NCBI GenBank assembly: GCA_022655215.1 | Contig: JALCUE010000002.1 | Location: forward strand, 124,001 to 188,000 | DNA: 64,000 nucleotides | From: Atopobiaceae bacterium | Lineage (GTDB): Bacteria > Actinomycetota > Coriobacteriia > Coriobacteriales > Atopobiaceae | Direction of reading: 5' to 3' | Part shown: positions 1 to 64,000 of the stretch, piece by piece | Layout of the letters: each line of letters begins with the position of its first letter | Numbering within the stretch: position 1 is the stretch's first letter | Position numbers and translations under genes: made by a program | The notes under the pieces: model-generated | The model's input: the letters and a program-made list of their open reading frames with translations, nothing else | What the model was told of the DNA's origin: nothing | Databases searched by the model: none

Positions 1-115
1 CGTTGGCACCGCCCTGGTAGCGGCAGACGCAATCGAACTCACCTGAGATGAGGTCGGTCACCTTGCCCTTGCCCTCGTCGCCCCACTGAGTGCCAACCAG
101 TACTGTTGCCGGCAT
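1..115 (-). CDS. purA: Adenylosuccinate synthetase, N-terminal fragment cut by window edge
   Basis: The first 38 codons read [18 protein letters not shown], the GTP-binding P-loop region that opens adenylosuccinate synthetase; the rest lies outside the window. The enzyme joins IMP and aspartate with GTP hydrolysis in the first committed step to AMP. The ATG ends at base 115. It lies downstream of dnaB on the same strand, behind a terminator-like hairpin, so it probably has its own promoter in the 100-bp gap. purB, purC and a PurL-like gene occur elsewhere in the window but are not adjacent. Confidence 0.93.
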
Positions 116-145
116 GAACGTCCCCTCTCATGGAAAAGCAGCGAA

Positions 146-171
146 TCCCGCCCGGCAGGCGCAGGGCGGGA
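146..171 (-). terminator. Terminator-like hairpin between dnaB and purA
   Basis: TCCCGCCC (146-153) and GGGCGGGA (164-171) form a perfect 8-bp GC-rich stem with a 10-nt loop. Read on the minus strand it follows the dnaB stop and is followed by TTCGCTGCTTTTCC, a moderate T-rich tail. It probably ends dnaB transcription. Confidence 0.6.
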
Positions 172-215
172 CTCCAGTATACGGCATTCCAGCTGCGGCA
201 AGACCGCGCCTGAGA

Positions 216-1646
216 CTACTCGCGATGCGGGTCGACCTCGACGAACTTGGTCGAGCCCGGCAGGAACACGAGGTCGACGATGCCGAGAGGACCGCTTCGG
301 TTCTTCGCGATGATGAACTCCGTCACATTGGCGTCGGGGCGGTCGTTCCTCTCGGCCTCCTCCTCGGTCATGGAGCGGTCGAGCAGGATGACGATGTCGG
401 CGTCCTGCTCGATGGAGCCGGACTCACGGAGGTCGGAGAGCTGGGGGCGCTTGCCGTTCCTGCTCTCGACGGCACGCGACAGCTGCGAGAGCGCGATGAC
501 GGGCACGCCGAGGTCCTTGGCCATGATCTTGATGCCACGGCTCATCTCGGAGACCTCGGTGGCGCGGCTGTCGGCACGGTGCGACGGCGGTGGGGAGACG
601 AGCTGCAGATAGTCGATGATGACCACACCGTTCTCCTTGCCGTGGAGCATGCGCCTCGCCTTGGCGCGGATCTCGGTCACGGTGGTGCCCGGAGTATCGT
701 CGATCATGATGTCGAGCGCCGAGAGGGTCGTCGTGGCCTCGAGGATCTTCTCCCAGTCCTGCGGCTTGATATTGGCCGAACGGATGTCCTGCAGGTTGAT
801 CTGCGCATATGAGGACAGGAGACGCTGCGCGATCTCGACGGAGCTCATCTCGAGCGAGAAGAGCGCGACAGAGGCGCCCGAGGCGGCCGCCTGGGCGGCG
901 AGGTTCAGCGCGAACGAGGTCTTGCCGACGCCGGGTCGGGCGCCGATGACGACCATCTGGCCCGGTCGAAGGCCGAGCAGCTTGGCGTCGATGCCGGGGA
1001 ATCCGGTGTTCACGCCGAAGGTGTGCTCCTGGCTCTGGCACATCTCGCCCAGCTCGTTATAGAGCGACTCCATGACGTCCTGGAGCGACTTGTACTTGTC
1101 CTTGATGTCGCGATCGGTCACGGAGAGGATCATCCTCTCCGCGCTGTCGACGACCTCCTTGGTGTCCTCGGGAGCATCGTAGGCAAGGGCCGTGATCATG
1201 GCCGAAGCATCGATTATCTGGCGGAGCGTCGTGTCGCGGCGGAGCATCTCGGCATGGTGGCGCCAGCTCGCGAGGGCGAAGGAGTTGTTGCCCAGCTCGA
1301 GGAGGTAGGCGCGACCGCCGACGCGCTCGAGCTCGTCCTGCGACTTGAGATAGTCGGCCAAGGACACCGGGTCGATGGGGAGGCTCTTGTCGAACATGTC
1401 GCGGATCGCCGCGTATATCTTCCTGTTGGCGGGACGATAGAAGTCGTCCTCCTTGAGCTCCACGAGGGCGTCCTGGAGGACCTCCTCGGAGATGATCATC
1501 GCGGAGAGGACCGACCTCTCGGCAGCCGGGTCCTGGGGCTTCTCCGCATCCGGGGATGGGGAGGAGATGGGGATGGCGTCATAGCTCCCAGCTCTGAGAT
1601 GTGCGGCGCGCGAGTTCGGCGCCGTGCCCATGACGGCCTCTGGCAT
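216..1646 (-). CDS. dnaB: Replicative DNA helicase DnaB
   Basis: 476-residue hexameric replicative helicase that unwinds DNA ahead of the replisome. Visible features: an N-terminal DnaB domain beginning near 'PQDPAAERSVLSAMI' (about residue 37) after a roughly 35-residue unconserved leader, Walker A 'GARPGVGKTSFALN' (about 235-248), Walker B 'VVIIDYLQL', and the C-terminal motif 'AKNRSGPLG'. Length is normal for the family. The ATG at 1646 has an AAGGGGAAGG Shine-Dalgarno-like stretch upstream. It follows the rplI operon on the same strand, a common arrangement, but a strong terminator and 500 bp separate them. Confidence 0.96.
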   Translation of the reverse strand: MPEAVMGTAPNSRAAHLRAGSYDAIPISSPSPDAEKPQDPAAERSVLSAMIISEEVLQDALVELKEDDFYRPANRKIYAAIRDMFDKSLPIDPVSLADYLKSQDELERVGGRAYLLELGNNSFALASWRHHAEMLRRDTTLRQIIDASAMITALAYDAPEDTKEVVDSAERMILSVTDRDIKDKYKSLQDVMESLYNELGEMCQSQEHTFGVNTGFPGIDAKLLGLRPGQMVVIGARPGVGKTSFALNLAAQAAASGASVALFSLEMSSVEIAQRLLSSYAQINLQDIRSANIKPQDWEKILEATTTLSALDIMIDDTPGTTVTEIRAKARRMLHGKENGVVIIDYLQLVSPPPSHRADSRATEVSEMSRGIKIMAKDLGVPVIALSQLSRAVESRNGKRPQLSDLRESGSIEQDADIVILLDRSMTEEEAERNDRPDANVTEFIIAKNRSGPLGIVDLVFLPGSTKFVEVDPHRE

Positions 1647-2146
1647 ATCCGACCTTCCCCTTCGAATCAGTCTCGTTCGCCCCCATGGGTCTCCCTGGGG
1701 GCGGTGCCCGAGAATCCTAACTCATATCGACGGTCCGCATGAGCCCGTTTTCGGTCACATGAGGCTCTTAACACGGCGTTGTCTAAAGCTTCGGGCCCCT
1801 ATCGGCCACGTCTCGACTTTTCGCAGTTTTGAACAATTTTCCGAGAAATTCCGGTAATGGTTTTCGACATCGGGGGCACACCTGTTCGCCTTATTCAGAC
1901 AGGCTTGCCTTTACCTGCCTGTTCGCAGCCGAGCTCTCACGTGATACGCAAACTAGCTGGTAGATTTGATGACATATCCATCAGAGAGGGAAAGGGGCCC
2001 GCTCGTCGTTACCGGTGAGCGGGCCCCTCATGCGAACATCCGCATCTTGCCTGCACATTTCATATGCGACAGGAGACCTGCCGATTGTTGAAATAGGGAG
2101 ACCCTGATGTGGCTTCAATCGGACAGCAGATTGACGACGCGCTTCG
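1647..2146. other. 500-bp dnaB-rplI intergenic region
   Basis: No convincing gene is visible. The segment is AT-richer than its flanks near 1780-1870 and should contain the dnaB promoter. It carries TTTTCGACA at 1861-1869, the reverse complement of the TGTCGAAAA box also seen around dnaA. The rplI-operon terminator is annotated separately. Confidence 0.6.
1994..2027 (-). terminator. Rho-independent terminator of the rpsF-rplI operon
   Basis: GGGGCCCGCTC (1994-2004) and GAGCGGGCCCC (2017-2027) form a perfect 11-bp stem with a 12-nt loop. On the minus strand it is followed by TTTCCCTCTCT. It lies about 120 bp past the rplI stop codon, with no gene between. Confidence 0.8.
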
Positions 2147-2701
2147 TTACTCGGCGTTCTCCTCGGTCGTCTCGGCCTCGACCTCAGTGGAGGCCTCGGT
2201 CTCGACCTCAGTGTCAGCCTCGGTCGTCTCGGGCTCAGGCTCGGGCTCGGGGGCGACCACGGTGCCGACCTGAAGGGTCAGCTTGGCGTCGATGTCGCGG
2301 TAGAAGTTGACGACGACCTCATGGACGCCGGCGGTCTTGATGGCACGGTTGAGCTCGATGCGCTTGCGGTCGACGGTGACGTCGAGCTGCGAGGCGATGG
2401 CATCCGCGATCATCTGCGAGGTGACGGAGCCGAAGAGCTGGCCCTCCTCGCCGACCTTGGCGTCGATCTTGACGGACTTTCCGTCGAGGGCGGCCTTCAT
2501 GGCCTTGGCGTCGGAGACGCGCTTGTCCTCGCGCTTCTCGATGTTATGACGCCTCTCCTCGAGCTGCTTGATGTTACCCGGGGTGGCGGGAAGAGCGAGA
2601 CGCTTCGGGAACAGCATGTTCTCGGCGTATCCCTGAGCGACGTCCACGACGTCGCCCTCTCCACCCTTGCCCCTGAGCTCACCCAGAAGGATGACTTTCA
2701 T
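2147..2701 (-). CDS. rplI: 50S ribosomal protein L9 with an acidic C-terminal tail
   Basis: 184-residue L9, a 23S rRNA-binding protein. The signature 'MKVILLGELRGKGGEGDVVDVAQGYAEN...LFP' follows the start at 2701; an upstream in-frame ATG would add 27 unconserved residues and is rejected. The normal two-domain L9 fold ends near residue 149 ('LTLQVGTVV'). About 33 further residues rich in Glu, Thr and Pro follow, which are not part of the usual family. Last gene of the rpsF-ssb-rpsR-DUF2232-rplI cluster, followed by a strong terminator. Confidence 0.95.
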   Translation of the reverse strand: MKVILLGELRGKGGEGDVVDVAQGYAENMLFPKRLALPATPGNIKQLEERRHNIEKREDKRVSDAKAMKAALDGKSVKIDAKVGEEGQLFGSVTSQMIADAIASQLDVTVDRKRIELNRAIKTAGVHEVVVNFYRDIDAKLTLQVGTVVAPEPEPEPETTEADTEVETEASTEVEAETTEENAE

Positions 2702-2744
2702 GGACACTCCTTTGGTTGGTCGGCGAGAGATCCGTCGACTCCGA

Positions 2745-3767
2745 TTACTCTGCGGTCGTACCGCTCCCGGTCTTCGCGCCACGCGGAAGGTGGCGGAAGT
2801 TGGCCCAGAAGTCGACGAGACCCACTACGCTCATGACCATGAACGATAGTTCAAGGTCGATTGCCAGGAAGAGAACGAGGGTCCTGCCGAAGCAGCCTAC
2901 CCTCTTGCTTGCCAACCACCACACGACCACCGCAACACCCTGAAGGGCGAACAACGGCCTGACGTCGAGGATGAGGTTCACCCCGATCATCAGCAGCAGC
3001 TGGTTCCAACTCGTCGTCACGAACGAGACGGCGCAGACCACCAGCGCGACGATGAGCACCGCCACGCCCCACGTGGGGACGTCGAACGTCGCCAACGTGA
3101 AGGGGGTCCACTGCTTGCCCGAGACCCTGTTCGCGGCCAGCCTCGCCCCGAGGTGGGCGACGAGGACGGAGAACAAGGCAAGGGCGAAGTAGGCGAAGGG
3201 CCAGATCAGGTTCATGACTTCCTTGAGCACCGGAAGCTGTGCCTGGGTGACCGACCCTGCTGCCACGTATTGCTCGCAGATCGTGTCGATCGAGGACGCC
3301 ATGATCGCGACGACGTCCTGACCCGAGAGCATGGGCACGAACACGTCGACGACAAGATAGGCGACCGTGATCGCGGCGATGACGAGCGATTCGTTCGTGA
3401 CCGAGACCCTCTCGCGAGAGACGAGCCATGCGACCACGAGACCGGCGAGGCACTCGACGCACTGCTCCCCCATGGTGTCGAAGCCCGTGAAGGCCCCCAT
3501 GACGACCAAGGGGATGACACAAGCCGCAACCGCGATGGCCCAGCTCTTGAACGTCTTCCCTCTGACGAGCAGGACGACGCCGTAGGCCATCATCGCGGCT
3601 CCGATGAGAGACACGTAAGACCCCGCAATCACACCGAGCACGCACCAGATCGCGCCGCTGACGAGATCGAAGGAGCCAGAAGGCCCTCTCCTCTCGTCGA
3701 ACTTCACGACCGAGCGCTCGTCCGAGCCCGGCTGCGGATTCTCGTCCATGTTCCCGTCGTCACTCAC
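2745..3767 (-). CDS. Polytopic membrane protein, DUF2232 (YybS)-like
   Basis: About 340 residues with many hydrophobic segments (for example 'SGAIWCVLGVIAGSYVSLIG', 'WAIAVAACVIPLVVMGAF', 'LIWPFAYFALALFSVLVAHL', 'TWGVAVLIVALVVCAVSF'), hence an integral membrane protein. The assignment to the DUF2232/YybS family rests on architecture and on position between rpsR and rplI, where that family often sits; its role is unknown. The GTG at 3767 is preferred because AGGAGAG lies about 9 nt upstream; a longer reading frame overlaps rpsR. The hydrophilic N-terminus (about 25 residues) is acidic. Confidence 0.72.
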   Translation of the reverse strand: MSDDGNMDENPQPGSDERSVVKFDERRGPSGSFDLVSGAIWCVLGVIAGSYVSLIGAAMMAYGVVLLVRGKTFKSWAIAVAACVIPLVVMGAFTGFDTMGEQCVECLAGLVVAWLVSRERVSVTNESLVIAAITVAYLVVDVFVPMLSGQDVVAIMASSIDTICEQYVAAGSVTQAQLPVLKEVMNLIWPFAYFALALFSVLVAHLGARLAANRVSGKQWTPFTLATFDVPTWGVAVLIVALVVCAVSFVTTSWNQLLLMIGVNLILDVRPLFALQGVAVVVWWLASKRVGCFGRTLVLFLAIDLELSFMVMSVVGLVDFWANFRHLPRGAKTGSGTTAE

Positions 3768-3793
3768 GATGTGGTTCTCTCCTGGATGACGGA

Positions 3794-4069
3794 CTAGTCG
3801 CGGTCGCGGTCGCGGCCACGGCCACCACGGCTGGACACCACAGGAACGGTGTACGGCAGCAGGGCCATCTCGCGGGCGCGCTTGATTGCGACCGCGATGT
3901 CGTGCTGATGCTGCGTGCAAGCGCCAGTGACGCGACGGGGCTTGATCTTGCCTCGGTCGGTCATGTACTTGCGAAGGAGCTGAGTGTCCTTGTAGTCGAT
4001 GAACTCAGTGTTCTCCTTGCAGAACTGGCAGAACTTGCGACGCGGCTGACGCTGATACTCAGTAGCCAT
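3794..4069 (-). CDS. rpsR: 30S ribosomal protein S18
   Basis: 91 residues. '[23 protein letters not shown]' and '[36 protein letters not shown]' are the S18 hallmarks. The paired Cys residues C-x-x-C identify the zinc-type S18 paralogue. The C-terminus is an Arg/Asp/Gly-rich tail ([10 protein letters not shown]). S18 pairs with S6 on the 30S platform, and rpsF is two genes upstream in the same operon. Confidence 0.96.
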
Positions 4070-4117
4070 GTCTTGATACCTTTCTCACGGCGACGTCTCC
4101 GTCGCCTTCTTGAGTGC

Positions 4118-4588
4118 TTAGAACGGGATGTCCTGGTCGAAGACGTCCGCCGACGGCGGGGTCTGGACCGGGGCTGAGGCGGGCGTAGGCGAGGGCGTCG
4201 ATGCCGCGGGAGTGGAAGCCGCGAAGGACTGGCCACCGCCCTGCTGGGCATTGCCCCTCGAGAGGAACTCTATCTCGTCGACGTAGACCTCGATCTTGCT
4301 TCTACGCTGACCGTCGCGCTCCCAGGAGCTGTAGTGGAGCCTACCGTCGATGGCGACCTTCGTCCCCTTGGCCAGGTAGGGCTGCACCTTCTGGGCACGG
4401 TTCCCGAACATGACGCAGTCAACGAAGTTGGCATAGTCCTCCCACTCGCCCGACTGCTGGTTCTTCCTGCGCTCGTTCACGGCCACGCCGAAGTTCAGCA
4501 CCTGAGTGCCGCCTGGGGTGGCGCGCAGCTCGGAGTCACGCGTGAGGTTGCCCGAAATGTTTACCCTGTTGATGCTCACTATGCTCAC
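4118..4588 (-). CDS. ssb: Single-stranded DNA-binding protein
   Basis: 156 residues. N-terminal OB fold ('INRVNISGNLTRDSELRATPGG', 'YANFVDCVMFG', 'KGTKVAIDGRLHY') covers about residues 1-112. A Gln/Ala/Pro/Ser-rich linker follows, then the conserved acidic tip 'DQDIPF' that recruits replication and repair partners. Lies between rpsF and rpsR in the classic rpsF-ssb-rpsR order, so it is co-transcribed with ribosomal genes. Confidence 0.96.
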   Translation of the reverse strand: MSIVSINRVNISGNLTRDSELRATPGGTQVLNFGVAVNERRKNQQSGEWEDYANFVDCVMFGNRAQKVQPYLAKGTKVAIDGRLHYSSWERDGQRRSKIEVYVDEIEFLSRGNAQQGGGQSFAASTPAASTPSPTPASAPVQTPPSADVFDQDIPF

Positions 4589-4627
4589 AGCCTCTCTATG
4601 CAGGCGCGCACGCCTGCTCTTCCATGC

Positions 4628-4921
4628 CTACTGGCGGTCCGCGCGACGCACGACCATGTGACGCTTCACCGCATCATTGATGCGGAGAACGCGGTCGAGC
4701 TCAGCGATCTGCGTGGGGTCTGCGTGGAAGTCGATGAGGGTGTAGTCGCCCTCGGTGAGCTTGTCGATCTCGTAGGCGAGCTTGCGCTTGCCCCAGTCCT
4801 CGACGTTGTCGACCTGGCCACCGTTTTCGGTGATAGCGACGTCGATACGCTTCATAACACCAGCGCGCGTCTCCTCCGAGATGGAGGGGTCAACAAAGAA
4901 CAGCAGTTCATAAGCCTTCAT
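4628..4921 (-). CDS. rpsF: 30S ribosomal protein S6
   Basis: 97 residues of normal S6 length, beginning 'MKAYELLFFVDPSISEE' and containing 'GKRKLAYEIDKLTEGDY'. A strong GAGGAGG Shine-Dalgarno lies 7 nt before the ATG at 4921. First gene of the rpsF-ssb-rpsR-DUF2232-rplI cluster. A GC-rich hairpin in the leader may be a control element, since S6-S18 often regulates its own operon. Confidence 0.95.
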   Translation of the reverse strand: MKAYELLFFVDPSISEETRAGVMKRIDVAITENGGQVDNVEDWGKRKLAYEIDKLTEGDYTLIDFHADPTQIAELDRVLRINDAVKRHMVVRRADRQ

Positions 4922-4945
4922 GTGGTCACCTCCTCTGGGCTAAAG

Positions 4946-4974
4946 GCCCCAGGGCGTGAAGGAGCGCCTGGGGC
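4946..4974 (-). promoter_or_regulatory. Leader hairpin upstream of rpsF
   Basis: GCCCCAG (4946-4952) pairs perfectly with CTGGGGC (4968-4974), placing a stem-loop in the rpsF 5' leader 25 nt before the start codon. It is in the right place for a ribosomal-protein autoregulatory structure (S6-S18 leader motifs are known), but I cannot match that motif in detail. Confidence 0.4.
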
Positions 4975-4993
4975 AGGAAAGGTTCGAGGCAGA

Positions 4994-5021
4994 ATGGTAC
5001 CACACGTTCCGTCGGCACCAA
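4994..5021 (-). promoter_or_regulatory. Candidate rpsF operon promoter
   Basis: On the minus strand TTGGTG (5021-5016) is followed after 16 bp by TACCAT (4999-4994), a plausible -35/-10 pair. The start of transcription would lie just upstream of the leader hairpin. Confidence 0.4.
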
Positions 5022-5208
5022 GAAGACAACACACCTGCCCTGCACCCGAACGCTTCCACGCCGTTAAGGGGAGCATGCCCCAAACCATCTCACGAGCATG
5101 GTCACTCAAGCCATCACGGATCAGACGGAGGACGACCTCGTGCGAGGAAGCGCGCGCATTCCCCTATGCGCTCCTCGAGTACGAAGGCTGCATCCGACAC
5201 GTGGAATA

Positions 5209-5246
5209 CATGGGAGGGAGGTCGCCGAGACGACCTCCCTCCCATG
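5209..5246. terminator. Perfect 16-bp hairpin after the DUF4013-like gene
   Basis: CATGGGAGGGAGGTCG (5209-5224) and CGACCTCCCTCCCATG (5231-5246) are perfect complements around a 6-nt loop, 20 bp past the stop codon at 5266. No clear U-run follows on either strand, so it may be a terminator of low-U type or an mRNA 3'-end stabiliser. Confidence 0.6.
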
Positions 5247-5265
5247 AAAAGATATCTCGCCGAAG

Positions 5266-6444
5266 CTATGCCTCGGGCTTGTCCTCGGGCTTGTCCTCGG
5301 GCTTGTCCTCGGGCTTGTCCTCGGGCTTGTCCTCGGGCTTGTCCTCGGGCTTGTCCTCGGGCTTGTCCTCGGGCTGGATGATGGGCTTCACCACGACGCC
5401 ATCCGCGGGTGCAGGAGCGGCGGACGCATCAGAAGGCTCTGCAGGGGCCACGACCGGAGCGGCGGGAGCGGGTACGGCCGCCGCGGGAGCGACCTGGACG
5501 GGTGCCGTGGCAGACGCAGGGGCCTGGGTGGGCATCGGCGCAGGCGTCTGGACAGGGGAAGCCGCCACGGGAGCGGCAGGCGCGACGGGAGTCGTCGGGG
5601 GAACGTTGACGGTGGTCGCGGGAAGAGGGGCAGCGAAGTCGCCCCAGGACGCGACATCGAACTGGCGGAGCCACAGTCCCACGGCGTTGAAGGTGAGGAG
5701 GTTGAACGTCGCCATCACGACCGCGCACACGAAAATGCAGATGACGGCGATCACGCCAAACGTCGTGAGAAGCGGGATGATGGTCGACACGAGATAGGTC
5801 TCATAGCCATATGTGCCATAGCTCAACGAGTAGCTATAGGGGGAAACGAACAGCTTGAGCAAGGGGAAGAGTCCGCAGCAGAAGGCGATGATGACGGCGA
5901 CGGCGATGACCGCAAGCGTGCATGCGGTCCCGAGAAGGGAGATGCCGGCGATGCGGGCGATGCCGCCGAAGTCGGACTGGACCATGTCCCAGATCCTGTT
6001 GACCTGATAACCGGAGACGATGTCCTGATAGATCGCGGACCTGATCTGGGCGACGACGATGACGACGCCGACGAGGACCATGAAGATGTCCCACGCCATG
6101 CTGACGAGGCTGCAGAGCGAGTCGTTGAAGTTGAACAGGGTCTTGATGGCCCAGCCGATCACGGCGAAGGCCAGCATCCAGACGATCATGACCAGGAAGC
6201 TGCGCCATCCGGACTTGATGAGCTCGCCGATCTTGATGCCGGTCTGCTTGGGTGCGGAGTCAACGCCCCAGGCGGTGAGGCGAGCCCACTCGCGGTAGTA
6301 GCCTAGGATCGCAAGCGGCCCGGCGACGGGGACCAACCAGGCGACGGCGATGATGAGAATGGGCTTGATCCATCCCTTGTCGCGGGTGAGCATAGCCCAT
6401 GACCTCGACAGATATTTATCCTTCTGAAAACCGGTGACAGCCAC
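5266..6444 (-). CDS. DUF4013-like membrane protein with (KPED)n tail
   Basis: 392 residues. Residues about 20-270 hold roughly six hydrophobic segments ('PILIIAVAWLVPVAGPLAIL', 'SFLVMIVWMLAFAVIGWAI', 'IFMVLVGVVIVVAQI', 'TLAVIAVAVIIAFCCGLFPLL', 'FGVIAVICIFVCAVVMATF'), with a layout like DUF4013 proteins. Then comes a Pro/Ala-rich stretch of about 80 residues and a tail of eight PED units (K-P-E-D repeats). The GTG at 6444 has GAGGAGG just upstream. Function unknown; the tail suggests a flexible cytoplasmic or surface-exposed acidic stalk. Monocistronic, with tRNA genes upstream. Confidence 0.7.
   Translation of the reverse strand: MAVTGFQKDKYLSRSWAMLTRDKGWIKPILIIAVAWLVPVAGPLAILGYYREWARLTAWGVDSAPKQTGIKIGELIKSGWRSFLVMIVWMLAFAVIGWAIKTLFNFNDSLCSLVSMAWDIFMVLVGVVIVVAQIRSAIYQDIVSGYQVNRIWDMVQSDFGGIARIAGISLLGTACTLAVIAVAVIIAFCCGLFPLLKLFVSPYSYSLSYGTYGYETYLVSTIIPLLTTFGVIAVICIFVCAVVMATFNLLTFNAVGLWLRQFDVASWGDFAAPLPATTVNVPPTTPVAPAAPVAASPVQTPAPMPTQAPASATAPVQVAPAAAVPAPAAPVVAPAEPSDASAAPAPADGVVVKPIIQPEDKPEDKPEDKPEDKPEDKPEDKPEDKPEDKPEA
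5271..5375 (-). repeat. 12-bp coding tandem repeat (KPED array)
   Basis: Eight full copies and one partial copy of the unit CCTCGGGCTTGT (plus-strand reading) with essentially no variation. On the minus strand it encodes Lys-Pro-Glu-Asp repeats at the C-terminus of the membrane protein. Because 12 is a multiple of three, unit gain or loss would change tail length without a frameshift. Confidence 0.95.
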
Positions 6445-6570
6445 AGAGCCTCCTCATGGGACGCTTTCGTCGATCGTACGCCCCTACATGGTAGGTCGAG
6501 TATAGCCGCAAGGGACGTGCCGTGCCTCGCCCTCGCCCCACCGACCAGGTGCGAGAGCTGGACAGCGGGC

Positions 6571-6604
6571 GCAAAAGCAAGAGGCCGCCCCAAAGGACGG
6601 CCCC
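6571..6604 (-). terminator. Terminator of the tRNA-Ser pair
   Basis: On the minus strand GGGGCCGTCC/GGGCGGCCTC form a hairpin with loop TTTG (plus coordinates 6581-6604), followed by TTGCTTTTGC. It lies 12 nt beyond the CCA end of tRNA-Ser(CGA). Confidence 0.7.
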
Positions 6605-6615
6605 ATAGGTCTTGC

Positions 6616-6706
6616 TGGCGGAGGAGGAGGGATTCGAACCCTCGTACCCACGAGGTGGGTAAACGGTTTTCGAGACCGCCGCATTCAACCACTCTGCCAC
6701 CCCTCC
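6616..6706 (-). tRNA. tRNA-Ser (anticodon CGA)
   Basis: 91-nt class II tRNA with a long variable arm. Acceptor GGAGGGG pairs with CTCCTCC (one G-U); discriminator G and CCA are encoded. The anticodon loop CTCGAAA gives CGA, reading UCG codons. The T-loop GGGTTCGAATCCC is canonical. Confidence 0.95.
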
Positions 6707-6743
6707 GAAGGGTGACGCGACGCCGAGACGTCGCGGGATGATC

Positions 6744-6834
6744 TGGCGGAGAGTCGGGGATTTGAACCCCGGAGACGCTTTAGGCGCCTACACGATTTCC
6801 AATCGTGCTCCTTCGGCCGCTCGGACAACTCTCC
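6744..6834 (-). tRNA. tRNA-Ser (anticodon GGA)
   Basis: 91-nt class II tRNA. Acceptor GGAGAGT pairs perfectly with ACTCTCC, then G and encoded CCA. The anticodon loop TTGGAAA gives GGA, reading UCC/UCU. It lies 37 bp upstream of tRNA-Ser(CGA) and is probably co-transcribed with it. Confidence 0.95.
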
Positions 6835-6851
6835 GTGAAAACGCGTAGGCC

Positions 6852-6857
6852 AGTATA
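6852..6857 (-). promoter_or_regulatory. -10 element for the tRNA-Ser pair
   Basis: TATACT on the minus strand lies 18 bp upstream of the tRNA-Ser(GGA) 5' end, correct for a tRNA promoter. No strong -35 hexamer is evident. Confidence 0.45.
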
Positions 6858-6971
6858 CATTACTTGCGGGTGAAAGACACGGTCGCAGAAAACACCCTCC
6901 ATCACCCGACGACACGAGGCGTGGGCGGTCATACTACAGGCGTCCCGTTCGTCCCGCTTGAGAGGTGTCCC

Positions 6972-7760
6972 GTGGAGTCGGTCTTCTCGTCACTCGCGCC
7001 GCAGGTCTCCGCCCTTTCCCTTCCCGTCTGGCTCGACCTCGCCGCCGTGGTCGTCGGCGGCATATCGGGCGTGCTCACGGCTTGCGAGCGAAAGCTCGAC
7101 CTCGTGGGCGCCATCGGGCTCTCGATCGTGTGTGGCTTGGGAGGCGGACTCATCAGGGACACCATCATGCAGGTGGGAAGCGTCTACATGCTCGACTCGT
7201 ACTACGCCATCCCCGTCGCGATAGCCACCGGCGTGATCGTCTTCTTCTTCCATGGCCCCTTCTCCCGGATCGACAACGTCATCGCCTGGGTCGATATCAT
7301 CTCCGTCGGCCTGTTCGCAGCGTCCGGCACGGACAAGGCCATCGTCTACGAGCTCACCCCCGTCGCCGCGGTGTTCATGGGCACACTCACCGGCATCGGC
7401 GGTGGCATGCTCAGAGACGTCTTCCTCGGCGACATCCCCCACATCTTCCGAAAGGGAAACCTCTACGCCCTCTGCGCGATTGCCGGCGCGGTCGTCTACT
7501 ACGTGGCAGCCGTCCCGCTTGGCCTCACGAAGACTCTCTCGGTGCTCATATGCGTCGTGGTCACCGTCGCGCTCAGGCGACTGTCGCTTCGCTATGGAAT
7601 CATGTCGCCCGCCGACATCGACCTCACTCCGAAGGTGATGGAGGGAGCGAGGAAGGCCGCCGAGAAGAGGCGCGTGGAGAACGACAGAAAGCGCGGCGGC
7701 GAGAAGGGCGCTCACAAGACCCATCACAAGCACAAGACGACCAAGGGCACGGACGAGTAG
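6972..7760 (+). CDS. TRIC/UPF0126-family channel-like membrane protein
   Basis: 262 residues from the GTG at 6972, chosen because GAGAGG lies 6 nt upstream; an earlier ATG would run through non-conserved sequence. Hydrophobic segments are arranged as two homologous halves, each with the Gly-rich signature of the family: 'GLSIVCGLGGGLIRDTIM' and 'GTLTGIGGGMLRDVFLGDIPHIF'. Family members form trimeric cation channels. The last 50 residues are a basic, His/Lys-rich cytoplasmic tail. Convergent with typA; a shared hairpin lies between. Confidence 0.87.
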   Translation: MESVFSSLAPQVSALSLPVWLDLAAVVVGGISGVLTACERKLDLVGAIGLSIVCGLGGGLIRDTIMQVGSVYMLDSYYAIPVAIATGVIVFFFHGPFSRIDNVIAWVDIISVGLFAASGTDKAIVYELTPVAAVFMGTLTGIGGGMLRDVFLGDIPHIFRKGNLYALCAIAGAVVYYVAAVPLGLTKTLSVLICVVVTVALRRLSLRYGIMSPADIDLTPKVMEGARKAAEKRRVENDRKRGGEKGAHKTHHKHKTTKGTDE

Positions 7761-7785
7761 GGCCGCCCTTGTTCGGACGGCCCTA
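7758..7785. terminator. Bidirectional terminator between TRIC gene and typA
   Basis: TAGGGCCG (7758-7765) and CGGCCCTA (7778-7785) form a perfect 8-bp stem overlapping the stop codon of the TRIC gene. It lies between convergent genes. Confidence 0.6.
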
Positions 7786-7825
7786 AGACTCTCGGGTATG
7801 TCGTGCGGGACGTGCCGTCTCTTCC

Positions 7826-9664
<1,839 letters not shown>

Positions 9665-9757
9665 TCGGTTCCTCAATCCTCGCATGTCGCCGCCTCGCAA
9701 GACGACGTCTTCCTGCATGGCCGTCGATGTCACGGTCGCTCAATATCTTAGAACACC

Positions 9758-10231
9758 TCAGAGCAGGGGGTGAACCTCACCGGCTGGTCTGGGGTCTGAC
9801 CATGAGAGGTCCATGCCGTCCGAGAGACTCGAGACCTCCACGAACGCGGAATAGGCCGTCTCCGCACCGGCATCGCCGAACTCCGCGATGAGGGCATCTC
9901 GATAGGCGCCGGTCTCATCTGCCACGGCGCCCTCGAAGACGATGGAATAGCTGGTCGGAGAGCCTTTCAAACCGTCCGCTGCGCGTTTGGCGCAAGTGGA
10001 CACCCATTCGCGGGCGGCGCGGACGCACTCCTCCGGACCATCATCCGCGAACTCGCAGGTGACTCGACATCCACTCTCGTCACAGACGCTCGCGACCGCG
10101 AGGACCTCCGCTCTGGAAGCGACCGCGTCAAGGGTCTCCCCTATGAGATCGCAGGTGAGGGCATCACAGGCGGAGCTCACGCCACCGTCGTGCGCACGAT
10201 CCCCTCTTCCGTCCACTTCGTCTCGTGTCAA
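9758..10231 (-). CDS. Hypothetical protein, acidic, unrecognised
   Basis: About 157 residues if started at the TTG at 10231 (GGGAGA 6 nt upstream); a GTG at 10216 is the alternative, and longer frames run back through tRNA-Ala. Soluble and Ala/Asp/Glu-rich with several Cys ('[13 protein letters not shown]', '[30 protein letters not shown]'). No motif I recognise and no membrane segment. Downstream of the tRNA-Ile/tRNA-Ala pair and 93 bp upstream of typA, same strand. Function unknown. Confidence 0.55.
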
Positions 10232-10261
10232 GGCATGTCTCCCGAATCTCCCGATATGAGA

Positions 10262-10291
10262 GGAGCGGACCCGCCCCCGCGCGTCCGCTCC
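10262..10291 (-). terminator. Terminator after tRNA-Ala
   Basis: GGAGCGGAC (10262-10270) and GTCCGCTCC (10283-10291) form a perfect 9-bp stem, 12 nt beyond the tRNA-Ala CCA end, followed on the minus strand by TCTCATATC. Confidence 0.6.
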
Positions 10292-10302
10292 CAAGCATTT
10301 CA

Positions 10303-10378
10303 TGGTGGAGACGATGGGGATCGAACCCACGACCTCAGGCTTGCAAAGCCCGCGCTCTCCCAGCTGAGCTACGTCCCC
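10303..10378 (-). tRNA. tRNA-Ala (anticodon TGC)
   Basis: 76 nt including encoded CCA. Acceptor GGGGACG pairs with CGTCTCC, discriminator A. The anticodon loop TTTGCAA gives TGC. Paired with tRNA-Ile upstream on the same strand, outside any rRNA operon. Confidence 0.95.
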
Positions 10379-10402
10379 GCTTGTGATACCTAAAGTAATA
10401 AT

Positions 10403-10435
10403 CGCCCCAGCGGCGACTCGGCTCACGCTGGGGCG
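10403..10435 (-). terminator. Terminator-like hairpin between tRNA-Ile and tRNA-Ala
   Basis: CGCCCCAGC (10403-10411) and GCTGGGGCG (10427-10435) form a perfect 9-bp stem followed on the minus strand by ATTATTACTTT. It could end tRNA-Ile transcription or act as a processing spacer between the two tRNAs. Confidence 0.55.
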
Positions 10436-10450
10436 ACTATTGACAAAAGG

Positions 10451-10527
10451 TGGTGGGCCCGACAAGGTTCGAACTTGTGACCTCCCGGTTATCAGCCGGA
10501 CGCTCTAACCAACTGAGCTACGGGCCC
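10451..10527 (-). tRNA. tRNA-Ile (anticodon GAT)
   Basis: 77 nt including CCA. Acceptor GGGCCCG pairs with CGGGCCC, discriminator A. The anticodon loop TGATAAC gives GAT. Preceded by a good promoter. Confidence 0.95.
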
Positions 10528-10541
10528 GACGCGCGGGGATA

Positions 10542-10571
10542 AGAATAGCGCGAAGGTGGGGACATGGTCAA
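10542..10571 (-). promoter_or_regulatory. Promoter of tRNA-Ile
   Basis: On the minus strand TTGACC (10571-10566), an 18-bp spacer and TATTCT (10547-10542), 15 bp before the tRNA 5' end. Geometry and hexamers fit a vegetative promoter. Confidence 0.65.
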
Positions 10572-10705
10572 CACCTGACCCGCAAAAAGCCACATAAGGC
10601 CCCTCGGGGATGTCAGGGGTGGAGTTCGCGGGGAAGGGTTGTGTTGATCGGCTGTGTGGGTACGATAGACAGACGAAGTGGCAGAGGAGCCGAGGAGGCG
10701 ACACG

Positions 10706-11233
10706 ATGGGCATGATCAGGATGGACATAGAGACGGTCCTCGTGGGCGGCGGCCCCGTCGCATCACTCGTGGTGCTCAAGCCCCATAACCCCAAGGGCCT
10801 GGGAGAGGTCGGCGCGCTGCCCATCCGCATCGGCGCCGTCGAGGCCTCGGCCATCGGCATGGGCATCGATCCCGAGAAGACCGATCGGCCCATGACGCAT
10901 GACCTGCTCGTAAGCACCGTCTCCGCTCTCGGTGCCGAGATCAAGAGCGTATCGGTCGTGAGGGTCGAGGGGACGACCTTCTTCGCACAGGTGAACCTCG
11001 TCGGGTCGGATGGCTCCCATGTCTCGATCGACGCGCGCCCTTCGGACGCCATCGCACTCGCGGTCCGCATCAAGGCCCCCATCTTCGCGTCCGAGGAGGT
11101 CATGACCACGGCCGCGTGTCCGGACTTCCATGCCGTCAAGGCGGACGAGCAGGCACACGAGCTCGAGGAGTTCCACGACTTCGTGGAGAGCCTCTCTCCC
11201 GAGGACTTCTCCACCACAGAGCCCCAGAAGTAG
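10706..11233 (+). CDS. DUF151 (bifunctional nuclease) family protein
   Basis: 175 residues from the ATG at 10706, preceded by GAGGAGG. The conserved core 'LGEVGALPIRIGAVEASAIGMGI', 'RPMTHDLLVSTVSALG', 'VNLVGSDGSHVSIDARPSDAIALAVRIKAPIFASEEVM' matches the DUF151 family, some members of which have been reported to have RNase and DNase activity. The C-terminal 40 residues form an acidic, helical UVR-like tail. Convergent with gyrA. The 178 bp upstream hold inverted repeats built on CAACAC/GTGTTG. Confidence 0.88.
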   Translation: MGMIRMDIETVLVGGGPVASLVVLKPHNPKGLGEVGALPIRIGAVEASAIGMGIDPEKTDRPMTHDLLVSTVSALGAEIKSVSVVRVEGTTFFAQVNLVGSDGSHVSIDARPSDAIALAVRIKAPIFASEEVMTTAACPDFHAVKADEQAHELEEFHDFVESLSPEDFSTTEPQK

Positions 11234-11320
11234 ACCCTCTTCCATCGACGTGGCCGGCCGCGGACGGACGATGCCACGTCCTTCGCCACCGCCACGTGTC
11301 ATGTTGGCCGTGTTAGACAA

Positions 11321-11353
11321 GATGGCCCACCGGCTTGTCGCCGATGGGCCATC
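11321..11353. terminator. Bidirectional terminator, DUF151 gene / gyrA
   Basis: GATGGCCCA (11321-11329) and TGGGCCATC (11345-11353) form a perfect 9-bp stem, 23 bp past the gyrA stop and between convergent genes. Confidence 0.6.
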
Positions 11354-11376
11354 ACTCATCTCGTGGTCACGAGACC

Positions 11377-14181
11377 CTACTCGTCGTCCTCATCGATCAA
11401 AGTGTCATCGAGGAGCTCCTCGCCTCCGATGTCGACGGGATCCTCCTCGCCAGGCTCGGACGCACCGGCTGCAGCGAGGTCAAGCGCTCCTTGGGCGGTG
11501 TCCTTGGGCTTGGCCACGGCCTTCTTCACGACCGTGCGGGCAAGCGAGCAGACGGAGTCGCCGTCGGCCACGTTCATGACCTTGACGCCCTGCGTCGCAC
11601 GACCCAGTTTGGAGATGTCAGTCGCCTTCACGCGGATGAGGACACCCTCCTGCGAGACGATCATGAGCTCGTGCTGGGGGCCGATGACCTTCATGGCCAC
11701 GAGTGCGCCCTTGCGCTGCGTCATCGTGATGGTGAAGACACCCTGGCCACCGCGCTTGTGCTCGGGATACTCGGAGACGGGTGTGCGCTTGCCATAGCCC
11801 TTCTCGGTGATCACGAACAGGTCGCCCTTGCCGTTGGTGATCTCCATGCCGAGCATGGAGGCCCCGTCCTTCAGCGTGATGCCGCGGACTCCGGACGTGT
11901 CGCGACCCATGGGGCGCACCTGGTCCTCGTCGAACAGCATGACCTTGCCGTCGGTCGAGCCGAGCATGATCTTGTCGCCGGCCTTGACGCGGCGGACGTT
12001 GATGAGCTCGTCACCGTTCTTGAGGTTGATGGCGATGATGCCGTCACGTCTCGTGCGGTCATAGGCGCTCATGGCGGTCTTCTTCACGATGCCGCTCTTG
12101 GTGGCGAACATGAGGTACTCATCGGACGGGAAGGTCCTGCAGGTGAGGACCGCCGCGATGTGCTCGCCCTCGACCATGGGCAGGAAGTTGATCGCAGCCG
12201 AGCCGCGGGCCTGGCGGCTGCCGATGGGAAGCTCATGGACCTTGAGGCGGTAGACCTTGCCCTTGTTCGTGAAGAACAGGACGTAATCGTGGGTCGAGGC
12301 GACGAACAGCTCCTCGACGAAGTCGCTCTCCTTGAGGTTCACTCCCTGGATTCCCTTGCCGCCACGCTTCTGGGAGCGGTAGGTGGCGACGGGCAGACGC
12401 TTCACGTAGCCGGAATGCGTGATCGTGATGACCATGTCCTCGTCGGCGATGAGGTCCTCCACGTCGAGCTCGATGGGGGCATCGGAGATGGTCGAACGGC
12501 GCTTGTCACCGAAGCGGTCGGAGATCTCGCGCAGCTCGTCCTTGATGACGCCGAGGATCTTCTCCTTGTGTGCGAGGAGGTCCTCGTAGTAGGCGATCCT
12601 GCCTCTGAGCTCCTCGAGCTCGTCGACGATCTTCTGACGCTCGAGACCGGTGAGGCGACGCAGACGCATCTGGAGGATGGCCTCGGTCTGGACGTCATCC
12701 AAGCCGAACCTCTCCTCGAGTCGCTCCTTGGCGTCCTTGTCGGAGTTGGAGGAACGGATGATGTGCACGACCTCGTCGATGTTGTCGACGGCGATGAGCA
12801 GACCCTCGAGGATATGGGCACGCTCCTTCGCCTTCTTGAGCTCGTACTCGGTCCTGCGCGTGACGACGCTCACCTGGTGCTCGACGTAGTAATGGAGCAT
12901 CTCGGGGAGCGAGAGCGTGCGCGGCACGCCGTCGACCAGGGCGAGGTCGATGACGCCGAAGTTGGTCTGGAGCTGCGAGTGCTTGTAGAGGTTGTTGAGC
13001 ACGACCTGGGGCATCGCACCCTGTTTGAGGTCGAACACCAGCCTCATGCCCTTGCGGTTCGACTCGTCACGCATGTCCGAGATGCCCTCGAGGCGCTTCT
13101 CGTTCACGAGTGCGGCGATCTTCTCCTGAAGCAGGCCCTTGTTGACCTGATAGGGGATCTCCGTCACCACGATGCGCTGGCGGTTGTTCTTCATCTGCTC
13201 GACATGGGCCTTGGCGCGGACGGTGATGCTGCCGCGACCCGTGTTGTAGGCGTCCTTGATGCCATCGGAGCCCATGATGATGCCACCGGTCGGGAAGTCG
13301 GGACCGGGCAGGACCGTCATCAGCTCCTCGACGGAGACCTCAGGGTTGTCGATGTACATGCAGGTCGCGTCCACGACCTCCCTGAGGCTGTGGGGCGGGA
13401 TGTTGGTCGCCATGCCCACGGCGATGCCCGACGAGCCATTCACCAACAGGTTGGGGAACCGCGCGGGGAGCACCGACGGCTCCTGGAGGGACTCGTCGTA
13501 GTTCGGCTGCCAGTCGACCGTGTCCTTGTCGAGGTCGCGGAGCATCTCCATGGCGGCACGCGTTAGGCGGGACTCCGTGTAACGCATGGCCGCTGGGGGA
13601 TCGCCGTCGATGGAACCGAAGTTGCCGTGGCCGTCCACGAGGGGTAGGCGCATGGAGAAGTCCTGCGCGAGACGGACCATCGTGTCATAGACCGCGGAGT
13701 CACCGTGGGGGTGGTACTTGCCGATGACCTCTCCCACCGTCCAGGCGCTCTTCTTGTGGGGCTTGTTCGGCGTGATGCCGGCCTCGTTCATGGCGTAGAG
13801 GATGCGCCTGTGGACCGGCTTCAGGCCGTCACGGACGTCCGGGAGGGCGCGGGCCACGATGACGGACATCGAGTACTCGATGAACGAGGTGCGCATCTCC
13901 CCTGCCATGTCCGCTGGCTTGAGGGTGCCGCCGTGGATGTCGTTGAGGTCGAGGCGCTGTCCACCCTCGGCCGTGGACGCGTAGAGGTCCTCGTCACTTC
14001 CGAAGAAGTGCTCGTCCTCCTCGCCATCCTCCGAGTCGTCATCCATGTCTTCGTCGGCGTCATCACCATCGGCGGAGTCGGCGAGAAGGTCGTCCGTGTC
14101 CTCGTCGTCGCGGTCATCCTCGGGAAGGTCGTCGTCGAAGACGTCGTCCCCCGGGGTCCCGTTGTTCTTGTCGTCTGCCAC
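11377..14181 (-). CDS. gyrA: DNA gyrase subunit A with a long acidic N-terminal extension
   Basis: 934 residues. The canonical GyrA sequence begins near residue 92 ('[30 protein letters not shown]'). The first 80 residues are extremely Asp/Glu-rich and have no counterpart in standard GyrA. The breakage-reunion domain shows '[13 protein letters not shown]' (Ser and Asp of the quinolone region both present) and the catalytic Tyr in '[13 protein letters not shown]'. The GyrA-box is QKRGGKG ('[14 protein letters not shown]'), a variant of QRRGGKG needed for DNA wrapping. The C-terminus ends in another acidic stretch. Lies 21 bp after gyrB, same strand. Confidence 0.96.
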
Positions 14182-14202
14182 TATTTCAGCCTCTCAGTCG
14201 GA

Positions 14203-16155
14203 TTAGATGTCAAGGAAACGCGCGTCATGGGCATGGTGCTGGATGAAGTCCTTGCGCTTCTCGACCTGCGTTCCCATGAGGTCGGAGACCGCCCTCTCGG
14301 CAGCAGCCGCGTCATCGAGGGTGACCTTGAGAAGGATGCGGTTCTTGGGCTCCATCGTGGTCTCCCAGAGCTGCTCGGGATCCATCTCGCCGAGTCCCTT
14401 GTAGCGCTGCACGCTGTACTTGTCGCCACGCGGGAGCTTCTCGACCTCCTGCTCCAACTCCTCGTCGGTGTAGATGTAGGCACCCTTCTTATGACCCTTG
14501 GGCTTGAGCTGGTACAGAGGGGGCTGCGCGATGTAGATATAGCCGGCCTCGATCATCGGCTTCATGTAGCGATAGAAGAAGGTGAGCAGGAGGATGCGGA
14601 TGTGCGCACCGTCGACGTCGGCATCGGTCATGATGATGACCTTGTGATAGCGGGCCTTGGCTAGGTCGAAGGAGTCTCCCACGGTGACGCCGGTGCCGAT
14701 GGCCGTGATGAGTGACTGGATGGTGTCCGAGGTGAGGGCACGGTGATCACCCACACGCTCGACGTTCAGGATCTTCCCTCGTAGGGGAAGGATGGCCTGT
14801 ATCGAGCGATCGCGAGCCATCTTGGCTGATCCACCTGCGGAATCACCCTCGACGATGAAGAGTTCGGTCGCCTCGGGCTCGCGCACCGAGCAGTCGGCGA
14901 GCTTGCCGGGCAGAGCGGCACTCTCGAGCAGACCCTTGCGCCTGGTGGCGGCGCGCGCCTTCTGGGCGGCGAGACGTCCCTTTGCGGCATTCGTGGCCTT
15001 GCCGATGATGGTACGGGCCTGTGAGGGATGTTCCTCGAGGTATTCGGAAAGACCCTCGGAGACGACCTTCTGGACGAGGCCCCTCATGAAGGAGCTTCCG
15101 AGCTTCGCCTTGGTCTGGCCCTCGAACTGTGGATCGCCGAGCTTGCAGGAGATGACGGCGCAGAGGCCCTCGCGGACGTCGTCACCGGTGAGGTTCGCAT
15201 CCTTCTCCTTGAGGATGTTCGCCTTCCTCGCATAGTCGTTGATGACCTTCGTGAGTGCGGCGCGGAATCCCTCGAGGTGCATACCTCCCTCGGGGGTGTA
15301 GATGTCGTTGGCGAAGCTCATGACGTTCTCGGAGAAGGTCGTGTTCCACTGGAGTGCGACCTCGACCTCACCCATCTTGGACACGTCATCTGTGTCGGAC
15401 GTGCCCTGGAGGTAAATCGGGCGCTTGAGCCCGTCGGCGATGTCCTTGCCCTCGTTCAGGAACTTCACAAAGTCGACGATGCCGCCCGAATAGCAGAACT
15501 CATCCACGCGCGGGGTGAGCTCGCGCTCGTCCGTGAGGATGATCTTGAGGTTCTTGTTGAGGAAGGCCGTCTCCTGGAGGCGGTCATGGAGGGTGTCGTA
15601 GCTGAAGTTCGTGGTCTCGAAGATGGTGTCATCAGGCCAGAACGTGGTGGTCGTCCCTGTCGACTTGGACGTGCCGACGACCTTCATGTCCTCGGTCTTC
15701 TTGCCGCGCGAGAACTCCATCTCGTAGACCTTACCGTCACGGGAGACCTGGACGACGAGCCTCTTGGAGAGCGCGTTGACGACGGACACACCGACGCCAT
15801 GGAGACCACCGGACACCTTATAGGCCTTGTTGTCGAACTTTCCTCCTGCATGGAGGATGGTCATGACGACCTCGAGCGTGGGGATCTTCTTGACGGGGTG
15901 CTTGTCGACGGGGATGCCTCGACCGTTGTCTATGACGGTGACCGAACCATCAGCATGGATGGTGACGATTATCTTCGTGCAATACCCCGCCAGAGCCTCA
16001 TCGACGGAGTTGTCGACTACCTCATACACGAGGTGATGCAGACCCGAGGCACTGGTGGAGCCGATATACATGCCGGGACGCTTGCGTACTGGATCGAGTC
16101 CCTCGAGGACGGTGATCTCTGAACCGTCGTAGGAGCTCTCCTTCTTGTTTGCCAC
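14203..16155 (-). CDS. gyrB: DNA gyrase subunit B
   Basis: 650 residues, normal for the short GyrB type. GHKL ATPase: 'EVVDNSVDEALAGYC', 'DNGRGIPVD', 'GLHGVGVSVVNALS'. TOPRIM: 'EGDSAGGSAKMARDR' and 'DADVDGAHIRILLLTF'. Supplies the ATPase and Mg-binding parts of gyrase, which introduces negative supercoils. The start is the GTG at 16155 with GGAGAGGA upstream. Downstream of dciA after a 142-bp gap with a large inverted repeat, so expression may be partly separate from the dnaA-dnaN-recF cluster. Confidence 0.96.
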   Translation of the reverse strand: MANKKESSYDGSEITVLEGLDPVRKRPGMYIGSTSASGLHHLVYEVVDNSVDEALAGYCTKIIVTIHADGSVTVIDNGRGIPVDKHPVKKIPTLEVVMTILHAGGKFDNKAYKVSGGLHGVGVSVVNALSKRLVVQVSRDGKVYEMEFSRGKKTEDMKVVGTSKSTGTTTTFWPDDTIFETTNFSYDTLHDRLQETAFLNKNLKIILTDERELTPRVDEFCYSGGIVDFVKFLNEGKDIADGLKRPIYLQGTSDTDDVSKMGEVEVALQWNTTFSENVMSFANDIYTPEGGMHLEGFRAALTKVINDYARKANILKEKDANLTGDDVREGLCAVISCKLGDPQFEGQTKAKLGSSFMRGLVQKVVSEGLSEYLEEHPSQARTIIGKATNAAKGRLAAQKARAATRRKGLLESAALPGKLADCSVREPEATELFIVEGDSAGGSAKMARDRSIQAILPLRGKILNVERVGDHRALTSDTIQSLITAIGTGVTVGDSFDLAKARYHKVIIMTDADVDGAHIRILLLTFFYRYMKPMIEAGYIYIAQPPLYQLKPKGHKKGAYIYTDEELEQEVEKLPRGDKYSVQRYKGLGEMDPEQLWETTMEPKNRILLKVTLDDAAAAERAVSDLMGTQVEKRKDFIQHHAHDARFLDI

Positions 16156-16240
16156 TCGTCAGTCCTCTCCCTAAGAGGGTTTCAACAGTCGATATGATAC
16201 CTCAACGTGTGTGTTGACCCCGCGCCATGGCGAGAATGGA

Positions 16241-16290
16241 CTCAGAATCGTCCTAATTACCATCTGAGAGGCTTCCAGAGCGATTCTGAG
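16241..16290. repeat. 10-bp perfect inverted repeat between dciA and gyrB
   Basis: CTCAGAATCG (16241-16250) and CGATTCTGAG (16281-16290) are perfect complements separated by 30 nt. On the minus strand the structure begins just after the dciA stop and lies in the gyrB leader. It may be a terminator with a long loop, an operator for a dimeric regulator, or an RNA switch. Confidence 0.6.
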
Positions 16291-16297
16291 GGGAGGT

Positions 16298-16804
16298 TTA
16301 GTCTTCCTTCGTCCCTTTTAGCTTTTCCCAACGGAGAGACGAACTCATGGCTTGCATGGCCTTATCCCTGAGAGCGTCGGGAAGCTTCCCACACATCTCC
16401 GTCACCCGTCGTTGTTCCGAGACATCAAGCGGAGGGAGATCGGCGACCTCGTGCTTGGGAGGGATCTCCTTCTTGACCGTCCTCTTCCTTCGGCTCAGCT
16501 TGAACTGGACATCGACGACCGGAAGACCCTCATGACAGAGTCTCTCGACATAGAGCTGCCTGTCACAGGTGAAATCCTGGATGAGTGAGGAGGAATCGAT
16601 ATAGACGATGAGGGTTGGGAGTCCCGTGTGGGACCCACCCTCCTTGAGAAAGACACCACATGTGTGTCGCCGCTCGAGATCCCCATTCGCACGTGACCAC
16701 GCAAGACGAGCCTTCTGCTGTATGCCGAGCTCAGGGGTGGTAACGGAAGAGAGACCCGTCTGGAGGAGAGAGGAAAGGGAAACCCCGTCACGTTCATCGC
16801 CCAT
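16298..16804 (-). CDS. dciA: DciA-like (DUF721) helicase-operator protein
   Basis: 168 residues. A compact KH-like region ('GIQQKARLAWSRANGDLERRHTCGVFLKEGG', 'LIVYIDSSSLIQDFTCDRQLYVERL') and a position immediately after recF fit the DUF721/DciA family, the ancestral loader or operator of DnaB helicase. No DnaC/DnaI loader is visible in the window. The C-terminal half is charged and helical. Its start overlaps recF by 11 bp, indicating translational coupling. Confidence 0.75.
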   Translation of the reverse strand: MGDERDGVSLSSLLQTGLSSVTTPELGIQQKARLAWSRANGDLERRHTCGVFLKEGGSHTGLPTLIVYIDSSSLIQDFTCDRQLYVERLCHEGLPVVDVQFKLSRRKRTVKKEIPPKHEVADLPPLDVSEQRRVTEMCGKLPDALRDKAMQAMSSSLRWEKLKGTKED

Positions 16805-17885
16805 CGAAGCTCACCACCTTGGCCTCGTCGAGTACGGCTGCGTTGAAATAACCGAGGTTGGTCGTTGTGATTACAGTCTGAACTTCATCACCGACGAAGT
16901 CGAGGAAGGAATTCCTCCTTCCCTCGTCGAGCTCACTCATCACGTCGTCAAGAAGGAGGAGGGGCTGACGTCCCGTTATCTCTCGAGCGAGTTCTACCTC
17001 GGCAAGCTTGAGTGAGAGCACACAGGTCCTCTGTTGTCCCTGTGACCCATATGTCCTCGCATCCATCCCAGCCACCTCGAACGTGATGTCATCACGATGG
17101 GGACCAAGAAGGGTCATTCCCCTCCTGATGTCATCCGCGCGATTCTCCCTGAGCCTGGTCACGAACAGATCGTGGATGTCATCCCTGTCCATCGAGAGGA
17201 CCTCGTCACCGAGGGAAGGATGGTATTCGCAGACCAGGCCCTCCTTCCCCACCATTCTCGAGTAGATCCGAGTGATGGTTGGTGCCAATCGCCTGAGGAG
17301 ATTCATCCGGTGGTAGAGAAGGGTGGCGCCACCAAGGGCGAGGGACTCATCCCAGGCGTCGAGAAGGGCCACATCAACCCTCTCTTCCTTGAGGAGTCTG
17401 TTCCTCTGTTCGACGGATCTTCGATAGGTCGAGCAGACCTTCTCATATCCCTTGTTCACCTGACTGCCGAACCCGTCGATCTCATCCCTCCTGAGACCTG
17501 CCCTCCCTTTGATGAGAGCGAGGTCATCAGGGTTGAAGAGGATGGAGATGAGGGTGCCGAGAAGGGATGATCTCCTACAGGTCTTCCCGTTGAGGGAGAA
17601 GGTCCTGCCCTCGGGGGTGACATGGAGACCCACATCAAGCACCCTGCCATCACCCTCGATGAGGATGGTGGCATTGGCCGATTCACATCCCTCCATGACG
17701 AGTTCGAAGGAGGTTGGATGTCTGAAACTCTCACCTGCCGTCAGGAGCTGAAGCGCCTCGATGGTGTTCGTCTTACCGGCGGCATTCGGACCCACGAGGA
17801 TGGTCACACCATCATCAAACGATATCTCCCGCGAGTTGATGTTCCTGTATCTCTCGAGATCGATCCTCTTGACGAGAAGGGACAC
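16794..17885 (-). CDS. recF: DNA replication and repair protein RecF
   Basis: 363 residues. SMC-like ATPase: Walker A 'GPNAAGKTNTIEAL' (about 33-46), signature 'GSQGQQRTCVLSLKLAEV', Walker B 'LLLLDDVMSELD'. Acts with RecO/RecR to load RecA at gaps. Only 3 nt separate it from the dnaN stop, and dciA overlaps its end. Confidence 0.95.
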   Translation of the reverse strand: MSLLVKRIDLERYRNINSREISFDDGVTILVGPNAAGKTNTIEALQLLTAGESFRHPTSFELVMEGCESANATILIEGDGRVLDVGLHVTPEGRTFSLNGKTCRRSSLLGTLISILFNPDDLALIKGRAGLRRDEIDGFGSQVNKGYEKVCSTYRRSVEQRNRLLKEERVDVALLDAWDESLALGGATLLYHRMNLLRRLAPTITRIYSRMVGKEGLVCEYHPSLGDEVLSMDRDDIHDLFVTRLRENRADDIRRGMTLLGPHRDDITFEVAGMDARTYGSQGQQRTCVLSLKLAEVELAREITGRQPLLLLDDVMSELDEGRRNSFLDFVGDEVQTVITTTNLGYFNAAVLDEAKVVSFDGR

Positions 17886-17888
17886 CGT

Positions 17889-18992
17889 CTACATCCGCAC
17901 AGGCATGAGGAGATAGAGATAGTTGATCTTCGAGTAGGACTTGAAGATGCCGGGTTGCATCGGCCCCTGTAGCTCCAGAGACACTTCCTTCTCCTCAGAG
18001 AGGGCATTGACGCAATCAAAGACGTAATGATAGTTGAGGGAGATCGATATGGACGGTCCTTCCACCTCGACACCGATGGCCTCCTTGGCATCGCCTTGAT
18101 CGGTCGATGTGGCGGAGAGGACCATCTGGGATTGATCGGAATCGATGTCGAAGCGCACGGAGGGATTGGTCTGCGCGATGACGGAAACCCTCTTGAGGGC
18201 ACCAGAGAGCTCTTGGAGGTCGATCTTCGACGAGGTCTCACATGACGATGGGAGGAGTTGCTTGTAGTTGGGGAAATTACCCTCTATCTTGCGTGAGATA
18301 TAAGTGGTGTTCCCGAAGACGAAGACGACCTGACTGTCAGTAGATCCGATGAGAATCGTAGATGAGTCCGAGGGAAGGGTGAGCACGTCGTGGAAGACGC
18401 TACCTGGGATGATCATCTTGAAGGCGTTTTCTGTCGAGGAGGTCTCGACGTTGGTATCACAGACCACGAGTCGATAGGAATCCGTGGCGACGAGACGGAT
18501 CGTGTTCTCCTCGACGTTCATGAGTATTCCCGAGAGTATGGGACGTGAAGTATCCTTCGACACCACCTTGTAGACCCTCTCCACCATCGAGGAGAGGATG
18601 TCGCTCGGCAACTCTATCGAACTCTCGAGTGCGAAGGAGGGGAATTCCGGGAAGTCAGCCGGATCGAGGGCATTGAGGTGGAAGGAGCTCCTCCCAGAGG
18701 TGATGGAGACGACCTTGTCCTCGCTCTCGAAGCTCACCGCCGCATCGGGAAGGGTCTTCACTATGTTTGAGAGGACCTTACCTGATATTACGGTCGATCC
18801 CTCTTCCTCGACATTGGCGGCGATCCTATGACGAATCGAGATGGTGAGGTTGGTCGATTGGAATTCGATGGTGCCATTCTCCGCATGGATATAGATTCCG
18901 GAGAGGATGGGGAGCGTAGAGTTCGACGCCATTCCCTTCATCACTATCGACAGGGCCTTCGAAAGAGCTGACTGGCTTACCGAGAATCTCAT
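17889..18992 (-). CDS. dnaN: DNA polymerase III beta sliding clamp
   Basis: 367 residues, standard clamp length. 'MRFSVSQSALSKALSIVMKG' and 'LPILSGIYIHAENGTIEFQSTNLTISI' open the first clamp domain; the ending 'YLYLLMPVRM' is the classic C-terminal 'LMPMR(L/M)' motif. Separated from dnaA by a 226-bp AT-rich gap that carries the oriC-like elements. Codon use is rich in AGG/AGA Arg, unlike genes beyond gyrB. Confidence 0.97.
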   Translation of the reverse strand: MRFSVSQSALSKALSIVMKGMASNSTLPILSGIYIHAENGTIEFQSTNLTISIRHRIAANVEEEGSTVISGKVLSNIVKTLPDAAVSFESEDKVVSITSGRSSFHLNALDPADFPEFPSFALESSIELPSDILSSMVERVYKVVSKDTSRPILSGILMNVEENTIRLVATDSYRLVVCDTNVETSSTENAFKMIIPGSVFHDVLTLPSDSSTILIGSTDSQVVFVFGNTTYISRKIEGNFPNYKQLLPSSCETSSKIDLQELSGALKRVSVIAQTNPSVRFDIDSDQSQMVLSATSTDQGDAKEAIGVEVEGPSISISLNYHYVFDCVNALSEEKEVSLELQGPMQPGIFKSYSKINYLYLLMPVRM

Positions 18993-19218
18993 TTCTAATA
19001 CCCTCTTCTTAATAATAAAGGCCTAGTAATACTAATAGGAGCTGTAGAAAAGACGGAAAGTGAAATACTCGCAGCTACTACCCTATCCTCATCGATCCGA
19101 TCCTTGTTGAAAAGAAAAACTCGAGTGAGAAACATTGTCTGTCGAAAACCATCCTCTACAATTCTCCCCCATCTTTCGACAGATGTCTCTAGGTTCTCTT
19201 CTGAGATATGAACAAACA
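18993..19218. other. Candidate oriC: dnaA-dnaN intergenic region
   Basis: 226 bp, clearly AT-richer than its surroundings. It holds a trinucleotide run TAG-TAA-TAC-TAA-TAG at 19024-19038, like the DnaA-trio described in Bacillus. Four nucleotides away is TGTAGAAAA (19043-19051), then TGTTGAAAA (19105-19113), TGTCGAAAA (19140-19148) and an inverted TGTCGAAAG (19173-19181). These differ from the TGTGGATAA DnaA box at two or more positions but recur near dnaA. The trio orientation (3'-GAT units running away from the boxes) matches the Bacillus arrangement. Also contains the dnaN promoter by position. No gene is apparent. Confidence 0.6.
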
Positions 19219-20688
19219 TCATTCCATCTCGGATAACTCTTCCTTGAGTCGCTCGATTCGATCGAAGAAGAGATGGTTCTCATGCATCTCCTGGTCGACC
19301 CAACTCACGGAGTGTTTGATGGTGGCATGACTTCTCCCACCAAACTTCTTTCCTATCTCGGCGAGTGTGTCGTCAGTCAGGGTTCTCGTGAGCCAGATTG
19401 CTATGTGTCTTGGCTCCATTATCTCTTTGTTTCGCTTGCTTCCTATCAGGTCGTTATGTGAGATGGAGAAGAACTCCTCCACCTTCTGTTGTATCTCTTC
19501 GACCGTCACCATTCGCTGTTTCAAGGACCACCGCTGCTTTGCGAGACCCTTCACCATCGACTGGTCGAAGTCGGAGCCATTCCTCTCACACTTCGTGGCC
19601 ATATAGAGACAGGATTGGCAGAATGCCTTGATCAGGCGGATGTTGGTCCCGGATACCTCTGCCATGTATTTGAGACAATCCTCCGAGATCTCGCCCTCAT
19701 AGTCCTTGACGCCCTCCTCCTTCATCCTCTTGTAGAAGGAGGAGATGAGAGTGTATTTGAGCTCATAGCTTGGCACCTGGATGCTCACGCTGAAACCCCC
19801 GTCGAGTCTGCTCGTGACCCTTTCCTCCATTCCAAGTTCAAGAGGTGGGACGTCCGCGGCGAGGACGATCTGCTTACCGTTGTTGATGAGGTGGTTGAAG
19901 GTGTCGAAGAAGAAGGTGATGGTCCTGGCGGCATTCCTCATGTTCTGGATGTCATCGATTATGAGGATGTCTATGTTTTGGTAGTTCTGCTCGAGGGACT
20001 CCTTCATGTCCTTGTTCGGGTTGCTCATGGCGTTCGTGAAGTCGGAGATGAAGTCGTTTGCCGTCTTATAGACGCAAACCCTCGAAGGATCGTTCGTGAT
20101 GACATAGTTTTGTATGGCCTTCAGAAGGTGAGTCTTCCCTAGGCCACTCTTTCCGTAGATGAAGAGAGGATTGAAGTTCTTATCACCATCAGCCACACCT
20201 TTGGCAGCTTGGAGAGCTATCTGATTTTCCTCACCTTCGACGAACGTCTCGAAGGTGAGCTTCGAGTCATTCTCGGTGACATTCGAGACGAGGGGATTTC
20301 TCTTGTTTTCCTTGGGTTTGTTTGACTTCTTGGCGGGGGAGGTCTTCCTCAACGAAGGCATCTGATTGTCCGACCTCATGTTATTCAGATCGTCTTCCGA
20401 GATGGTCGAGACCATCTCCCTCTTTGGGGAGGAAGTGTCCCTCTTGACCTCTATTCTCACCTTCATTGGTGTAAAAGCTGCCTGTGTGGCGAGATCGTTT
20501 AGAAGGGGAATCTGCTTCTCGAGGGTTGCCTTGACGAATTTGGTCTTCGTGATGACACACAAGGTGTCCCCATCAATACCATCGGCACTGCAACTACGCA
20601 GCATGGCCGCGGTCTGTGGTTGCATGTCAGATTCCTCCACGAGGGAGAGGATGTCATCCCAGAGGAAAGTGGAGTCGGAGTCCGTCAT
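19219..20688 (-). CDS. dnaA: Chromosomal replication initiator DnaA
   Basis: 489 residues. Domain I about 1-85, then a Lys/Ser-rich linker (domain II). AAA+ domain III has Walker A 'GKSGLGKTHLLKA', Walker B 'ILIIDDIQNM' and sensor regions. Domain IV ends with the DnaA signature 'GKKFGGRSHATIKHSV' (normally GR.H.T..H). Domain IV also has 'EPRHIAIWLTRTLTDDTLAEIGKKFGG', where the common R-Q is I-W. The box-contacting loop may therefore be slightly altered, which fits the non-standard boxes nearby. Confidence 0.96.
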   Translation of the reverse strand: MTDSDSTFLWDDILSLVEESDMQPQTAAMLRSCSADGIDGDTLCVITKTKFVKATLEKQIPLLNDLATQAAFTPMKVRIEVKRDTSSPKREMVSTISEDDLNNMRSDNQMPSLRKTSPAKKSNKPKENKRNPLVSNVTENDSKLTFETFVEGEENQIALQAAKGVADGDKNFNPLFIYGKSGLGKTHLLKAIQNYVITNDPSRVCVYKTANDFISDFTNAMSNPNKDMKESLEQNYQNIDILIIDDIQNMRNAARTITFFFDTFNHLINNGKQIVLAADVPPLELGMEERVTSRLDGGFSVSIQVPSYELKYTLISSFYKRMKEEGVKDYEGEISEDCLKYMAEVSGTNIRLIKAFCQSCLYMATKCERNGSDFDQSMVKGLAKQRWSLKQRMVTVEEIQQKVEEFFSISHNDLIGSKRNKEIMEPRHIAIWLTRTLTDDTLAEIGKKFGGRSHATIKHSVSWVDQEMHENHLFFDRIERLKEELSEME

Positions 20689-20719
20689 CTAGTCCTTCTA
20701 TGTCTCGTCAGTCACAAAA

Positions 20720-20737
20720 TGTTGAAAACTCATTATA
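20720..20737 (-). promoter_or_regulatory. dnaA promoter -10 with overlapping TGTTGAAAA box
   Basis: On the minus strand TATAAT (20737-20732) lies 44 bp upstream of the dnaA ATG; transcription would start near 20725. The box TGTTGAAAA (20720-20728, plus strand) covers that start point, the expected place for DnaA autorepression. No strong -35 is visible. Confidence 0.55.
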
Positions 20738-20768
20738 TGAGAACGAGAGAACCTGACTGGTGGAATCC

Positions 20769-21716
20769 TCAATTGATTGGTGTGAGGTAGGACCTTCCGA
20801 GTTGCGTGGGATATTTCTTCTGACCGACCTTCTTGAGGATTCCCAGCTCCTCGAGATGTGACGTCACCTTTGACCAAGTAGGTTGGGACAGACCATATTC
20901 CCTCACGAGCTCGGATGGGCCGACGTCCTCATGGGTGGAGAGATAGGTCATCACCATGGACTCTCGCCTATTGAGAACTGGTCTGGCCGTCTGTGGTTGA
21001 TATTGGGGGCTCGCGATTTGAGGTGGCATCTGCTGATAGACAGGATAAGCCCCCGGTACGACCCATGGTTGGGGTTGATATTGCTGCTGATATGAGGTGG
21101 GGGGTTGAGAAGGGATTTGGGGAGATGCCATAGGAATCTCCTCTCCCTCCTCTGTTTCCTTTGCTTCCATCGAGATGGTGACTATCGTCCCCTTCGAGAT
21201 GTTGTCCTCGATGGTGAGAGTCCCTCCCTTGTCGTTCATATAGTTCTGTGCGTATGGGAGACCTGATCCGACACCTCTGATGTAGTGCTTCATCTCGTCT
21301 GACGCTGAGGTGGTACCGAACTCGAGCGCCCGCTCCTTCTCCTGGATCCCAGGGCCCTGGTCGGAGAATCGGATGGTGTCTCCCCCGTCGAGGATGCTCA
21401 CGGTCGGTTCGATGAAATAGGCATGAATATAGTTCTCGACGACCTCACGTATGACCATGAAGGGAATATGGCCACCCTGCTCATGTGAGAGGCGAGTGAC
21501 AGTGGAGGTTATTTCCTCGAGGTATGAGCGAACATCCTCGGGATCCACGACCACGACGCGTGGGGCGGCCGATTGGTCGTCATAGACGGCGATTCGAGCG
21601 GGATATCTGACGGTGAGTGTCTCTTCCTCACCCTTCACCTCGACATCGGGTGAGTCGGCATCGTGTCCGTCGACGAACGGATAGAAGGTCTTGGCCACCA
21701 TGCTCCCTTTCGACAT
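20769..21716 (-). CDS. GHKL ATPase fused to a winged-helix domain, next to dnaA
   Basis: 315 residues, cytoplasmic. Residues about 80-185 form a GHKL (anti-sigma-kinase/histidine-kinase type) ATP site: N-box 'REVVENYIHAYF' (90-101), G1 'DQGPGI' (119-124), G2 'RGVGSGLPYA' (147-156) and 'KGTIV' (175-179). There is no phosphoacceptor His domain and no membrane segment. A Gln/Pro-rich linker (about 195-245) leads to a winged helix (about 248-312, 'ESMVMTYLSTHEDVGPSELVREYGLSQPTWSKVTSHLEELGIL'). It lies between dnaA and rpmH, downstream of its own promoter. An ATP-responsive regulator of origin or dnaA activity is conceivable, but function is not known to me. The ATG at 21716 has GGGAG upstream. 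Confidence 0.8.
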   Translation of the reverse strand: MSKGSMVAKTFYPFVDGHDADSPDVEVKGEEETLTVRYPARIAVYDDQSAAPRVVVVDPEDVRSYLEEITSTVTRLSHEQGGHIPFMVIREVVENYIHAYFIEPTVSILDGGDTIRFSDQGPGIQEKERALEFGTTSASDEMKHYIRGVGSGLPYAQNYMNDKGGTLTIEDNISKGTIVTISMEAKETEEGEEIPMASPQIPSQPPTSYQQQYQPQPWVVPGAYPVYQQMPPQIASPQYQPQTARPVLNRRESMVMTYLSTHEDVGPSELVREYGLSQPTWSKVTSHLEELGILKKVGQKKYPTQLGRSYLTPIN

Positions 21717-21812
21717 CTTTTGCTCCCATGTCGAAAACTTTCCAAAGAATTCCGAACAAAGAGAAAGTTTTAGACAGAGGTTGATTGCTTGTTGATAAAC
21801 CTGTTAGCAGTG

Positions 21813-21840
21813 ATTATAGGGCAGTGGATGTCATATGACA
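21813..21840 (-). promoter_or_regulatory. Promoter and palindromic operator of the GHKL-winged-helix gene
   Basis: On the minus strand TATAAT (21818-21813) is preceded after 16 bp by TGTCAT (21840-21835). The -35 is half of a perfect 12-bp palindrome, TGTCATATGACA (21829-21840), a plausible binding site for a dimeric winged-helix regulator, perhaps the gene's own product. Confidence 0.5.
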
Positions 21841-21949
21841 CATCCGGATGATGTAACTAATTTCGAAAGGTTGCCAGGGGATTCGAATGATTCCGAACAT
21901 TCATGGATATGTGGGAATGGTCGCGTCGGCGGATCGCTCATCTTAGAAA

Positions 21950-21979
21950 TTGACAACGTACCAGCAAGACCCCTACAAT
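21950..21979 (+). promoter_or_regulatory. rpmH promoter
   Basis: TTGACA (21950-21955), an 18-bp spacer and TACAAT (21974-21979), with transcription predicted near 21986, 46 nt before the rpmH start. Near-consensus housekeeping promoter. Confidence 0.8.
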
Positions 21980-22031
21980 CTTAGGGCTTTTGCTGCACTT
22001 GCAGTATTCGTTGTTCCCAGGAGGATTTCTT

Positions 22032-22166
22032 ATGAAGCGTACGTATCAGCCGAACAAGAGGAAGCGTGCTAAGAGTCACGGCTTCCGTGCCCGTATGGCC
22101 ACCAAGGGTGGTCGTGACGTTCTTTCCCGTCGTCGTAACAAGGGTCGCAAGCAGCTCACAGTCTAG
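22032..22166 (+). CDS. rpmH: 50S ribosomal protein L34
   Basis: 44 residues. It reads [12 protein letters not shown], then '[20 protein letters not shown]' and a basic end '[10 protein letters not shown]', the complete L34 sequence. AGGAGG lies 6 nt before the ATG. First gene of rpmH-rnpA-yidD-yidC-jag on the plus strand. Confidence 0.97.
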
Positions 22167-22174
22167 GAAGCATC

Positions 22175-22495
22175 ATGAAGACCATCAAATCCAAGAGGGA
22201 ATTTGAGACGGTCTTCTCCACCGGGAGAAAGTCCGCAGGTAGGTTCTCTCGGGTGATAGTCTGCGGAAACACCGAAGGCGGCCCGGGAAAGGTCGCCTTC
22301 GTCGCTGCAAAGAGGCTTGGAAACGCCGTCTATAGGAATCGCTGCAAGAGGGTTCTGAGGGTAGCCGCTCGCGAGAGCGGTCTGCCTATTGACGGCAAGG
22401 ACGTCATCATCCTCGCGAACGGTCGCACCCATGGTGCGTCGCCCGCGGAGGTGGCTGATGACCTCGTCTGTGTCATCGAGAAGGCGACGAGGTAG
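22175..22495 (+). CDS. rnpA: Ribonuclease P protein component
   Basis: 106 residues. '[22 protein letters not shown]' and the RNR-type signature '[23 protein letters not shown]' identify the RNase P protein, which with the RNA subunit matures tRNA 5' ends. Starts 8 nt after rpmH, overlapping the usual coupled arrangement. Confidence 0.95.
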
Positions 22496-22508
22496 TAAAG
22501 GACGGGCT

Positions 22509-22727
22509 GTGGAGATGGGATCAAGGGCACTTCTTGCCATGATCCGGTTCTACCAGAGGAGGATCTCTCCCCTGCTCCCAGCATGTTGCATCTACTACCC
22601 GACGTGTTCCCAATATGCCGTCGAGGCCATTCAGAAGCATGGTGCGTTACGAGGTGGGTGGCTTGCTTTCCGGAGGGTTCTCCGCTGCAACCCATTCCAT
22701 AAGGGCGGATATGACCCTGTCCCATAA
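22509..22727 (+). CDS. yidD: Membrane protein insertion efficiency factor YidD
   Basis: About 72 residues. '[67 protein letters not shown]' region shows every YidD mark: paired Cys, Y-P-T-C-S-Y and R-C-N-P-x-x-x-G-G-x-D-P-V-P. The GTG at 22509 has AAAGGA 6 nt upstream; the ATG at 22515 is the alternative. Acts with YidC at the membrane. Confidence 0.93.
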
Positions 22728-22750
22728 GGGCAGGCAGGTGCGGAGGAACT

Positions 22751-23509
22751 ATGTGGGATTGGTTTATTAATTTCCTGACGGACATCCTTGCCGGATTGGC
22801 AGGTTTCGTCGGTGACTGGGGCCTTGCAATCATCCTGCTCACCTTCATCATCCGTCTCCTGCTCACTCCCCTTACCATGAAGTCGACCAAGTCTTCGGCG
22901 AAGATGCAGGCGCTTCAGCCGAGGATGATGGAGATCCAAGAGCGTTATGCAGACGATCCGACGCGCCAGAGTGAGGAACTCCGCAAGTTCTACTCGGAGA
23001 ACAAGTTCAATCCCCTCGGCGGCTGCCTGCCGATGTTCCTGCAGATGCCCGTCTTCTTCGCCCTCTTCACGGTCCTCCAGAAGGTTCCCGCAGAGGCTCA
23101 CTTCTATGGCATCCTCGACTCCCTGAGCCAGTCCGTCTCCGGCGCCATCTCCGCCAACGGATGGCAGGGTGCCATCGTCTACATCCTCCTCGACGTCCTC
23201 TTCGGCGTCCTGACCCTCATCCCCATGCTGCTCAACACGCAGAACAGTGCCCCGGAGCAGGCAAGCCAGACCAAGATCATGGGCGTGGTCATGGCCGCGA
23301 TGATGATGTGGTTCGGTTGGAGCGTGCCCGTCGGTGTCGTCCTGTACTACGACACCTCGGCCGCTTGGGGTGTCATCCAGCAGGTCTTCATCACACAGCG
23401 CGTCATGGAGAGCATCAAGGCCCAGGAGGCCGAGAGGCTCAAGAATCAGCCCGTTCAGGTTGATGTCGTCAGGAAAGAGCGCAAGCAGCGCCCCCACAAG
23501 AAGGATTAG
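22751..23509 (+). CDS. yidC: Membrane protein insertase YidC/Oxa1
   Basis: 252 residues, the short Gram-positive YidC type without the large periplasmic domain. 'DWGLAIILLTFIIRLLLTPLTMKSTKSSAKMQALQPRMMEIQERYADDP' contains TM1 and the conserved Arg (the groove Arg in 'IIRLLLTPL'), followed by 'NPLGGCLPMFLQMPVFFALFTVL' and two further TM regions. No lipobox; the N-terminus 'MWDWFINFLTDILAGLAGFV' is an extra hydrophobic segment. The C-terminal tail is basic. Confidence 0.95.
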   Translation: MWDWFINFLTDILAGLAGFVGDWGLAIILLTFIIRLLLTPLTMKSTKSSAKMQALQPRMMEIQERYADDPTRQSEELRKFYSENKFNPLGGCLPMFLQMPVFFALFTVLQKVPAEAHFYGILDSLSQSVSGAISANGWQGAIVYILLDVLFGVLTLIPMLLNTQNSAPEQASQTKIMGVVMAAMMMWFGWSVPVGVVLYYDTSAAWGVIQQVFITQRVMESIKAQEAERLKNQPVQVDVVRKERKQRPHKKD

Positions 23510-23559
23510 TTAGATAGCTGATTATCATCACGGGTTCCCGTGCCGCGTTGGAGGTTGCC

Positions 23560-24159
23560 ATGGAAAATGATGAGCTAGATACCACGGAAGCAGAGGTCAC
23601 CACCGACGTGACTGTCGAAGACGCGCCTATGGACGAGGCCGACTTCCAGTCCATCAGGGAGCATTTCGAGGCTGGTACAGACCTCTCCGATGAGGAGGTT
23701 GACACTATCGCTGACAGTGCTGTCGCGATCCTTCGTTCCCTCCTCGGCTGCTTTGGCGAGTCCCAGTCCGGTGTTGATGAATATGAGGGAGACGAAGGCG
23801 AGCTCATCCTAGACGTCAATGGTGGAGATCTCGCCATCCTCATCGGCAGACATGGACGTACCCTGGATGCCCTCCAGCAGATAGTCTCTTCGCTTCTCAG
23901 CAACAAAATCGGCTTCCACTATCCCGTCGTGGTCGACATCGAGGGATACAAGAGCAGAAGGAAGCAGAAGGTCCAGAGCATCGCCCTTTCCGCTGCATCG
24001 CGCTCCAAGAAGCAAGGCGAGGCAGTCAAGCTTGCTCCGATGAACGCCTATGAGCGCCGCCTTGTTCATATCGCGCTCCGTGATGACGCCTCTGTGAGCA
24101 CTCATTCCGAAGGCGAGGACCCCGATCGCTATGTGGTCATCACCCCGGTACATGAGTGA
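23560..24159 (+). CDS. jag: KH-R3H RNA-binding protein Jag/KhpB-like
   Basis: 199 residues from the ATG at 23560 (GGAGG upstream). The N-terminal 75 residues are acidic, not the usual Jag-N sequence. KH domain: 'DVNGGDLAILIGRHGRTLDALQQIVSSLLSN' (G-R-H-G in place of G-K-x-G). The R3H-like end 'LAPMNAYERRLVHIALRDDASVSTHSEGEDPDRYVVITP' follows. Family members bind RNA and influence cell division and wall synthesis, usually encoded right after yidC, as here. Followed by a strong terminator. Confidence 0.92.
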   Translation: MENDELDTTEAEVTTDVTVEDAPMDEADFQSIREHFEAGTDLSDEEVDTIADSAVAILRSLLGCFGESQSGVDEYEGDEGELILDVNGGDLAILIGRHGRTLDALQQIVSSLLSNKIGFHYPVVVDIEGYKSRRKQKVQSIALSAASRSKKQGEAVKLAPMNAYERRLVHIALRDDASVSTHSEGEDPDRYVVITPVHE

Positions 24160-24184
24160 GGCTCAGTGAAATAGCGTGACCTTC

Positions 24185-24214
24185 AAGGGGAGCACCTAGG
24201 TGCTCCCCTTTTGT
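24185..24214 (+). terminator. Rho-independent terminator after jag
   Basis: A 26-bp perfect palindrome (24185-24210; arms AAGGGGAGCACCT / AGGTGCTCCCCTT) followed by TTTGTGTG. It ends the rpmH-jag operon 26 bp past the stop. Confidence 0.88.
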
Positions 24215-24258
24215 GTGACAATTCTTCTTGTTACGTGGAATTCTGTCAAAGGGATTAG

Positions 24259-24984
24259 ATGATGAACATAGATGCTGCAGACGGTTTACTCCAAGAGAGA
24301 TTGACCGAGTACGGCATAAGGAGTTCTGAGGAACAGAGAAGGATGCTCTTGCAGCACCTCGACCTTGTTCTCAAGAAGAACGAGGTCTTGAACCTCACGA
24401 GGATCACTGAGCCAAACAAGGCAATAGATCTTCATATCCTCGATTCGCTTCTCATCTATCCAAGATTCTCAGAAACGAGCGGGACGTTCATTGACATTGG
24501 AACCGGCGCCGGATATCCAGGTATACCTCTCGCGATCATGAGTGGTCGCAACGGCGTCCTCATGGATTCCGTTTCCAAGAAGATCACGGCGTGTGAGGAG
24601 TTCATTGATGCCCTAGGTCTTCACAAGAGGCTTGAATGTACTAATGAAAGGGCCGAGGCATATGCACTCACACACAAGAAGGCATTCGGTGCGGTGGTAG
24701 CCAGAGCAGTCGCACCTCTCGGCATCTTGATTGAATACGCCTCTCCCCTACTCTCTGATCATGGAGCACTGATCGTCACCAAGGGAAGGCTGTCTGACGA
24801 GGAATGCTCACAAGGAAACAAGACGGCTGACATCTGTGGCATGGAGATTGTTTCACGTGAAACAATTGAGTTGCCATCAGATGGGGGACACAGAGAGATA
24901 CTTGAGTATAGGAAGACCAAAGTGCCAAAGGTTGATCTCCCCAGACCAATTGGGGAGGCTAAGAAACACCCCTTGGCCCATTAG
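24259..24984 (+). CDS. rsmG: 16S rRNA (guanine527-N7)-methyltransferase
   Basis: 241 residues. SAM-binding motif 'FIDIGTGAGYPGIPLAIM', preceded by 'NEVLNLTRITEPNKAIDLHILDSLL', the GidB/RsmG signature. Methylates G527 of 16S rRNA; loss gives low-level streptomycin resistance. The C-terminal coding sequence contains a perfect parS site (24849-24864), so the last 40 residues partly serve a DNA role ('VSRETIE'). Starts a new plus-strand group with parA and parB. Confidence 0.94.
   Translation: MMNIDAADGLLQERLTEYGIRSSEEQRRMLLQHLDLVLKKNEVLNLTRITEPNKAIDLHILDSLLIYPRFSETSGTFIDIGTGAGYPGIPLAIMSGRNGVLMDSVSKKITACEEFIDALGLHKRLECTNERAEAYALTHKKAFGAVVARAVAPLGILIEYASPLLSDHGALIVTKGRLSDEECSQGNKTADICGMEIVSRETIELPSDGGHREILEYRKTKVPKVDLPRPIGEAKKHPLAH
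24849..24864. promoter_or_regulatory. parS site, perfect, inside rsmG
   Basis: TGTTTCACGTGAAACA, identical to the canonical 16-bp parS palindrome. It lies within the rsmG reading frame about 210 bp before parA. ParB loads here to form the origin-proximal partition complex. Confidence 0.95.
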
Positions 24985-24996
24985 AGAGACAGAGAA

Positions 24997-25012
24997 TGTT
25001 CCACGTGAAACA
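24997..25012. promoter_or_regulatory. parS site, one mismatch
   Basis: TGTTCCACGTGAAACA, one change from the perfect palindrome, in the 92-bp gap between rsmG and parA and 148 bp from the first site. Could also repress parAB when bound by ParB. Confidence 0.9.
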
Positions 25013-25076
25013 AATGAAGTGATGTGGCAGAATACATAGCATCCAATCCATGTAACGCAAATCAATTGGAGTAGAC

Positions 25077-25877
25077 GTGGATTACATGAATGTGAAGCGT
25101 GCAAAGCCAAATAGCTGTACGCGTGTGTTGGCGATTATCAATCAAAAAGGCGGGGTTGGGAAATCAACTACCGCGATTAATCTATCAGCAGCGCTGTCAG
25201 AGGCTGGCCGGAAGGTATTGGTAGTCGATTTCGACCCACAGGGGAACACCACAAGTGGATATGGGATTGAAAAGGATGGGCTGAAGAATGACATCTACGA
25301 TGCCCTTCTGAAGGATGTCCCGATGTCAGATCTTATCCATGATACCTGTGAAAAGCGCGCATTCGTCGTTCCGGCGACGATACAGCTCGCAGGTGCAGAA
25401 ATCGAGCTTGTCTCAGCGATGGCAAGGGAGAACAAGCTGAAGGAGCTCATCGATTCTGTCAAAGATGAGTTCGACTACGTTCTAATCGACTGTCCGCCAT
25501 CGCTTGGTCTATTGACTATCAACGCACTGGTCGCTTCGACAGACCTTCTGATTCCAATCCAATGTGAGTACTACGCGCTTGAAGGTGTGACGAAGCTGTT
25601 GGAATCAATGAAGATGGTCAAGAGCCATCTGAATCCTGAACTTGAGATATTCGGTGTTGTCATGACGATGTATGACGGAAGGACAACGCTATCAAACGAC
25701 GTTGTCGCCGAGGTGAGGAACTACTTTGGAGACAAGGTCTTCAAGACGGTCATCCCTCGTAGCGTGAAGATGTCCGAGGCACCGAGCCACGGGCTGCCGA
25801 TAACGATGTATGCACATGCGAACAAGGGCTCCATTGCCTATACGAAGCTTGCCAAAGAGGTGATCAAGCGTGGCTAA
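25077..25877 (+). CDS. parA: Chromosome partitioning ATPase ParA/Soj
   Basis: 266 residues. Deviant Walker A 'INQKGGVGKSTTAINL', A' 'VLIDCPPSLG', Walker B-type 'LVVDFDPQGNTTSG'. DNA-dependent ATPase that moves ParB-parS complexes. The GTG at 25077 has GGAG 6 nt upstream; the first 12 residues are an unconserved leader. Overlaps parB by 8 bp. Confidence 0.95.
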   Translation: MDYMNVKRAKPNSCTRVLAIINQKGGVGKSTTAINLSAALSEAGRKVLVVDFDPQGNTTSGYGIEKDGLKNDIYDALLKDVPMSDLIHDTCEKRAFVVPATIQLAGAEIELVSAMARENKLKELIDSVKDEFDYVLIDCPPSLGLLTINALVASTDLLIPIQCEYYALEGVTKLLESMKMVKSHLNPELEIFGVVMTMYDGRTTLSNDVVAEVRNYFGDKVFKTVIPRSVKMSEAPSHGLPITMYAHANKGSIAYTKLAKEVIKRG

Positions 25878-26739
25878 GAAGACTGGTCTTGGAAAGGGTC
25901 TCGAGTCACTGATGGGCGAGGCCAACGCTGAAGTCGGTAATAACGAACCGAAATCCGTCGTACAGATTTCGAAGGTAAAGCCAAATCCTGATCAGCCAAG
26001 GAAGAACTTCGACGAGACGGCATTGGACGAGCTTGCGGATTCGATCAAGCAGAATGGTGTACTCCAGCCGATCCTTGTCAGGAAGCGCGGACAATACTTC
26101 GAGATCGTTGCTGGTGAGCGGCGATATCAAGCGAGCAAGCGTGCCGGTCTCAAAGAGATTCCCGTCATCGTCAAGGACATAGACGACGAGAAGGTCTTCC
26201 AGCTTGCGCTGATCGAGAACCTCCAGCGCTCGGACCTCGACCCGATCGAGGAGGCTCGTGGATACAGGCAGCTCATCACCAAGAACGATATGACCCAGGA
26301 GGAGCTTGCGGGCGTCCTCTCGAAGTCGCGCTCAGCTATCGCCAATACGCTGCGTCTTCTTGACCTGCCACAAGAGGTCCAGGACATGATGGCCGCAGGG
26401 AAGCTGACGGCGGGCCATGCCCGGGCCATCCTCGCCGTGTCGTCGGAAGAGGGAAGGGTTCGTCTCGCACATAAGGTGGTTGATGAGAACCTGACCGTAA
26501 GGCAGACAGAAAACCTCGCACCACTGTTCTCTGGCATTGATCAGCCCAAGACTCCTCGCACCGCCACGCCGCAAGTCTTCAAGCGGGCCGCCCGTCAGTT
26601 GAGACAGTCCCTTGACACCGTGGTGAAGGTCAAGCAAGTGAGGGGTAAGAACAAGATAGAGATCGAGTTCAAGGACGAAGATGATCTCGCTAGGATTATG
26701 CGCGCGATGTCGGGAGCCCAAGAGGGTATCGAAGAGTAA
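25870..26739 (+). CDS. parB: Chromosome partitioning protein ParB/Spo0J
   Basis: 289 residues. N-terminal CTPase domain: 'NPDQPRKNFDETALDELADSIKQNGVLQPI' and the CTP-binding 'EIVAGERRYQASKRAG'. Then 'ALIENLQRSDLDPIEEARGY' and the HTH 'MTQEELAGVLSKSRSAIANTLRLLDLP' that reads parS. The C-terminal dimer domain follows residue 240. Begins with GTG inside the end of parA, indicating coupling. Confidence 0.96.
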   Translation: MAKKTGLGKGLESLMGEANAEVGNNEPKSVVQISKVKPNPDQPRKNFDETALDELADSIKQNGVLQPILVRKRGQYFEIVAGERRYQASKRAGLKEIPVIVKDIDDEKVFQLALIENLQRSDLDPIEEARGYRQLITKNDMTQEELAGVLSKSRSAIANTLRLLDLPQEVQDMMAAGKLTAGHARAILAVSSEEGRVRLAHKVVDENLTVRQTENLAPLFSGIDQPKTPRTATPQVFKRAARQLRQSLDTVVKVKQVRGKNKIEIEFKDEDDLARIMRAMSGAQEGIEE

Positions 26740-26750
26740 GGAGGGTCCGC

Positions 26751-26996
26751 ATGAGAGGTTTTCTCAAGACGATGGTATTCGCTTCGTTGATCAGCGCCGG
26801 CGCCGTCGTGGCATATCGAATGCTGTTGGATGATGACACCAAGGAGCGTATTTCCGACCTGGCGTCCACGGCAGCCGACGTGGCCAGGACGGGCTTCGAG
26901 GCCGTCTCCTCGGGCCAGACGAGTGAAGCCGATCGACGTGAGGCCGAGGCAAACCGGCAATGGGTCAGTCAGCAGTGGACGGACCTCGGTTACTGA
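26751..26996 (+). CDS. Small membrane-anchored protein, YtxH-like
   Basis: 81 residues. A single N-terminal hydrophobic segment ('TMVFASLISAGAVVAYRML') is followed by a charged helical region ('DTKERISDLASTAADVARTGFEAV'), an arrangement like YtxH-type proteins. AGGAGG sits just upstream and the gene begins 11 bp after parB, so it is likely the last gene of the parAB operon. Function unknown. Confidence 0.75.
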   Translation: MRGFLKTMVFASLISAGAVVAYRMLLDDDTKERISDLASTAADVARTGFEAVSSGQTSEADRREAEANRQWVSQQWTDLGY

Positions 26997-27047
26997 GGGC
27001 GGCGAAGGTCCTCTCGCTGCTATGGACCAGGTATTCCACCACAAACA

Positions 27048-27067
27048 AATAGAACATATGTTCTATT
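27048..27067. promoter_or_regulatory. LexA (SOS)-box-like palindrome
   Basis: A perfect 20-bp palindrome with core GAACATATGTTC, the Gram-positive LexA (DinR) operator consensus GAAC-N4-GTTC. It lies between convergent genes, not in front of any recognisable gene. Confidence 0.6.
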
Positions 27068-27093
27068 GTAGGGATGAGGACGGGCGCTAGGGG

Positions 27094-27133
27094 AGGGCAA
27101 GCGTGACCGCCGTTTAGCGGGAGCGCTTGCCCT
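27094..27133. terminator. Terminator hairpin shared by the parAB operon and rlmN
   Basis: AGGGCAAGCG (27094-27103) and CGCTTGCCCT (27124-27133) form a perfect 10-bp stem with a 20-nt loop that includes the rlmN stop codon. On the plus strand it is followed by TGTTCTC. Confidence 0.6.
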
Positions 27134-28235
27134 TGTTCTCATGCCGTTGCTTGAGCTGTCCGCAGGCGGCATCGATGTCCGCCCCGCGCGAGTTCCTTAT
27201 GGTCGCCTCTACGCCGACGCTGCCGAGTCCATGGACGAACTGCTCGGCGCGCTCCTGTGTGGAGGGCTTGAGCCTCGACCCCGGACAATCGTTCAGCTGG
27301 ATGAGGTTGACGTGGGCCAAGGTCCCCTGACAGAAGGCCATGAGGGCCTCGAGCTCGTTCTCCGTGTCGTTCACGCCCGCTATGAGAGCGTACTCATAGG
27401 TCGGGCGCCTTCCCGTGCGCTCGACATAGTCAGCCATGGCGTCATGAAGCCTGGCAAGCGAGTACTTGTGGACCCCGGGCATGAGGTAGTTCCTCGTCTG
27501 CTGGATGGCGGAGTGGAGGGAGACCGCGAGTGTGAACTGCTCGGGCTCCTGCGCGAACCTCCTGATCATGGGGACGACCCCGCACGTGGAGACCGTCAGG
27601 TGGCGCGCGCCGATGCCAGCTCCCATGGGGGAGTTGAGCCTCCGGAGAGCCTCCAGGACTTGGTCGTAATTCGCGAACGGCTCTCCCTGGCCCATGAAGA
27701 CGACGCTGGTGACCCTCGTGGCGAAGTCGTCACCGACATACATCACCTGCTCGTAGATCTCGTCGGACCGAAGGGACCGCGTGAAGCCGTTCGCGCCGGT
27801 CGCGCAGAAGACGCAGCCCATTCGACAACCTGCCTGGGTCGACACGCAGACGGCAAGCCTGTTTCCCGTGGGCATCCCGACGCATTCGACGGCCACCCCG
27901 TCCGCGAAGCGAAGCAGGTACTTTCGGCTCCCGTCGCGTGAGACCTGCTTGGCGATCTCCTCCGACCCCCCGAGCGAGCAGATCTCGGCAAGCGTGCCCC
28001 TGAGGTCGGCGGGAAGGTTGGTCATCTCGTCGAACGACATGGCGTGACGCGTCCAGATCCACTCCTCGACCTGCTTGGTCCTGAAGGAAGGCTGGCCGAG
28101 TGACGAGAGAAGCTCCGCAAGCTCGTCATGTGTCATCTCGTGGAGGTCCCTGACGCGTTTGGTGGACGTGGTGGGGGAGTCCGCCGAAGGGGTCCCCTCG
28201 GCTGAGCCGGATGCGTTCTGCTCGTTTGAAAGCAT
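27114..28235 (-). CDS. rlmN: 23S rRNA A2503 / tRNA A37 C2-methyltransferase RlmN
   Basis: 373 residues. Radical-SAM cluster C-x3-C-x2-C in 'STQAGCRMGCVFCATG', then 'VFMGQGEPFANY', and the second catalytic Cys in 'RGADIDAACGQL'. Together these identify RlmN, which methylates A2503 in the peptidyl-transferase centre. The first 28 residues are a Ser/Thr-rich leader. Divergent from ddl. Confidence 0.95.
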   Translation of the reverse strand: MLSNEQNASGSAEGTPSADSPTTSTKRVRDLHEMTHDELAELLSSLGQPSFRTKQVEEWIWTRHAMSFDEMTNLPADLRGTLAEICSLGGSEEIAKQVSRDGSRKYLLRFADGVAVECVGMPTGNRLAVCVSTQAGCRMGCVFCATGANGFTRSLRSDEIYEQVMYVGDDFATRVTSVVFMGQGEPFANYDQVLEALRRLNSPMGAGIGARHLTVSTCGVVPMIRRFAQEPEQFTLAVSLHSAIQQTRNYLMPGVHKYSLARLHDAMADYVERTGRRPTYEYALIAGVNDTENELEALMAFCQGTLAHVNLIQLNDCPGSRLKPSTQERAEQFVHGLGSVGVEATIRNSRGADIDAACGQLKQRHENKGKRSR

Positions 28236-28348
28236 GTGGTGCCTTGTCTACGAATGCGTTCGGGCGTGGAGTATCCTCGTAGCCTGGACGAGTGGGTTGT
28301 CCAGAAGAGTCTACCGCACCGATGACAAGCGCCCGAGGGAGCAGTTCG

Positions 28349-29317
28349 ATGGCTGACATTGACGTGACCGCATGCAAGGTTGCCCTACTCTGCGGGGGAT
28401 GGAGCGACGAGAGGGAGATATCGTTCCAGTCGGCCGAGGGGTGCGAGAAGGCTCTCCATGACGCCGGGTTCACCAAGGTGGATCGCATGGATGTTGCCGA
28501 GAAGGGCTTCGTGAGCAGGCTCGAGGCGGGCGGCTACGACGTCGCCTTCATAGCGATGCACGGAAAGTACGGCGAGGACGGCTGCGTGCAGGGTCTCCTC
28601 GAGATCCTCGGTATCCCCTACACGTTCTCCAAGGTCCTTCCCTCGGCCATGGCGGCCGAGAAGGACGTTGCCAAGATGGTCTATAGGGAGGCCGGCATCC
28701 CCACGCCCGAGGGAGTCACCGTTTCCGGCGATGACTCCTACGACTCCGCCGACCTCGTGGCTCGCCTCGGGCTTCCTCTCTTCGTGAAGCCCGTCTCCGA
28801 CGGAAGCAGCTATGGCGTGACCAAGGTCACGTCCGAGGCGGCCCTTCCTGACGCCATCTCCTGTGCGCTGGCCTGCGACGACGAGGCGCTGGTCGAATCC
28901 TGCGTCGAGGGCATGGAGATCACGGTGCCGGTCATCGGCAACGATGAGCCTCGGGCTCTCCCCGTGGTCGAGGTCGTCACAGGTGCCGAGTTCTATGACC
29001 TCAAGGTCAAGTACGAGCCCGCCGAGCTCCATCATGTGATTCCGGCGCGCCTTCCCGAGGACGTATACGCGACAGCTCAGGACCTCGCCCTTCGTGCACA
29101 TGTGGCATTGGGATGTTCGGGTGCATCCAGGAGCGACTTCATCGTCACCAAGGAGGGCGTGCCCGTCATCCTCGAGACGAACGTCATTCCCGGCATGACC
29201 GCATCATCGCTGCTCCCCGACTGCGCACGTCGTGCGGGGATCGAGTTTCCCGAGCTCTGCCGCATGTTCGTGGAATATGCCCTCGAGGGCGCAGACGCGG
29301 GCAAGAGGCGGGGCTAG
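28349..29317 (+). CDS. ddl: D-alanine--D-alanine ligase
   Basis: 322 residues from the ATG at 28349 (GAGGGAG upstream). ATP-grasp ligase making the D-Ala-D-Ala dipeptide for peptidoglycan. Marks: 'ALLCGGWSDEREISFQSAEG', 'AFIAMHGKYGEDGCVQGLLEILGIPYT', 'PLFVKPVSDGSSYGVTKV', 'SRSDFIVTKEGVPVILETNVIPGMTASSLLP'. The omega-loop position carries 'EFYDLKVKYEP', with Tyr, expected for D-Ala rather than D-lactate specificity; this is inferred. dinG begins 4 bp downstream. Confidence 0.94.
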   Translation: MADIDVTACKVALLCGGWSDEREISFQSAEGCEKALHDAGFTKVDRMDVAEKGFVSRLEAGGYDVAFIAMHGKYGEDGCVQGLLEILGIPYTFSKVLPSAMAAEKDVAKMVYREAGIPTPEGVTVSGDDSYDSADLVARLGLPLFVKPVSDGSSYGVTKVTSEAALPDAISCALACDDEALVESCVEGMEITVPVIGNDEPRALPVVEVVTGAEFYDLKVKYEPAELHHVIPARLPEDVYATAQDLALRAHVALGCSGASRSDFIVTKEGVPVILETNVIPGMTASSLLPDCARRAGIEFPELCRMFVEYALEGADAGKRRG

Positions 29318-29320
29318 GGG

Positions 29321-32269
29321 ATGGGGGACTCCGTGGGCGGCGAGTCGTCGCGCACCATCGCGTCGCTCATCCTTCCCGGTACGCCGGCGGGCATCAGGAG
29401 GATGTACCTGGGGCTTCCCGAAGAGGCCAAGACGCGTGACTTCGGCCTGCTCGAGGAGGACGTCGTCGTCCTCGATACGGAGACCACTGGTCTTTCCTTC
29501 TCGTCCTGCGAGCTCATCGAGGTCGCAGCGGCTCGCCTCCGAGGGCAGGAGGTGGTTGAGCGCTATCGAACCTACGTCCATCCATCGACGCCGATACCAA
29601 GGGAGATATCCCAGCTTACGGGAATCACCGACCTCGACGTGGCCGACGCCCCTCGAGCGACCGAGGCGGTCCGGGGTCTGGCCGAGTTCGTGGGAGGGGA
29701 CCCCATCCTCGCCCATAACGCCACGTTCGACCGGAACTTCGTGGAGAAGGTCGCCGGCGGGCGTGAGGTGAGCGACATCTGGATCGACACGCTCGCCCTG
29801 TCCCGTATCGGCCTCCCCGCGATCTCGAGCCATCGCCTCGCCGACATGGCGGAGGCCTTCGGCTGCGCCTCTGTGTCGCACCGTGCGATGGATGACGTCG
29901 ACGCCTTGGCCGGCATGTGGCGCATCATCCTCTGTGGCCTCGCGCATCTTCCGGTCGGTCTTCTCGGCGCCCTCGCCGACATGCATCCCGAGGCCGATTG
30001 GTCGTATCGGCCGATCATCTCGCATCTCGCGCTCGAGGGCCACGGCACGCCCTTCTCCCTCGAGTCCGTGCGCAAGGAGATGCTCAAGCAGTGCGTGGAC
30101 AAGGCTCACGAGGACGCCGCGGCCGAGGGCCGGGTGATGACGGCCCCGACCAAGGCCGAGGTCGCCGAGGAGTTCGCGCAGGGGGGAATCGTCCCCCGCA
30201 TGTACGCGGGATACGAGCGCCGACCCGACCAGCTGGCCATGGCCGAGGAGGTCAGGTCCGCGCTCGCGACGTCGAGCCACAGGGCCCTCGAGGCGGGGAC
30301 CGGCGTCGGCAAGTCGATCGCCTACCTGCTGCCCCTGGCGCTCTTCGCGAGGCGCAACGACGTCACCGTCGGAATCGCGACCAAGACCAACGCCCTCTCC
30401 GACCAGCTGATGACCCACGAGCTCCCCGCCCTCTCCAAGGCGATGGGCTCCGGGCTCTCCTTCACGTGCCTCAAAGGCTATGACCACTACCCATGCCTTC
30501 GCAGGCTCGAGCGCGCCACCCTCGCCGAACTTCCCCTCGATCAGGCCAAGGCCCGGGGGAGGGGGAGGCATGCGGCAGAGGAGGACATGCTGACGTCGAT
30601 AGCCACCACCTACGCATTCGCGTGTCAGTCCCCTGACGGCGACCTCGACGCGCTCGGGATTCGGTGGCGCTCCGTGCCTCGCGACATGCTCACGGTGTCT
30701 TCGAACGAGTGCGAGCGCGTCCGGTGTCCCTACTATCCGGACGCCTGCATGCTCCATGGCGCGCGTCGCCGTGCCGCATGCGCGGACGTGGTGGTGACGA
30801 ACCACTCGCTCCTCCTGAGGAACGTCGAGGCCGACGGGAAGATACTCCCGCCGATAAGACACTGGGTGGTGGACGAGGCGCACTCGTTCGAGTCCGAGGC
30901 CAGGCGCCAGTGGGCGCTCGAGGTCTCGGCCGACCGTGCGAAGGCGGCATTCGAGGAGCTCGGTGGCGTCCGGTCGGGCGCCATCCACTCGCTCATGGTC
31001 CAGGCCGCGGACGTCGAGTCGTCCACGTTGCTCGTCGGTCTCCTGACCAAGGCTTCGGCGGCCGTGTCGCGTGCGGCGGTCTGCTCGGCGGACTTCTTCG
31101 ACGCCGTCAGGGGCCTCGCGTCGGTCAGGGCTGGCAACGGCGGTTATGACGACATGACCATCTGGCTCGGCGACGACGTGCGGTCCACGCCCGAGTGGGC
31201 GGCGGTCGAGGTCGCCTCGGCACCCCTCATCGAACGTCTGGACGCGGTCGTGAAGCAGCTCGACGAGGCCGTCGCCGCGGCATCCGAGGCCATCGAGAAG
31301 CCCACGGCGGACCTCTCCGACGCCACGCGCTCCCTCCGCGACCTTCTCGCGGCCGCGAAGCTCGTCTGCGATGGGACCGACGAGTCCTACGTCTTCTCGG
31401 CCCAGGTCTCGCGTTCCCGGGCGAAGGTGGGGACAGAGAGGCTCGTCGCCGAGAAGCTCGACATCGGGTCCGAGCTCGCCGAGAGATGGCTGCCTGACAT
31501 GATGAGCGTCACCTTCACTTCGGCCACGATCGCCGTGGGGGATGACTTCTCCCACTTCGACCATGCCGTCGGCCTCGACCTGCTTCCGTCCGGGAGCCAT
31601 AAGGACGTGAGGCTGGAGTCGAGCTATGACTTCGATCAGAACATGTGCGTGGTCGTGACGAAGGACCTTCCGGAGCCGAACGACCGAGCCTATCTCCCTG
31701 CTCTCGTCGAGTTGCTCTATGACGTCCATGTCGCCATGGACGGTTCCGTGCTCACCCTCTTCACCAACAGGAGGGAGATGGAGCAGGCCTACGAGTCTCT
31801 CCGCCCGCGTCTTTCCGCCGCGGGGCTCGACTTGGCGTGTCAGGAGCGGTCCTCGAGCGTGAGGCAGGTGCGAGACAGGTTCCTCTCCGAGAGGAGCCTG
31901 TCCCTGTTCGCCCTCAAGTCGTTCTGGGAGGGATTCGACGCCGCGGGCGACACGCTGAGGTGCGTGGTCATCCCCAAGCTCCCGTTCTCGAGTCCGAGTG
32001 ACCCGGTCGTGAGGGAGCGGGCGAGAAGGGACGACCGTGCCTGGTGGCGCTACTCCCTGCCGGAGGCGGTCATCTCCGTGAAGCAGGCGGCCGGCCGGCT
32101 CATCAGGACGTCGACGGACACCGGCGTCCTCGTGTTGGCGGACTCGCGTCTCGTCCACAAGAGGTACGGCCGCGCGTTCGTGTCGTCGATGCCATCGCAT
32201 ACCTGCATGGAGCTGGAGAGCGACAACGTGTCCCGTTTCATCGAGACGTGGCGGGCCTCGCACGAGTGA
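29321..32269 (+). CDS. dinG: DinG-family exonuclease-helicase
   Basis: 982 residues. The N-terminal DEDDh exonuclease domain (about 48-205) has 'VVVLDTETTGL', 'ILAHNATFDRNFV' and 'SHRAMDDVDAL'. The XPD-like SF2 helicase follows: Walker A 'LEAGTGVGKSIAYLLPL', a Cys cluster for a 4Fe-4S centre ('FTCLKGYDHYPC...ECERVRCPYYPDAC'), DEAH box 'WVVDEAHSFE', and a C-terminal 'KSFWEGFDAAGDTLRCVVIPKLPFSSPSDP' with 'QAAGRLIRTSTDTGVLVLAD'. The exonuclease fusion is as in Bacillus-type DinG. Its 3' end overlaps the convergent WYL gene by 32 bp. Confidence 0.92.
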   Translation: MGDSVGGESSRTIASLILPGTPAGIRRMYLGLPEEAKTRDFGLLEEDVVVLDTETTGLSFSSCELIEVAAARLRGQEVVERYRTYVHPSTPIPREISQLTGITDLDVADAPRATEAVRGLAEFVGGDPILAHNATFDRNFVEKVAGGREVSDIWIDTLALSRIGLPAISSHRLADMAEAFGCASVSHRAMDDVDALAGMWRIILCGLAHLPVGLLGALADMHPEADWSYRPIISHLALEGHGTPFSLESVRKEMLKQCVDKAHEDAAAEGRVMTAPTKAEVAEEFAQGGIVPRMYAGYERRPDQLAMAEEVRSALATSSHRALEAGTGVGKSIAYLLPLALFARRNDVTVGIATKTNALSDQLMTHELPALSKAMGSGLSFTCLKGYDHYPCLRRLERATLAELPLDQAKARGRGRHAAEEDMLTSIATTYAFACQSPDGDLDALGIRWRSVPRDMLTVSSNECERVRCPYYPDACMLHGARRRAACADVVVTNHSLLLRNVEADGKILPPIRHWVVDEAHSFESEARRQWALEVSADRAKAAFEELGGVRSGAIHSLMVQAADVESSTLLVGLLTKASAAVSRAAVCSADFFDAVRGLASVRAGNGGYDDMTIWLGDDVRSTPEWAAVEVASAPLIERLDAVVKQLDEAVAAASEAIEKPTADLSDATRSLRDLLAAAKLVCDGTDESYVFSAQVSRSRAKVGTERLVAEKLDIGSELAERWLPDMMSVTFTSATIAVGDDFSHFDHAVGLDLLPSGSHKDVRLESSYDFDQNMCVVVTKDLPEPNDRAYLPALVELLYDVHVAMDGSVLTLFTNRREMEQAYESLRPRLSAAGLDLACQERSSSVRQVRDRFLSERSLSLFALKSFWEGFDAAGDTLRCVVIPKLPFSSPSDPVVRERARRDDRAWWRYSLPEAVISVKQAAGRLIRTSTDTGVLVLADSRLVHKRYGRAFVSSMPSHTCMELESDNVSRFIETWRASHE

Positions 32270-33191
32270 GCTCGTCCATGGCGATTCGGCGTACCTGGGC
32301 CATGACCTGCTCGTCGTCGGCGCGCGCGGTCCCGCCACAGGCGGCGATGTGACGAGGGAGCCAATCGCCTCCGTAATACGGGATCTCGGCCGTCACGTGC
32401 CCATCGGTGCGTGAGGTCACCCGAAGGCCAGGCCAGGCCAGGGAGTCGAGGTACCTCACGTCGTCGAACTCGACCGTCAGCGTGCGTGAATGGGTCGCGC
32501 TCTCGGGCGTCGCCGGTCGGGCCATCATGTCCTCGCGGGTGACGTTCCCCATGCGGTCGAGGCGGAACGTCCTCTCTCCGCCTGAGTCCATGTCGGTGGC
32601 GTCGACGTACCAGGTTCCCTCCTCATGCCTCACGCGGTGGCAGGCGATGCGTCTCACTCGGGGCTCGGCGTCCGCCGTTCCGCGGTATGACATGGAGATG
32701 ACCTTGCCATCGAGGATGGCCTTGGCGCATACGTCGAGGTCTCGAGCGGTGGACGGATGCCCCTGGGGGGCCATCAGACGTTCGACCTCCTCCTGGTCGA
32801 CCCCGGGGGTGACCATCGAATGGGACACCGCCATGCGTGCGGGATCGCTCGTGGGTACGCCGATCTGGTCCAGCGCGCTCATGAGCGCCATGGTCTCGGA
32901 GATGGTGAGGCGACAGGGCCTGCCGCGCGTGGAGTCCGAGCTGCAGAGCGCGACACCCTCCTCGTCGGTCAGATAGAGAGGCAGCCAGGACCCGCTCTCG
33001 TCCGAGGCGGTGGTGAGCAGATAGATGAGACGCTTGGCCTGATCCTCCGAGATGTCGAAGCGACTCGCCAAAGCGGTGGGGGAGACCTCGTCGTTCGCGT
33101 CATCCAGGGAGCCAAGGACGGCGAGCAGCTCGCGAAGCCTCTCGAGACCACCCTTCCTGCCGCGATTGCCTGCGCCCTGGCCATGGCTCAT
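32238..33191 (-). CDS. WYL-domain transcriptional regulator (PafC-like)
   Basis: 317 residues from 'MSHGQG' (SD AGGAAC overlaps the upstream stop). N-terminal winged-helix-like region 'LERLRELLAVLGSLDDANDEVSPTALASRFDISEDQAKRLIYLL', then a WYL domain about residues 150-220 ('KVISMSYRGTADAEPRVRRIACHRVRHEEGTWYVDATDMDSGGERTFRLDRM') and a WCX-like C-terminus. Adjacent to a second WYL regulator, the arrangement of PafB-PafC, heterodimeric activators of DNA-damage genes in mycobacteria. That function is inferred here. Confidence 0.8.
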   Translation of the reverse strand: MSHGQGAGNRGRKGGLERLRELLAVLGSLDDANDEVSPTALASRFDISEDQAKRLIYLLTTASDESGSWLPLYLTDEEGVALCSSDSTRGRPCRLTISETMALMSALDQIGVPTSDPARMAVSHSMVTPGVDQEEVERLMAPQGHPSTARDLDVCAKAILDGKVISMSYRGTADAEPRVRRIACHRVRHEEGTWYVDATDMDSGGERTFRLDRMGNVTREDMMARPATPESATHSRTLTVEFDDVRYLDSLAWPGLRVTSRTDGHVTAEIPYYGGDWLPRHIAACGGTARADDEQVMAQVRRIAMDELTRARPATSR

Positions 33192-33192
33192 G

Positions 33193-34182
33193 TCAGTTCC
33201 TGGCATCGGATGCCACCCCCTCAAGAGCCCTCGTCCACGTGTCGACGAGTTCGACAGGGGAAAGCGGGCGTATCGCCTCCGCGATGGCCCAGCTCGCCGC
33301 GATGTCCACGCTGCTCACGTCGACCCTCCAGATGATCGCGTCGCCCTCCTTCGTCCATGAGCCCCATCCGCAGGCCTCTCCGCGGACTCGTGCCTCGTCC
33401 TCGGGAGCCACGAGGAAGCAAGCCTGCGTGGTCGTGGGGCCGATCTGGAACGGGAGGAAGATGTGGTCCTCGACGAAGAAGTCCTCGGGAATCTCGTAGG
33501 TCTGGTCCTTGACCGGAGTCACGGAGGAGAACCGGTCGCAGCGATAGTCTCGGATGGAGGACGTGGATCCGTCGGCGTCCATGCGGGCGGCGACGACATA
33601 GTTCCTGCCACGGAGGCCGAAGAAGCCATAGACGCGGAGCCTGCGCTTCCCCTCGCGGCCACGTGCGTCGCGATAGGTCACATCGACGGGAGTCCTGCTC
33701 GTGAAGGAAGCCACAAGAGCCTCGGACCTCCTGTCGAGGCGCGACGTGCCGCGCGACTCCCTGAAGCGTGTGCCCGAGAAGCAGCGATCGACCTTGGCGA
33801 GGGCCAGTCTCAGCTCGTCGCGATATACGAAGGAGGGGTCGGAGACGAGGGGCCTGCATGCGACCTCGAGCACGGCGGCATCCTCGTCGGAGAGGGAACT
33901 CCCGCCGAGATAGGACGCGTCCTTGTCGACGGCCCAGGCGTGGTCCGAGCCGTGCCCCACGTCCGTGATGACGAGTCCGCACAAGGCGAGGCGCTTCCGG
34001 TCGCGGTTGAAGGACCTCTCGATGGTCGCCGAGGGTTTGGGTCCGTAGAAGCGTGCCGCGACCTCATCTGAGGTCACTGGGCCGTTCGCGTTCTGGAAGA
34101 AGATGGCGATGGAGAGGAGACGGCGCGACTGCGCTTCGTCCCCGTTCAGCCTCGGCTCCTCGTCCTCGTCGAACAGGTCCAT
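33193..34182 (-). CDS. WYL-domain transcriptional regulator (PafB-like)
   Basis: 329 residues from the ATG at 34182, with GGGGAGGGA immediately upstream; upstream ATGs have no ribosome site. HTH-like N-terminus 'SRRLLSIAIFFQNANGPVTSDEVAARFYGPKPSATIERSFNRDRKRLALCG', WYL core 'VDVTYRDARGREGKRRLRVYGFFGLRGRNYVVAARMDADGSTSSIRDYRCDRFSSV' and a WCX-like end. The stop TGA is one base before the ATG of the downstream paralogue, so the two are translated together. Confidence 0.8.
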   Translation of the reverse strand: MDLFDEDEEPRLNGDEAQSRRLLSIAIFFQNANGPVTSDEVAARFYGPKPSATIERSFNRDRKRLALCGLVITDVGHGSDHAWAVDKDASYLGGSSLSDEDAAVLEVACRPLVSDPSFVYRDELRLALAKVDRCFSGTRFRESRGTSRLDRRSEALVASFTSRTPVDVTYRDARGREGKRRLRVYGFFGLRGRNYVVAARMDADGSTSSIRDYRCDRFSSVTPVKDQTYEIPEDFFVEDHIFLPFQIGPTTTQACFLVAPEDEARVRGEACGWGSWTKEGDAIIWRVDVSSVDIAASWAIAEAIRPLSPVELVDTWTRALEGVASDARN

Positions 34183-34465
34183 GGTCCCTCCCCGCACGCG
34201 ATGGCCTTTCATCGTTCGATGCCCTTGTGCTGGCGGTTCTTTCGTCAGCACCGATGAGCATAGCGCATGGCGCGGTCCTCCCGCGCGTGGCGTCGGTGGT
34301 CGCCGCCGCGGTCGATGCTCGGCTCGTCGACGACCGTTCGTGCGCGATCGGGCGGCGTCCGCGTGCGTGTGACATAACCTAGTTGAGCGAATTCATGCGG
34401 GTAGACGTATACTCATTCCTTGAAATGCTCCCAGTCCTATCGCTCCCCCATGGAGGCTGAAATCG

Positions 34466-36838
34466 ATGGCCAAGACGAACGACTATCTGGACTATCTTGA
34501 TGCGCAGATCGGCATAGCCCCGGCGAACAGCCAGGAGGAGCTCGTCGCCTCCCAATGCATCGCGGGTCTTTTCGAGGATCATGGTCTCGAGGCGACGGTC
34601 CAGGAGTTCGATGCGCCATCCCTTGGCGGCCTCATCCACGGCGCGCTCATGGTCGTCCTCTTCCTGGGCGCCATCCTCTCCGGCATCGGTGGCGGCGCCT
34701 CCGTGCTGGGCATCATCCTCGCTCTCGTCAGTGCCGGACTCCTCATCGCCGCATTCCTCGGCAATGACGTCCTTGCCGGCGTCGGTCCCAAGGCGAAGAG
34801 CCAGAACGTGGTCGCACGTCACGAGGCGACCGGTGAGCTCGCGGCCAAGGGAAACAGGCCCATCGTCATCGTCGCCCACTACGACACGCCCCACGCCTCC
34901 ATCCTCGCGAACCCTGCCATCGCTCCATACCGCGCGGCGGTCGTGAAGGCTTCCGTCATCTGCGTCCCGCTCATCTTCGTCTGCGTGGTCCTGCAGATCA
35001 TGGGCTTCATCCCCGAAGTCGCCAGAAGGGTGTTCTGGGTAATCTCGATCCTTGCCGCGCTCCCGCCGCTGGCCTTGGGCGTCGCCGCCATCGCCGAGAG
35101 GTTCATGCCCTGCACTGATGGCGCCAACGATAACAAGGCTGCCGTGGCGGCCATGCTCGGCATCCTTGACAACGTGAGGCCGGGCGTCGATGTCCCCAAG
35201 GCGTCCGAGGGCGTGCTTCCGGCCACGACGTCTTCGGTCGAACAGGCTCCCGTCGAGGAGCCTTGTGGCACGAGGCACGGCAAGGAGGTCCTCGAGCAGA
35301 TTGGGATGCTCCCGTCCGACTGTGAGATCGTCTACGTCAAGCCCGCGCCTCGACCCGTGGAGACCTCCAGTGACACGAACGTCATGGACGCGATGGACCC
35401 GGTGGCCGCCCCTGGTGACGCTGCTGCCGACATCGCCACTCCGGAGCCCCCCGCGCCCCGGGATGGACGCACGAGTCCCATGCCCATGACGCCCGCGTCC
35501 GAGGAGGAGGAGTTCGACAAGGACATCTCCGGCCTCGACACGCTCTCCGATGGCGATGGCTCCGAGAGCACCGCAGCCATGGACCAGCCCGCCTCCAGCC
35601 CCGCACCCAAGGTGAACGATCCCGAGTGGGGCAAGACCTCGTTCAAGCCGGGCGGCAATGACTTCGCGCGCAGAGCCTCCCTCTTCGACCTGCCCGATCC
35701 TTCCGCGGCATCCTCTGACCCGCTTGATGCGGACGACGGGTTTGGGTTCCAGGCTCCCACCCCGGGTGTCCCCACGATCCCCGTCGGCTCTTCGGACGAC
35801 ACGGCTGCGGCGCCCGTGGCCATCCCGTCGTCCCCCGTGTCCTCCCAGGACGTCCGTCGCCCCACGCCGAGGAACATGTCCGACAACCTCGCCAGCGCGG
35901 GCTCCCGCATGGGGACGATGCCCGCGCCCGTCCGTCTCGACCAGGGCTCTCCCGACGCGACCCAGGTCGCTCCCGCGCAGTCGGAGTACGGTGCGCCCGC
36001 GGCCTCACCGGCGAGCGTGAGCGATGACATCGAGGTCATCCATCCCGCCGCCGATGGTGGCTCCAAGGGCAAGAGGGGCAAGAGGCCTCATCTCTTCGGC
36101 AAGCGCAAGCATCGCCAGGAAGACGAGTCGATGGGCGAGTGGCTCGACGTCGGAGATGACTTCGACGCGAAGGAATCCGGCGAGAAGATCGGAACATGGG
36201 ACAACTTCGACGGCCAAGATGATGGCTCGGACAAGGACAAGGGCTCCGCGAGCGGCCACGACCGTGGCGATTCCTGGAAGGGCGGCGCCGCCAAGGCTTC
36301 CTTCCTTCGCGACGTCGATGACATCCCCGAGGGCTCTGACGATCCCGACATGGCGGAGATGCGAGAGGCCATCCTCGGCATGGGCGATGACGCCCTCATC
36401 TCCCACGACATCTGGTTCGTCGCCACTGGTGCCTCCTATCTCGGCCACGCGGGGATGAAGGCGTTCCTGGGAGAGTATCGCAAGAACATCCGTGGTGCCT
36501 TCCTCGTGAACCTGGATTGCATCGGTTCCGGTACGCCTACCGTCCTTACGAACGAGGGCCTCTCCATGCCTCGTCGTGCTGATCGCAGGCTCGTCTCCCT
36601 TCTCGTCGGAACCTCCGATGACCTGCACACGTCCCTTGCCAAGGGCGACTACTCTTGGAGCGACACGGATGCCACTCCTGCGATGAGGTCGTCCGTGCGC
36701 GCTGCGACCATTATGGGTGTGGAGGCGGGCGGCATCCCCTCGCTCGCACAGAGCCCTTCCGATGTGATGGACGCCATCGATCCCGAGCAGGTGGCTGCCG
36801 TGAGCGACCTCGTCACCGAGGCGATCCGCAGGTCCTAA
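34466..36838 (+). CDS. M28-peptidase-like membrane protein with missing catalytic residues
   Basis: 790 residues. The first half of an M28 metallopeptidase core is present: His138-Tyr-Asp140 ('IVIVAHYDTPH') and Asp222 ('DGANDNKAA'). Two hydrophobic stretches sit at 55-100 and two at 158-210. A low-complexity, acidic/Pro-Ala-rich insert of about 400 residues (about 240-640) splits the fold. The second half, from Ile649, reads 'FVATGASYLGHAGMKAFL', where M28 enzymes carry the Glu-Glu pair (here Ser657-Tyr658). 'NLDCIG' keeps the Asp ligand, while the final His position is 'SDTDATPAM'. Probably a non-catalytic or altered M28 homologue; function unknown. Convergent with the sortase gene, 16 bp apart. 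Confidence 0.75.
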   Translation: MAKTNDYLDYLDAQIGIAPANSQEELVASQCIAGLFEDHGLEATVQEFDAPSLGGLIHGALMVVLFLGAILSGIGGGASVLGIILALVSAGLLIAAFLGNDVLAGVGPKAKSQNVVARHEATGELAAKGNRPIVIVAHYDTPHASILANPAIAPYRAAVVKASVICVPLIFVCVVLQIMGFIPEVARRVFWVISILAALPPLALGVAAIAERFMPCTDGANDNKAAVAAMLGILDNVRPGVDVPKASEGVLPATTSSVEQAPVEEPCGTRHGKEVLEQIGMLPSDCEIVYVKPAPRPVETSSDTNVMDAMDPVAAPGDAAADIATPEPPAPRDGRTSPMPMTPASEEEEFDKDISGLDTLSDGDGSESTAAMDQPASSPAPKVNDPEWGKTSFKPGGNDFARRASLFDLPDPSAASSDPLDADDGFGFQAPTPGVPTIPVGSSDDTAAAPVAIPSSPVSSQDVRRPTPRNMSDNLASAGSRMGTMPAPVRLDQGSPDATQVAPAQSEYGAPAASPASVSDDIEVIHPAADGGSKGKRGKRPHLFGKRKHRQEDESMGEWLDVGDDFDAKESGEKIGTWDNFDGQDDGSDKDKGSASGHDRGDSWKGGAAKASFLRDVDDIPEGSDDPDMAEMREAILGMGDDALISHDIWFVATGASYLGHAGMKAFLGEYRKNIRGAFLVNLDCIGSGTPTVLTNEGLSMPRRADRRLVSLLVGTSDDLHTSLAKGDYSWSDTDATPAMRSSVRAATIMGVEAGGIPSLAQSPSDVMDAIDPEQVAAVSDLVTEAIRRS

Positions 36839-36854
36839 GGGGACTCTGCTCCGC

Positions 36855-37697
36855 TCATCTGCAGAACACGGTGACGGTCCTTCTCGGGCCGCCATCCCTG
36901 CTGCTGCAGGTGACGAGCATGACGAGATTTCGTGCGCTCGAGCTCAGCATCTTCCATGAGGGGCTCTTCGTGTCGGCCCTTTCGCAGAGGTCCGACAGCC
37001 AGGAGCCGAGCGCTGGTCGGTTCGGCCACGAGAGCCTCCTGACGGAGTCGTCATCATCGGTCACCTGAAGCGCACAGAGAGGCTGGAACACCTCCTCTCC
37101 ACCCTCCGGCGTGAGCCATCGGCATGAACCCAGGGTCTCGAACTCATCCCGCAGATAGGATTCCGCGACGGACGTGAACATCCCATTCGTCGTAGAGAGG
37201 CGATGGGCATAGACGATCCTGTTCGTGGACCAGGCCTCGCAGCCTGGGTCCAGGTATGGGCATCCGACCGGTGCGTCCTCATCCCATGCGTCATGCGACA
37301 GGTAGTGGTCGACCTCCTTCGTCGACCCGCTCATGACGGGGTAGTCGATCGGGGTGCCATCCACCCTCACCCATGCACGTACGTCGGGGTTCAGGCTCGC
37401 AAGCCCCGCCCAATCGATTCCGACGGCGCCTTGTGATGCCGCCTCCTCGGCATCTTGGTCCGTGGCATGGTCGGCATCCTCCTCGAGGCCTCCGGGACCG
37501 GCCGCCTGCGTCGCGGCCTGCTCTGTCACGGCATGGGCAAGCGATGAGTACCCCTCCTCGCTCCGGACGTCATGGAGCCAGCGGACCGCGCCGACGGAGA
37601 TGGAGCCCACGCCCGAGGCCAGGAGTGACACGGCAAGGAGAGTGCCGAAGAGCGACCCCTTCCCTTGGGAGCGACCTCTCCGCCGGCGCGAGCCCAT
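36855..37697 (-). CDS. Class B-type sortase
   Basis: 280 residues from the ATG at 37697, which overlaps the upstream stop codon (TGATG). A single N-terminal hydrophobic anchor ('LFGTLLAVSLLASGVGSISVG') is followed by a spacer and a sortase fold: 'NPDVRAWVRVDGTPIDYPVMSGSTKEVDHYLSHDAW', catalytic His in 'IVYAHRLSTTNGMF', catalytic Cys in 'LVMLVTCSS' and Arg in 'PRRTVTVFCR'. The class B assignment rests on the 'DxDYPVxQ...YLxxD' pattern. Co-translated with a surface protein that carries a sorting signal, so probably a dedicated enzyme. Confidence 0.88.
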   Translation of the reverse strand: MGSRRRRGRSQGKGSLFGTLLAVSLLASGVGSISVGAVRWLHDVRSEEGYSSLAHAVTEQAATQAAGPGGLEEDADHATDQDAEEAASQGAVGIDWAGLASLNPDVRAWVRVDGTPIDYPVMSGSTKEVDHYLSHDAWDEDAPVGCPYLDPGCEAWSTNRIVYAHRLSTTNGMFTSVAESYLRDEFETLGSCRWLTPEGGEEVFQPLCALQVTDDDDSVRRLSWPNRPALGSWLSDLCERADTKSPSWKMLSSSARNLVMLVTCSSRDGGPRRTVTVFCR

Positions 37698-40486
37698 CAG
37701 TAGACCTTCGGTGGCGTCTGATTTCCGCCACGGCGGCTCTTGCGGAGGCGCAGGGCGATGACGCATCCCATGCCGGTCGCGAGTATTCCGAGTCCCGTGA
37801 GGATGACGCTGTCCGATCCCGCGCCCGTGTGCGGATAGGCCCCGGATGGCTTCCCTCCGCCTGCCTGTCCCTCGGGCTTGGTGCCGGCAAGCACCTCATG
37901 GCTCACGCGGTTCGTCTCGGTCGCAGGAGCGACCAGGGCAGGGTCACCCGGCTTGGCGTCTCCCTCGACCGGCCCGTGGAGCGCCACGTTGTCCACCGTC
38001 TTGCCATCGCCGGTGACCCTCACGGAGAAGGACGTGGTCCTATCCTCCCCATCTGCCATTCCCTCGTGGATCCACTCGACATATGCCCTGCCCGAGGCGT
38101 TCCCCTTGGCATCCGCAGGCACGAATACGCCGCCGGAGGATATGGAACCCTCCACATAGGCGGTGCCGTCGGGGATGAAGTCGCGTACGAGGGTCCGTAC
38201 CTGCGTTTCGGCCCCGACGTTCGAGGTGCGAAGCTCATAGTCGATCGTGTCTCCCGCGGATACGCTCGTCCCGGAGGCGGGGGAGGCGGACTTGACGACG
38301 TCGATCCCCGCCGGGGCCGGCCTCTCGACCACGGTGACGCTTGCGGGCCCACTCGTGTTCGTGCCTCCATCGATCGTGCAGGTCGCCTTGGGATTCTCGA
38401 CGATTCCCCTGGCCGTGTCGGCGATCTTCGTGGTGATGAGGAAGTGCCAGGTCGAGCCATCGAGCTCGATGTCCGCGACGAACTCGGGATCGAAGACGAA
38501 CGTCACGACGCCATCCTCGTCAGAGAGCTCGCCTCGGGCCGTCACGTCGCTGCCGTCGCCGGCGATCACCTTGAGAGAGGAGAGGGAGAGCCCCTCTGGC
38601 AGGTCGTCCGTCATCGCCCAACTGGAGTAGGCGTGTCGCTCCCCGCAGTCCACGCCTCGCTTCATGATCTTCTGCGAGATGTCCCATGTCACCTCGTCTC
38701 CGGCCGTGACCCTCTCCACGGAGACGGTCTTCTCGGGATCTGCCTGCGTCATGGGGATGGGGGTGACCCCCACCTCGTTGGAGAGTGATGCCTTGCCGGT
38801 GTTGAACGTGGTGGATGCCACGTTGGTCAACGTGCCGATCGCGTCCTCGTCGACCTTCGCGGAGACGAGCAGATGGAACGTCGAACCATCAAGGACGAGG
38901 GAGGAAAGGTATTCGTCCGAGAACGCGAACGTCACCTCCTGACCGTCGATCCTCACCTCTCCCGAAGACGTCACGTCCGTGCCCGCACCGTCCCTCATGA
39001 CGGCGGAGGTGGGGATGAGCCCGACAGGAAGGGAGTCGGCGAACGTCCAGCTCGAGTAGTGATACCCGGCGAGCGTGTCGGCGCCCCACTTCCCGATGGT
39101 CTGGGCGACGTCGAAGGTGATGGTGTCCCCGACATGGGGAGTCGAGTCGTCCACCGACTTCACTGGCGCCTCGGGGGCGTTCGAGGTCAGGGGGGCGAAG
39201 GAGAGGGGGAACCCCATGCCCCCTCCCTGGGAGATGAGGGTGAACGAGGTCTCGGCCTTGCCTCCCGGCTTGGTCGAATAGCACACGGCGGTGTCGTTCC
39301 AGGACGCGTATCCTCCGCGAGTCGCGGCGAGCTGTGCCGTATAGGGCTTCCTCGACAGACCGTCATAGGTGACGAGAAGGTCCCTCGGGAAGCCCGCGTC
39401 CGGGGCGGTCCCATGGAACGTGGGGGTCTTCTCCGAGTCGATGTACCCTTCCTCCTTCGCGAGCGACGGAGTCCATGTTCCCGTGGGGGATCCCGTGTTC
39501 GTGACGGTGTTGCTGCGGAAACCAGACTGCTTCGTGATGTCGCCCCTCTCGACCGTCGAACTCGAGGAGAGATAGACGTTCGCGTAGTCGGAGTTGATCT
39601 GGACGCCCTCGACCGTGAGGTATGCGGCATCGAGTGAGGGGATGGAGCAGTACAGGCTGTCCTCACCCTCGAGCATGACGGGCGTGCCGTCCTCATACTC
39701 CATCACGACATCGAAGCGTGCGCTCTCACATCCCTGCATGTAGCACTCGCCATCGGCCTGCGTGCGGTCGAGTCTGCCCGCCGTGAGCGGCGTGAAGCTG
39801 AACCAGTAGCCCTCTCCCTGCTGGTCGAGGTTCTTCCGCTGGGCCATCATTCGCTTCCAGCCTATGTTCGTGCAGGTCTGGGTGGTGAGGGCGTTCCGAT
39901 AGTCACGTGCCGTGAGATGTATCTGTATGGGCTTCCCGCGATAGCTGCCTACCTCGTCCCAGACGATGTCGAAGCTCAGCCCGTCAAGGAGGTGCTGTCC
40001 CTCCGCATAGCTGAGCTCCCTGTCGGCGGGTACGGGGATGCGGAAGAGGACCGCCTCGTCGACCTTGCGGCTGTCGTCACCCACCGACCCGATGTGCGCG
40101 TAGTCGTCATAGCGCTGCAGCACGTCGCCTGCGTTGGGGGCCGTGGCGGTGGCCGACTTGAGCCTGGCCGAGTTCGTGTCGATGACGAGCATGCCGGAGG
40201 CGTCGAAGAGGTCATCGGGGCTCACGGATGTGGTTCCCGCGTTGGCGACGGCAGGGGAGAGGAGGTCGAAGACCAGGGTGAGCAGCATGAGCATGGCGAA
40301 CCTTGCCACGGTGGCCGCGGCCCTCGTGACCTGCCTCGTCCCGGCATGTCCCGGCCCGACGGGCCTGCCTCCCTTGAGGAGGTCGCCTGACCTGCTTCTT
40401 GGTGCGGTAGCCCCTCTCATGACCTTCTGGGCCTCGCCTCGGTTCCTCCAGGGCGTGGCCGTGTCTTCCGTGACGGGAATGCTCAT
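37697..40486 (-). CDS. Sortase-anchored surface protein with repeated adhesin-type domains
   Basis: 929 residues from the ATG at 40486 (GGGAGGAAAG upstream). Long basic N-terminus plus a signal peptide ('ARFAMLMLLTLVFDLLSPAVANA'). Two related modules of about 130 residues follow, each with a 'SSW.(F/M)..(S/D)LP.GL' and 'VTF(A/V)F..E......LDGST(F/W)H' pattern, then a DUF11-like domain ('GIDVVKSASPASGTSVSAGDTIDYELRTSNVG'). The C-terminal signal is YPHTG, then a hydrophobic segment and an RLRKSRRGG tail, a variant of LPxTG. Resembles isopeptide-forming fimbrial/adhesin proteins. Substrate of the adjacent sortase by inference. Confidence 0.88.
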   Translation of the reverse strand: MSIPVTEDTATPWRNRGEAQKVMRGATAPRSRSGDLLKGGRPVGPGHAGTRQVTRAAATVARFAMLMLLTLVFDLLSPAVANAGTTSVSPDDLFDASGMLVIDTNSARLKSATATAPNAGDVLQRYDDYAHIGSVGDDSRKVDEAVLFRIPVPADRELSYAEGQHLLDGLSFDIVWDEVGSYRGKPIQIHLTARDYRNALTTQTCTNIGWKRMMAQRKNLDQQGEGYWFSFTPLTAGRLDRTQADGECYMQGCESARFDVVMEYEDGTPVMLEGEDSLYCSIPSLDAAYLTVEGVQINSDYANVYLSSSSTVERGDITKQSGFRSNTVTNTGSPTGTWTPSLAKEEGYIDSEKTPTFHGTAPDAGFPRDLLVTYDGLSRKPYTAQLAATRGGYASWNDTAVCYSTKPGGKAETSFTLISQGGGMGFPLSFAPLTSNAPEAPVKSVDDSTPHVGDTITFDVAQTIGKWGADTLAGYHYSSWTFADSLPVGLIPTSAVMRDGAGTDVTSSGEVRIDGQEVTFAFSDEYLSSLVLDGSTFHLLVSAKVDEDAIGTLTNVASTTFNTGKASLSNEVGVTPIPMTQADPEKTVSVERVTAGDEVTWDISQKIMKRGVDCGERHAYSSWAMTDDLPEGLSLSSLKVIAGDGSDVTARGELSDEDGVVTFVFDPEFVADIELDGSTWHFLITTKIADTARGIVENPKATCTIDGGTNTSGPASVTVVERPAPAGIDVVKSASPASGTSVSAGDTIDYELRTSNVGAETQVRTLVRDFIPDGTAYVEGSISSGGVFVPADAKGNASGRAYVEWIHEGMADGEDRTTSFSVRVTGDGKTVDNVALHGPVEGDAKPGDPALVAPATETNRVSHEVLAGTKPEGQAGGGKPSGAYPHTGAGSDSVILTGLGILATGMGCVIALRLRKSRRGGNQTPPKVY

Positions 40487-40711
40487 GGTCTTTCCTCCCT
40501 CGCGGGTCGGACGTATGGGTCCCGGATCATACGGGGCCAATCTCACCCGGTCATCGCGGCGGACGGACGCGAATCTCACAGTGATGACATCCGGAGGTCA
40601 CCATGCCGTACGGACCGCAGCGTCCGGTGGACGCGCCGCATGGCCCGCCGGTCGCCTTCGCTTGTGGGCGTTCGGGCAAGTCGTCGGTGCTGTGATAGAA
40701 TCCACACATGC

Positions 40712-40786
40712 GCGGGCATCGCCAAGTGGTAAGGCAATGGCTTCCCAAGCCATCATCCGCGGGTTCGAATCCCGTTGCCCGCTCCA
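40712..40786 (+). tRNA. tRNA-Gly (anticodon CCC)
   Basis: 75 nt including CCA. Acceptor GCGGGCA pairs with TGCCCGC, discriminator T. The anticodon loop TTCCCAA gives CCC. A -10 TAGAAT (40696-40701) with TTGTGG 18 bp upstream forms a promoter. Confidence 0.95.
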
Positions 40787-40795
40787 TCGCGCATC

Positions 40796-40815
40796 AGGGC
40801 CCCGGAAGGGGCCCT
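40796..40815 (+). terminator. Terminator after tRNA-Gly
   Basis: AGGGCCCC (40796-40803), loop GGAA, GGGGCCCT (40808-40815), followed by TCCC. 9 nt past the tRNA end. Confidence 0.65.
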
Positions 40816-40870
40816 TCCCATGTGGCTCGCGACCGGTCGCGAGCCCCGAGGGGATCGAGGTGACCACGAC

Positions 40871-41371
40871 ATGGCAAGGATGTCCCGCCCTCTCGCGGAG
40901 AGCCTCCTGGCATTCCTCTCTCCTTGTGACCACGACGACTCCTGGCGCGTCCCCTCTTCCGTGTCGGCATCGGCCCTCCTCTCGCTTGCGCTCGAGGTCG
41001 GTGGCGACGACCTCACGTTCTTCGATTCGGCGGAGATGCTCATATGGGACGTCGCACGTCATGAGGGATATGACATCCCGCCCTACCCCTTGGCGGGATG
41101 CGGAGATGCCCGTGAGTTCCTCTCCGATGCGCAGGTCAGGTCGGTCCCGGCTTGGTATGAGGCGCGCGGGGTCGATGTCGGGGGTGGCGGAAGGCTCTGC
41201 GAGCAGGCCTGTCTCATGGCGAGGAACGGCGGCTTCTGGAGGAGGGTCCTGCCCGTCCCTGCGATGGCCCTCGAGTCCGCCTCGGCCCTCGCCCCCTTCC
41301 TATGCGAGGCGATCGGCTTCTGCCTGGGTGATGACGACGGAGCGGCCGACCCGACCTTGTTCTCCTGCTGA
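40871..41371 (+). CDS. Hypothetical soluble protein
   Basis: 166 residues from the ATG at 40871, chosen because GAGGTGA precedes it; a longer frame would overlap tRNA-Gly and its terminator. Acidic and Ala/Gly-rich, with 'FDSAEMLIWDVARHEGYDIPPYPLAGCGDAREFLSDAQVRSVPAWYEARGVD'. No recognised domain or membrane segment. Lies alone between tRNA-Gly and the aminopeptidase gene, same strand. Confidence 0.65.
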   Translation: MARMSRPLAESLLAFLSPCDHDDSWRVPSSVSASALLSLALEVGGDDLTFFDSAEMLIWDVARHEGYDIPPYPLAGCGDAREFLSDAQVRSVPAWYEARGVDVGGGGRLCEQACLMARNGGFWRRVLPVPAMALESASALAPFLCEAIGFCLGDDDGAADPTLFSC

Positions 41372-41496
41372 GACGAGGGCTCTCTCACGGATGCGCCGCG
41401 CGTTCCGAGGCGTGACGGATGGGATATGGGGTATGAGTACGGGGGCCGGACGCGGACGCGTTCGGTGAGACGAGCGAGATTCGAGGAGAGATCCGC

Positions 41497-42777
41497 ATGG
41501 TGGAGATACCGATGACTGACGAGGAATGCCGTCTGGCCATGAAGTCACTCAAGGCGAGGATCGACAAGTACGCCTCTCTGGTGGTTCGCCAGGGGGCTGC
41601 CGTCCAGCCCGGTCAGGAGCTCGTGGTCACGGCCCCCATCGAGGCCGCCGCCTTCACGCGTGAGGTCGTCGAGCAGGGATATGCCGCCGGGGCGGGCCAT
41701 GTGACGGTCATCTGGAACGACGACGAGCTCTCCAGGCTCGAATACGAGTCATGCCCCCTCGACTACTTCGAGCAGACTCCCTCGTGGAAGAGGGAGCAGC
41801 TCAACTCGCTGGCCAAGACCGGCGCTTGCTTCCTGTGGCTCGACGGGTCCGACCCCGACGCGCTCAAGGGGATAGACCCGGCGAAGCCGGCCGCGGCCTC
41901 GCGCTCGCGCAACGCCACCTGCTCGGTCTGGCGTCATGGCATGGATTTCGGGGAGAACGCCTGGTCCATAGCCGGTGTCCCGCTCGAGGCGTGGTCACGA
42001 AAGGTGTTCCCCGACCTCTCCGCGGCCGAGGCGCAGCTCCGTCTCTGGGAGGCCATCCTCGACGTGTCGCGTGTCGATGGCGAGGACCCCGCCGAGGCCT
42101 GGGAGACCCATGACGCCGCGTTCGAGAAGAACAAGCGCATCCTGAACGAGCGCCACTTCGATAGCCTCCATTACGTCTCCTCCAACGGCACCGATCTCAC
42201 GATCGGGATGACCGACGCCCACATCTGGGAGGGCGGCTCCGCATCCACGGTGAGTGGGACGAAGTTCTTCCCGAACATCCCCACCGAGGAGGTGTTCACG
42301 AGCCCGGACCGCATGCGCGCGGAGGGCGTGGTCCACTCGGCGATGCCGCTCGTGCACGCTGGGTCCACCGTCCGTGACTTCTGGTTCCGCTTCCATGAGG
42401 GCGCCGTCGTCGACTACGGGGCCGAGCAGGGACGCGAGGTCCTGAGGCATATCCTCGAGACGGATGAGAACGCCGTCAGGCTGGGGGAGTGCGCCCTCAT
42501 ATCGAAGAACACGCCCATCAGGGAGAGCGGGCTCCTGTTCTACAGCACCCTCTACGACGAGAACGCCAGCTGTCACCTTGCCCTGGGAACGGGATTCCCC
42601 GACTGCTACGAGGGGGGCTGCGCCATGGACGAGGATGCCCTCCTCGTCCATGGCGTCAACCACAGCCATACGCACGTCGACTTCATGATCGGTGCGGATG
42701 ACCTCTCGATCTCGGGCGTCACGGCCGCGGGCGAGGAGATACCCGTCTTCGTCCACGGACAATGGGCCTGGGAATAG
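41497..42777 (+). CDS. M29-family aminopeptidase
   Basis: 426 residues, typical for the thermophilic aminopeptidase (AmpS/PepS) family. 'QPGQELVVTAPIEAAAFTREVVEQGYAAGAGHVTVIWNDDELSR' is the N-terminal hallmark. Metal ligands are carried in 'NIPTEEVFTSPDRMRAEGVV', 'GECALISKNTPIRESGLLFYSTLYDENASCHLALG' and 'VNHSHTHVDFMIG'. Releases N-terminal residues from peptides in the cytoplasm. The start has GGAGAGA 8 nt upstream. Confidence 0.92.
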   Translation: MVEIPMTDEECRLAMKSLKARIDKYASLVVRQGAAVQPGQELVVTAPIEAAAFTREVVEQGYAAGAGHVTVIWNDDELSRLEYESCPLDYFEQTPSWKREQLNSLAKTGACFLWLDGSDPDALKGIDPAKPAAASRSRNATCSVWRHGMDFGENAWSIAGVPLEAWSRKVFPDLSAAEAQLRLWEAILDVSRVDGEDPAEAWETHDAAFEKNKRILNERHFDSLHYVSSNGTDLTIGMTDAHIWEGGSASTVSGTKFFPNIPTEEVFTSPDRMRAEGVVHSAMPLVHAGSTVRDFWFRFHEGAVVDYGAEQGREVLRHILETDENAVRLGECALISKNTPIRESGLLFYSTLYDENASCHLALGTGFPDCYEGGCAMDEDALLVHGVNHSHTHVDFMIGADDLSISGVTAAGEEIPVFVHGQWAWE

Positions 42778-42841
42778 GACGTCGACCCAGGCGCCGTGAG
42801 CCTGCGGTATCCTTGTACCGTGAGCTCGGAGACGGGCATGC

Positions 42842-42917
42842 GGGACGTTAGCTCAGTTGGAAGAGCAGGAGACTTTTAATCTCAAGGTCGTGGGTTCGAG
42901 GCCCACACGTCCCACCA
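42842..42917 (+). tRNA. tRNA-Lys (anticodon TTT)
   Basis: 76 nt including CCA. Acceptor GGGACGT pairs with ACGTCCC, discriminator A. The anticodon loop CTTTTAA gives TTT. Confidence 0.95.
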
Positions 42918-42927
42918 CGAGAAGACG

Positions 42928-42966
42928 CGAGGCCATGGCCGCTTTCCGGCTGTGGCCTCGTTCTGT
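42928..42966 (+). terminator. Terminator after tRNA-Lys
   Basis: CGAGGCCA (42928-42935) pairs with TGGCCTCG (42953-42960), with an inner GCC/GGC helix, followed by TTCTGTTG. 11 nt past the tRNA. Confidence 0.7.
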
Positions 42967-43027
42967 TGCCACAGGCTGGGTCCGTTCGTGGCAGAATGGT
43001 GCGGAAGGCCAACAAGAGGAGCGAATC

Positions 43028-43189
43028 ATGAGTCAGATCGGACTGTCCGTCTGTGGAGAGTGCGGAATCCTGCCAGGCACGAGCGACGCCCTCGCGGTCC
43101 TCTCCAGCATCCTCCCCGTCATCATCGTGGTCGCCGTCGTCATCATCGTGGTCGCCGTCGTGATACGCCGCCGCAACGACAAGAAGTAG
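43028..43189 (+). CDS. 53-residue single-pass membrane peptide
   Basis: Starts at 43028 with AGAGGAG 7 nt upstream. A short Cys-containing N-terminus ('SVCGECGILPG') is followed by a long Val/Ile segment made of an exact duplication of VIIVVAV, ending RRRNDKK. The positive end should lie in the cytoplasm. No homology recognised. Between tRNA-Lys and purB; may be co-transcribed with purB, 54 bp away. Confidence 0.7.
   Translation: MSQIGLSVCGECGILPGTSDALAVLSSILPVIIVVAVVIIVVAVVIRRRNDKK
43118..43159 (+). repeat. Exact 21-bp tandem duplication
   Basis: Two identical 21-bp units (43118-43138, 43139-43159) with no differences, encoding VIIVVAV twice within the transmembrane segment of the 53-residue peptide. 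Identity at synonymous sites points to a recent duplication. Confidence 0.92.
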
Positions 43190-43243
43190 TCCGCGCGTCG
43201 TCCCGCGCCAGTCCTCTTCGAAACAGTAAATGAAGGAGCCAGC

Positions 43244-44590
43244 ATGATCGATCGCTACACCCGTCCCGAGATGGGCCATATCTTCTCGCTCGAGAACAAG
43301 TACGCCATCTGGCAGGAGATCGAGGTGCTGGCCTGCGAGGCACAGGCCGAGCTGGGCGACTGCGGGATCACGCGGGAGGAGGCCGAATGGATCCGCGACC
43401 ACGCCGCCTTCGACAAGGAGGAGGTCGATCGCATCGAGGCCGTCACCAACCACGACGTGATCGCGTTCCTCACGGACATGAAGGACCACATCGACGCCGA
43501 CGTCCCCGAGGGCACGCCCAAGCCCAGCCGCTGGGTCCACTATGGAATGACCAGCTCCGACCTGGGCGACACGGCCCTTTGCTACCAGCTGACGCAGGCC
43601 TGCGATATCCTCATCGATGACATGCGCAAGCTCGGGGAGATCTGCAAACGCCGCGCGTTCGAGGAGCGCGACACGCTCTGCGTGGGCCGCACCCACGGCA
43701 TCCATGCGGAGCCCATGACCTTCGGCATGAAGTTCGGCAGCTGGGCATGGGAGCTCTATCGCAACTACGAGCGCCTCAAGAGCGCCCGGGACAACGTGGC
43801 CTTCGGCGCGATCTCCGGTGCCGTGGGTACCTACTCGTCCATCGATCCGTTCGTGGAGGAGTACGTCTGCGAGCACCTCGGCCTCACGCACGACCCCCTG
43901 TCCACGCAGGTCATCTCCCGCGACCATCACGCGTACCTGGCTGGCGTCCTCGCCACCTGCGCGGCGTCCTGCGAGCGCATCGCCACCGAGGTCCGCGCCC
44001 TCCAGAAGACCGACACCCTCGAGGCCGAGGAGCCGTTCAAGAAGGGCCAGAAGGGTTCCAGCGCCATGCCCCACAAGCGCAACCCCATCACGGCCGAGAA
44101 GGTCTGCGGACTCTCCCGTGTGGTCAAGGCCAACGCCCAGGTGGCATTCGACAACGTGGCCCTGTGGCACGAGCGTGACATCTCGCACTCCTCGGCGGAG
44201 CGCGTCGCCCAGGCCGACAGCTTCATCGCCCTCGACCACATGCTCGACAGGCTCACCTTCATCGTGGACGGGCTGGTGCTCTATCCGGCTTCGATGATGG
44301 CCAACCTCAACCGCACCCGTGGCCTGATCTTCTCGAGCAAGGTCCTGCTCGCGCTGGTCGACACGGGCATGACCCGCGAGGATGCCTACGCCATCGTGCA
44401 GCGCAACTCGATGGAGGTCTGGGGTGACATCCAGCAGGCCCGCGAGGGTGCCTCCCTGAAGGAGCGACTCGAGGCCGACCCGGACTGCTGCGTCACCGAC
44501 GAGCAGCTCGACGCGATCTTCGACCCGCGCAGCTTCCTCACCCGCGTGGACGTGGTCTTCGATCGCCTGGAGAGGCTCACCTTCGAGTGA
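43244..44590 (+). CDS. purB: Adenylosuccinate lyase
   Basis: 448 residues. Fumarase/aspartase superfamily signature 'GSSAMPHKRNPITAEKVCGL' and 'HYGMTSSDLGDTAL', 'GRTHGIHAEPMTFGMKF'. Cleaves SAICAR to AICAR and adenylosuccinate to AMP, releasing fumarate. GGAG lies 6 nt before the ATG. purC and a PurL-like gene are 4-6 kb downstream on the same strand, with unrelated genes between. Confidence 0.95.
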   Translation: MIDRYTRPEMGHIFSLENKYAIWQEIEVLACEAQAELGDCGITREEAEWIRDHAAFDKEEVDRIEAVTNHDVIAFLTDMKDHIDADVPEGTPKPSRWVHYGMTSSDLGDTALCYQLTQACDILIDDMRKLGEICKRRAFEERDTLCVGRTHGIHAEPMTFGMKFGSWAWELYRNYERLKSARDNVAFGAISGAVGTYSSIDPFVEEYVCEHLGLTHDPLSTQVISRDHHAYLAGVLATCAASCERIATEVRALQKTDTLEAEEPFKKGQKGSSAMPHKRNPITAEKVCGLSRVVKANAQVAFDNVALWHERDISHSSAERVAQADSFIALDHMLDRLTFIVDGLVLYPASMMANLNRTRGLIFSSKVLLALVDTGMTREDAYAIVQRNSMEVWGDIQQAREGASLKERLEADPDCCVTDEQLDAIFDPRSFLTRVDVVFDRLERLTFE

Positions 44591-44700
44591 CGGATGGGCG
44601 ACCGGGGGAGGCCCCGACCCGTGCCGGGTATACTCATGTGGACGGAACAGGCGAGCGGCCCCTCGGGCCGATCGCGATGAACCCGCTGGCAAGGAGGACC

Positions 44701-44967
44701 ATGACCCATCTCGACTACAAGCCGCGCGGCGTCTGCTCGCGTGCCATCCACATCGACCTCTCCGATGACGGCTCGACCATCGAGTCCGTCTCGTTCGAGG
44801 GCGGCTGCAACGGCAACCTCAAGGCCGTGGGCAAGCTCGTGGCCGGCAAGCCCGTCGACGAGATCTGCGACCTGCTCGAGGGCAACACTTGCGGTCCCCG
44901 TTCCACGTCCTGCGCCGATCAGCTCACCAAGGGCCTGCGTGCCGCCCAGGCATCCGCGCGGGAGTAA
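44701..44967 (+). CDS. TSCPD-domain (TIGR03905-like) protein
   Basis: 88 residues with a strong AAGGAGG 6 nt before the ATG at 44701. 'PRGVCSRAIHIDLSDDGSTIESVSFEGGCNGNLKAVGKLVAGKPVDEICDLLEGNTCGPRSTSCADQL' is the whole TSCPD domain, with conserved Cys in C-N-G-N and T-C-G-x-R-x-T-S-C. Related to the C-terminal zinc-binding region of class II ribonucleotide reductases and to nucleoside regulators; role unknown. A TATACT -10 lies near 44628. Confidence 0.85.
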   Translation: MTHLDYKPRGVCSRAIHIDLSDDGSTIESVSFEGGCNGNLKAVGKLVAGKPVDEICDLLEGNTCGPRSTSCADQLTKGLRAAQASARE

Positions 44968-44976
44968 GGCCCTTCC

Positions 44977-46263
44977 ATGACCGACGAAAGGGACGAGACC
45001 CGAACAACCGAGAGGACCGCCGCACCCGCGTCCGGCAAGCGAGGGCATCCCTCACTCAATCCGAGCGTCACCAGGCGTGTCGCCATCAAGGGTGTCGCTG
45101 CCGCGGGAGTCGTCGCGGTCGCGGCGAGCGCCCTCGCGGGTTGTGGGTCGAACGCCACCCAGACCCAGGCGGCCTCGCCCACGGTGGTCGACTCGGACTC
45201 GGCGACGAGCGTGATCGATTCGTATACCTCGGACGGCGTCGACCTGCCGCTCACCCTCCAGGACACCTGGACGCTTCCTTTGGGAAGCGTTCTCCATGAG
45301 GGGGAGGGTGTCTGGCGGCCGGTGGTGGGGGTGGGCTCGACCGCGAGCGTCATGGTCTATGCGGGCGCGCTGTCAACGAGCTCCGGAAAGGTGAGCGAGG
45401 TGGTCTCCGCTCCCGTCACCCAGGCGTCGAACTATCAGATCTACGATGCGCGCTGCTCGGACGAGGTGTTCTGCTGGACCGAGATCGACACGCTCACCCA
45501 TGACTGGAAGCTCTATGCGAGCGCCTTCTCGGCAGGCTCGCTCACGGGGTCCACGTCGACGCTCTGGGAGGGGACCTCTGACTATGAGCCGCCCGTTCCC
45601 TGCTGCACGGGCTCTCGCGTCATCTGGCAGGTCATGCCCTCGACGTCCGGCACGAAGACGACCGACCACTCCTATGCCTACGTCTGGTCGGTCGGCGACT
45701 CCTCCGCCACCGAGGCGGTTGACAGCCCCGGCCGCTTCGCCATCCCTCCCATGGTCTCCAACGGCGTGCTCACCCTCGCCCCTCGCGTGAGGGCATCGGA
45801 GGGGACGTACTACGGGATCACCGCCTACGAGGTCTCCGGTGACCTGTCGAACGTCATAGACCAGCTGGTGCTTCCCGCGAGCGTCAAGCCCTTCTCGGCG
45901 GTCCGCGTGGGCGAGCGCTTCGCGTTCTCGGTCGAGGCGAACTACAGCAGTGGCGGTCTCCTTTCCAACATGGGGACCTACATCGCCATGGGGGACTCCA
46001 AGTTCGTGTCCCTCTCGCGCGAGCCGTTCGCGCCCGTGGCGGGGAGGGGCGACCTCTTCGTCATCAAGAGCAAGGCGTCCTACTTCGCCGTGGATGTCTC
46101 CGCCCAGACATACAGCGTGCTCACGGCCTATGACCGTTCCCTCGATTACGGCGAGTACCCCGCGAGTGCGGGCACCGTGGACACCTTCGTCACCTATGCG
46201 AGCGTCAAGGACCCGGACACGGGCTACCCTTCGGAGGTCAAGGTGCGCGCCTTCTCCATATAG
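44977..46263 (+). CDS. Tat-type lipoprotein, beta-propeller-like
   Basis: 428 residues, starting 10 bp after the TSCPD gene. A 30-residue hydrophilic leader precedes a Tat-like signal ('TRRVAIKGVAAAGVVAVAASALAGC'), whose lipobox L-A-G-C places Cys at about residue 56. The extracytoplasmic part is Ser/Thr/Val/Tyr-rich with repeating short beta-strand patterns and no catalytic motif, suggestive of a propeller. Directly upstream of a response regulator and kinase, so it may be a sensory or envelope partner; this is inference. Confidence 0.7.
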   Translation: MTDERDETRTTERTAAPASGKRGHPSLNPSVTRRVAIKGVAAAGVVAVAASALAGCGSNATQTQAASPTVVDSDSATSVIDSYTSDGVDLPLTLQDTWTLPLGSVLHEGEGVWRPVVGVGSTASVMVYAGALSTSSGKVSEVVSAPVTQASNYQIYDARCSDEVFCWTEIDTLTHDWKLYASAFSAGSLTGSTSTLWEGTSDYEPPVPCCTGSRVIWQVMPSTSGTKTTDHSYAYVWSVGDSSATEAVDSPGRFAIPPMVSNGVLTLAPRVRASEGTYYGITAYEVSGDLSNVIDQLVLPASVKPFSAVRVGERFAFSVEANYSSGGLLSNMGTYIAMGDSKFVSLSREPFAPVAGRGDLFVIKSKASYFAVDVSAQTYSVLTAYDRSLDYGEYPASAGTVDTFVTYASVKDPDTGYPSEVKVRAFSI

Positions 46264-46354
46264 CGGAAGGACTCGCTGATTGTGGGGTAGACTACTGAGG
46301 ATGGGTGCGCGAGCGGCACCCTGGACGAACACCACACATGAGGGAGGCCACGAC

Positions 46355-47086
46355 ATGGCTTCGGACGCTAAGAAGATCCTGCTAGTCGAGGACGAGAAGG
46401 CCATACGCGACGCGGTCGCGGCATATCTTGAGCGCGAGGGCTATTGGGTCCGCAGCGTGGGTGACGGTCAGTCCGCGGTCGAGGAGTTCGAGAAGCACAC
46501 CTTCGACCTGGTCATCCTCGACCTCATGCTCCCCAAGCTCTCCGGCGAGCGCGTCTGCCGCGCCATCCGCGACACCTCCGACGTCCCCATCATCATGCTG
46601 ACCGCCAAGGGCGAGGTGGAGGACCGCATCATCGGCCTCGAGCTCGGCGCCGACGACTATCTCATCAAGCCCTTCAGCCCGCGTGAGCTCGTGGCGCGCG
46701 TACGCGCCCTTCTCCGCCGCGTCCGTGCGGAGTCCGAGCCCCAGCTCGAGGTCCTCGATTTCGGCGAGCTCGTCATAGACATCTCCGGCCACAAGGTCAC
46801 GGTGGGTGGCAAGGAGATCGACCTCACCGCCTCCGAGTTCAAGCTCCTCACCACCCTCGCCCGCTACCCAGGCCGCGTGTACACGCGCATGGAGCTTGTC
46901 GAGAAGGTCCTTGGCTACGACTTCGAGGGGTACGAGCGCACCATCGACTCCCATGTGAAGAACCTCCGTGCCAAGCTTGGCGACGATCCCAGGGACCCCA
47001 CCTGGCTCTACACCGTCCACGGCGTCGGCTATCGCTTCGAGGCTCCCGAGAAGCCCGCCGATGACGCGGATGCCGAGGACAAGTAG
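46355..47086 (+). CDS. OmpR-family response regulator
   Basis: 243 residues from 'MASDAKKILLVEDEKAIRDAV' with GGGAGG upstream. Receiver domain: acidic pocket Glu-Asp-Glu, phosphoacceptor Asp in 'VILDLMLP', switch 'MLTAK', 'KPFSPREL'. Winged helix: 'LTASEFKLLTTLARYPGRVYTRMELVEKVLGYDFEGYERTIDSHVKNLRAKLGDDP'. Paired with the kinase gene 8 bp downstream. Target genes are not evident. Confidence 0.92.
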   Translation: MASDAKKILLVEDEKAIRDAVAAYLEREGYWVRSVGDGQSAVEEFEKHTFDLVILDLMLPKLSGERVCRAIRDTSDVPIIMLTAKGEVEDRIIGLELGADDYLIKPFSPRELVARVRALLRRVRAESEPQLEVLDFGELVIDISGHKVTVGGKEIDLTASEFKLLTTLARYPGRVYTRMELVEKVLGYDFEGYERTIDSHVKNLRAKLGDDPRDPTWLYTVHGVGYRFEAPEKPADDADAEDK

Positions 47087-47094
47087 CCCGGGCC

Positions 47095-48636
47095 GTGGTC
47101 CCCGCAAGGTTCGTCATAGGCAAGAGGGCACGCTCCCAGGACGACGCTGACGCGACGTCCGACGCCGCCAAGGCCTCATGGAACACGGCGCGCACGCAGT
47201 CCAAGCCCTCCATGACCTACGCCAGCCGCATGACGCTGTCGTTCGCGCTCACGGCCATCATGACGGTGGCCGTGCTCGTGGTGGTGCTCGCGGTCGTGTG
47301 GGAGGGTCAGTTCCAGCGCTACACCCGTGCCAACATGGAGCGGCTGGCCGAGAACACCGCCGACCAGATAGCGGAGAGCTACGACTCGTCAGGCGGTTGG
47401 ACCGACGAGGTGCTCTCGCGTGCCGAGACGGCCAGCTCGAGCTCGAGTGACGTCGGGATCCAGGTGGTCGACGCCGCGGGGGAGGTCGTCTACGACGACA
47501 CCTGGGCCGCCTCCTCCGAAAAGGACGAGACGGCGGGGAAGGGCGCCTCGCTTGCGCCCACCGCGACCGATTCCACGGTCTCCGCCTCGATAACCAGCTC
47601 GTCCGGCGAGGTGGTGGGTACGGTGCGCATCTGGGCCTTCGGGTCCGACGCCCTCCTCACCAAGTCGGATGCCGCGTTCAGGACGAACTCCTATGGCGCC
47701 ATCGCGGCCGCGGCTGGCATCGCGGTCATCCTCGCGTGCGTCATCGGCGTGTTCGTCTCGCGATCGCTGTCCCGTCCCATCCAGCGCATAACCGCGACCG
47801 CCTCCCAGATCAGGAACGGCGACCTCACCGCCCGGACCGGTCTCAAGGGGTCGGACGAGATGGGCCAGCTCGGCGAGACGTTCGACGACATGGCCAACTC
47901 CCTCGAGAAGGACCTCAAGCTCGAGCATCGTCTCACCAGTGATGTGGCCCATGAGCTCCGCACGCCCCTCATGGCCATGCTCGCCACGGTCGAGGCCATG
48001 CAGGATGGCGTGCTTCCCACCGACGAGGAGCATCTGGAGACGGTCGCCTCCGAGGTCAGGCGACTTTCGCGTCTGGTCGATGCGATGCTCCAGCTCTCCC
48101 GTCTCGAGAACGGCACCACCGCGTTCGAGCCCGTCGAGACCGATGTGGTGAGCCTCGTCCGCGGAATCGTCAGCGCCCAGGAGCAGCTGTTCGCCGACCA
48201 GGGCCTCAAGCTGCGTTTCGCCGACGAGACACCTCACAAGGAGGCCCGTGCCGACGTCGACCGGGACATGCTCCGTCAGGCCGTCATAAACCTGATGAGC
48301 AACGCCATGCGCTACACGCCCGAGGACGGATGGATCGTGGTCACCGTCTCAATCGACAAGACGGACGTCCTCGTGAGCGTCTCGGACACCGGAATCGGCA
48401 TCGCGAAGGAGGACCTGTCGCGCGTGTTCAGCAGGTTCTGGAGGTCGGATGCCAGTCGCGAGCGCGTGAGCGGGGGTCTCGGCGTGGGCCTGTCCGTGAC
48501 CAAGGAGATCATCGATCGTCACCACGGCTTCATCTCCGTCGAGTCGGAGCTGGACAAGGGGACCACCTTCACGCTCCATCTTCCTCGCGAGCATCGGACC
48601 ATGGCCACCCAGTCTTCCTCTACAATGGAGGGCTGA
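47095..48636 (+). CDS. Membrane sensor histidine kinase with HAMP domain
   Basis: 513 residues from the GTG at 47095; ribosome site weak, and internal ATG starts near 47215 are possible. TM1 'LSFALTAIMTVAVLVVVLAVVW', an extracytoplasmic sensor of about 120 residues, TM2 'AIAAAAGIAVILACVIGVFVS', HAMP 'RPIQRITATASQIRNGDLTARTGLKGSDEMGQL', phospho-His in 'DVAHELRTPL', N-box 'INLMSNAMRYTP', G1 'DTGIGI', G2 'GGLGVGLSVTKEI'. Partner of the preceding response regulator. Confidence 0.9.
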   Translation: MVPARFVIGKRARSQDDADATSDAAKASWNTARTQSKPSMTYASRMTLSFALTAIMTVAVLVVVLAVVWEGQFQRYTRANMERLAENTADQIAESYDSSGGWTDEVLSRAETASSSSSDVGIQVVDAAGEVVYDDTWAASSEKDETAGKGASLAPTATDSTVSASITSSSGEVVGTVRIWAFGSDALLTKSDAAFRTNSYGAIAAAAGIAVILACVIGVFVSRSLSRPIQRITATASQIRNGDLTARTGLKGSDEMGQLGETFDDMANSLEKDLKLEHRLTSDVAHELRTPLMAMLATVEAMQDGVLPTDEEHLETVASEVRRLSRLVDAMLQLSRLENGTTAFEPVETDVVSLVRGIVSAQEQLFADQGLKLRFADETPHKEARADVDRDMLRQAVINLMSNAMRYTPEDGWIVVTVSIDKTDVLVSVSDTGIGIAKEDLSRVFSRFWRSDASRERVSGGLGVGLSVTKEIIDRHHGFISVESELDKGTTFTLHLPREHRTMATQSSSTMEG

Positions 48637-48716
48637 GGCCCGGGGAGTCATCCCTCGGCCTCGCGGCGTGCGCGCCGCGAAAGGACATGCAGGCACTCGT
48701 GCGGGGAGGCTTCTTC

Positions 48717-49613
48717 GTGGCAGACTTGGGCATGCGTCCGGACTCTCATGGCAAGGTCCGAGACATCTATGACTGTGGTGATGATCTGCTCATGGTGGCA
48801 AGCGACCGCCTGAGCGCGTTCGACTTCATCCTGCCCGATGAGATCCCCCATAAGGGCGAGATCCTCACGCGCATCTCGGCGTTCTGGTTCCGCAAGTTCG
48901 CCGACCTCGTCCCCAACCATCTGGTCTCGATGGACGTCGCCGACTTCCCCGAGCGCTACCGGTCTTATGCCGACTATCTCGTCGGCCGTTCCATGCTGGT
49001 GCGCAAGGCCAAGACCATTCCCATCGAGTGCATCGTCCGTGGCTATCTCACGGGCAGCGGCAAGAAGACCTACGACGAGGATGGCACGGTCTGCGGAATC
49101 CATCTGCCCGCCGGCCTGACCGAGGCCTCCAAGCTCCCCGAGACCCTCTTCACGCCCTCGACCAAGGCCGAGCTCGGCGACCATGACGAGAACATCTCCT
49201 ACGAGCGCTGCTGTGACATCGTGGGCACGGACGTGGCAAGCCAGATCCGCGACCTCTCGATCAAGATCTACGAGGCTGCGGCCGAGTACGCGGCGACGCG
49301 CGGCATCATCATCGCCGACACCAAGTTCGAGTTCGGCATCATCGACGGTCGCGTGACCCTCATCGACGAGTGCCTCACCCCGGACTCAAGCCGCTTCTGG
49401 CCTGCCGAGGGGTATGCGCCCGGCCACGTCCAGCCCAGCTACGACAAGCAGTACGTCCGTGATTGGCTCAAGGCCAACTGGGACATGCAGGGCGAGCCGC
49501 CCCATCTCCCCTCGGACGTCATCGAGGGAACCTCGAAGCGCTACCAGGAGGCCTTCGAGATAATCACCGCGAACGCGTTCAAGCCCATGAAGGAGAGCAA
49601 TGTCCCTGCGTAA
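48717..49613 (+). CDS. purC: SAICAR synthetase
   Basis: About 298 residues. The GTG at 48717 is preferred because GGGGAGG lies 8 nt upstream; the ATG at 48687 is an alternative. Yeast-like long PurC: 'GKVRDIYDCGDDLLMVASDRLSAFDFILPDEIPHKGEILTRISAFWF', 'LVRKAKTIPIECIVRGYLTGSGKKTY', 'LIDECLTPDSSRFWPAEGY'. Joins CAIR and aspartate with ATP. Its end overlaps the next gene by 14 bp. Confidence 0.94.
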   Translation: MADLGMRPDSHGKVRDIYDCGDDLLMVASDRLSAFDFILPDEIPHKGEILTRISAFWFRKFADLVPNHLVSMDVADFPERYRSYADYLVGRSMLVRKAKTIPIECIVRGYLTGSGKKTYDEDGTVCGIHLPAGLTEASKLPETLFTPSTKAELGDHDENISYERCCDIVGTDVASQIRDLSIKIYEAAAEYAATRGIIIADTKFEFGIIDGRVTLIDECLTPDSSRFWPAEGYAPGHVQPSYDKQYVRDWLKANWDMQGEPPHLPSDVIEGTSKRYQEAFEIITANAFKPMKESNVPA

Positions 49614-50226
49614 CCCCCTCAAGAAGGATGAAGTCGAGACACCCCAGGCCGCGATGCCGACAGGCATGGCCAAGAAGAGCGCCGCAAGGGCCAAGCCTGC
49701 GCGTGAGGCCGCTCAGACCGTGCGCGCCGCACCGGCGTCGGCCAAGGGCAAGCCCGCGGTGGGCCGCAAGGCCAACCCTGCGATGATGTCCAAGGAGGAG
49801 AAGAAGGAGTACCGCCGTCAGCAGCGTGACGAAGAGGATCGTCTCTCCATCTGCACGAACATCATGCTGCGCTCCGACGAGGAGTACAAGAAGCGCCGCC
49901 GTCTGTGGTGGGTGCTCCTCGTGGCGGGCCTCGGCATGACGGCCCTCTCCTGGGTCTGCATGTTCGTCATCCCGTCTGCGAGCTCCGACCTCTCCACGCC
50001 GGCCGGCATGGCCGCCATGGTCTCGCTGGTCCTCGCCTATGTCGGCATCATCGGCGCCTTCATCTTCGACTTCGTCAGGATCCGCCCCCTTCGCAACAAG
50101 ATGGAGGCCGCGGCCAAGGGGCTCACCGAGAAGAAGCGCCAGGCCATCATCGACGAGGACTATGCCGAGGCCGAGAGGCGCAGGGTCGAGAAGGAAGCCC
50201 GCAAGCAGGCCAAGCGCAGCAAGTGA
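49600..50226 (+). CDS. Two-TM membrane protein overlapping purC
   Basis: 208 residues. The N-terminal 95 residues are Lys/Ala/Arg-rich and hydrophilic. TM1 'WWVLLVAGLGMTALSWVCMFVI', TM2 'MAAMVSLVLAYVGIIGAFIFDFV', then a highly charged, coiled-coil-like tail ('EKKRQAIIDEDYAEAERRRVEKEARKQAKRSK'). GGAG lies upstream of the ATG within purC. Unrecognised, likely co-translated with purC. The topology resembles actinobacterial 'DUF' membrane proteins, but I cannot name it. Confidence 0.75.
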   Translation: MSLRNPLKKDEVETPQAAMPTGMAKKSAARAKPAREAAQTVRAAPASAKGKPAVGRKANPAMMSKEEKKEYRRQQRDEEDRLSICTNIMLRSDEEYKKRRRLWWVLLVAGLGMTALSWVCMFVIPSASSDLSTPAGMAAMVSLVLAYVGIIGAFIFDFVRIRPLRNKMEAAAKGLTEKKRQAIIDEDYAEAERRRVEKEARKQAKRSK

Positions 50227-50260
50227 CGAAGGCCCGAGTCACGCAGGAGAGGTCCATACC

Positions 50261-51352
50261 ATGGAGAACAACGTCGATTTCGATCCGCATAGCCTGCCTC
50301 TGGACATGTCCCGGGACGACCTCGAGACCGCCCTCATGGAGATGCTCGCCTCGCCCAGCGTCGTCAGCAGCCACCGCATAGCGGACGCGTACTCACGCCA
50401 GGACCTCTCCGACACCGTGGTCTCCACGGGCGAGGCCGATGCCTGCGTCATGAGGGCGGGTGACCCCGGCGAGGCCTATGCGCTCGGCGTCGCGATGGCA
50501 TGCTGCGGCAGTCAGCGCTTCTGCGCGACCGATCCCAAGTTGGGTGCCGAATCGGCCGTCGTCGCCTGCGTGCGCCGACTGGCGTGCGTCGGTGCCACGC
50601 CGGTTGCGGCGACGAGCCAGCTCATCCCGTCCGGTCATGACCTCGCCGCCTCTCGTCCGGCTCTCCGCGAGCTGCTCGCGGGGGTCACGGGCGCATGCCG
50701 CGAGATGGCTTCCCCGGTCGTCGATGGCGACATCCTTCCGTGCGGCGACGGCTCCAAGGACGAGTGCGGAGCTGAGGGCGACCCAGGGGTCTGGGTGAGC
50801 ATGGTGGGCAGCCTTGATGACTGCGACAAGGTCGTCGGGAAGGGCTTCGTCACCGAAGGCGACATCATCGTCATGGTGGGGGAGACCGCCGATGAGCTCG
50901 GCGGGTCCCAGTACCTCCACGTCCGTCATTCCGTCGATGCGGGGGCCGTCCCCCAAGTCGACTTCGAACGCGAGCGCGTGGTGAACGACGTGCTGTGCCA
51001 GGGAATAGACGCGGGCCTCATCCATGGGGCACATGCCTGTGGGGAGGGAGGGCTCGCGGTCGCCCTGGTGGAGTCGGCCGTCGTGGGAGGTCACGGTTTC
51101 GTCGTGGCGCTCGATGATGACCTCGACCCGGCTTCCTCGCTCTTCTCCGAGACGCAGGGTCGCGTCATCGTGACGGTGGACTCCGAGCACTCCGATGACC
51201 TGGCCGACCTTCTCGACGCAACCGAGGTGCCCTATACCGCACTAGGCGCCGTCCATGGTGATCGCGTGCGCATCGATGACGAGCGTCAGCACACTCTCAT
51301 CGACCTGCCGCTCGAGCAGGTGAGTGGCGCTTACGACAGCGTCGTCGACTGA
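50261..51352 (+). CDS. PurL-like (AIR-synthase-related) protein, half length
   Basis: 363 residues from the ATG at 50261 (CAGGAGAGG upstream). Corresponds to one PurM-like module: 'DPGEAYALGVAMACCGSQRFCATDPKLGAESAVVACVRRLACVGATPVAATSQL', 'VGSLDDCDKVVGKGFVTEGDIIVMVG' and the PurM C-terminal 'HGAHACGEGGLAVALVESAV'. FGAM synthetases have two such modules plus, in large forms, a glutaminase; here only the second-module-like half is present. It may be a split PurL subunit, a regulator or an inactive remnant. Downstream of purC, so a purine role is likely. Confidence 0.78.
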   Translation: MENNVDFDPHSLPLDMSRDDLETALMEMLASPSVVSSHRIADAYSRQDLSDTVVSTGEADACVMRAGDPGEAYALGVAMACCGSQRFCATDPKLGAESAVVACVRRLACVGATPVAATSQLIPSGHDLAASRPALRELLAGVTGACREMASPVVDGDILPCGDGSKDECGAEGDPGVWVSMVGSLDDCDKVVGKGFVTEGDIIVMVGETADELGGSQYLHVRHSVDAGAVPQVDFERERVVNDVLCQGIDAGLIHGAHACGEGGLAVALVESAVVGGHGFVVALDDDLDPASSLFSETQGRVIVTVDSEHSDDLADLLDATEVPYTALGAVHGDRVRIDDERQHTLIDLPLEQVSGAYDSVVD

Positions 51353-51406
51353 GAGACCGTTTCGCGCGGCAGTCAAGGCGTGTCTGATGCTAGAATGTTG
51401 AGCCAC

Positions 51407-51482
51407 GCCCTCGTAGCTCAGGGGATAGAGCACAGGTTTCCTAAACCTGGTGTCGGCGGTTCGAATCCGCCCGAGGGCACCA
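51407..51482 (+). tRNA. tRNA-Arg (anticodon CCT), attachment site of the element
   Basis: 76 nt including CCA. Acceptor GCCCTCG pairs with CGAGGGC, discriminator A. The anticodon loop TTCCTAA gives CCT. The 3' part from the anticodon loop onward is duplicated at the far end of the integrated element, so the gene is reconstituted by integration. A -10 TAGAAT lies at 51391-51396. Confidence 0.95.
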
Positions 51483-51496
51483 TAGAAAACAGCAGG
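51438..51496 (+). repeat. attL: 59-bp direct repeat in the tRNA-Arg 3' end
   Basis: Bases 51438-51496 are identical to 58311-58369. The repeat begins at the anticodon loop (TTCCTAA), spans the tRNA 3' half and CCA, and runs 14 bp past it. This is the typical crossover segment of tRNA-targeting tyrosine integrases. Confidence 0.95.
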
Positions 51497-51526
51497 TCAG
51501 ACGTCAAAAAGGCGTCTGGCCTGTTT
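51493..51526 (+). terminator. Element-supplied terminator behind tRNA-Arg
   Basis: CAGACG (51498-51503) pairs with CGTCTG (51513-51518), extended by CAGG/CCTG with one mismatch, then TTT. The lower stem lies in the shared att repeat and the upper stem in element-specific DNA, so integration rebuilds a hairpin behind the tRNA. Confidence 0.55.
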
Positions 51527-51552
51527 GCATTACTTATGTTCACAACCACGAT

Positions 51553-51573
51553 TTAGGACCAAATTAGGACCAC
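51553..51573 (+). promoter_or_regulatory. Candidate integrase arm-type site (left)
   Basis: Two tandem TTAGGACCA units in a 21-bp segment identical to 58161-58181 and in the same orientation. It lies 57 bp inside attL. Paired direct repeats near both ends are how arm sites of tyrosine integrases are usually arranged. Confidence 0.65.
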
Positions 51574-51723
51574 ACTGCCCTAGTCGGTGCATCCGTCCAC
51601 CTCGCCGAAGCCGTGCGGACGTACGTGCGGAGCGTCCTGGACGACCTCGTTCGGGCTCGGTCATGGTCTGGACGTGCATCGGTGGAATGTGGAAAGACGA
51701 TATATGTCTAGCGGCCCTAATCC

Positions 51724-51761
51724 GCGAGGCTTGCCGTGGACGAGGCCACAAAAGACCCCCC
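51724..51761 (-). repeat. 38-bp structured repeat, copy 1
   Basis: GCGAGGCTTGCCGT (51724-51737), 13 variable bases, AAAGACCCCCC (51751-51761). Same layout as the copy 180 bp downstream. On the minus strand it starts with a G-run followed by TCTTT, at the end of a weak GC-rich hairpin. Confidence 0.8.
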
Positions 51762-51903
51762 CCACGGGCGGGCGTCATGCGACCAACTCGCGTCGTCCAC
51801 GTCTGCCATCCTGCTAGTGATCGCATGAGGCGTCGGCGCGTGGTCGGCTGCGAGAGTCGGACCCTGAGAATAATCTGGTTCGGGGGGGGACGGGCGCTGG
51901 GCT

Positions 51904-51941
51904 GCGAGGCTTGCCGTCCTGCACAGAATGAAAGACCCCCC
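51904..51941 (-). repeat. 38-bp structured repeat, copy 2
   Basis: Identical outer blocks to copy 1 (14 bp and 11 bp) with an unrelated 13-bp centre. On the minus strand CCCCCG-ACACA-CGGGGG followed by TCTTTCATT is terminator-like. Confidence 0.8.
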
Positions 51942-52290
51942 GTGTGTCGGGGGACGTGTGCCGCGTCGCGTCTCAACAATCGAATGTGAGTCCATGAGAG
52001 TCACAAACCCTCAAGTTGTAATTGAGGGTTCTGCTATCACATATGTGGAAACGGTGTCTACAGTTTGTGGCGCTATGCCCACGGGATTGCTTCGTAGGGC
52101 GGGGGAGGGTATGGCCCCCTACCTCGTGCAAGCCGTCAGAATCGTTTCTAAGACGAGGTAATTACGTTCAAGCATAGTTTGTCGTGACGTTGCGAGACGT
52201 CGATTCACACGTCGTTTCATTGGCTAGTTGCCGGATATGGGACGATGTTCGGAATCTGGTTCCCTGTCGTGCCCACCATCCACCGCGCCC

Positions 52291-52494
52291 CTACCGATCA
52301 GCTGAGTCATTGTCGTGCCACTCCTCGAACCGTGCCACGCGCCCCGCGCCCTGCTCGGCTTGCATCCTGTCACGCGCTATCAGTGAGTTGAGGTATGCCG
52401 TGGCCGTGGTGGCCTCGTGCTTGCTTGCCCATGCCAACCACTCCGCGTTGTCCTCATAGATGGACACGTTCAAGACCTTGCGCCCCTCCGCCAT
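52291..52494 (-). CDS. Small ribbon-helix-helix-like protein
   Basis: 67 residues; GGGAGG lies 7 nt before the ATG at 52494. 'GRKVLNVSIYEDNAEWLAWASKHEATTATAYLNSLIARDRMQAE' has the beta-strand-helix-helix rhythm of RHH/CopG DNA-binding proteins, though the match is by pattern only. Last gene of the element on its left side, downstream of an AT-rich region with repeats that could be its operator. Confidence 0.65.
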   Translation of the reverse strand: MAEGRKVLNVSIYEDNAEWLAWASKHEATTATAYLNSLIARDRMQAEQGAGRVARFEEWHDNDSADR

Positions 52495-52859
52495 GGTGCC
52501 GCCTCCCGCGTCGCGTCCGGTAACGTCGTGCCGAGTGTACCACCTGGGCTATAGGAAATGTGGGAAACGTTATGGGCGGACAAGCAAACTAGCAGCAAAG
52601 ATGTGAACAATCCAAACCGCATAATGTCGGTTATACTTGACATAATATATATTATCACGGATTCAAACCGCATATTCTGGTAGGTGCGGCGCATATCGGG
52701 CTTTCTACCTGCGACTATGCCACAAACACCGAATGTCGAAAACTCCGCGCCACATAATCCGTAACCTAGGCGCGCCCGTCCCGTTGATGGTACCACGGAA
52801 GAACGACCCGCCCTCAGTCGATAGAGGACGGGTCGCCGTTGGTTGTGCTTGTCCTTATG
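52495..52859. other. AT-rich control region with iteron-like repeats
   Basis: 365 bp without a gene. CAAACCGCATA occurs at 52613-52623 and 52664-52674 (51 bp apart, about five helical turns), flanking a 14-bp AT palindrome ATAATATATATTAT (52642-52655). It could be the element's replication origin or an operator/promoter for the RHH gene. Confidence 0.55.
52805..52834 (-). terminator. Terminator after the 245-residue gene
   Basis: GACCCGCCCTC (52805-52815) and GAGGACGGGTC (52824-52834) form an 11-bp stem with one mismatch, followed on the minus strand by GTTCTTCC. 25 bp past the stop codon. Confidence 0.7.
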
Positions 52860-53597
52860 CTAGACGCTCATCGTCACGCCGTGATGGTCCTCCCGCGTCG
52901 GCTTGACCGTCCGCTCGACGAGCTTGCCGTCCACCACGTCGGTGTACAGGCTTCCAGCGTGCAACTTAATACCGTGGTTCTCTGGCCTGTAGCTAGTGCA
53001 CGTCCAAAGGTCCTTATGTAGGTACTCTGAGTCGGTCGTGAGGAAGTATCCCCCATCCGTGTCTGCGGACCCCGGTTCGATGGGCCACTCGTCACGCTTG
53101 AGCAGCTCACCATCCACCGCGAACAGGACATGTCCAGCGAACGTCTCGCCCGAGAGCACGTCGTCCACCCCCTTGATCGCGACACGCTCGGCTGCGTCCA
53201 GCTTCTCCATAGCCGTGAATCGGCTGTCGTGGATGATGATGCCACGCTCGGCGAGTCGGTCCGCCATGTAACGAGCAACGCGGTAGTTGGCACCCGCCGA
53301 ACGTATGTAGGCGCGGTACGCCTCGCCTTCGTCCTCCTTCGAGCAATCGGCGTCCAGGTCCTCCTTGCGGCGGTAGGGGGTCTCGCTCATGACCTCCTCG
53401 GCTCCAGCCCTCGCCCTCTTGAACACGTCGAGCATTCGTTCCTTGCACCGCTTGACGTCGTCCTCGGGGATATCGGTACCGTCCCACTCGGCTATGTCGG
53501 ACCTCTTCTGGTTCGCGCACACCTTGGAGCACTCTTCGAGGGTGCGTCGGACCTCCTCGTCTATCTTCGTTGCGTCGTACAGCTTCTTCTTGAACAT
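52860..53597 (-). CDS. Unrecognised cytoplasmic protein of the element
   Basis: 245 residues; AGGAAGG precedes the ATG at 53597. No membrane segment and no motif I recognise. The N-terminal half is charged and helical ('DEEVRRTLEECSKVCANQKRSDIAEW', 'ERMLDVFKRARAGAEEVM'). The C-terminal half is beta-rich with many aromatic residues ('GHVLFAVDGELLKRDEWPI', 'GGYFLTTDSEYLHKDLWTCTSYRPENHGIKL'). Follows the DnaB-like ATPase in the same transcript. Where satellites carry helper-interference or accessory genes, such a gene would be a candidate, but that is speculation. Confidence 0.8.
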   Translation of the reverse strand: MFKKKLYDATKIDEEVRRTLEECSKVCANQKRSDIAEWDGTDIPEDDVKRCKERMLDVFKRARAGAEEVMSETPYRRKEDLDADCSKEDEGEAYRAYIRSAGANYRVARYMADRLAERGIIIHDSRFTAMEKLDAAERVAIKGVDDVLSGETFAGHVLFAVDGELLKRDEWPIEPGSADTDGGYFLTTDSEYLHKDLWTCTSYRPENHGIKLHAGSLYTDVVDGKLVERTVKPTREDHHGVTMSV

Positions 53598-53656
53598 GTT
53601 CGTACCTTCCTATCACGTGTCGGTTGTCCAGGCTCGGGAGACCTCTCCCGCGCCGC

Positions 53657-54919
53657 CTATCTGAGTGGTGAGCGTCCGGGTGTCAGCAGACCGTGGGGTC
53701 CGTCCAGGACGAGCGGTATCGCATCACGTCCACGGGTGGTCGAGCCGTGTCGGGCCTTGAGCACGTCGAGGCGCTTCGTCGTCATCCCGCCGACCGAGCA
53801 ATCGTCGTCGCCCTTGCGGATGACGAGGGCGTTTACCGAGCGGTACGGGATCGACCCCGCCCCCTTGAAATCGACGAGGGTGGGCGGCTTCTCGTCGGTG
53901 CGCCCGTCGAGTCCAGCCTTGTTAAGTTCGGCCACCGCGAGCACCGCGACGGAATGGCTCTTGCCCATGTGCATGACCGCCTTAGACACGACCTGCTCGG
54001 TCGCGTACTCGTCGAGCGAGCGCAACTCGGTTGAGGGCGGCTCTAGCTCGTGCAGGTGGTCGATGACGAGCAGGGCCCCTCCACCGTCGTTCGCAGCTGC
54101 GAGATCGGACGAGATCCCGTCAACCTCGTCCACCGCTAGGACGTCGTCATACAGTGCGAGGTAGTCGTCCAGGTGCAGCTGATAGAACTTGTCCATGGCC
54201 TTGGACATCTGAGTGAAGTAAGAGTCCGCGTCCCTGAGAGCGTTTCCGTAGGCGAATGAGTCGCGGTCGCAGTACATGACTGATATCATGCTGAGTACGC
54301 GAGCGAGCACTTCGTCGTTGGGGAGCTCGGTACTCACGTAAATGGTCGGGTGCTTGTGGATTGCCGAGTACAACGCTATCTCGAGTGCGAGCGCGCTCTT
54401 CCCCTGGGCGGGTGCTCCACCGAGAAGCGTTATACCTGGCTCCAACCCTCCACCTAGCATGGCGTCGAGCGGCTCGAGCCCCGTCGGAATCGGCCTGGGC
54501 CTGTTGCTGAGACGAGCCAGTATCTCTTGATAGTTGGTGTTGCATGCCACCTCGAGCGGCTTGATGGTCCTGTCAATCGTGAGGTGTCCGTTGTCGAGCG
54601 TGCGGCACCTTCCGTACCCGTTCCTCTCGAGCCAGCGGTAGAGCTTGTCTTGGTTCTCCCACGTCAATGCGGGTAGGTTCCGGTAGCTCCGATACTCGTC
54701 GTACTCGCCGCTGATTATCCCGTCCACCTCCTCGTCCGTGTGAATCACGTCCTCGAGGTATTCGTAGTCGAACAAGGCGTCGTCGTGGGCCTTCACCGCG
54801 TCTTGGTCCGTTGGGTTGGCGCGCTCGTGATCACGTGCCTCGTCCACCCTAGCCGCCGTCTCTTTCATCATCTCGTCGGTGATGTCCCTCACCGACTCGA
54901 ACATCGTCTCGCGTAACAT
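53657..54919 (-). CDS. DnaB/RecA-like replicative ATPase of the element
   Basis: 420 residues. An N-terminal 140 residues of unrecognised, acidic, helical sequence precede a RecA-like core: 'PIPTGLEPLDAMLGGGLEPGITLLGGAPAQGKSALALE' (Walker A Lys about 174), Walker B 'ALLVIDHLHEL' (Asp about 287), and 'LKARHGSTTRG' in the DnaB H4 position. This is DnaB-like but lacks the standard DnaB N-domain. Its GGAGG ribosome site is inside the end of the upstream winged-helix gene. Likely unwinds DNA for element replication. Confidence 0.85.
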   Translation of the reverse strand: MLRETMFESVRDITDEMMKETAARVDEARDHERANPTDQDAVKAHDDALFDYEYLEDVIHTDEEVDGIISGEYDEYRSYRNLPALTWENQDKLYRWLERNGYGRCRTLDNGHLTIDRTIKPLEVACNTNYQEILARLSNRPRPIPTGLEPLDAMLGGGLEPGITLLGGAPAQGKSALALEIALYSAIHKHPTIYVSTELPNDEVLARVLSMISVMYCDRDSFAYGNALRDADSYFTQMSKAMDKFYQLHLDDYLALYDDVLAVDEVDGISSDLAAANDGGGALLVIDHLHELEPPSTELRSLDEYATEQVVSKAVMHMGKSHSVAVLAVAELNKAGLDGRTDEKPPTLVDFKGAGSIPYRSVNALVIRKGDDDCSVGGMTTKRLDVLKARHGSTTRGRDAIPLVLDGPHGLLTPGRSPLR

Positions 54920-55507
54920 CTAGATGACCTCCAGCTGTAATGAGAATGGGTTCCCCTCGTCGCCGCACGCCGCGCCGCTAGGCGCGAGCGTAGCGGCTTC
55001 TTTAACCTCTTGGTTATTTGGGGTGTCGTTAATGGGGTCTATCGATATGGGTTGGGTGTCGTTAATGTGCTTTAACGCACCTAGTCCATCACTCGATAAT
55101 GGGGCGTATCGAACTACCTCCGATAATGGGTCGTATCGATACCCCTCTTTATTTCCATGCATATCGTCACTAGTGGCCATCCACCACCACGTCCGTATGT
55201 CGAGCTTTCCGACGTCGGTCTCCTTCTTGACTATCACGCCGTAGCGCTCCATGTCGGCGAGCCACCGCCTCACCGTGGTGGGGGAGGTGGATGAGGACTC
55301 GGCGAGCTTCTCGACGCCGGCGCAACAATAGGGCGTCGTGCTCCTCGAGTCCGCGACGTGCATCCACGACATGAATGCGAGCGCGATCCTCGTCCGTGCG
55401 TCCAGGCGTGGATGAGTCCCGTAGTTCCGAGATATGACCTCGGCGAGGTGGGCGGCACCGTTGGCGTCAAGCGTCCCGAAGTGACCGTCTGTGTAACCGC
55501 GTCCCAT
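54920..55507 (-). CDS. Winged-helix replication protein
   Basis: 195 residues. Winged helix about 38-95: 'LDARTRIALAFMSWMHVADSRSTTPYCCAGVEKLAESSSTSPTTVRRWLADMERYGVIVKKE'. The C-terminal part is hydrophilic and Asn/Asp-rich. Encoded immediately before, and coupled to, the DnaB-like ATPase (stop TAG abuts the ATG), as in phage initiator-helicase pairs. Probably binds the element's origin; inferred. Has a noticeably AT-richer 3' half. Confidence 0.78.
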   Translation of the reverse strand: MGRGYTDGHFGTLDANGAAHLAEVISRNYGTHPRLDARTRIALAFMSWMHVADSRSTTPYCCAGVEKLAESSSTSPTTVRRWLADMERYGVIVKKETDVGKLDIRTWWWMATSDDMHGNKEGYRYDPLSEVVRYAPLSSDGLGALKHINDTQPISIDPINDTPNNQEVKEAATLAPSGAACGDEGNPFSLQLEVI

Positions 55508-55509
55508 GG

Positions 55510-55725
55510 CTAGTCCGTGATTCCAGCGAGCTCGAGGATCTTGTCCGTCGGGAAACGGTAGGCCCTGCCAATCTTGGTCGCGGGAAGTCTCCCCTCGCGG
55601 GCGAACAGCTGGACGGTTCGGTAGTGGATGCCGAGAATCGACGCCACCTGGAGGTAGTCGAGAGTGGCGGGGAGGTTCTCGACGTCGGTCGCCTTGATTG
55701 ACAAATGTTCAGTATTTGATTCCAT
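55510..55725 (-). CDS. Excisionase-family helix-turn-helix protein
   Basis: 71 residues; GGGAG precedes the ATG at 55725. 'LDYLQVASILGIHYRTVQLFAREGRLPATKIGRAYRFPTDKILELAG' is the MerR-like DNA-binding fold of the excisionase/HTH_17 family. Could direct excision with the integrase or initiate expression of the replication genes 2 bp downstream. A 113-bp AT-rich gap upstream holds GACA-x5-TGTC-type half-sites that may be repressor targets. Confidence 0.85.
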   Translation of the reverse strand: MESNTEHLSIKATDVENLPATLDYLQVASILGIHYRTVQLFAREGRLPATKIGRAYRFPTDKILELAGITD

Positions 55726-55838
55726 GAGTGTTGCTCCCTATCTGATAGACGTTAGTAATCGCGTGGCCACGTCTACAAGATAGAGAGCAAGGGTCATAAA
55801 CTATATGTGATTATTTGAAGCGACAAATACTGTCACTT

Positions 55839-56429
55839 CTAGTCCGAGCCGTCTGCTTCTTTCGACTCGGTGTCGCTATCGGTTTCTATCTCCTTTATTT
55901 TGTCGAGCATTTTGTAGATAGCCTTCTCCATTAGCCTTCTCTTCTTGTAAGTTAACGGATGTTGGTTAATTCCTATATACGTCCTGTCGTCGCTGAACCA
56001 GTTTCCAGTCGTTGCCATCCAGACTCTCTCGTCCAGCTTTTCGTTCCATCCGAGTAGGTAGTTCGGGCTTACGTGCAACACCCAACATAGGTCCCCGAGA
56101 TCCTCGAGCTTCGGTAGGCTCTCTCCGCTCATCCACCTGCCAAACGTCCTATCTGATACGTGGAGGATAGCCGCGAGCTGTTTGTTGGTCATCTCCAGTT
56201 CCTTCCGAGCCTCCGACGCTCGGTTGGCAAATGTTCTCCTCGTGCTGTATCTATTGCCGTATTCTGAAACCTCAACATTGAGTCCGAGGGCGTCACTTGT
56301 GCGCTGCTCCCTCTCTAGTTGCTCTTGAGGTTTCCTGAACTCTTCATAACCGTAGATGTCCGTGTCCGAGTCCGTCTTCGGCTTACCAGCGGACCCGACC
56401 TTCCGACCTCTTCCCTTACCGTTCGACAT
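55839..56429 (-). CDS. Cro/CI-type HTH regulator
   Basis: 196 residues if started at the ATG at 56429; TTG 56444 or GTG 56438 would add a few residues and overlap the upstream stop. HTH about 75-135: 'EARKELEMTNKQLAAILHVSDRTFGRWMSGESLPKLEDLGDLCWVLHVSPNYLLGW'. The acidic C-terminal tail has 'EIETDSDTESKEADGSD'. No peptidase domain. AT-richer than the chromosomal neighbours. Probable repressor controlling the replication/excision promoter in the gap just downstream. Confidence 0.82.
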   Translation of the reverse strand: MSNGKGRGRKVGSAGKPKTDSDTDIYGYEEFRKPQEQLEREQRTSDALGLNVEVSEYGNRYSTRRTFANRASEARKELEMTNKQLAAILHVSDRTFGRWMSGESLPKLEDLGDLCWVLHVSPNYLLGWNEKLDERVWMATTGNWFSDDRTYIGINQHPLTYKKRRLMEKAIYKMLDKIKEIETDSDTESKEADGSD

Positions 56430-56430
56430 G

Positions 56431-56652
56431 TCACTCACACCCAATTGAGCACGCGATCTCGTCCGCGGTTACCCCGTAAACAGCTGCCAACTTTCTAGCG
56501 TGGCTAATCCTCATGCCGTCCGTGCGTCCGTCCTCCCAATTACGTATCGCCCCGGGCGTTATCCCCGTGCGCCGCGACACCTCGCCGATGGTGAGCCCCC
56601 TCGAGGTCCGCATGTCCATTAGAGCCGTGGTCGAGCTGATTACGTTGTCCAT
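56431..56652 (-). CDS. Small Xre-type HTH protein
   Basis: 73 residues from the ATG at 56652, with GGGAGAGGAA upstream (the longer frame lacks a ribosome site). 'LMDMRTSRGLTIGEVSRRTGITPGAIRNWEDGRTDGMRISHARKLAAVYGVTADEIA' is a single HTH. Overlaps the next regulator's possible start codons and follows the integrase gene. Confidence 0.85.
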   Translation of the reverse strand: MDNVISSTTALMDMRTSRGLTIGEVSRRTGITPGAIRNWEDGRTDGMRISHARKLAAVYGVTADEIACSIGCE

Positions 56653-56684
56653 TTCCTCTCCCTTTTCCGTTTTCCACACGTGAC

Positions 56685-58121
56685 CTATGCGACGCTCGAG
56701 CCATCCACGCGGGCCACGTCGCACATAGAAACCCTCTCCCCCATGAGGTCGCCCATTAGCTCCATGGCGTCCCTCACTGCCTTGGGGTCGGCACTTGCGT
56801 AGGTGTTGAGCGTGAGCGAGGTGTCTGAATGCCCGAGCACCGAAGAGACCGTCTTGACGTCCACCCCCGCGGCAATCGCCCTCGTCGCGAACGTGTGGCG
56901 GAGGTCATGGAACGTGACGGCTCTTCCCTTCGTGCCGACGAGCAACGGTTCGCTCGGTCCGTCCCCTGTCTTCTTCGGGTGGACGAATCTGCTCCATTGG
57001 ACACTGAGCCAGTGCGGGTCGAGCCACGTCCGCGGCTTCTCATCCACCGACTTGAGCCCGACGTCGATTGGAGAGCCGACTACGAACAACTTCCCCATGG
57101 CCCTATCCGTGGATGAGACGCCGTTCGCGAGCAAGACCTTCCGCATGTCGGACTTGCGGGCGTCCAGGACTCGGGCGAGACCGCCCGTGATGGGTATGTC
57201 CCGCTTGCTTGAGAACGACTTTGGCTGCTTTTCGAACGTCCCTTTTGAGGTGCGTCCGATCACGTTGCACACGTGGATGAGTCCACCCGTCGCGGCCCCA
57301 TCGTCGTCGCGGGCGATGTCCACGTCCGACCACCTGAGACCGCACACCTCCTCGGCCCTCATGCCCGTGTTGAGGGCGAGCCTCACACCGACCGAGAGCG
57401 GGGTGTTGCCCATCTCGTCGAGCATCGTGTTCAACCTCTTGACGCCGTCCGAGTCGAGCGAGTTCGGGTCGAGCGGTTTCCTGCTTGGTAGCTCGATATC
57501 GTGGCACGGGTTGAAATTGATGTCGCCTGTCTGAACTGCGTATTGGCACGATTGCCTTAGCAGCCTGTAGGCTTTCGTGACCGTTTGGGGTGCGTAGCCC
57601 TCGCTTGTGAGGTGCTCAACCCATAGCTGAACAATCTTGAACGTGAGTTCGTCCAGGCTGCGACGCTCGAGACCCTCCGAGACGTATTTCGCAGACTGCT
57701 TATAGCTCGATATGGTGGATATGGATACCTTGCCGAGCTTTTCTTTGTGGTCTATGAAAGACGCGACATAGTCGGGGACCAACATGCCCGCATTGATGCC
57801 GGTGCTCTTGACCGAAGCGACGTCGGCCAGCACCTCGGCCCTCCACGCCTTGAGCTCATCTTTGGCGGCTGGCTTCCCGTTGTTGTCAGACCGTCTGCAC
57901 GGTATCGAGGACTGCTTCCGAATCTTCTTAATGATCGTCCGCTGTTCGCGCTTCTCCGCGACATACTTCGTGTCACTCTCGTCCAGTGTCCGAAACGATA
58001 GAGTCATCCTCCACCGCTTACCGTTCTTTGATACGAATCCGTCGCTTAGGGTCTTGAGCGACTTGTCGTCTGCGAGCTCCAGTAGGACGTCTCGAGCGAC
58101 CTCCGACGATGTATTGCTCAT
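56685..58121 (-). CDS. int: Tyrosine site-specific integrase
   Basis: 478 residues from 'MSNTSSEVARD' (SD GAGGTAGG). The N-terminal arm-binding region (about 30-110) is basic. SAM-like core-binding domain about 115-205 ('DYVASFIDHKEKLGKVSISTISSYKQSAKYV'). Catalytic residues: Arg of 'NTGMRAEEVCGLRW' (about 255), His and Arg of 'FHDLRHTFATRA', His of 'VLGHSD', and Tyr of 'LNTYASAD'. It lies next to attR and is transcribed away from it. Target is the tRNA-Arg 3' end. Confidence 0.95.
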   Translation of the reverse strand: MSNTSSEVARDVLLELADDKSLKTLSDGFVSKNGKRWRMTLSFRTLDESDTKYVAEKREQRTIIKKIRKQSSIPCRRSDNNGKPAAKDELKAWRAEVLADVASVKSTGINAGMLVPDYVASFIDHKEKLGKVSISTISSYKQSAKYVSEGLERRSLDELTFKIVQLWVEHLTSEGYAPQTVTKAYRLLRQSCQYAVQTGDINFNPCHDIELPSRKPLDPNSLDSDGVKRLNTMLDEMGNTPLSVGVRLALNTGMRAEEVCGLRWSDVDIARDDDGAATGGLIHVCNVIGRTSKGTFEKQPKSFSSKRDIPITGGLARVLDARKSDMRKVLLANGVSSTDRAMGKLFVVGSPIDVGLKSVDEKPRTWLDPHWLSVQWSRFVHPKKTGDGPSEPLLVGTKGRAVTFHDLRHTFATRAIAAGVDVKTVSSVLGHSDTSLTLNTYASADPKAVRDAMELMGDLMGERVSMCDVARVDGSSVA

Positions 58122-58160
58122 TTCGCCTACCTCAATCACGATGCCAAATGGCCGTGGAAA

Positions 58161-58181
58161 TTAGGACCAAATTAGGACCAC
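58161..58181 (+). promoter_or_regulatory. Candidate integrase arm-type site (right)
   Basis: Same 21-bp tandem TTAGGACCA pair as the left site, 130 bp inside attR and 40 bp upstream of int, where it could also affect int expression. Confidence 0.65.
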
Positions 58182-58310
58182 GGCTACCACTAGGTACATG
58201 ATGCCAATAGTTATCAACACTGTCAATGGCTTATATATATGCAGGTAGATGACAAAAATCTTGTGCAAATTACTCATGTGCGATTACCACGAATTATCAA
58301 AGTTCCAAGA

Positions 58311-58369
58311 TTCCTAAACCTGGTGTCGGCGGTTCGAATCCGCCCGAGGGCACCATAGAAAACAGCAGG
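58311..58369 (+). repeat. attR: 59-bp direct repeat, tRNA-Arg remnant
   Basis: Identical to 51438-51496. It lacks the tRNA 5' half, so it is not a functional tRNA gene. The chromosomal terminator hairpin follows. Confidence 0.95.
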
Positions 58370-58396
58370 CCAGAGGCGAAATGCCCCTGGCCTGCT
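58364..58396 (+). terminator. Original tRNA-Arg terminator, now behind attR
   Basis: AGCAGGCCAG (58364-58373) and CTGGCCTGCT (58387-58396) form a perfect 10-bp stem, partly inside attR, then CTCG. Strongly similar to the hairpin at 59743-59775. Confidence 0.65.
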
Positions 58397-58517
58397 CTCG
58401 TTCGAAGGCTCACCGACCGAGGCCCCTTTCTCGCGATCTCGGCCAACGGCGTGTGCGCCTCAGTGAAAAACCCTATAATGCAACTACCGATTTATGATAT
58501 TTTCTGGAGACACATTC

Positions 58518-59660
58518 GTGGGAAGTATGACGAGCGGTTCCATCCAAAGGCCACGGCTTGTCTATCTGGACTGGCTACGGGTCGCCGCGACCATGACCAT
58601 CATCGTCTTCCACTTCAACGTCATCGCCCATGACTCCGCCGTGGCCAGGGGGATACCGATTCTGGAAAGCGCCCTTTTGCCGAACACGTTGTTTGGCGTC
58701 AACACCGGAGCCGTCGCCGTCTCGGTCTTCTTCATCCTGTCCGGCGCATCCCTGATGTATGTCTATGGCGGCTCCGAGGCACTTCAGATCAAGACGTTCT
58801 TCAAGAAGAGGCTCCTAGACATCTTCCCTCAGTACTACGTGGCATACGTCTCGGTCGTCCTCTTCTACCTTCTGATCAACAAGAGCTGGGCGGATGGAAT
58901 CCCCGCATGGAAGTTCATGCTCACCATCATCGGGATGGACGGCTATTCGGGCATCTTCGGTGGGGTTCTATATCCGAACTTCTACCTGGTCGGAGAATGG
59001 TTCGTCGGCTGTCTCCTGCTTCTCTATCTGGTCTTCCCCATCATAAGGAGGGGAGTCATCTCCTCGCCCATGCTGAATGCCGCTGGCATCGCGGTCGTGG
59101 CAGTCGTCGGGTATCTCGCCTCCAGGAGAATCTGGCCCGATCTCGATCCCGCTTGGTATGCGACCTCCAGAGTGGTCGACTTCTCCATCGGTATGTACTT
59201 CATCGCCTATGTGAAGCGGCCCTCGGGACGTCTCGCCTTGGGTGGGGCCGTGATGTTGGGGCTGCTCTCCTTCTCGAATATCATCCCGGGCACGATCTCG
59301 ATGACGTGCGCAGGCGTCTCCTGCTTCCTGCTGTTCGGTTGGCTTGCCTCGCTGGTCAGGAACAAGACCGCGAACGAAGCCGTCCAATCGGCTTCTAGGC
59401 TCTCGTACTCCGCGTTTCTGGTGCAGCATATAGCCATCGTCTGGGTCATCGAGAACGTAAGCTATCCCGTCGTCTCGATAAGGACCGAGACCCTACTGCT
59501 ACTCGTCATCTTTGCCATCATCACATCGTGGAGCCTGCTTGTCAGGCGATTCGGCAACCAGGTCAAGCATGTGCTGTCGTCGGGCATCGATGGGATAAGT
59601 GGAGGGATTTCGAAGGCGGTGGGGAAAGATGACCGTGTCCCCAGCCATCTGAAGGGGTAG
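58518..59660 (+). CDS. Acyltransferase-3 family membrane protein
   Basis: 380 residues from the GTG at 58518 (GGAGA 7 nt upstream); ATGs at 58494 and 58527 are alternatives. 'RPRLVYLDWLRVAATMTIIVFHFNVIAHD' contains the conserved Arg and His of acyltransferase-3, and about ten hydrophobic segments follow ('GAVAVSVFFILSGASLMYVY', 'WFVGCLLLLYLVFPII', 'LLLVIFAIITSWSLL'). Family members acetylate or succinylate surface polysaccharides or peptidoglycan. It stands alone between two near-identical terminators, next to the integrated element. Confidence 0.88.
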   Translation: MGSMTSGSIQRPRLVYLDWLRVAATMTIIVFHFNVIAHDSAVARGIPILESALLPNTLFGVNTGAVAVSVFFILSGASLMYVYGGSEALQIKTFFKKRLLDIFPQYYVAYVSVVLFYLLINKSWADGIPAWKFMLTIIGMDGYSGIFGGVLYPNFYLVGEWFVGCLLLLYLVFPIIRRGVISSPMLNAAGIAVVAVVGYLASRRIWPDLDPAWYATSRVVDFSIGMYFIAYVKRPSGRLALGGAVMLGLLSFSNIIPGTISMTCAGVSCFLLFGWLASLVRNKTANEAVQSASRLSYSAFLVQHIAIVWVIENVSYPVVSIRTETLLLLVIFAIITSWSLLVRRFGNQVKHVLSSGIDGISGGISKAVGKDDRVPSHLKG

Positions 59661-59742
59661 GGGTGCTGCGACGTCATCCGCCTGAGGAAACTACCGCTTG
59701 CTGAGATGAGCCCGCGAAGGGGCATGGGCCGCCGGCAAAGGA

Positions 59743-59775
59743 AACAGGCCGGAGGCGATGAGCCCCTGGCCTGTT
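59743..59775. terminator. Terminator between acyltransferase and pknB
   Basis: AACAGGCC (59743-59750) and GGCCTGTT (59768-59775) with an inner GGAGGC/GCCCCT helix, then CTCG. It serves convergent genes. Near-identical to the hairpin after attR. Confidence 0.7.
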
Positions 59776-59803
59776 CTCGTCCGTATGAGAGGTGCGGATT
59801 CCT

Positions 59804-61606
59804 CTATTGACCGTCTCCCGTGCTCGTGGCCGCAGACGTCGATGCCGATGTCGTGGCTGACGGGGTGCTGGCTGACGAGGTCGAGGCCGACGTGGTCGGG
59901 CTGTATGCGGGCTTCGAGCCCTTCGAGATGGTGATCGTGATGGTTGCCCCCTTGGCCTGTGAGCCGGAGGAGGGCGACTGCTTCATGACCGTACCCGACG
60001 AATAGGAGTCGCTGTACTGGGAGTCGGCATAGGCCACGGTGAATCCGGCGTTCTTGAGGGCCGAGACGGCCGAACTCTCGGACTGGCCCACCACATCGGG
60101 CACGTCCACGCTTTCCGTACCCTTCGAGAGCTGGTAGGTGACGGTATCGCCGGTCTTCGCCGTGGAGCCGGAGGCGGGCGTCTGGGATGCGACGTGGCCG
60201 TTGTCGACAGAGTCGGAGAAGACGGAGTCTCCCGCCTGGCCCTTGAGCCCCACCTTCGTGAGCGCTGCCTCGGCCTCGGAAGGCGTCATGTTGGAGAGGT
60301 CGGGTACCGTGACGTCAGCCGCGGGTTCGGCGCCCTTCGAGATGACGAGGTTGATCTGCGTCCCCTTCGTGGCGGTCTTCCCGGAGTCGGGGTCCTGGTC
60401 GATCACCTTGCCCGAGTCGACGGTGCTCGAGTACTCCTCCTTGACGGTGCCCTGCTCGAAGAAGTTGGTGTTGTTGATGGTCGTGATCGCGTCGTCCTTG
60501 GTGAGTCCGAGGAGGTTGGGGACGGTCTGCGTCGACGAGCCTGAGCCGAGCACGTTCATGGCGATGGCGACCGCGGCCACGACTGCGACGACGGCGCATG
60601 CGATGGCGATCGCGATCTTCTTCTTGCGCTTCTTGCTCGCCTCCTCGGCCTCCTTGGCGGCCGACTTCGCCGTGGTGGCGGAGCGGGCGGAGATGGGCGA
60701 GGTGACGCGCGGCATGGCCTGGGTCCCGCTGGACATCTGCTGGGTGGGCGAGGCCGACAGCATGGTGGTGGCCTCGCCGATGTTCACCACACGACCGGCC
60801 AGGTAGTCGGTGAGGGCGTGACGGAGCTCGTCTGCGGTCTGGAAGCGGGCCGCAGGGTCCTTCTGCATGCACTTCAGGATGATGCTCTCCAGCGTGGCGT
60901 CCACGTTGGGGTTCACCTGGCTGGGCGGCACGGGGATCTCGTTGACCTGCTTCAGGGCGACGGCGATGGCGTCGTCCCCGTCGAAGGGGACCTTGCCCGT
61001 GGCGGCCTCGTACATGACGATGCCGAGGGAGTAGAGGTCGGACGTGGGGCCGAGCTCCTTGCCCTGGGTCTGCTCGGGGCTGACGTAGTGGGCCGTCCCC
61101 AGCACCGAGTTGTCGGCGGTGAGGTGTGAGTTCTTGGCGCGGGCGATGCCGAAGTCCATCACCTTGATGTTGCCGTCCGGCTGCACCATGATGTTCTGCG
61201 GCTTGATGTCGCGGTGGATGATGTCGTGACGATGGGCGACGGCGAGCGCCTGGCAGATCTGGCTGCCGATCTGGGCGACCTTCTTGCAGTCGAGGGCACC
61301 GTGCTTGCGGATGCCGCTCTTGAGGTCGGTCCCGCGCAGGTACTCCATGATGATGTAGTAGGTGTCCTCGTCCTTGCCCCAGTCGTAGACGCCCACGATG
61401 TACGGGCTCTGGAGCGCGGCTGCGGCCTGTGCCTCCTGCTTGAAGCGGGCGGCGAAGCTTGGGTCGGCGGCATACTGCGGAAGCATCGTCTTGATGGCGA
61501 CGGTGCGCCCGAGGACGTTGTCCAGGCCACGATAGACCGTGGCCATCCCCCCGATTCCGATCTTGTCCTGGACCGTGTAACGGCCCCCGAGCACTCTACC
61601 TGCCAT
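59804..61606 (-). CDS. pknB: Ser/Thr protein kinase with three PASTA domains
   Basis: 600 residues from 'MAGRVLGGRYTVQDKIGIGGMATVYRG' (GGAG upstream). Kinase domain about 1-270: Gly-loop, 'VAIKTML', catalytic 'HRDIKPQN', 'DFGIAR'. A juxtamembrane region rich in Ser/Thr/Ala leads to one TM ('IAIAIACAVVAVVAAVAIAMNV'), then three PASTA repeats ('VPNLLGLTKDDA', 'VPDLSNMTPSEA', 'VPDVVGQSESSA') and a Ser/Thr-rich end. PASTA domains sense peptidoglycan/lipid II. Downstream of the SEDS-PBP gene, the standard actinobacterial wall-control neighbourhood. Confidence 0.94.
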   Translation of the reverse strand: MAGRVLGGRYTVQDKIGIGGMATVYRGLDNVLGRTVAIKTMLPQYAADPSFAARFKQEAQAAAALQSPYIVGVYDWGKDEDTYYIIMEYLRGTDLKSGIRKHGALDCKKVAQIGSQICQALAVAHRHDIIHRDIKPQNIMVQPDGNIKVMDFGIARAKNSHLTADNSVLGTAHYVSPEQTQGKELGPTSDLYSLGIVMYEAATGKVPFDGDDAIAVALKQVNEIPVPPSQVNPNVDATLESIILKCMQKDPAARFQTADELRHALTDYLAGRVVNIGEATTMLSASPTQQMSSGTQAMPRVTSPISARSATTAKSAAKEAEEASKKRKKKIAIAIACAVVAVVAAVAIAMNVLGSGSSTQTVPNLLGLTKDDAITTINNTNFFEQGTVKEEYSSTVDSGKVIDQDPDSGKTATKGTQINLVISKGAEPAADVTVPDLSNMTPSEAEAALTKVGLKGQAGDSVFSDSVDNGHVASQTPASGSTAKTGDTVTYQLSKGTESVDVPDVVGQSESSAVSALKNAGFTVAYADSQYSDSYSSGTVMKQSPSSGSQAKGATITITISKGSKPAYSPTTSASTSSASTPSATTSASTSAATSTGDGQ

Positions 61607-61753
61607 ATCCTGCTCCTGTCCACTCGTGCCTGGAACCCTCGCGGGCACCGCACGTCCTCTCGCCTGTCATGTCCGCCGCATCGGTCCGTGTGGGACCGTG
61701 CCTCCCTGTGACGTCGGGGGTGCGGACTCGTGTCCCCGACCGACCTCTTCTCG

Positions 61754-64000
61754 TCATGATGTCGTCGACCCCTTCGCCTGGACGGCCAGGGACTTCGAGA
61801 GCACCTGGCCCGCCAGCTCGGCGGCGAGACCCTCGATGTCCGCCCCATCGCCCTCGACGCAGACGGATATCGCGAGGGTGGGGGAGTCGTACGGCGCGAA
61901 GCCGATGAAGAGCGAGTTGATGGTGTCGGACGAGACCTGCGCGGTGCCGGTCTTGCCCGCGACCTTGGTGCCCGAGACCCTGGCGGCCGTGCCGGTGCCC
62001 GATTGGACGCACTCGAGCATGGCCTCCTTGACCTGGTCGGCGGTGCTGGAGGAGACGGCCTGTCCGAGCGAGCGCGGCGAAGTGGTCGAGGTGGTGGCGC
62101 CCTCGGGCGAGAGCACGTGGTCGACCACGTAGGGGTTCATGGCGACGCCGCCGTTCGCGATGGCCGCCGCGGTCACGGCGTTCTCCATCACGGTGGTCTG
62201 CGGGCCGGCCGGGCTGCTGTGCTCGCCCACGGGCTGCCCGCAACCCGCCCATGCCGTCTCCCACTCGGTCATCTCGCCGGCGTCAGGCATGAGGGAGTTC
62301 ACGCACGAGAAGTCCTGTCCGAGCTTGGTGCCATAGCCGAACGCCTTGGCATAGCTCACGAGCTGGGAGGAGCCCACGCTCGTGGCAAGGGGCGCGAACA
62401 CGGTGTTGGCTGAGTATGCGAGGGCATCCCTCAGGGAGAGCGTGCCGAAGTCCTTGTTCTTGTCGTTCGTCACGGTGGCGTTGCCGATCTCCATGGAGGC
62501 CGGCGCGTCGTAGGTGGAGTCGAGCGTGGCGATGTTCGAGTCGAGAGCCGCCGCGAGCGTGATCACCTTGAAGGTCGAACCCGGTGCATAGAGCGACTGG
62601 GTCGAACGGTCGACGAGGTTGCCGCCGGACGTCCCGCTCGAGATGATGTCGCCGATCTGGTCATAGGAGTAGGTGGGTGACGAGGCCTTGGCGAGGACCG
62701 CGCCCGTGGACGGGTCGAGCACCACGATGGCCCCCGTGTACCCCTCGAGGGCGTCCTCGCATGCCTGCTGGATCCCGGAGTTCAGGGTGAGGACGACGCT
62801 GGATCCCGGTTGCTCGACTCCCGCCAACGAATACAGGGCGTTCTGCCACGTCGAGTAGTCGGCGTGTCCCGTGAGGGTGTCGTTCATGGTGGACTCCACG
62901 CCCGTGGTCCCGTACTGGGTGGAGAGGTACCCCACGGTATGGGATGCGAGCGAGCCCTCGGGATAGGTGCGCACATAGGTGCCGTCCGCCTGCTTGACGG
63001 ATTCGGCCAGGGTCTTGCCGTCCGAGGTGATGATGGCACCGCGCTGGACGTATGCGCTCTTGGCGATGGTGTGGTTGTTGTTCGACATGCTCTGGTAGTC
63101 GGAGGCCTTGAACACCTGTATGTAGGTGAGGTTGGCGATGAGGGCCGCGAAGAGGATGGCGAAGAAGGTCACGAGGATGGTGAGGCGACGGCCCAGCGCG
63201 ACGCGACCGAGGACCCCGGACTCGGGCGTGTTGAGCCCGAAGTGACCCTTGGCGTGCGCCCCTTGGACCACAGGCGTCATCCTGCTGCCGTCGGCGCTCA
63301 TGGCCATGGCGCGGTCGGTGCCGGTGCCCGTCCCGTCCATGATGGCGCCACGTCCCGTGGCCTGGTCCCCCGCGCGGAGGAGAAGGCCGACGATCATGAA
63401 GCTCGAGAGCAGGGAGCTGCCTCCCTGGCTCATGAACGGAAGCGTGACGCCGGTGAGGGGCAGGAGTCGTGTGACGCCGGCCACGATGAGGAAGGCCTGG
63501 AACGAGATGGACGCGGTGAGGCCCACGCTGGTGAACGCGGCCATGTCGGACTTCGCCCTCGCCGCGGTGGTGAAGCCCCTCACCGCGAAGAGCACGAAGA
63601 GGATGAGCACGGCGCTTGCGCCGAGCAGACCCATCTCCTCGCCGATGGCGGAGAAGATGAAGTCGCTCTCGACCACGGGGATGAGGGTGCACATGCCCTT
63701 GCCGATCCCGGTGCCGACGAGTCCTCCGTCGGCGAGCGAGAAGAGCGACTGCACGATCTGGAGGCCCGAGCCGGAGGCGTCCGCGAACGGGTCGAGCCAT
63801 ATCTGGACGCGGGTGCGGACGTGGGAGAAGAAGTGATAGCAGAACACCGCGCCTATCGCGAGCAGCAGCAGGCTCACCAGGACGTAGCTCACGCGTCCCG
63901 TGGCGACGTAGAGCATGATCACGAAGATGGTGAAGAAGAGCAACGCGCTTCCCAGGTCGCGCTCGAAGATGACGACGAGCAGGCTCATGCCCCACATGAC
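61754..64000 (-). CDS. SEDS glycosyltransferase fused to class B PBP (5' end outside window)
   Basis: At least 748 residues in one uninterrupted frame. The first about 210 residues visible are the C-terminal half of a SEDS (FtsW/RodA) protein: '[12 protein letters not shown]', 'VGTGIGKGM', '[17 protein letters not shown]', '[22 protein letters not shown]'. A cytoplasmic linker of about 60 residues follows, then a TM ('[26 protein letters not shown]') and a class B penicillin-binding protein: '[16 protein letters not shown]', SxxK 'APGSTFKVI', SxN 'YSANTVF', 'AGKTGTAQ'. Both peptidoglycan polymerisation and crosslinking would be on one chain. Followed by pknB after 147 bp. Confidence 0.92.

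Follow-up and report, generated by a model that had tools for sequence, protein, structure and literature searches.

The window, which is the whole 64-kb stretch of DNA analysed here, belongs to a genome of 2.0 Mb in three contigs. Gene order and the relatives suggest a bacterium of the Coriobacteriales, probably of the Atopobiaceae. Its genes are listed below, part of the names being readings of the translations.

216-1646, minus strand: dnaB
2147-2782, minus strand: rplI, adjoining dnaB
between rplI and dnaN, minus strand: gyrA, gyrB, a DUF721-like gene and recF
17889-18992, minus strand: dnaN
19219-20688, minus strand: dnaA, 489 aa, with Pfam matches to Bac_DnaA (PF00308, 7.4e-47) and Bac_DnaA_C (PF08299, 4.5e-23)
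20769-21716, minus strand: HATPase_c gene, identified by a domain match
after the HATPase_c gene, plus strand: rpmH, rnpA, yidC, a jag-like gene, rsmG, parA and parB

The DnaA encoded here carries both the AAA+ domain and the domain IV (Bac_DnaA_C) of the initiator family, and the dnaA/dnaN/rpmH cluster coincides with a cluster of boxes, the arrangement by which an oriC is recognized. Around this cluster (about 16000-26000) the G+C content is 50-57%, compared to 60-67% across most of the remaining window. Between dnaA and rpmH, the HATPase_c gene encodes a 315-aa protein with an apparent C-terminal winged helix. A homologue is found upstream of dnaA in most sampled loci of the class and, in the window, boxes lie at the 5′ end of the gene. 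Since no Rfam match at the gathering threshold was obtained in 17800-22600, the idea of an RNA element in this region was rejected. Further along, a probable integrated element (52704-58139) carries a tyrosine integrase (56685-58139, minus), a DnaB_C-type ATPase (53657-54919, minus) and a small HTH-like protein; at its edge, a TGTCGAAAA box (52734) is found together with GCAGGTAGA (52704, minus).

The features of the dnaN-dnaA gap are the following, f1 designating the family to which the genome belongs.

18993-19218, no strand: dnaN-dnaA intergenic gap of 226 bp; candidate for the unwinding part of oriC
18993-19023, no strand: AT-rich stretch between dnaN and the trios, a putative DNA unwinding element by extrapolation from B. 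subtilis and C. difficile
19024-19038, plus strand: DnaA-trio run TAG-TAA-TAC-TAA-TAG (TAGTAATACTAATAG)
19039-19042, no strand: 4-nt spacer GAGC from the trios to the first box, at the same place as the 4-nt spacer of the trio-anchored fits
19043-19051, plus strand: trio-proximal DnaA box TGTAGAAAA, matching the f1 fit TGT[A/C/T]GAAA
19051-19059, plus strand: degenerate second tandem box AGACGGAAA, at the box 2 position of the f1 fit and weak in the own genome
19071-19077, plus strand: GCAGCTA, the window's version of a CAGGT/CAGCT element found 25-26 bp from the first box
19105-19113, plus strand: DnaA box TGTTGAAAA, 62 bp from the first box
19140-19148, plus strand: DnaA box TGTCGAAAA
19173-19181, minus strand: inverted near-match TGTCGAAAG

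The trio run, the 4-nt spacer, TGTAGAAAA, TGTTGAAAA, TGTCGAAAA and the inverted TGTCGAAAG had been placed in this 226-bp gap by the preliminary description, and each was recovered at its position. The gap itself measures about 200-300 bp in nearly all sampled f1 relatives. Its A+T content is 68% in 18993-19042 vs 57% in 19052-19218. The run comprises five trinucleotides (one of them TAC) 4 nt from a box, where the basal unwinding system (BUS) is recognized by at least three trios adjoining a DnaA box. Neither the trio pattern TARTARTANTARTAR nor the combination of trio, 4 nt and TGTNGAAAA occurs more than once in the 64 kb, and both were absent from all 100 shuffled sequences. Position 4 of the three forward boxes is A, T and C, respectively, so that none carries the canonical G (TGTGNATAA; TTATnCACA).

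Further boxes are found outside the gap, beyond dnaA and upstream of dnaB.

20720-20728, plus strand: box TGTTGAAAA just upstream of dnaA, proposed to serve autoregulation
21707-21715, minus strand: box TGTCGAAAG, at the 5′ end of or upstream of the HATPase gene
21729-21737, plus strand: box TGTCGAAAA, at the 5′ end of or upstream of the HATPase gene
21790-21798, plus strand: TGTTGATAA, upstream of the HATPase gene
1861-1869, minus strand: box TGTCGAAAA upstream of dnaB, between dnaB and rplI
1827-1835, minus strand: TGTTCAAAA, second box of the dnaB pair, 34 bp on from the first

Counting confirmed that the boxes are concentrated near dnaA, as expected from the preliminary description. The word TGTNGAAAA occurs 8 times in the window, compared to 0.38 expected and to a maximum of 2 in 100 shuffles, and 11 times in the genome vs 1 for the reversed pattern. 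Five of these 11 copies, all on the plus strand, fall within 2.7 kb around dnaA (19043-21737). The canonical TGTGGAWAA is not enriched in the same genome (5 copies vs 7 for the control) and has no copy at dnaA; the single one in the window lies at least 36 kb away. Over 61 f1 genomes, TGTHGAAAA was counted 1595 times vs 1408 for the reversed control, with 45 of the 61 genomes above control: the enrichment is therefore local, at few loci, and not genome-wide. One distinct cluster was observed at L179 (G057 C1:237272-237397), where five TGTHGAAAA words of alternating strand lie within 126 bp, in the neighbourhood of genes resembling phage terminase and portal.

To place the gap among its relatives, genomes were grouped as f1, f2 and f3 (the two latter being other families of the order, f3 the sister family) and 'other' (elsewhere in the class). 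DnaA was matched in 115 of 121 f1 genomes and in 179 of 197 class genomes. We read 96 f1 loci (of the 115 genomes with a dnaA match) and 40 outgroup loci, chosen among 137 matched non-f1 genomes, some from the head of the list and others picked by hand so as to spread families. Where a genome, or one nearly identical to it, was represented twice, the second copy (L003, L014, L119) was dropped from the position 4, residue, upstream and around-dnaA counts, and only L003 and L014 from the counting of 9-mers in f1 gaps. Gap counts were made without L154 (912-bp gap) and without the outgroup loci L136, L146 and L162 (no usable dnaN match); the f1 motif fit was run after leaving out one gap identical to another. 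The upstream counts cover 77 loci, those whose sequence reached far enough on that side.

Unbiased counting of 9-mers in 97 f1 gaps gave among the top words CTGTNGAAA (49 gaps, 0.9 when shuffled), TGTNGAAAA (52 gaps, 1.4 shuffled) and the trio word GTAGTAATA (34 gaps, 0.2 shuffled). In the outgroups, the top words were trio words and TGTTGANAA for f3, trio words and GTGGANAAC for f2, and TGTGGATNA for the others. We then used an expectation-maximisation fit seeded on the trio word alone, the box being left blank. For f1 it returned the trio, GGcc, TGTHGAAAa and GTNGAAAA, thus recovering TGT[A/C/T]GAAA beside the trio, in line with the comparison of relatives proposed in the preliminary description. 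The tandem pair of boxes at the trios is clear in this fit, and box 2 is degenerate in the window. The layout of trio, spacer and box is conserved across the class, which supports the earlier reading of the gap as an oriC. The groups also share a wider layout, in which a CAGGT-like element follows at 25-26 bp and another box at around +60; the +62 box of the window is that at 19105, and 62 bp is the commonest spacing between neighbours in f1 loci (17 pairs).

In four groups, the origin gap carries the CAGGT/CAGCT element at 25-26 bp from its first box, and TACCTGC/GCAGGTA words are present near the dnaB boxes (window 1956-1964). Considered as a dispersed motif, it was rejected for the own genome, where GCWGGTAGA is not enriched (71 vs 152 for the reversed control); the same word is enriched in G046 (170 vs 46).

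The position that separates f1 from the other groups is position 4 of the box. In the f1 fit, its base frequencies are A 0.32, C 0.35, T 0.31 and G 0.01. Counted gap by gap, the first box carries G at position 4 in 1 of 96 f1 gaps vs 24 of 36 outgroup gaps (Fisher 2e-16, kinship being ignored), the latter made up of 10/11 in the others, 11/14 in f2 and 3/11 in f3. Box 2 carries G in 10 of 96 f1 gaps. Around dnaA as a whole, G is found at 18 of 411 f1 sites vs 81 of 129 sites in outgroups with D433 (summed counts). Position 5 is G in 0.76 of the f1 fit, and position 4 tolerates any base other than G. The E. coli consensus TTATnCACA (in the available text of PMC5742627) is free at the neighbouring pair; the fixed and the free base pair have swapped roles in the f1 box compared to that of E. 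coli.

Could this be an ordinary oriC with low-affinity boxes of one mismatch, in a gap that has drifted while DnaA still prefers TGTGGATAA? Weak non-consensus boxes are common in origins (as described in PMC6727663, in the part available), and TGTGGAWA persists in 12 of 97 f1 gaps; 13 of the 97 have no TGTHGAWA at all. Drift, however, would not exclude one base: G is seen once in 96 first boxes, compared to a G frequency of 0.21 in the gaps, and positions 2, 3 and 6 stay nearly fixed while position 4 excludes G. The canonical box is moreover absent near dnaA in the own genome, and the same exclusion of G recurs upstream of dnaB, where the f3 sites are mostly canonical. We therefore regard drift as quite unlikely.

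Upstream of dnaB, boxes are present in 27 of 30 f1 genomes and absent from 3. Position 4 is never G in the 50 f1 sites (T 35, C 13, A 2), whereas the same pattern gives G at 32 of 43 sites in 25 f3 genomes: a conserved site upstream of dnaB has thus changed its base together with the protein. A head-to-tail pair of boxes 30-46 bp apart is found in 19 of 30 f1 and 13 of 25 f3 genomes; in f2, a box occurs upstream of dnaB in only 5 of 25 genomes. Binding of DnaA upstream of dnaB is known from M. tuberculosis, where it was reported both in vitro and from ChIP and was said to agree with Caulobacter (available text of PMC7738170), so that the f1 words are likely DnaA sites. The TGTHGAAAA words could alternatively be sites of another regulator, common to dnaA, dnaN and dnaB. 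Copies are present in front of the HATPase/winged-helix gene and of dnaB too, positions at which DnaA binding is a prediction, and this would suit such a regulator. But they take the place of the canonical DnaA boxes of sister families, with an unchanged distance to the trios and, upstream of dnaB, an unchanged arrangement, and we consider a second regulator extremely improbable.

GC skew, whose inflection the preliminary description had proposed as a check, was examined as a further indication of the origin. In the own genome and in G012, of the same genus, it is too weak to be informative and shows no clean switch at dnaA, and coding-strand bias is no better. This would also fit an origin lying elsewhere, the gap being only a regulatory region of dnaA and dnaN. 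Against this stand the trio and box architecture, conserved at the dnaA-dnaN gap across the class, and the skew of a complete relative (G071), which flips at dnaA and near 840 kb: between 5 and 800 kb, 11 of 12 samples are positive, and between 880 and 1430 kb all 8 are negative. An origin located elsewhere is very unlikely on these grounds, and the replication start site of the chromosome, as judged from such sequence features, very probably lies in the gap of the window.

We then turned to the part of DnaA expected to contact the boxes. Solved DnaA chains (8BTG, 1J1V, 3PVP, 2HCB, 1L8Q) were aligned. No gap is needed to align the domain IV of the window with those of E. coli (1J1V) and B. subtilis (8BTG), and GGRSHATIKHS takes the place of GGRDHTTV. 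The D-H-T triad (E. coli 433-435), conserved in most DnaAs and not treated here as a condition of membership, is replaced by S-H-A.

19324-19332, minus strand: codons S453-H454-A455, corresponding to E. coli D433-H434-T435 by ungapped alignment (coordinates counted by hand)

In addition, the window DnaA has A at the position of E. coli P423. The preliminary description had noted unusual residues in domain IV, which are indeed present; it had placed them upstream of the signature, and they lie within the signature helix (GGRSHATIKHS), with the A at P423 in addition.

These changes extend to the family. D433 is kept in none of the 95 readable f1 proteins, compared to 38 of 40 outgroup proteins, the two exceptions (both f3) having N. 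Residue 433 (E. coli numbering) is S in 62 f1 proteins, T in 28, K in 4 and V in 1; of the 95, 88 have A at 435, 81 have A at 423 and 68 have K at 438, and R432 and H434 are unchanged in all. The protein of G012 is frame-broken and was not counted at residue 433; THAT was read there separately. In this same-genus genome (L046 / L020, single contig), the dnaA frame appears broken near residue 420, which may reflect an assembly error or a real frameshift.

Base contacts have been assigned to DnaA positions 399, 423, 432-435 and 438-439 (PMC5043019, in the portion available). For the box written TGTGGATAA, the accessible text of PMC6727663 gives base-specific hydrogen bonds of E. coli DnaA at positions 2, 3, 4, 7, 8 and 9 and none at 5; the base shifted in f1, at position 4, is thus a contacted one. 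Within f3, G is found at 71 of 104 sites in D433 genomes vs 4 of 19 in N433 genomes (Fisher 0.0002, the sites being non-independent and kinship again ignored), and D433 genomes of this family already accept T at position 4 (22 of 46 sites). Five f1 loci that have S433 but T435 carry G at 1 of 10 sites, which points weakly to residue 433 rather than 435. Since the box change of f1 may be a single evolutionary event, residues 433, 435, 423 and 438 are not cleanly separable.

Taken together, we consider it highly probable that the gap is the unwinding part of a chromosomal origin, operating by a B. subtilis-like system whose box has changed with DnaA across one family. Protein and sites have shifted together in f1, within a conserved layout. 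The shift of the box announced in the preliminary description as TGTNGAWAA stands, G being replaced by A, C or T in a family lacking D433, and also at dnaB; its wording does not: with G almost missing from position 4, and not just tolerated there, TGTHGAAAA is the better notation.

The mechanism can be pictured from this layout and from strand opening via trios in B. subtilis (PMC6669920, PMC10721633, as far as their available text goes). DnaA-ATP would bind the box at 19043 and its weak neighbours through domain IV, with help from the boxes at 19105 and 19140. It would then extend along the TAG/TAA trio strand toward dnaN, as in B. subtilis, opening 18993-19038 for helicase loading. Through the boxes upstream of dnaA and dnaB, DnaA probably regulates its own production as well as helicase synthesis. 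In f1, the sites recognized would be TGT[A/C/T]GAAAA in place of TGTGGATAA. The recognition helix has gone from D433 to S/T; A now stands at both 435 and 423, and K is frequent at 438. We infer that this change in the helix, presumably through residue 433, has removed the preference for G at position 4.

A stronger version is that f1 DnaA is orthogonal: it would reject TGTGGATAA, its regulon (origin, dnaA, dnaB) would have been rewritten together, and residue 433 would set position 4 in a graded way (D: G/T; N: T/C; S/T: A/C/T). We hold this as a tentative and rather doubtful possibility. If true, replicons needing canonical boxes could not use the initiator of an f1 host.

To our knowledge, nearly all bacteria have DnaA and its box, and origin prediction relies on the box as an almost invariant word. 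Because of the family-wide switch, origin finders based on TTATCCACA will score f1 poorly. A switch at one contacted base throughout a family, with loss of a highly conserved residue and a parallel switch at dnaB, makes a compact and testable case of co-change: a natural experiment in which an essential initiator and the many sites it reads appear to have changed in concert. The specificity change to which it points is simple and could be examined in laboratory strains.

Among open-licence papers, we found no description of the f1 box variant or of the loss of D433, nor any account of DnaA boxes in this bacterial group. The kind of phenomenon is already known, since divergent boxes and domain IV (Thermotoga, Helicobacter) and DnaA binding upstream of dnaB have been reported. 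The following comparisons are bounded by the available text of the papers cited. Among the closest systems is the B. subtilis BUS (incC; DnaA-boxes 6/7 and trios; PMC6669920, PMC8287927, PMC10721633, which include a survey across bacteria); it likewise has boxes, a short spacer, 3′-GAT trios and an AT-rich region in the dnaA-dnaN gap, and tandem boxes as in the f1 consensus. It differs in that base 4 of the f1 box is A, C or T and not G, that f1 DnaA lacks the recognition-helix aspartate and that box 2 of the window is degenerate. Clostridioides difficile oriC2 (PMC7561715) shares a trio run of the same TAG/TAA type and an unwinding region between dnaA and dnaN; there, in contrast, contact residues including D433 are conserved and boxes were sought as TTWTNCACA. 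For dnaB, M. tuberculosis (PMC7738170) also has a DnaA site upstream of the helicase gene, established by pull-down and ChIP, whereas the f1 site is predicted from a conserved box arrangement and carries the shifted base. A clade-wide change of the DnaA box, linked by the authors to recognition-helix residues, has been described in epsilonproteobacteria (PMC5043019), but their fixed T is at top-strand position 5, while in f1 it is top-strand position 6 that has changed, and the aspartate itself is gone. Thermotoga maritima (PMC10316083, PMC6669920), finally, combines a divergent domain IV with a divergent box and has kept TAG trios; its box is longer and entirely different, whereas that of f1 is a single-position change of the ordinary 9-mer.

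Follow-up and report, generated by a model that had tools for sequence, protein, structure and literature searches.

The window, the whole 64,000-nucleotide stretch of Atopobiaceae DNA analyzed here, carries a minus-strand gene between dnaA and rpmH, as originally described, whose product joins a GHKL ATPase domain to a winged helix through a linker. By Pfam and homology, the neighboring genes are gyrB, recF, dnaN, and dnaA on the minus strand and rpmH, rnpA, yidC, and a jag/khpB-like gene on the plus strand. The features used below are as follows; residue numbers, such as E86 and N90, are those of the 310-amino-acid form of the protein.

17889-18992, minus strand: dnaN
19043-19181: DnaA-box cluster in the dnaA-dnaN gap, with boxes at 19043, 19105, 19140, and 19173
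19219-20688, minus strand: dnaA, 80 bp downstream of the GHKL gene and on the same strand
20720-20728, minus strand: DnaA box TTTTCAACA, between the GHKL gene and dnaA
20769-21701, minus strand: GHKL-linker-winged-helix gene, 310 amino acids from the likelier start, ATG 21701
20772-20984, minus strand: C-terminal winged helix with a MarR-like fold, residues 240-310
20985-21155, minus strand: Q/P-rich disordered linker, residues 183-239
21156-21620, minus strand: GHKL ATPase domain, residues 28-182
21261-21275, minus strand: G2 box, G143-V-G-S-G147
21348-21362, minus strand: G1 box, D114-Q-G-P-G118
21423-21446, minus strand: N box, E86-V-V-E-N90-x-I-H93
21707-21798: DnaA-box cluster in the GHKL leader, with boxes at 21707-21715 (plus), 21729-21737 (minus), 21768-21776 (plus), and 21790-21798 (minus)
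21729-21776: 48-bp dyad TGTCGAAAACTTTC-N20-GAAAGTTTTAGACA, a candidate regulatory site
21813-21841, minus strand: predicted promoter-like site toward the GHKL gene, GTGTCA-17-TATAAT, matching the consensus at 10 of 12 positions
22032-22163, plus strand: rpmH, the divergent neighbor

The open reading frame first called here (20769-21716, minus strand, 315 amino acids) begins at 21716, upstream of the likelier start. Because relatives begin with M-x-x-(D)FYPF, translation probably starts at ATG 21701 or at the adjoining GTG, and the first five codons of the longer frame (21702-21716) would therefore be leader sequence; the leader bears a DnaA-box dyad (21708-21716/21728-21736). Elsewhere in the window, an open reading frame between recF and gyrB (16298-16804) had no Pfam match at 1e-5; it occupies what we take to be the expected place of DciA (DUF721).

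Domain structure and ATP site

Membership of the GHKL ATPase superfamily follows from the Pfam HATPase_c model, which scored 34.8 bits against a gathering score of 26.4 (residues 87-184 of the 315-residue frame) and matched all 42 members of our alignment of relatives, A1. The domain, which includes a conserved leading strand (ARIAVYDD..APR), is preceded in the AlphaFold2 model by ∼27 disordered residues. Model confidence was high over most of residues 30-180 and 243-300 (pLDDT, about 95 to 98) and low across the linker (about 49 to 68), the sequence of which is variable in A1; a pTM of 0.59 leaves the mutual placement of the two domains undefined. In the window's protein the winged helix gave sub-threshold matches to the MarR, MarR_2, and IclR models at residues about 248-297 of the 315-residue frame, with MarR at 18.7 bits against a gathering score of 24.6. 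In relatives, the winged-helix match reached E values of 1e-8 to 1e-9. The modeled domain (pLDDT, about 97) adopts the MarR winged-helix fold, superposing on MarR-family structures with Z scores of about 11 and up to 11.5 (rmsd of 1.5 to 2.4 over about 70 residues), and is found in all lineages carrying the gene.

Across 111 proteins from more than 20 families, selected for mutual identity below 85%, twelve residues never vary: E86, N90, and H93 of the N box; D114, G116, P117, and G118 of the G1 box; G143, G145, and G147 of the G2 box; and G160 and G171. In all 111, E86 stands four residues ahead of N90, at the position of the catalytic Glu in the GHL ATPases MutL, GyrB, Hsp90, and MORC. The catalytic pair of MORC2, Glu35/Asn39, has the same spacing, and in GHKL ATPases generally, ATP binding and hydrolysis act as a dimerization switch (PMC5811534). 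The N-box region also gave matches to MutL; no MutL or gyrase chain was among the 50 structural matches listed by VIA-align, which does not count against a relationship. The GHL ATPases differ, however, in having their own transducer domain, which supplies a catalytic Lys; the modeled protein has none, and its GHKL domain runs straight into the disordered linker. A full hydrolysis cycle of the MutL/GyrB type is doubtful for this reason, and ATP binding may matter more than hydrolysis.

In the VIA-align search, the first domain matched the catalytic domains of CpxA, SpoIIAB, and PDK equally well (Z scores of about 11 for SpoIIAB and CpxA). The catalytic domains of histidine kinases (CpxA, HK853, and KinB) share the fold and the N, G1, and G2 boxes and gave the best single-sequence matches, as would be expected if the protein were the remnant of a decayed sensor kinase. 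We rejected this reading as very improbable: the ATP site shows no variation among the 111 proteins, which come from more than 20 families, the architecture and position are constant, and the parts that distinguish a histidine kinase are absent, with no HisKA/DHp domain or phosphoacceptor His in Pfam searches, in A1 members, or in the structure model, and no sensor or membrane segment in the predicted structure. Intact N, G1, and G2 boxes, no phosphoacceptor His or membrane segment, and a C-terminal winged helix reached through a Q/P-rich linker were all part of the original prediction and all hold, and the structure model and the alignment showed an intact ATP site rather than a kinase remnant with a destroyed one.

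The anti-sigma kinases SpoIIAB and RsbW are likewise soluble GHKL proteins with a short ATP lid and an E-x3-N N box. By analogy, the GHKL domain might bind, and perhaps phosphorylate, a sigma factor, a STAS protein, or another partner, with the winged helix serving only as a DNA tether. The whole SpoIIAB domain superposes on ours (128 of 140 residues; Z score, 11.0), and 30 of the 111 members match the SpoIIAB model weakly (best E value, 3.5e-7). Against such a partner switch, the window's protein scored 16.8 bits with TIGR01925, the SpoIIAB model, where the cut-off is 135; SpoIIAB and RsbW have no winged helix; the N-box His lies at N+3, whereas that of SpoIIAB lies at N+4; and the conserved neighborhood contains no STAS or sigma gene. 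We consider a partner switch of this kind unlikely.

The top structural match over both domains, and the only one to cover both among the VIA-align matches listed, was DIP2311 (PDB 3LMM), in which a GHKL domain is likewise followed by a winged helix (Z score of 15.0 over 209 residues, 14% identity). We take 3LMM to be one of the GHKL-wHTH proteins of the COG2865 type, and the window's protein has the same domain order; neither the N-terminal AlbA_2 domain of that type nor its HATPase_c_4 form of the GHKL domain was among the Pfam matches listed for this protein or its relatives. DIP2311 differs in carrying one or more extra domains in front and in its interdomain arrangement (rmsd of 7.7 over both domains). 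It was a structural genomics target of unknown function (PMC8780604). No family model naming our protein was found, nor any description of the gene or its function in open-access papers, in line with the earlier statement that no function had been described for this architecture at this position. The domain types are known and their combination has one solved, distant parallel; the position and its conservation appear to be undescribed.

Gene order, distribution, and loss

Among loci with enough flanking sequence to be assessed, inside and outside the Coriobacteriia, dnaA lies directly downstream of the GHKL gene on the same strand in 109 of 109, and rpmH lies divergently on the other flank in 112 of 114. 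Conservation of this neighborhood, a check set with the original prediction, thus holds in and beyond the class, and a lack of synteny with dnaA, which would have counted against that prediction, was seen in no assessable relative. The gap to dnaA is below 200 bp in 70 of the 72 loci for which a dnaA start could be extrapolated, and in many it is below 50 bp; no minus-strand terminator was predicted between the two genes in the window. In a quickly computed maximum-likelihood tree, each of the families f1, f2, f3, f40, and f42 formed a single group and the Coriobacteriia stayed together, and protein distances track those of DnaN (r = 0.73), so inheritance is vertical. Specific coevolution with DnaA, beyond shared ancestry, was not detected in the 39 loci of this weak test (partial correlation of −0.07 with DnaN fixed).

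The gene is present in a single copy in the window's genome, where the second match is weak (2.1e-4, 26% identity). In the Coriobacteriia, 361 of 398 genomes gave a match at 1e-3; about 343 of these matches were strong (E < 1e-20), and the other 18 were weak and kinase-like. When 396 genomes of the phylum Actinomycetota were searched with a profile, strong matches came from at least 21 families that do not belong to the class; one of these, f40, is probably Rubrobacteraceae, an identity that we assume. No viral relative was confirmed in viral_contigs, and PADLOC, searched for membership of a defense system, gave merely weak winged-helix matches.

Thirteen Coriobacteriia genomes of fair to high completeness had no match or a weak one, and a further search of them with the profile found no gene either. 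In 11 the origin is probably missing from the assembly, since dnaA was not matched either. Only G162 and G229, members of a single genus, lack the gene yet retain rpmH, dnaA, and dnaN; this is a real loss, and the gene is therefore not universally essential. In both, the rpmH-dnaA interval is long and apparently noncoding and retains DnaA boxes (loci L149 and L150), providing a useful natural experiment. In other lineages (G406, G426, and G398), rpmH and dnaA are present with no GHKL gene between them. G400, from a lineage that also lacks the gene, has a different winged-helix open reading frame upstream of dnaA on the opposite strand (L151:4506-5183), with a weak match (1.6e-4).

Synteny alone is no proof of a functional link. 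The rpmH-rnpA-yidC/dnaA-dnaN arrangement is itself highly conserved, so the protein could be an ordinary transcription regulator of other genes that sits beside dnaA merely because gene order at the origin is frozen. Dispensability in one genus and a winged helix tied to no motif fit such an explanation, but it accounts poorly for a gene that is never found elsewhere in 109 assessable loci and for operon-like spacing to dnaA maintained over 20 or more families, and we regard it as rather improbable.

DnaA boxes and recognition helices

The intervals 21717-22031 and 18993-19218 had been named as places to look for DNA binding by the GHKL protein; the repeated motif that they contain is best explained as DnaA boxes rather than as an operator of this protein. 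TTTTCNACA occurs 8 times in the 64-kb window, against 0.45 expected, and five of its 11 copies in the 2.0-Mb genome lie within 19043-21737. Of 65 loci from other lineages, 41 have TTTTCCACA and 35 have TTATCCACA between rpmH and the GHKL gene in place of this motif, and f40 loci have a further 14 to 18 copies of TTATCCACA in the dnaA-dnaN gap. DnaA with the recognition helix GRDHTT goes together with these canonical boxes; in the window's family the helix reads GRSHAT. Given canonical boxes elsewhere and a linked change in the DnaA helix, TTTTCNACA is best read as a lineage-specific DnaA box, and we rejected a winged-helix operator as its simplest reading. The boxes of the window's family read TTTTC(A/G/T)ACA, not TTATCCACA, an apparent change of DnaA-box specificity. 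The GHKL gene thus lies inside a two-part origin region, with DnaA boxes on either side. GC skew varied too little over the window to locate the origin, and Rfam gave no match in 18500-24500.

With DnaA boxes masked, the search for a separate conserved operator returned only rpmH promoter elements across lineages and, in the window's family, an N20 dyad. Of 30 upstream regions with their boxes masked, 18 contain TTTC-N20-GAAA, where 0.3 would be expected; the longer form ACTTTC-N20-GAAAGT has a single location in the genome, at window positions 21737-21768. The leader module is near-fixed in this family: box, CTTTC-N20-GAAAG, box, 13 to 15 bp, box. Across genera (upstream regions of L004-L034; window 21707-21776), convergent boxes separated by 13 to 15 bp lie just ahead of the GHKL start, and in the same upstream regions a divergent box pair flanks the fixed N20 core. 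DnaA, RNA polymerase, or the winged helix may read the inner half-sites.

In most lineages outside the Coriobacteriales the recognition helix of the winged helix is STAYRDL or a near variant, nearly constant over many families inside and outside the class, which suggests a conserved DNA target. It reads PTWSREL in f1 and f3, which include the window's family, and differs again in f2 and f42. The change in f1 coincides with the DnaA-box change; since f1 and f3 belong to one clade, it counts as a single event and is no evidence by itself. The f42 loci (L107-L109, L125-L127, and L137) have a GREL-like helix variant and few or no canonical DnaA boxes upstream, yet their DnaA reads GRDHTT or GRDHST where readable. 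The motifs enriched in the vicinity of the gene were DnaA boxes and rpmH promoter elements, and none provided a DNA site for the winged helix.

A proposed role at the origin

An intact ATP pocket and a DNA-binding tail, kept together ahead of dnaA, make the protein a strong candidate for a regulator of replication initiation under ATP control. The reading we favor, which we hold to have about an even chance of being right, is that the protein is soluble, binds DNA under the control of ATP, and regulates the promoter of the GHKL-dnaA(-dnaN) operon, oriC, or both. The conserved gene order, short gap to dnaA, and vertical tree argue for it, as do the invariance of the ATP site, including E86, and the near-constant recognition helix; the two-domain model is confident, and its structural neighbors include MarR regulators and ATP-switch proteins. 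The case is weakened by the failure to assign a winged-helix site, the lack of a DnaA-specific coevolution signal, the loss in one genus, and the absence of a transducer domain. The ATP-dependent switch of the original prediction, acting on oriC or dnaA expression, thus stands in part: the invariant ATP site and synteny support a predicted nucleotide- and DNA-binding protein tied to dnaA or oriC, but the flanking repeats belong to DnaA, and neither coevolution nor universal retention backs the link.

On the ATP-gated model, the gene and dnaA, arranged in tandem behind a leader with DnaA boxes, would be made together from one promoter. The GHKL domain, its site intact, would bind ATP; nucleotide state would alter GHKL dimerization, as in other GHKL ATPases, and so set the pairing of the winged helices. 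Once paired, the winged helices could occupy DNA close to the DnaA boxes, adjusting the expression of dnaA or the firing of the origin to the ATP state of the cell.

A bolder version, possible but tentative, makes the protein a dedicated, ancient initiation regulator of deep-branching Actinomycetota, an ATP-clamped dimer whose winged helices would bind inside the DnaA-box array ahead of its own gene or next to it, in competition or in cooperation with DnaA, and so couple initiation to cellular ATP; in the window's family its target would perhaps be the ACTTTC-N20-GAAAGT dyad. The protein might instead modulate the activity of DnaA directly, brought to oriC by its winged helix. Soj of Bacillus subtilis, a ParA protein, is an ATPase switch linked to the origin, and DnaA responds to its dimer state (PMC4255298); the analogy is hypothetical and functional only, the folds being unrelated. 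The gene adjoins dnaA and is probably coexpressed with it, but DnaA distances show no excess correlation once DnaN is allowed for, and we think direct modulation very improbable.

Regulators of DnaA and oriC differ among bacterial groups, and to our knowledge little has been learned of them in the deep lineages of actinobacteria, among them gut Coriobacteriia and probably Rubrobacter. The search for one has an obvious starting point in a protein kept between rpmH and dnaA in over 20 families. If the ATP-gated model is correct, a GHKL ATP switch would here form the core of an origin regulator, a role in which we know of no GHKL protein, and the proposal can be tested directly in genera that grow in culture, such as Olsenella.
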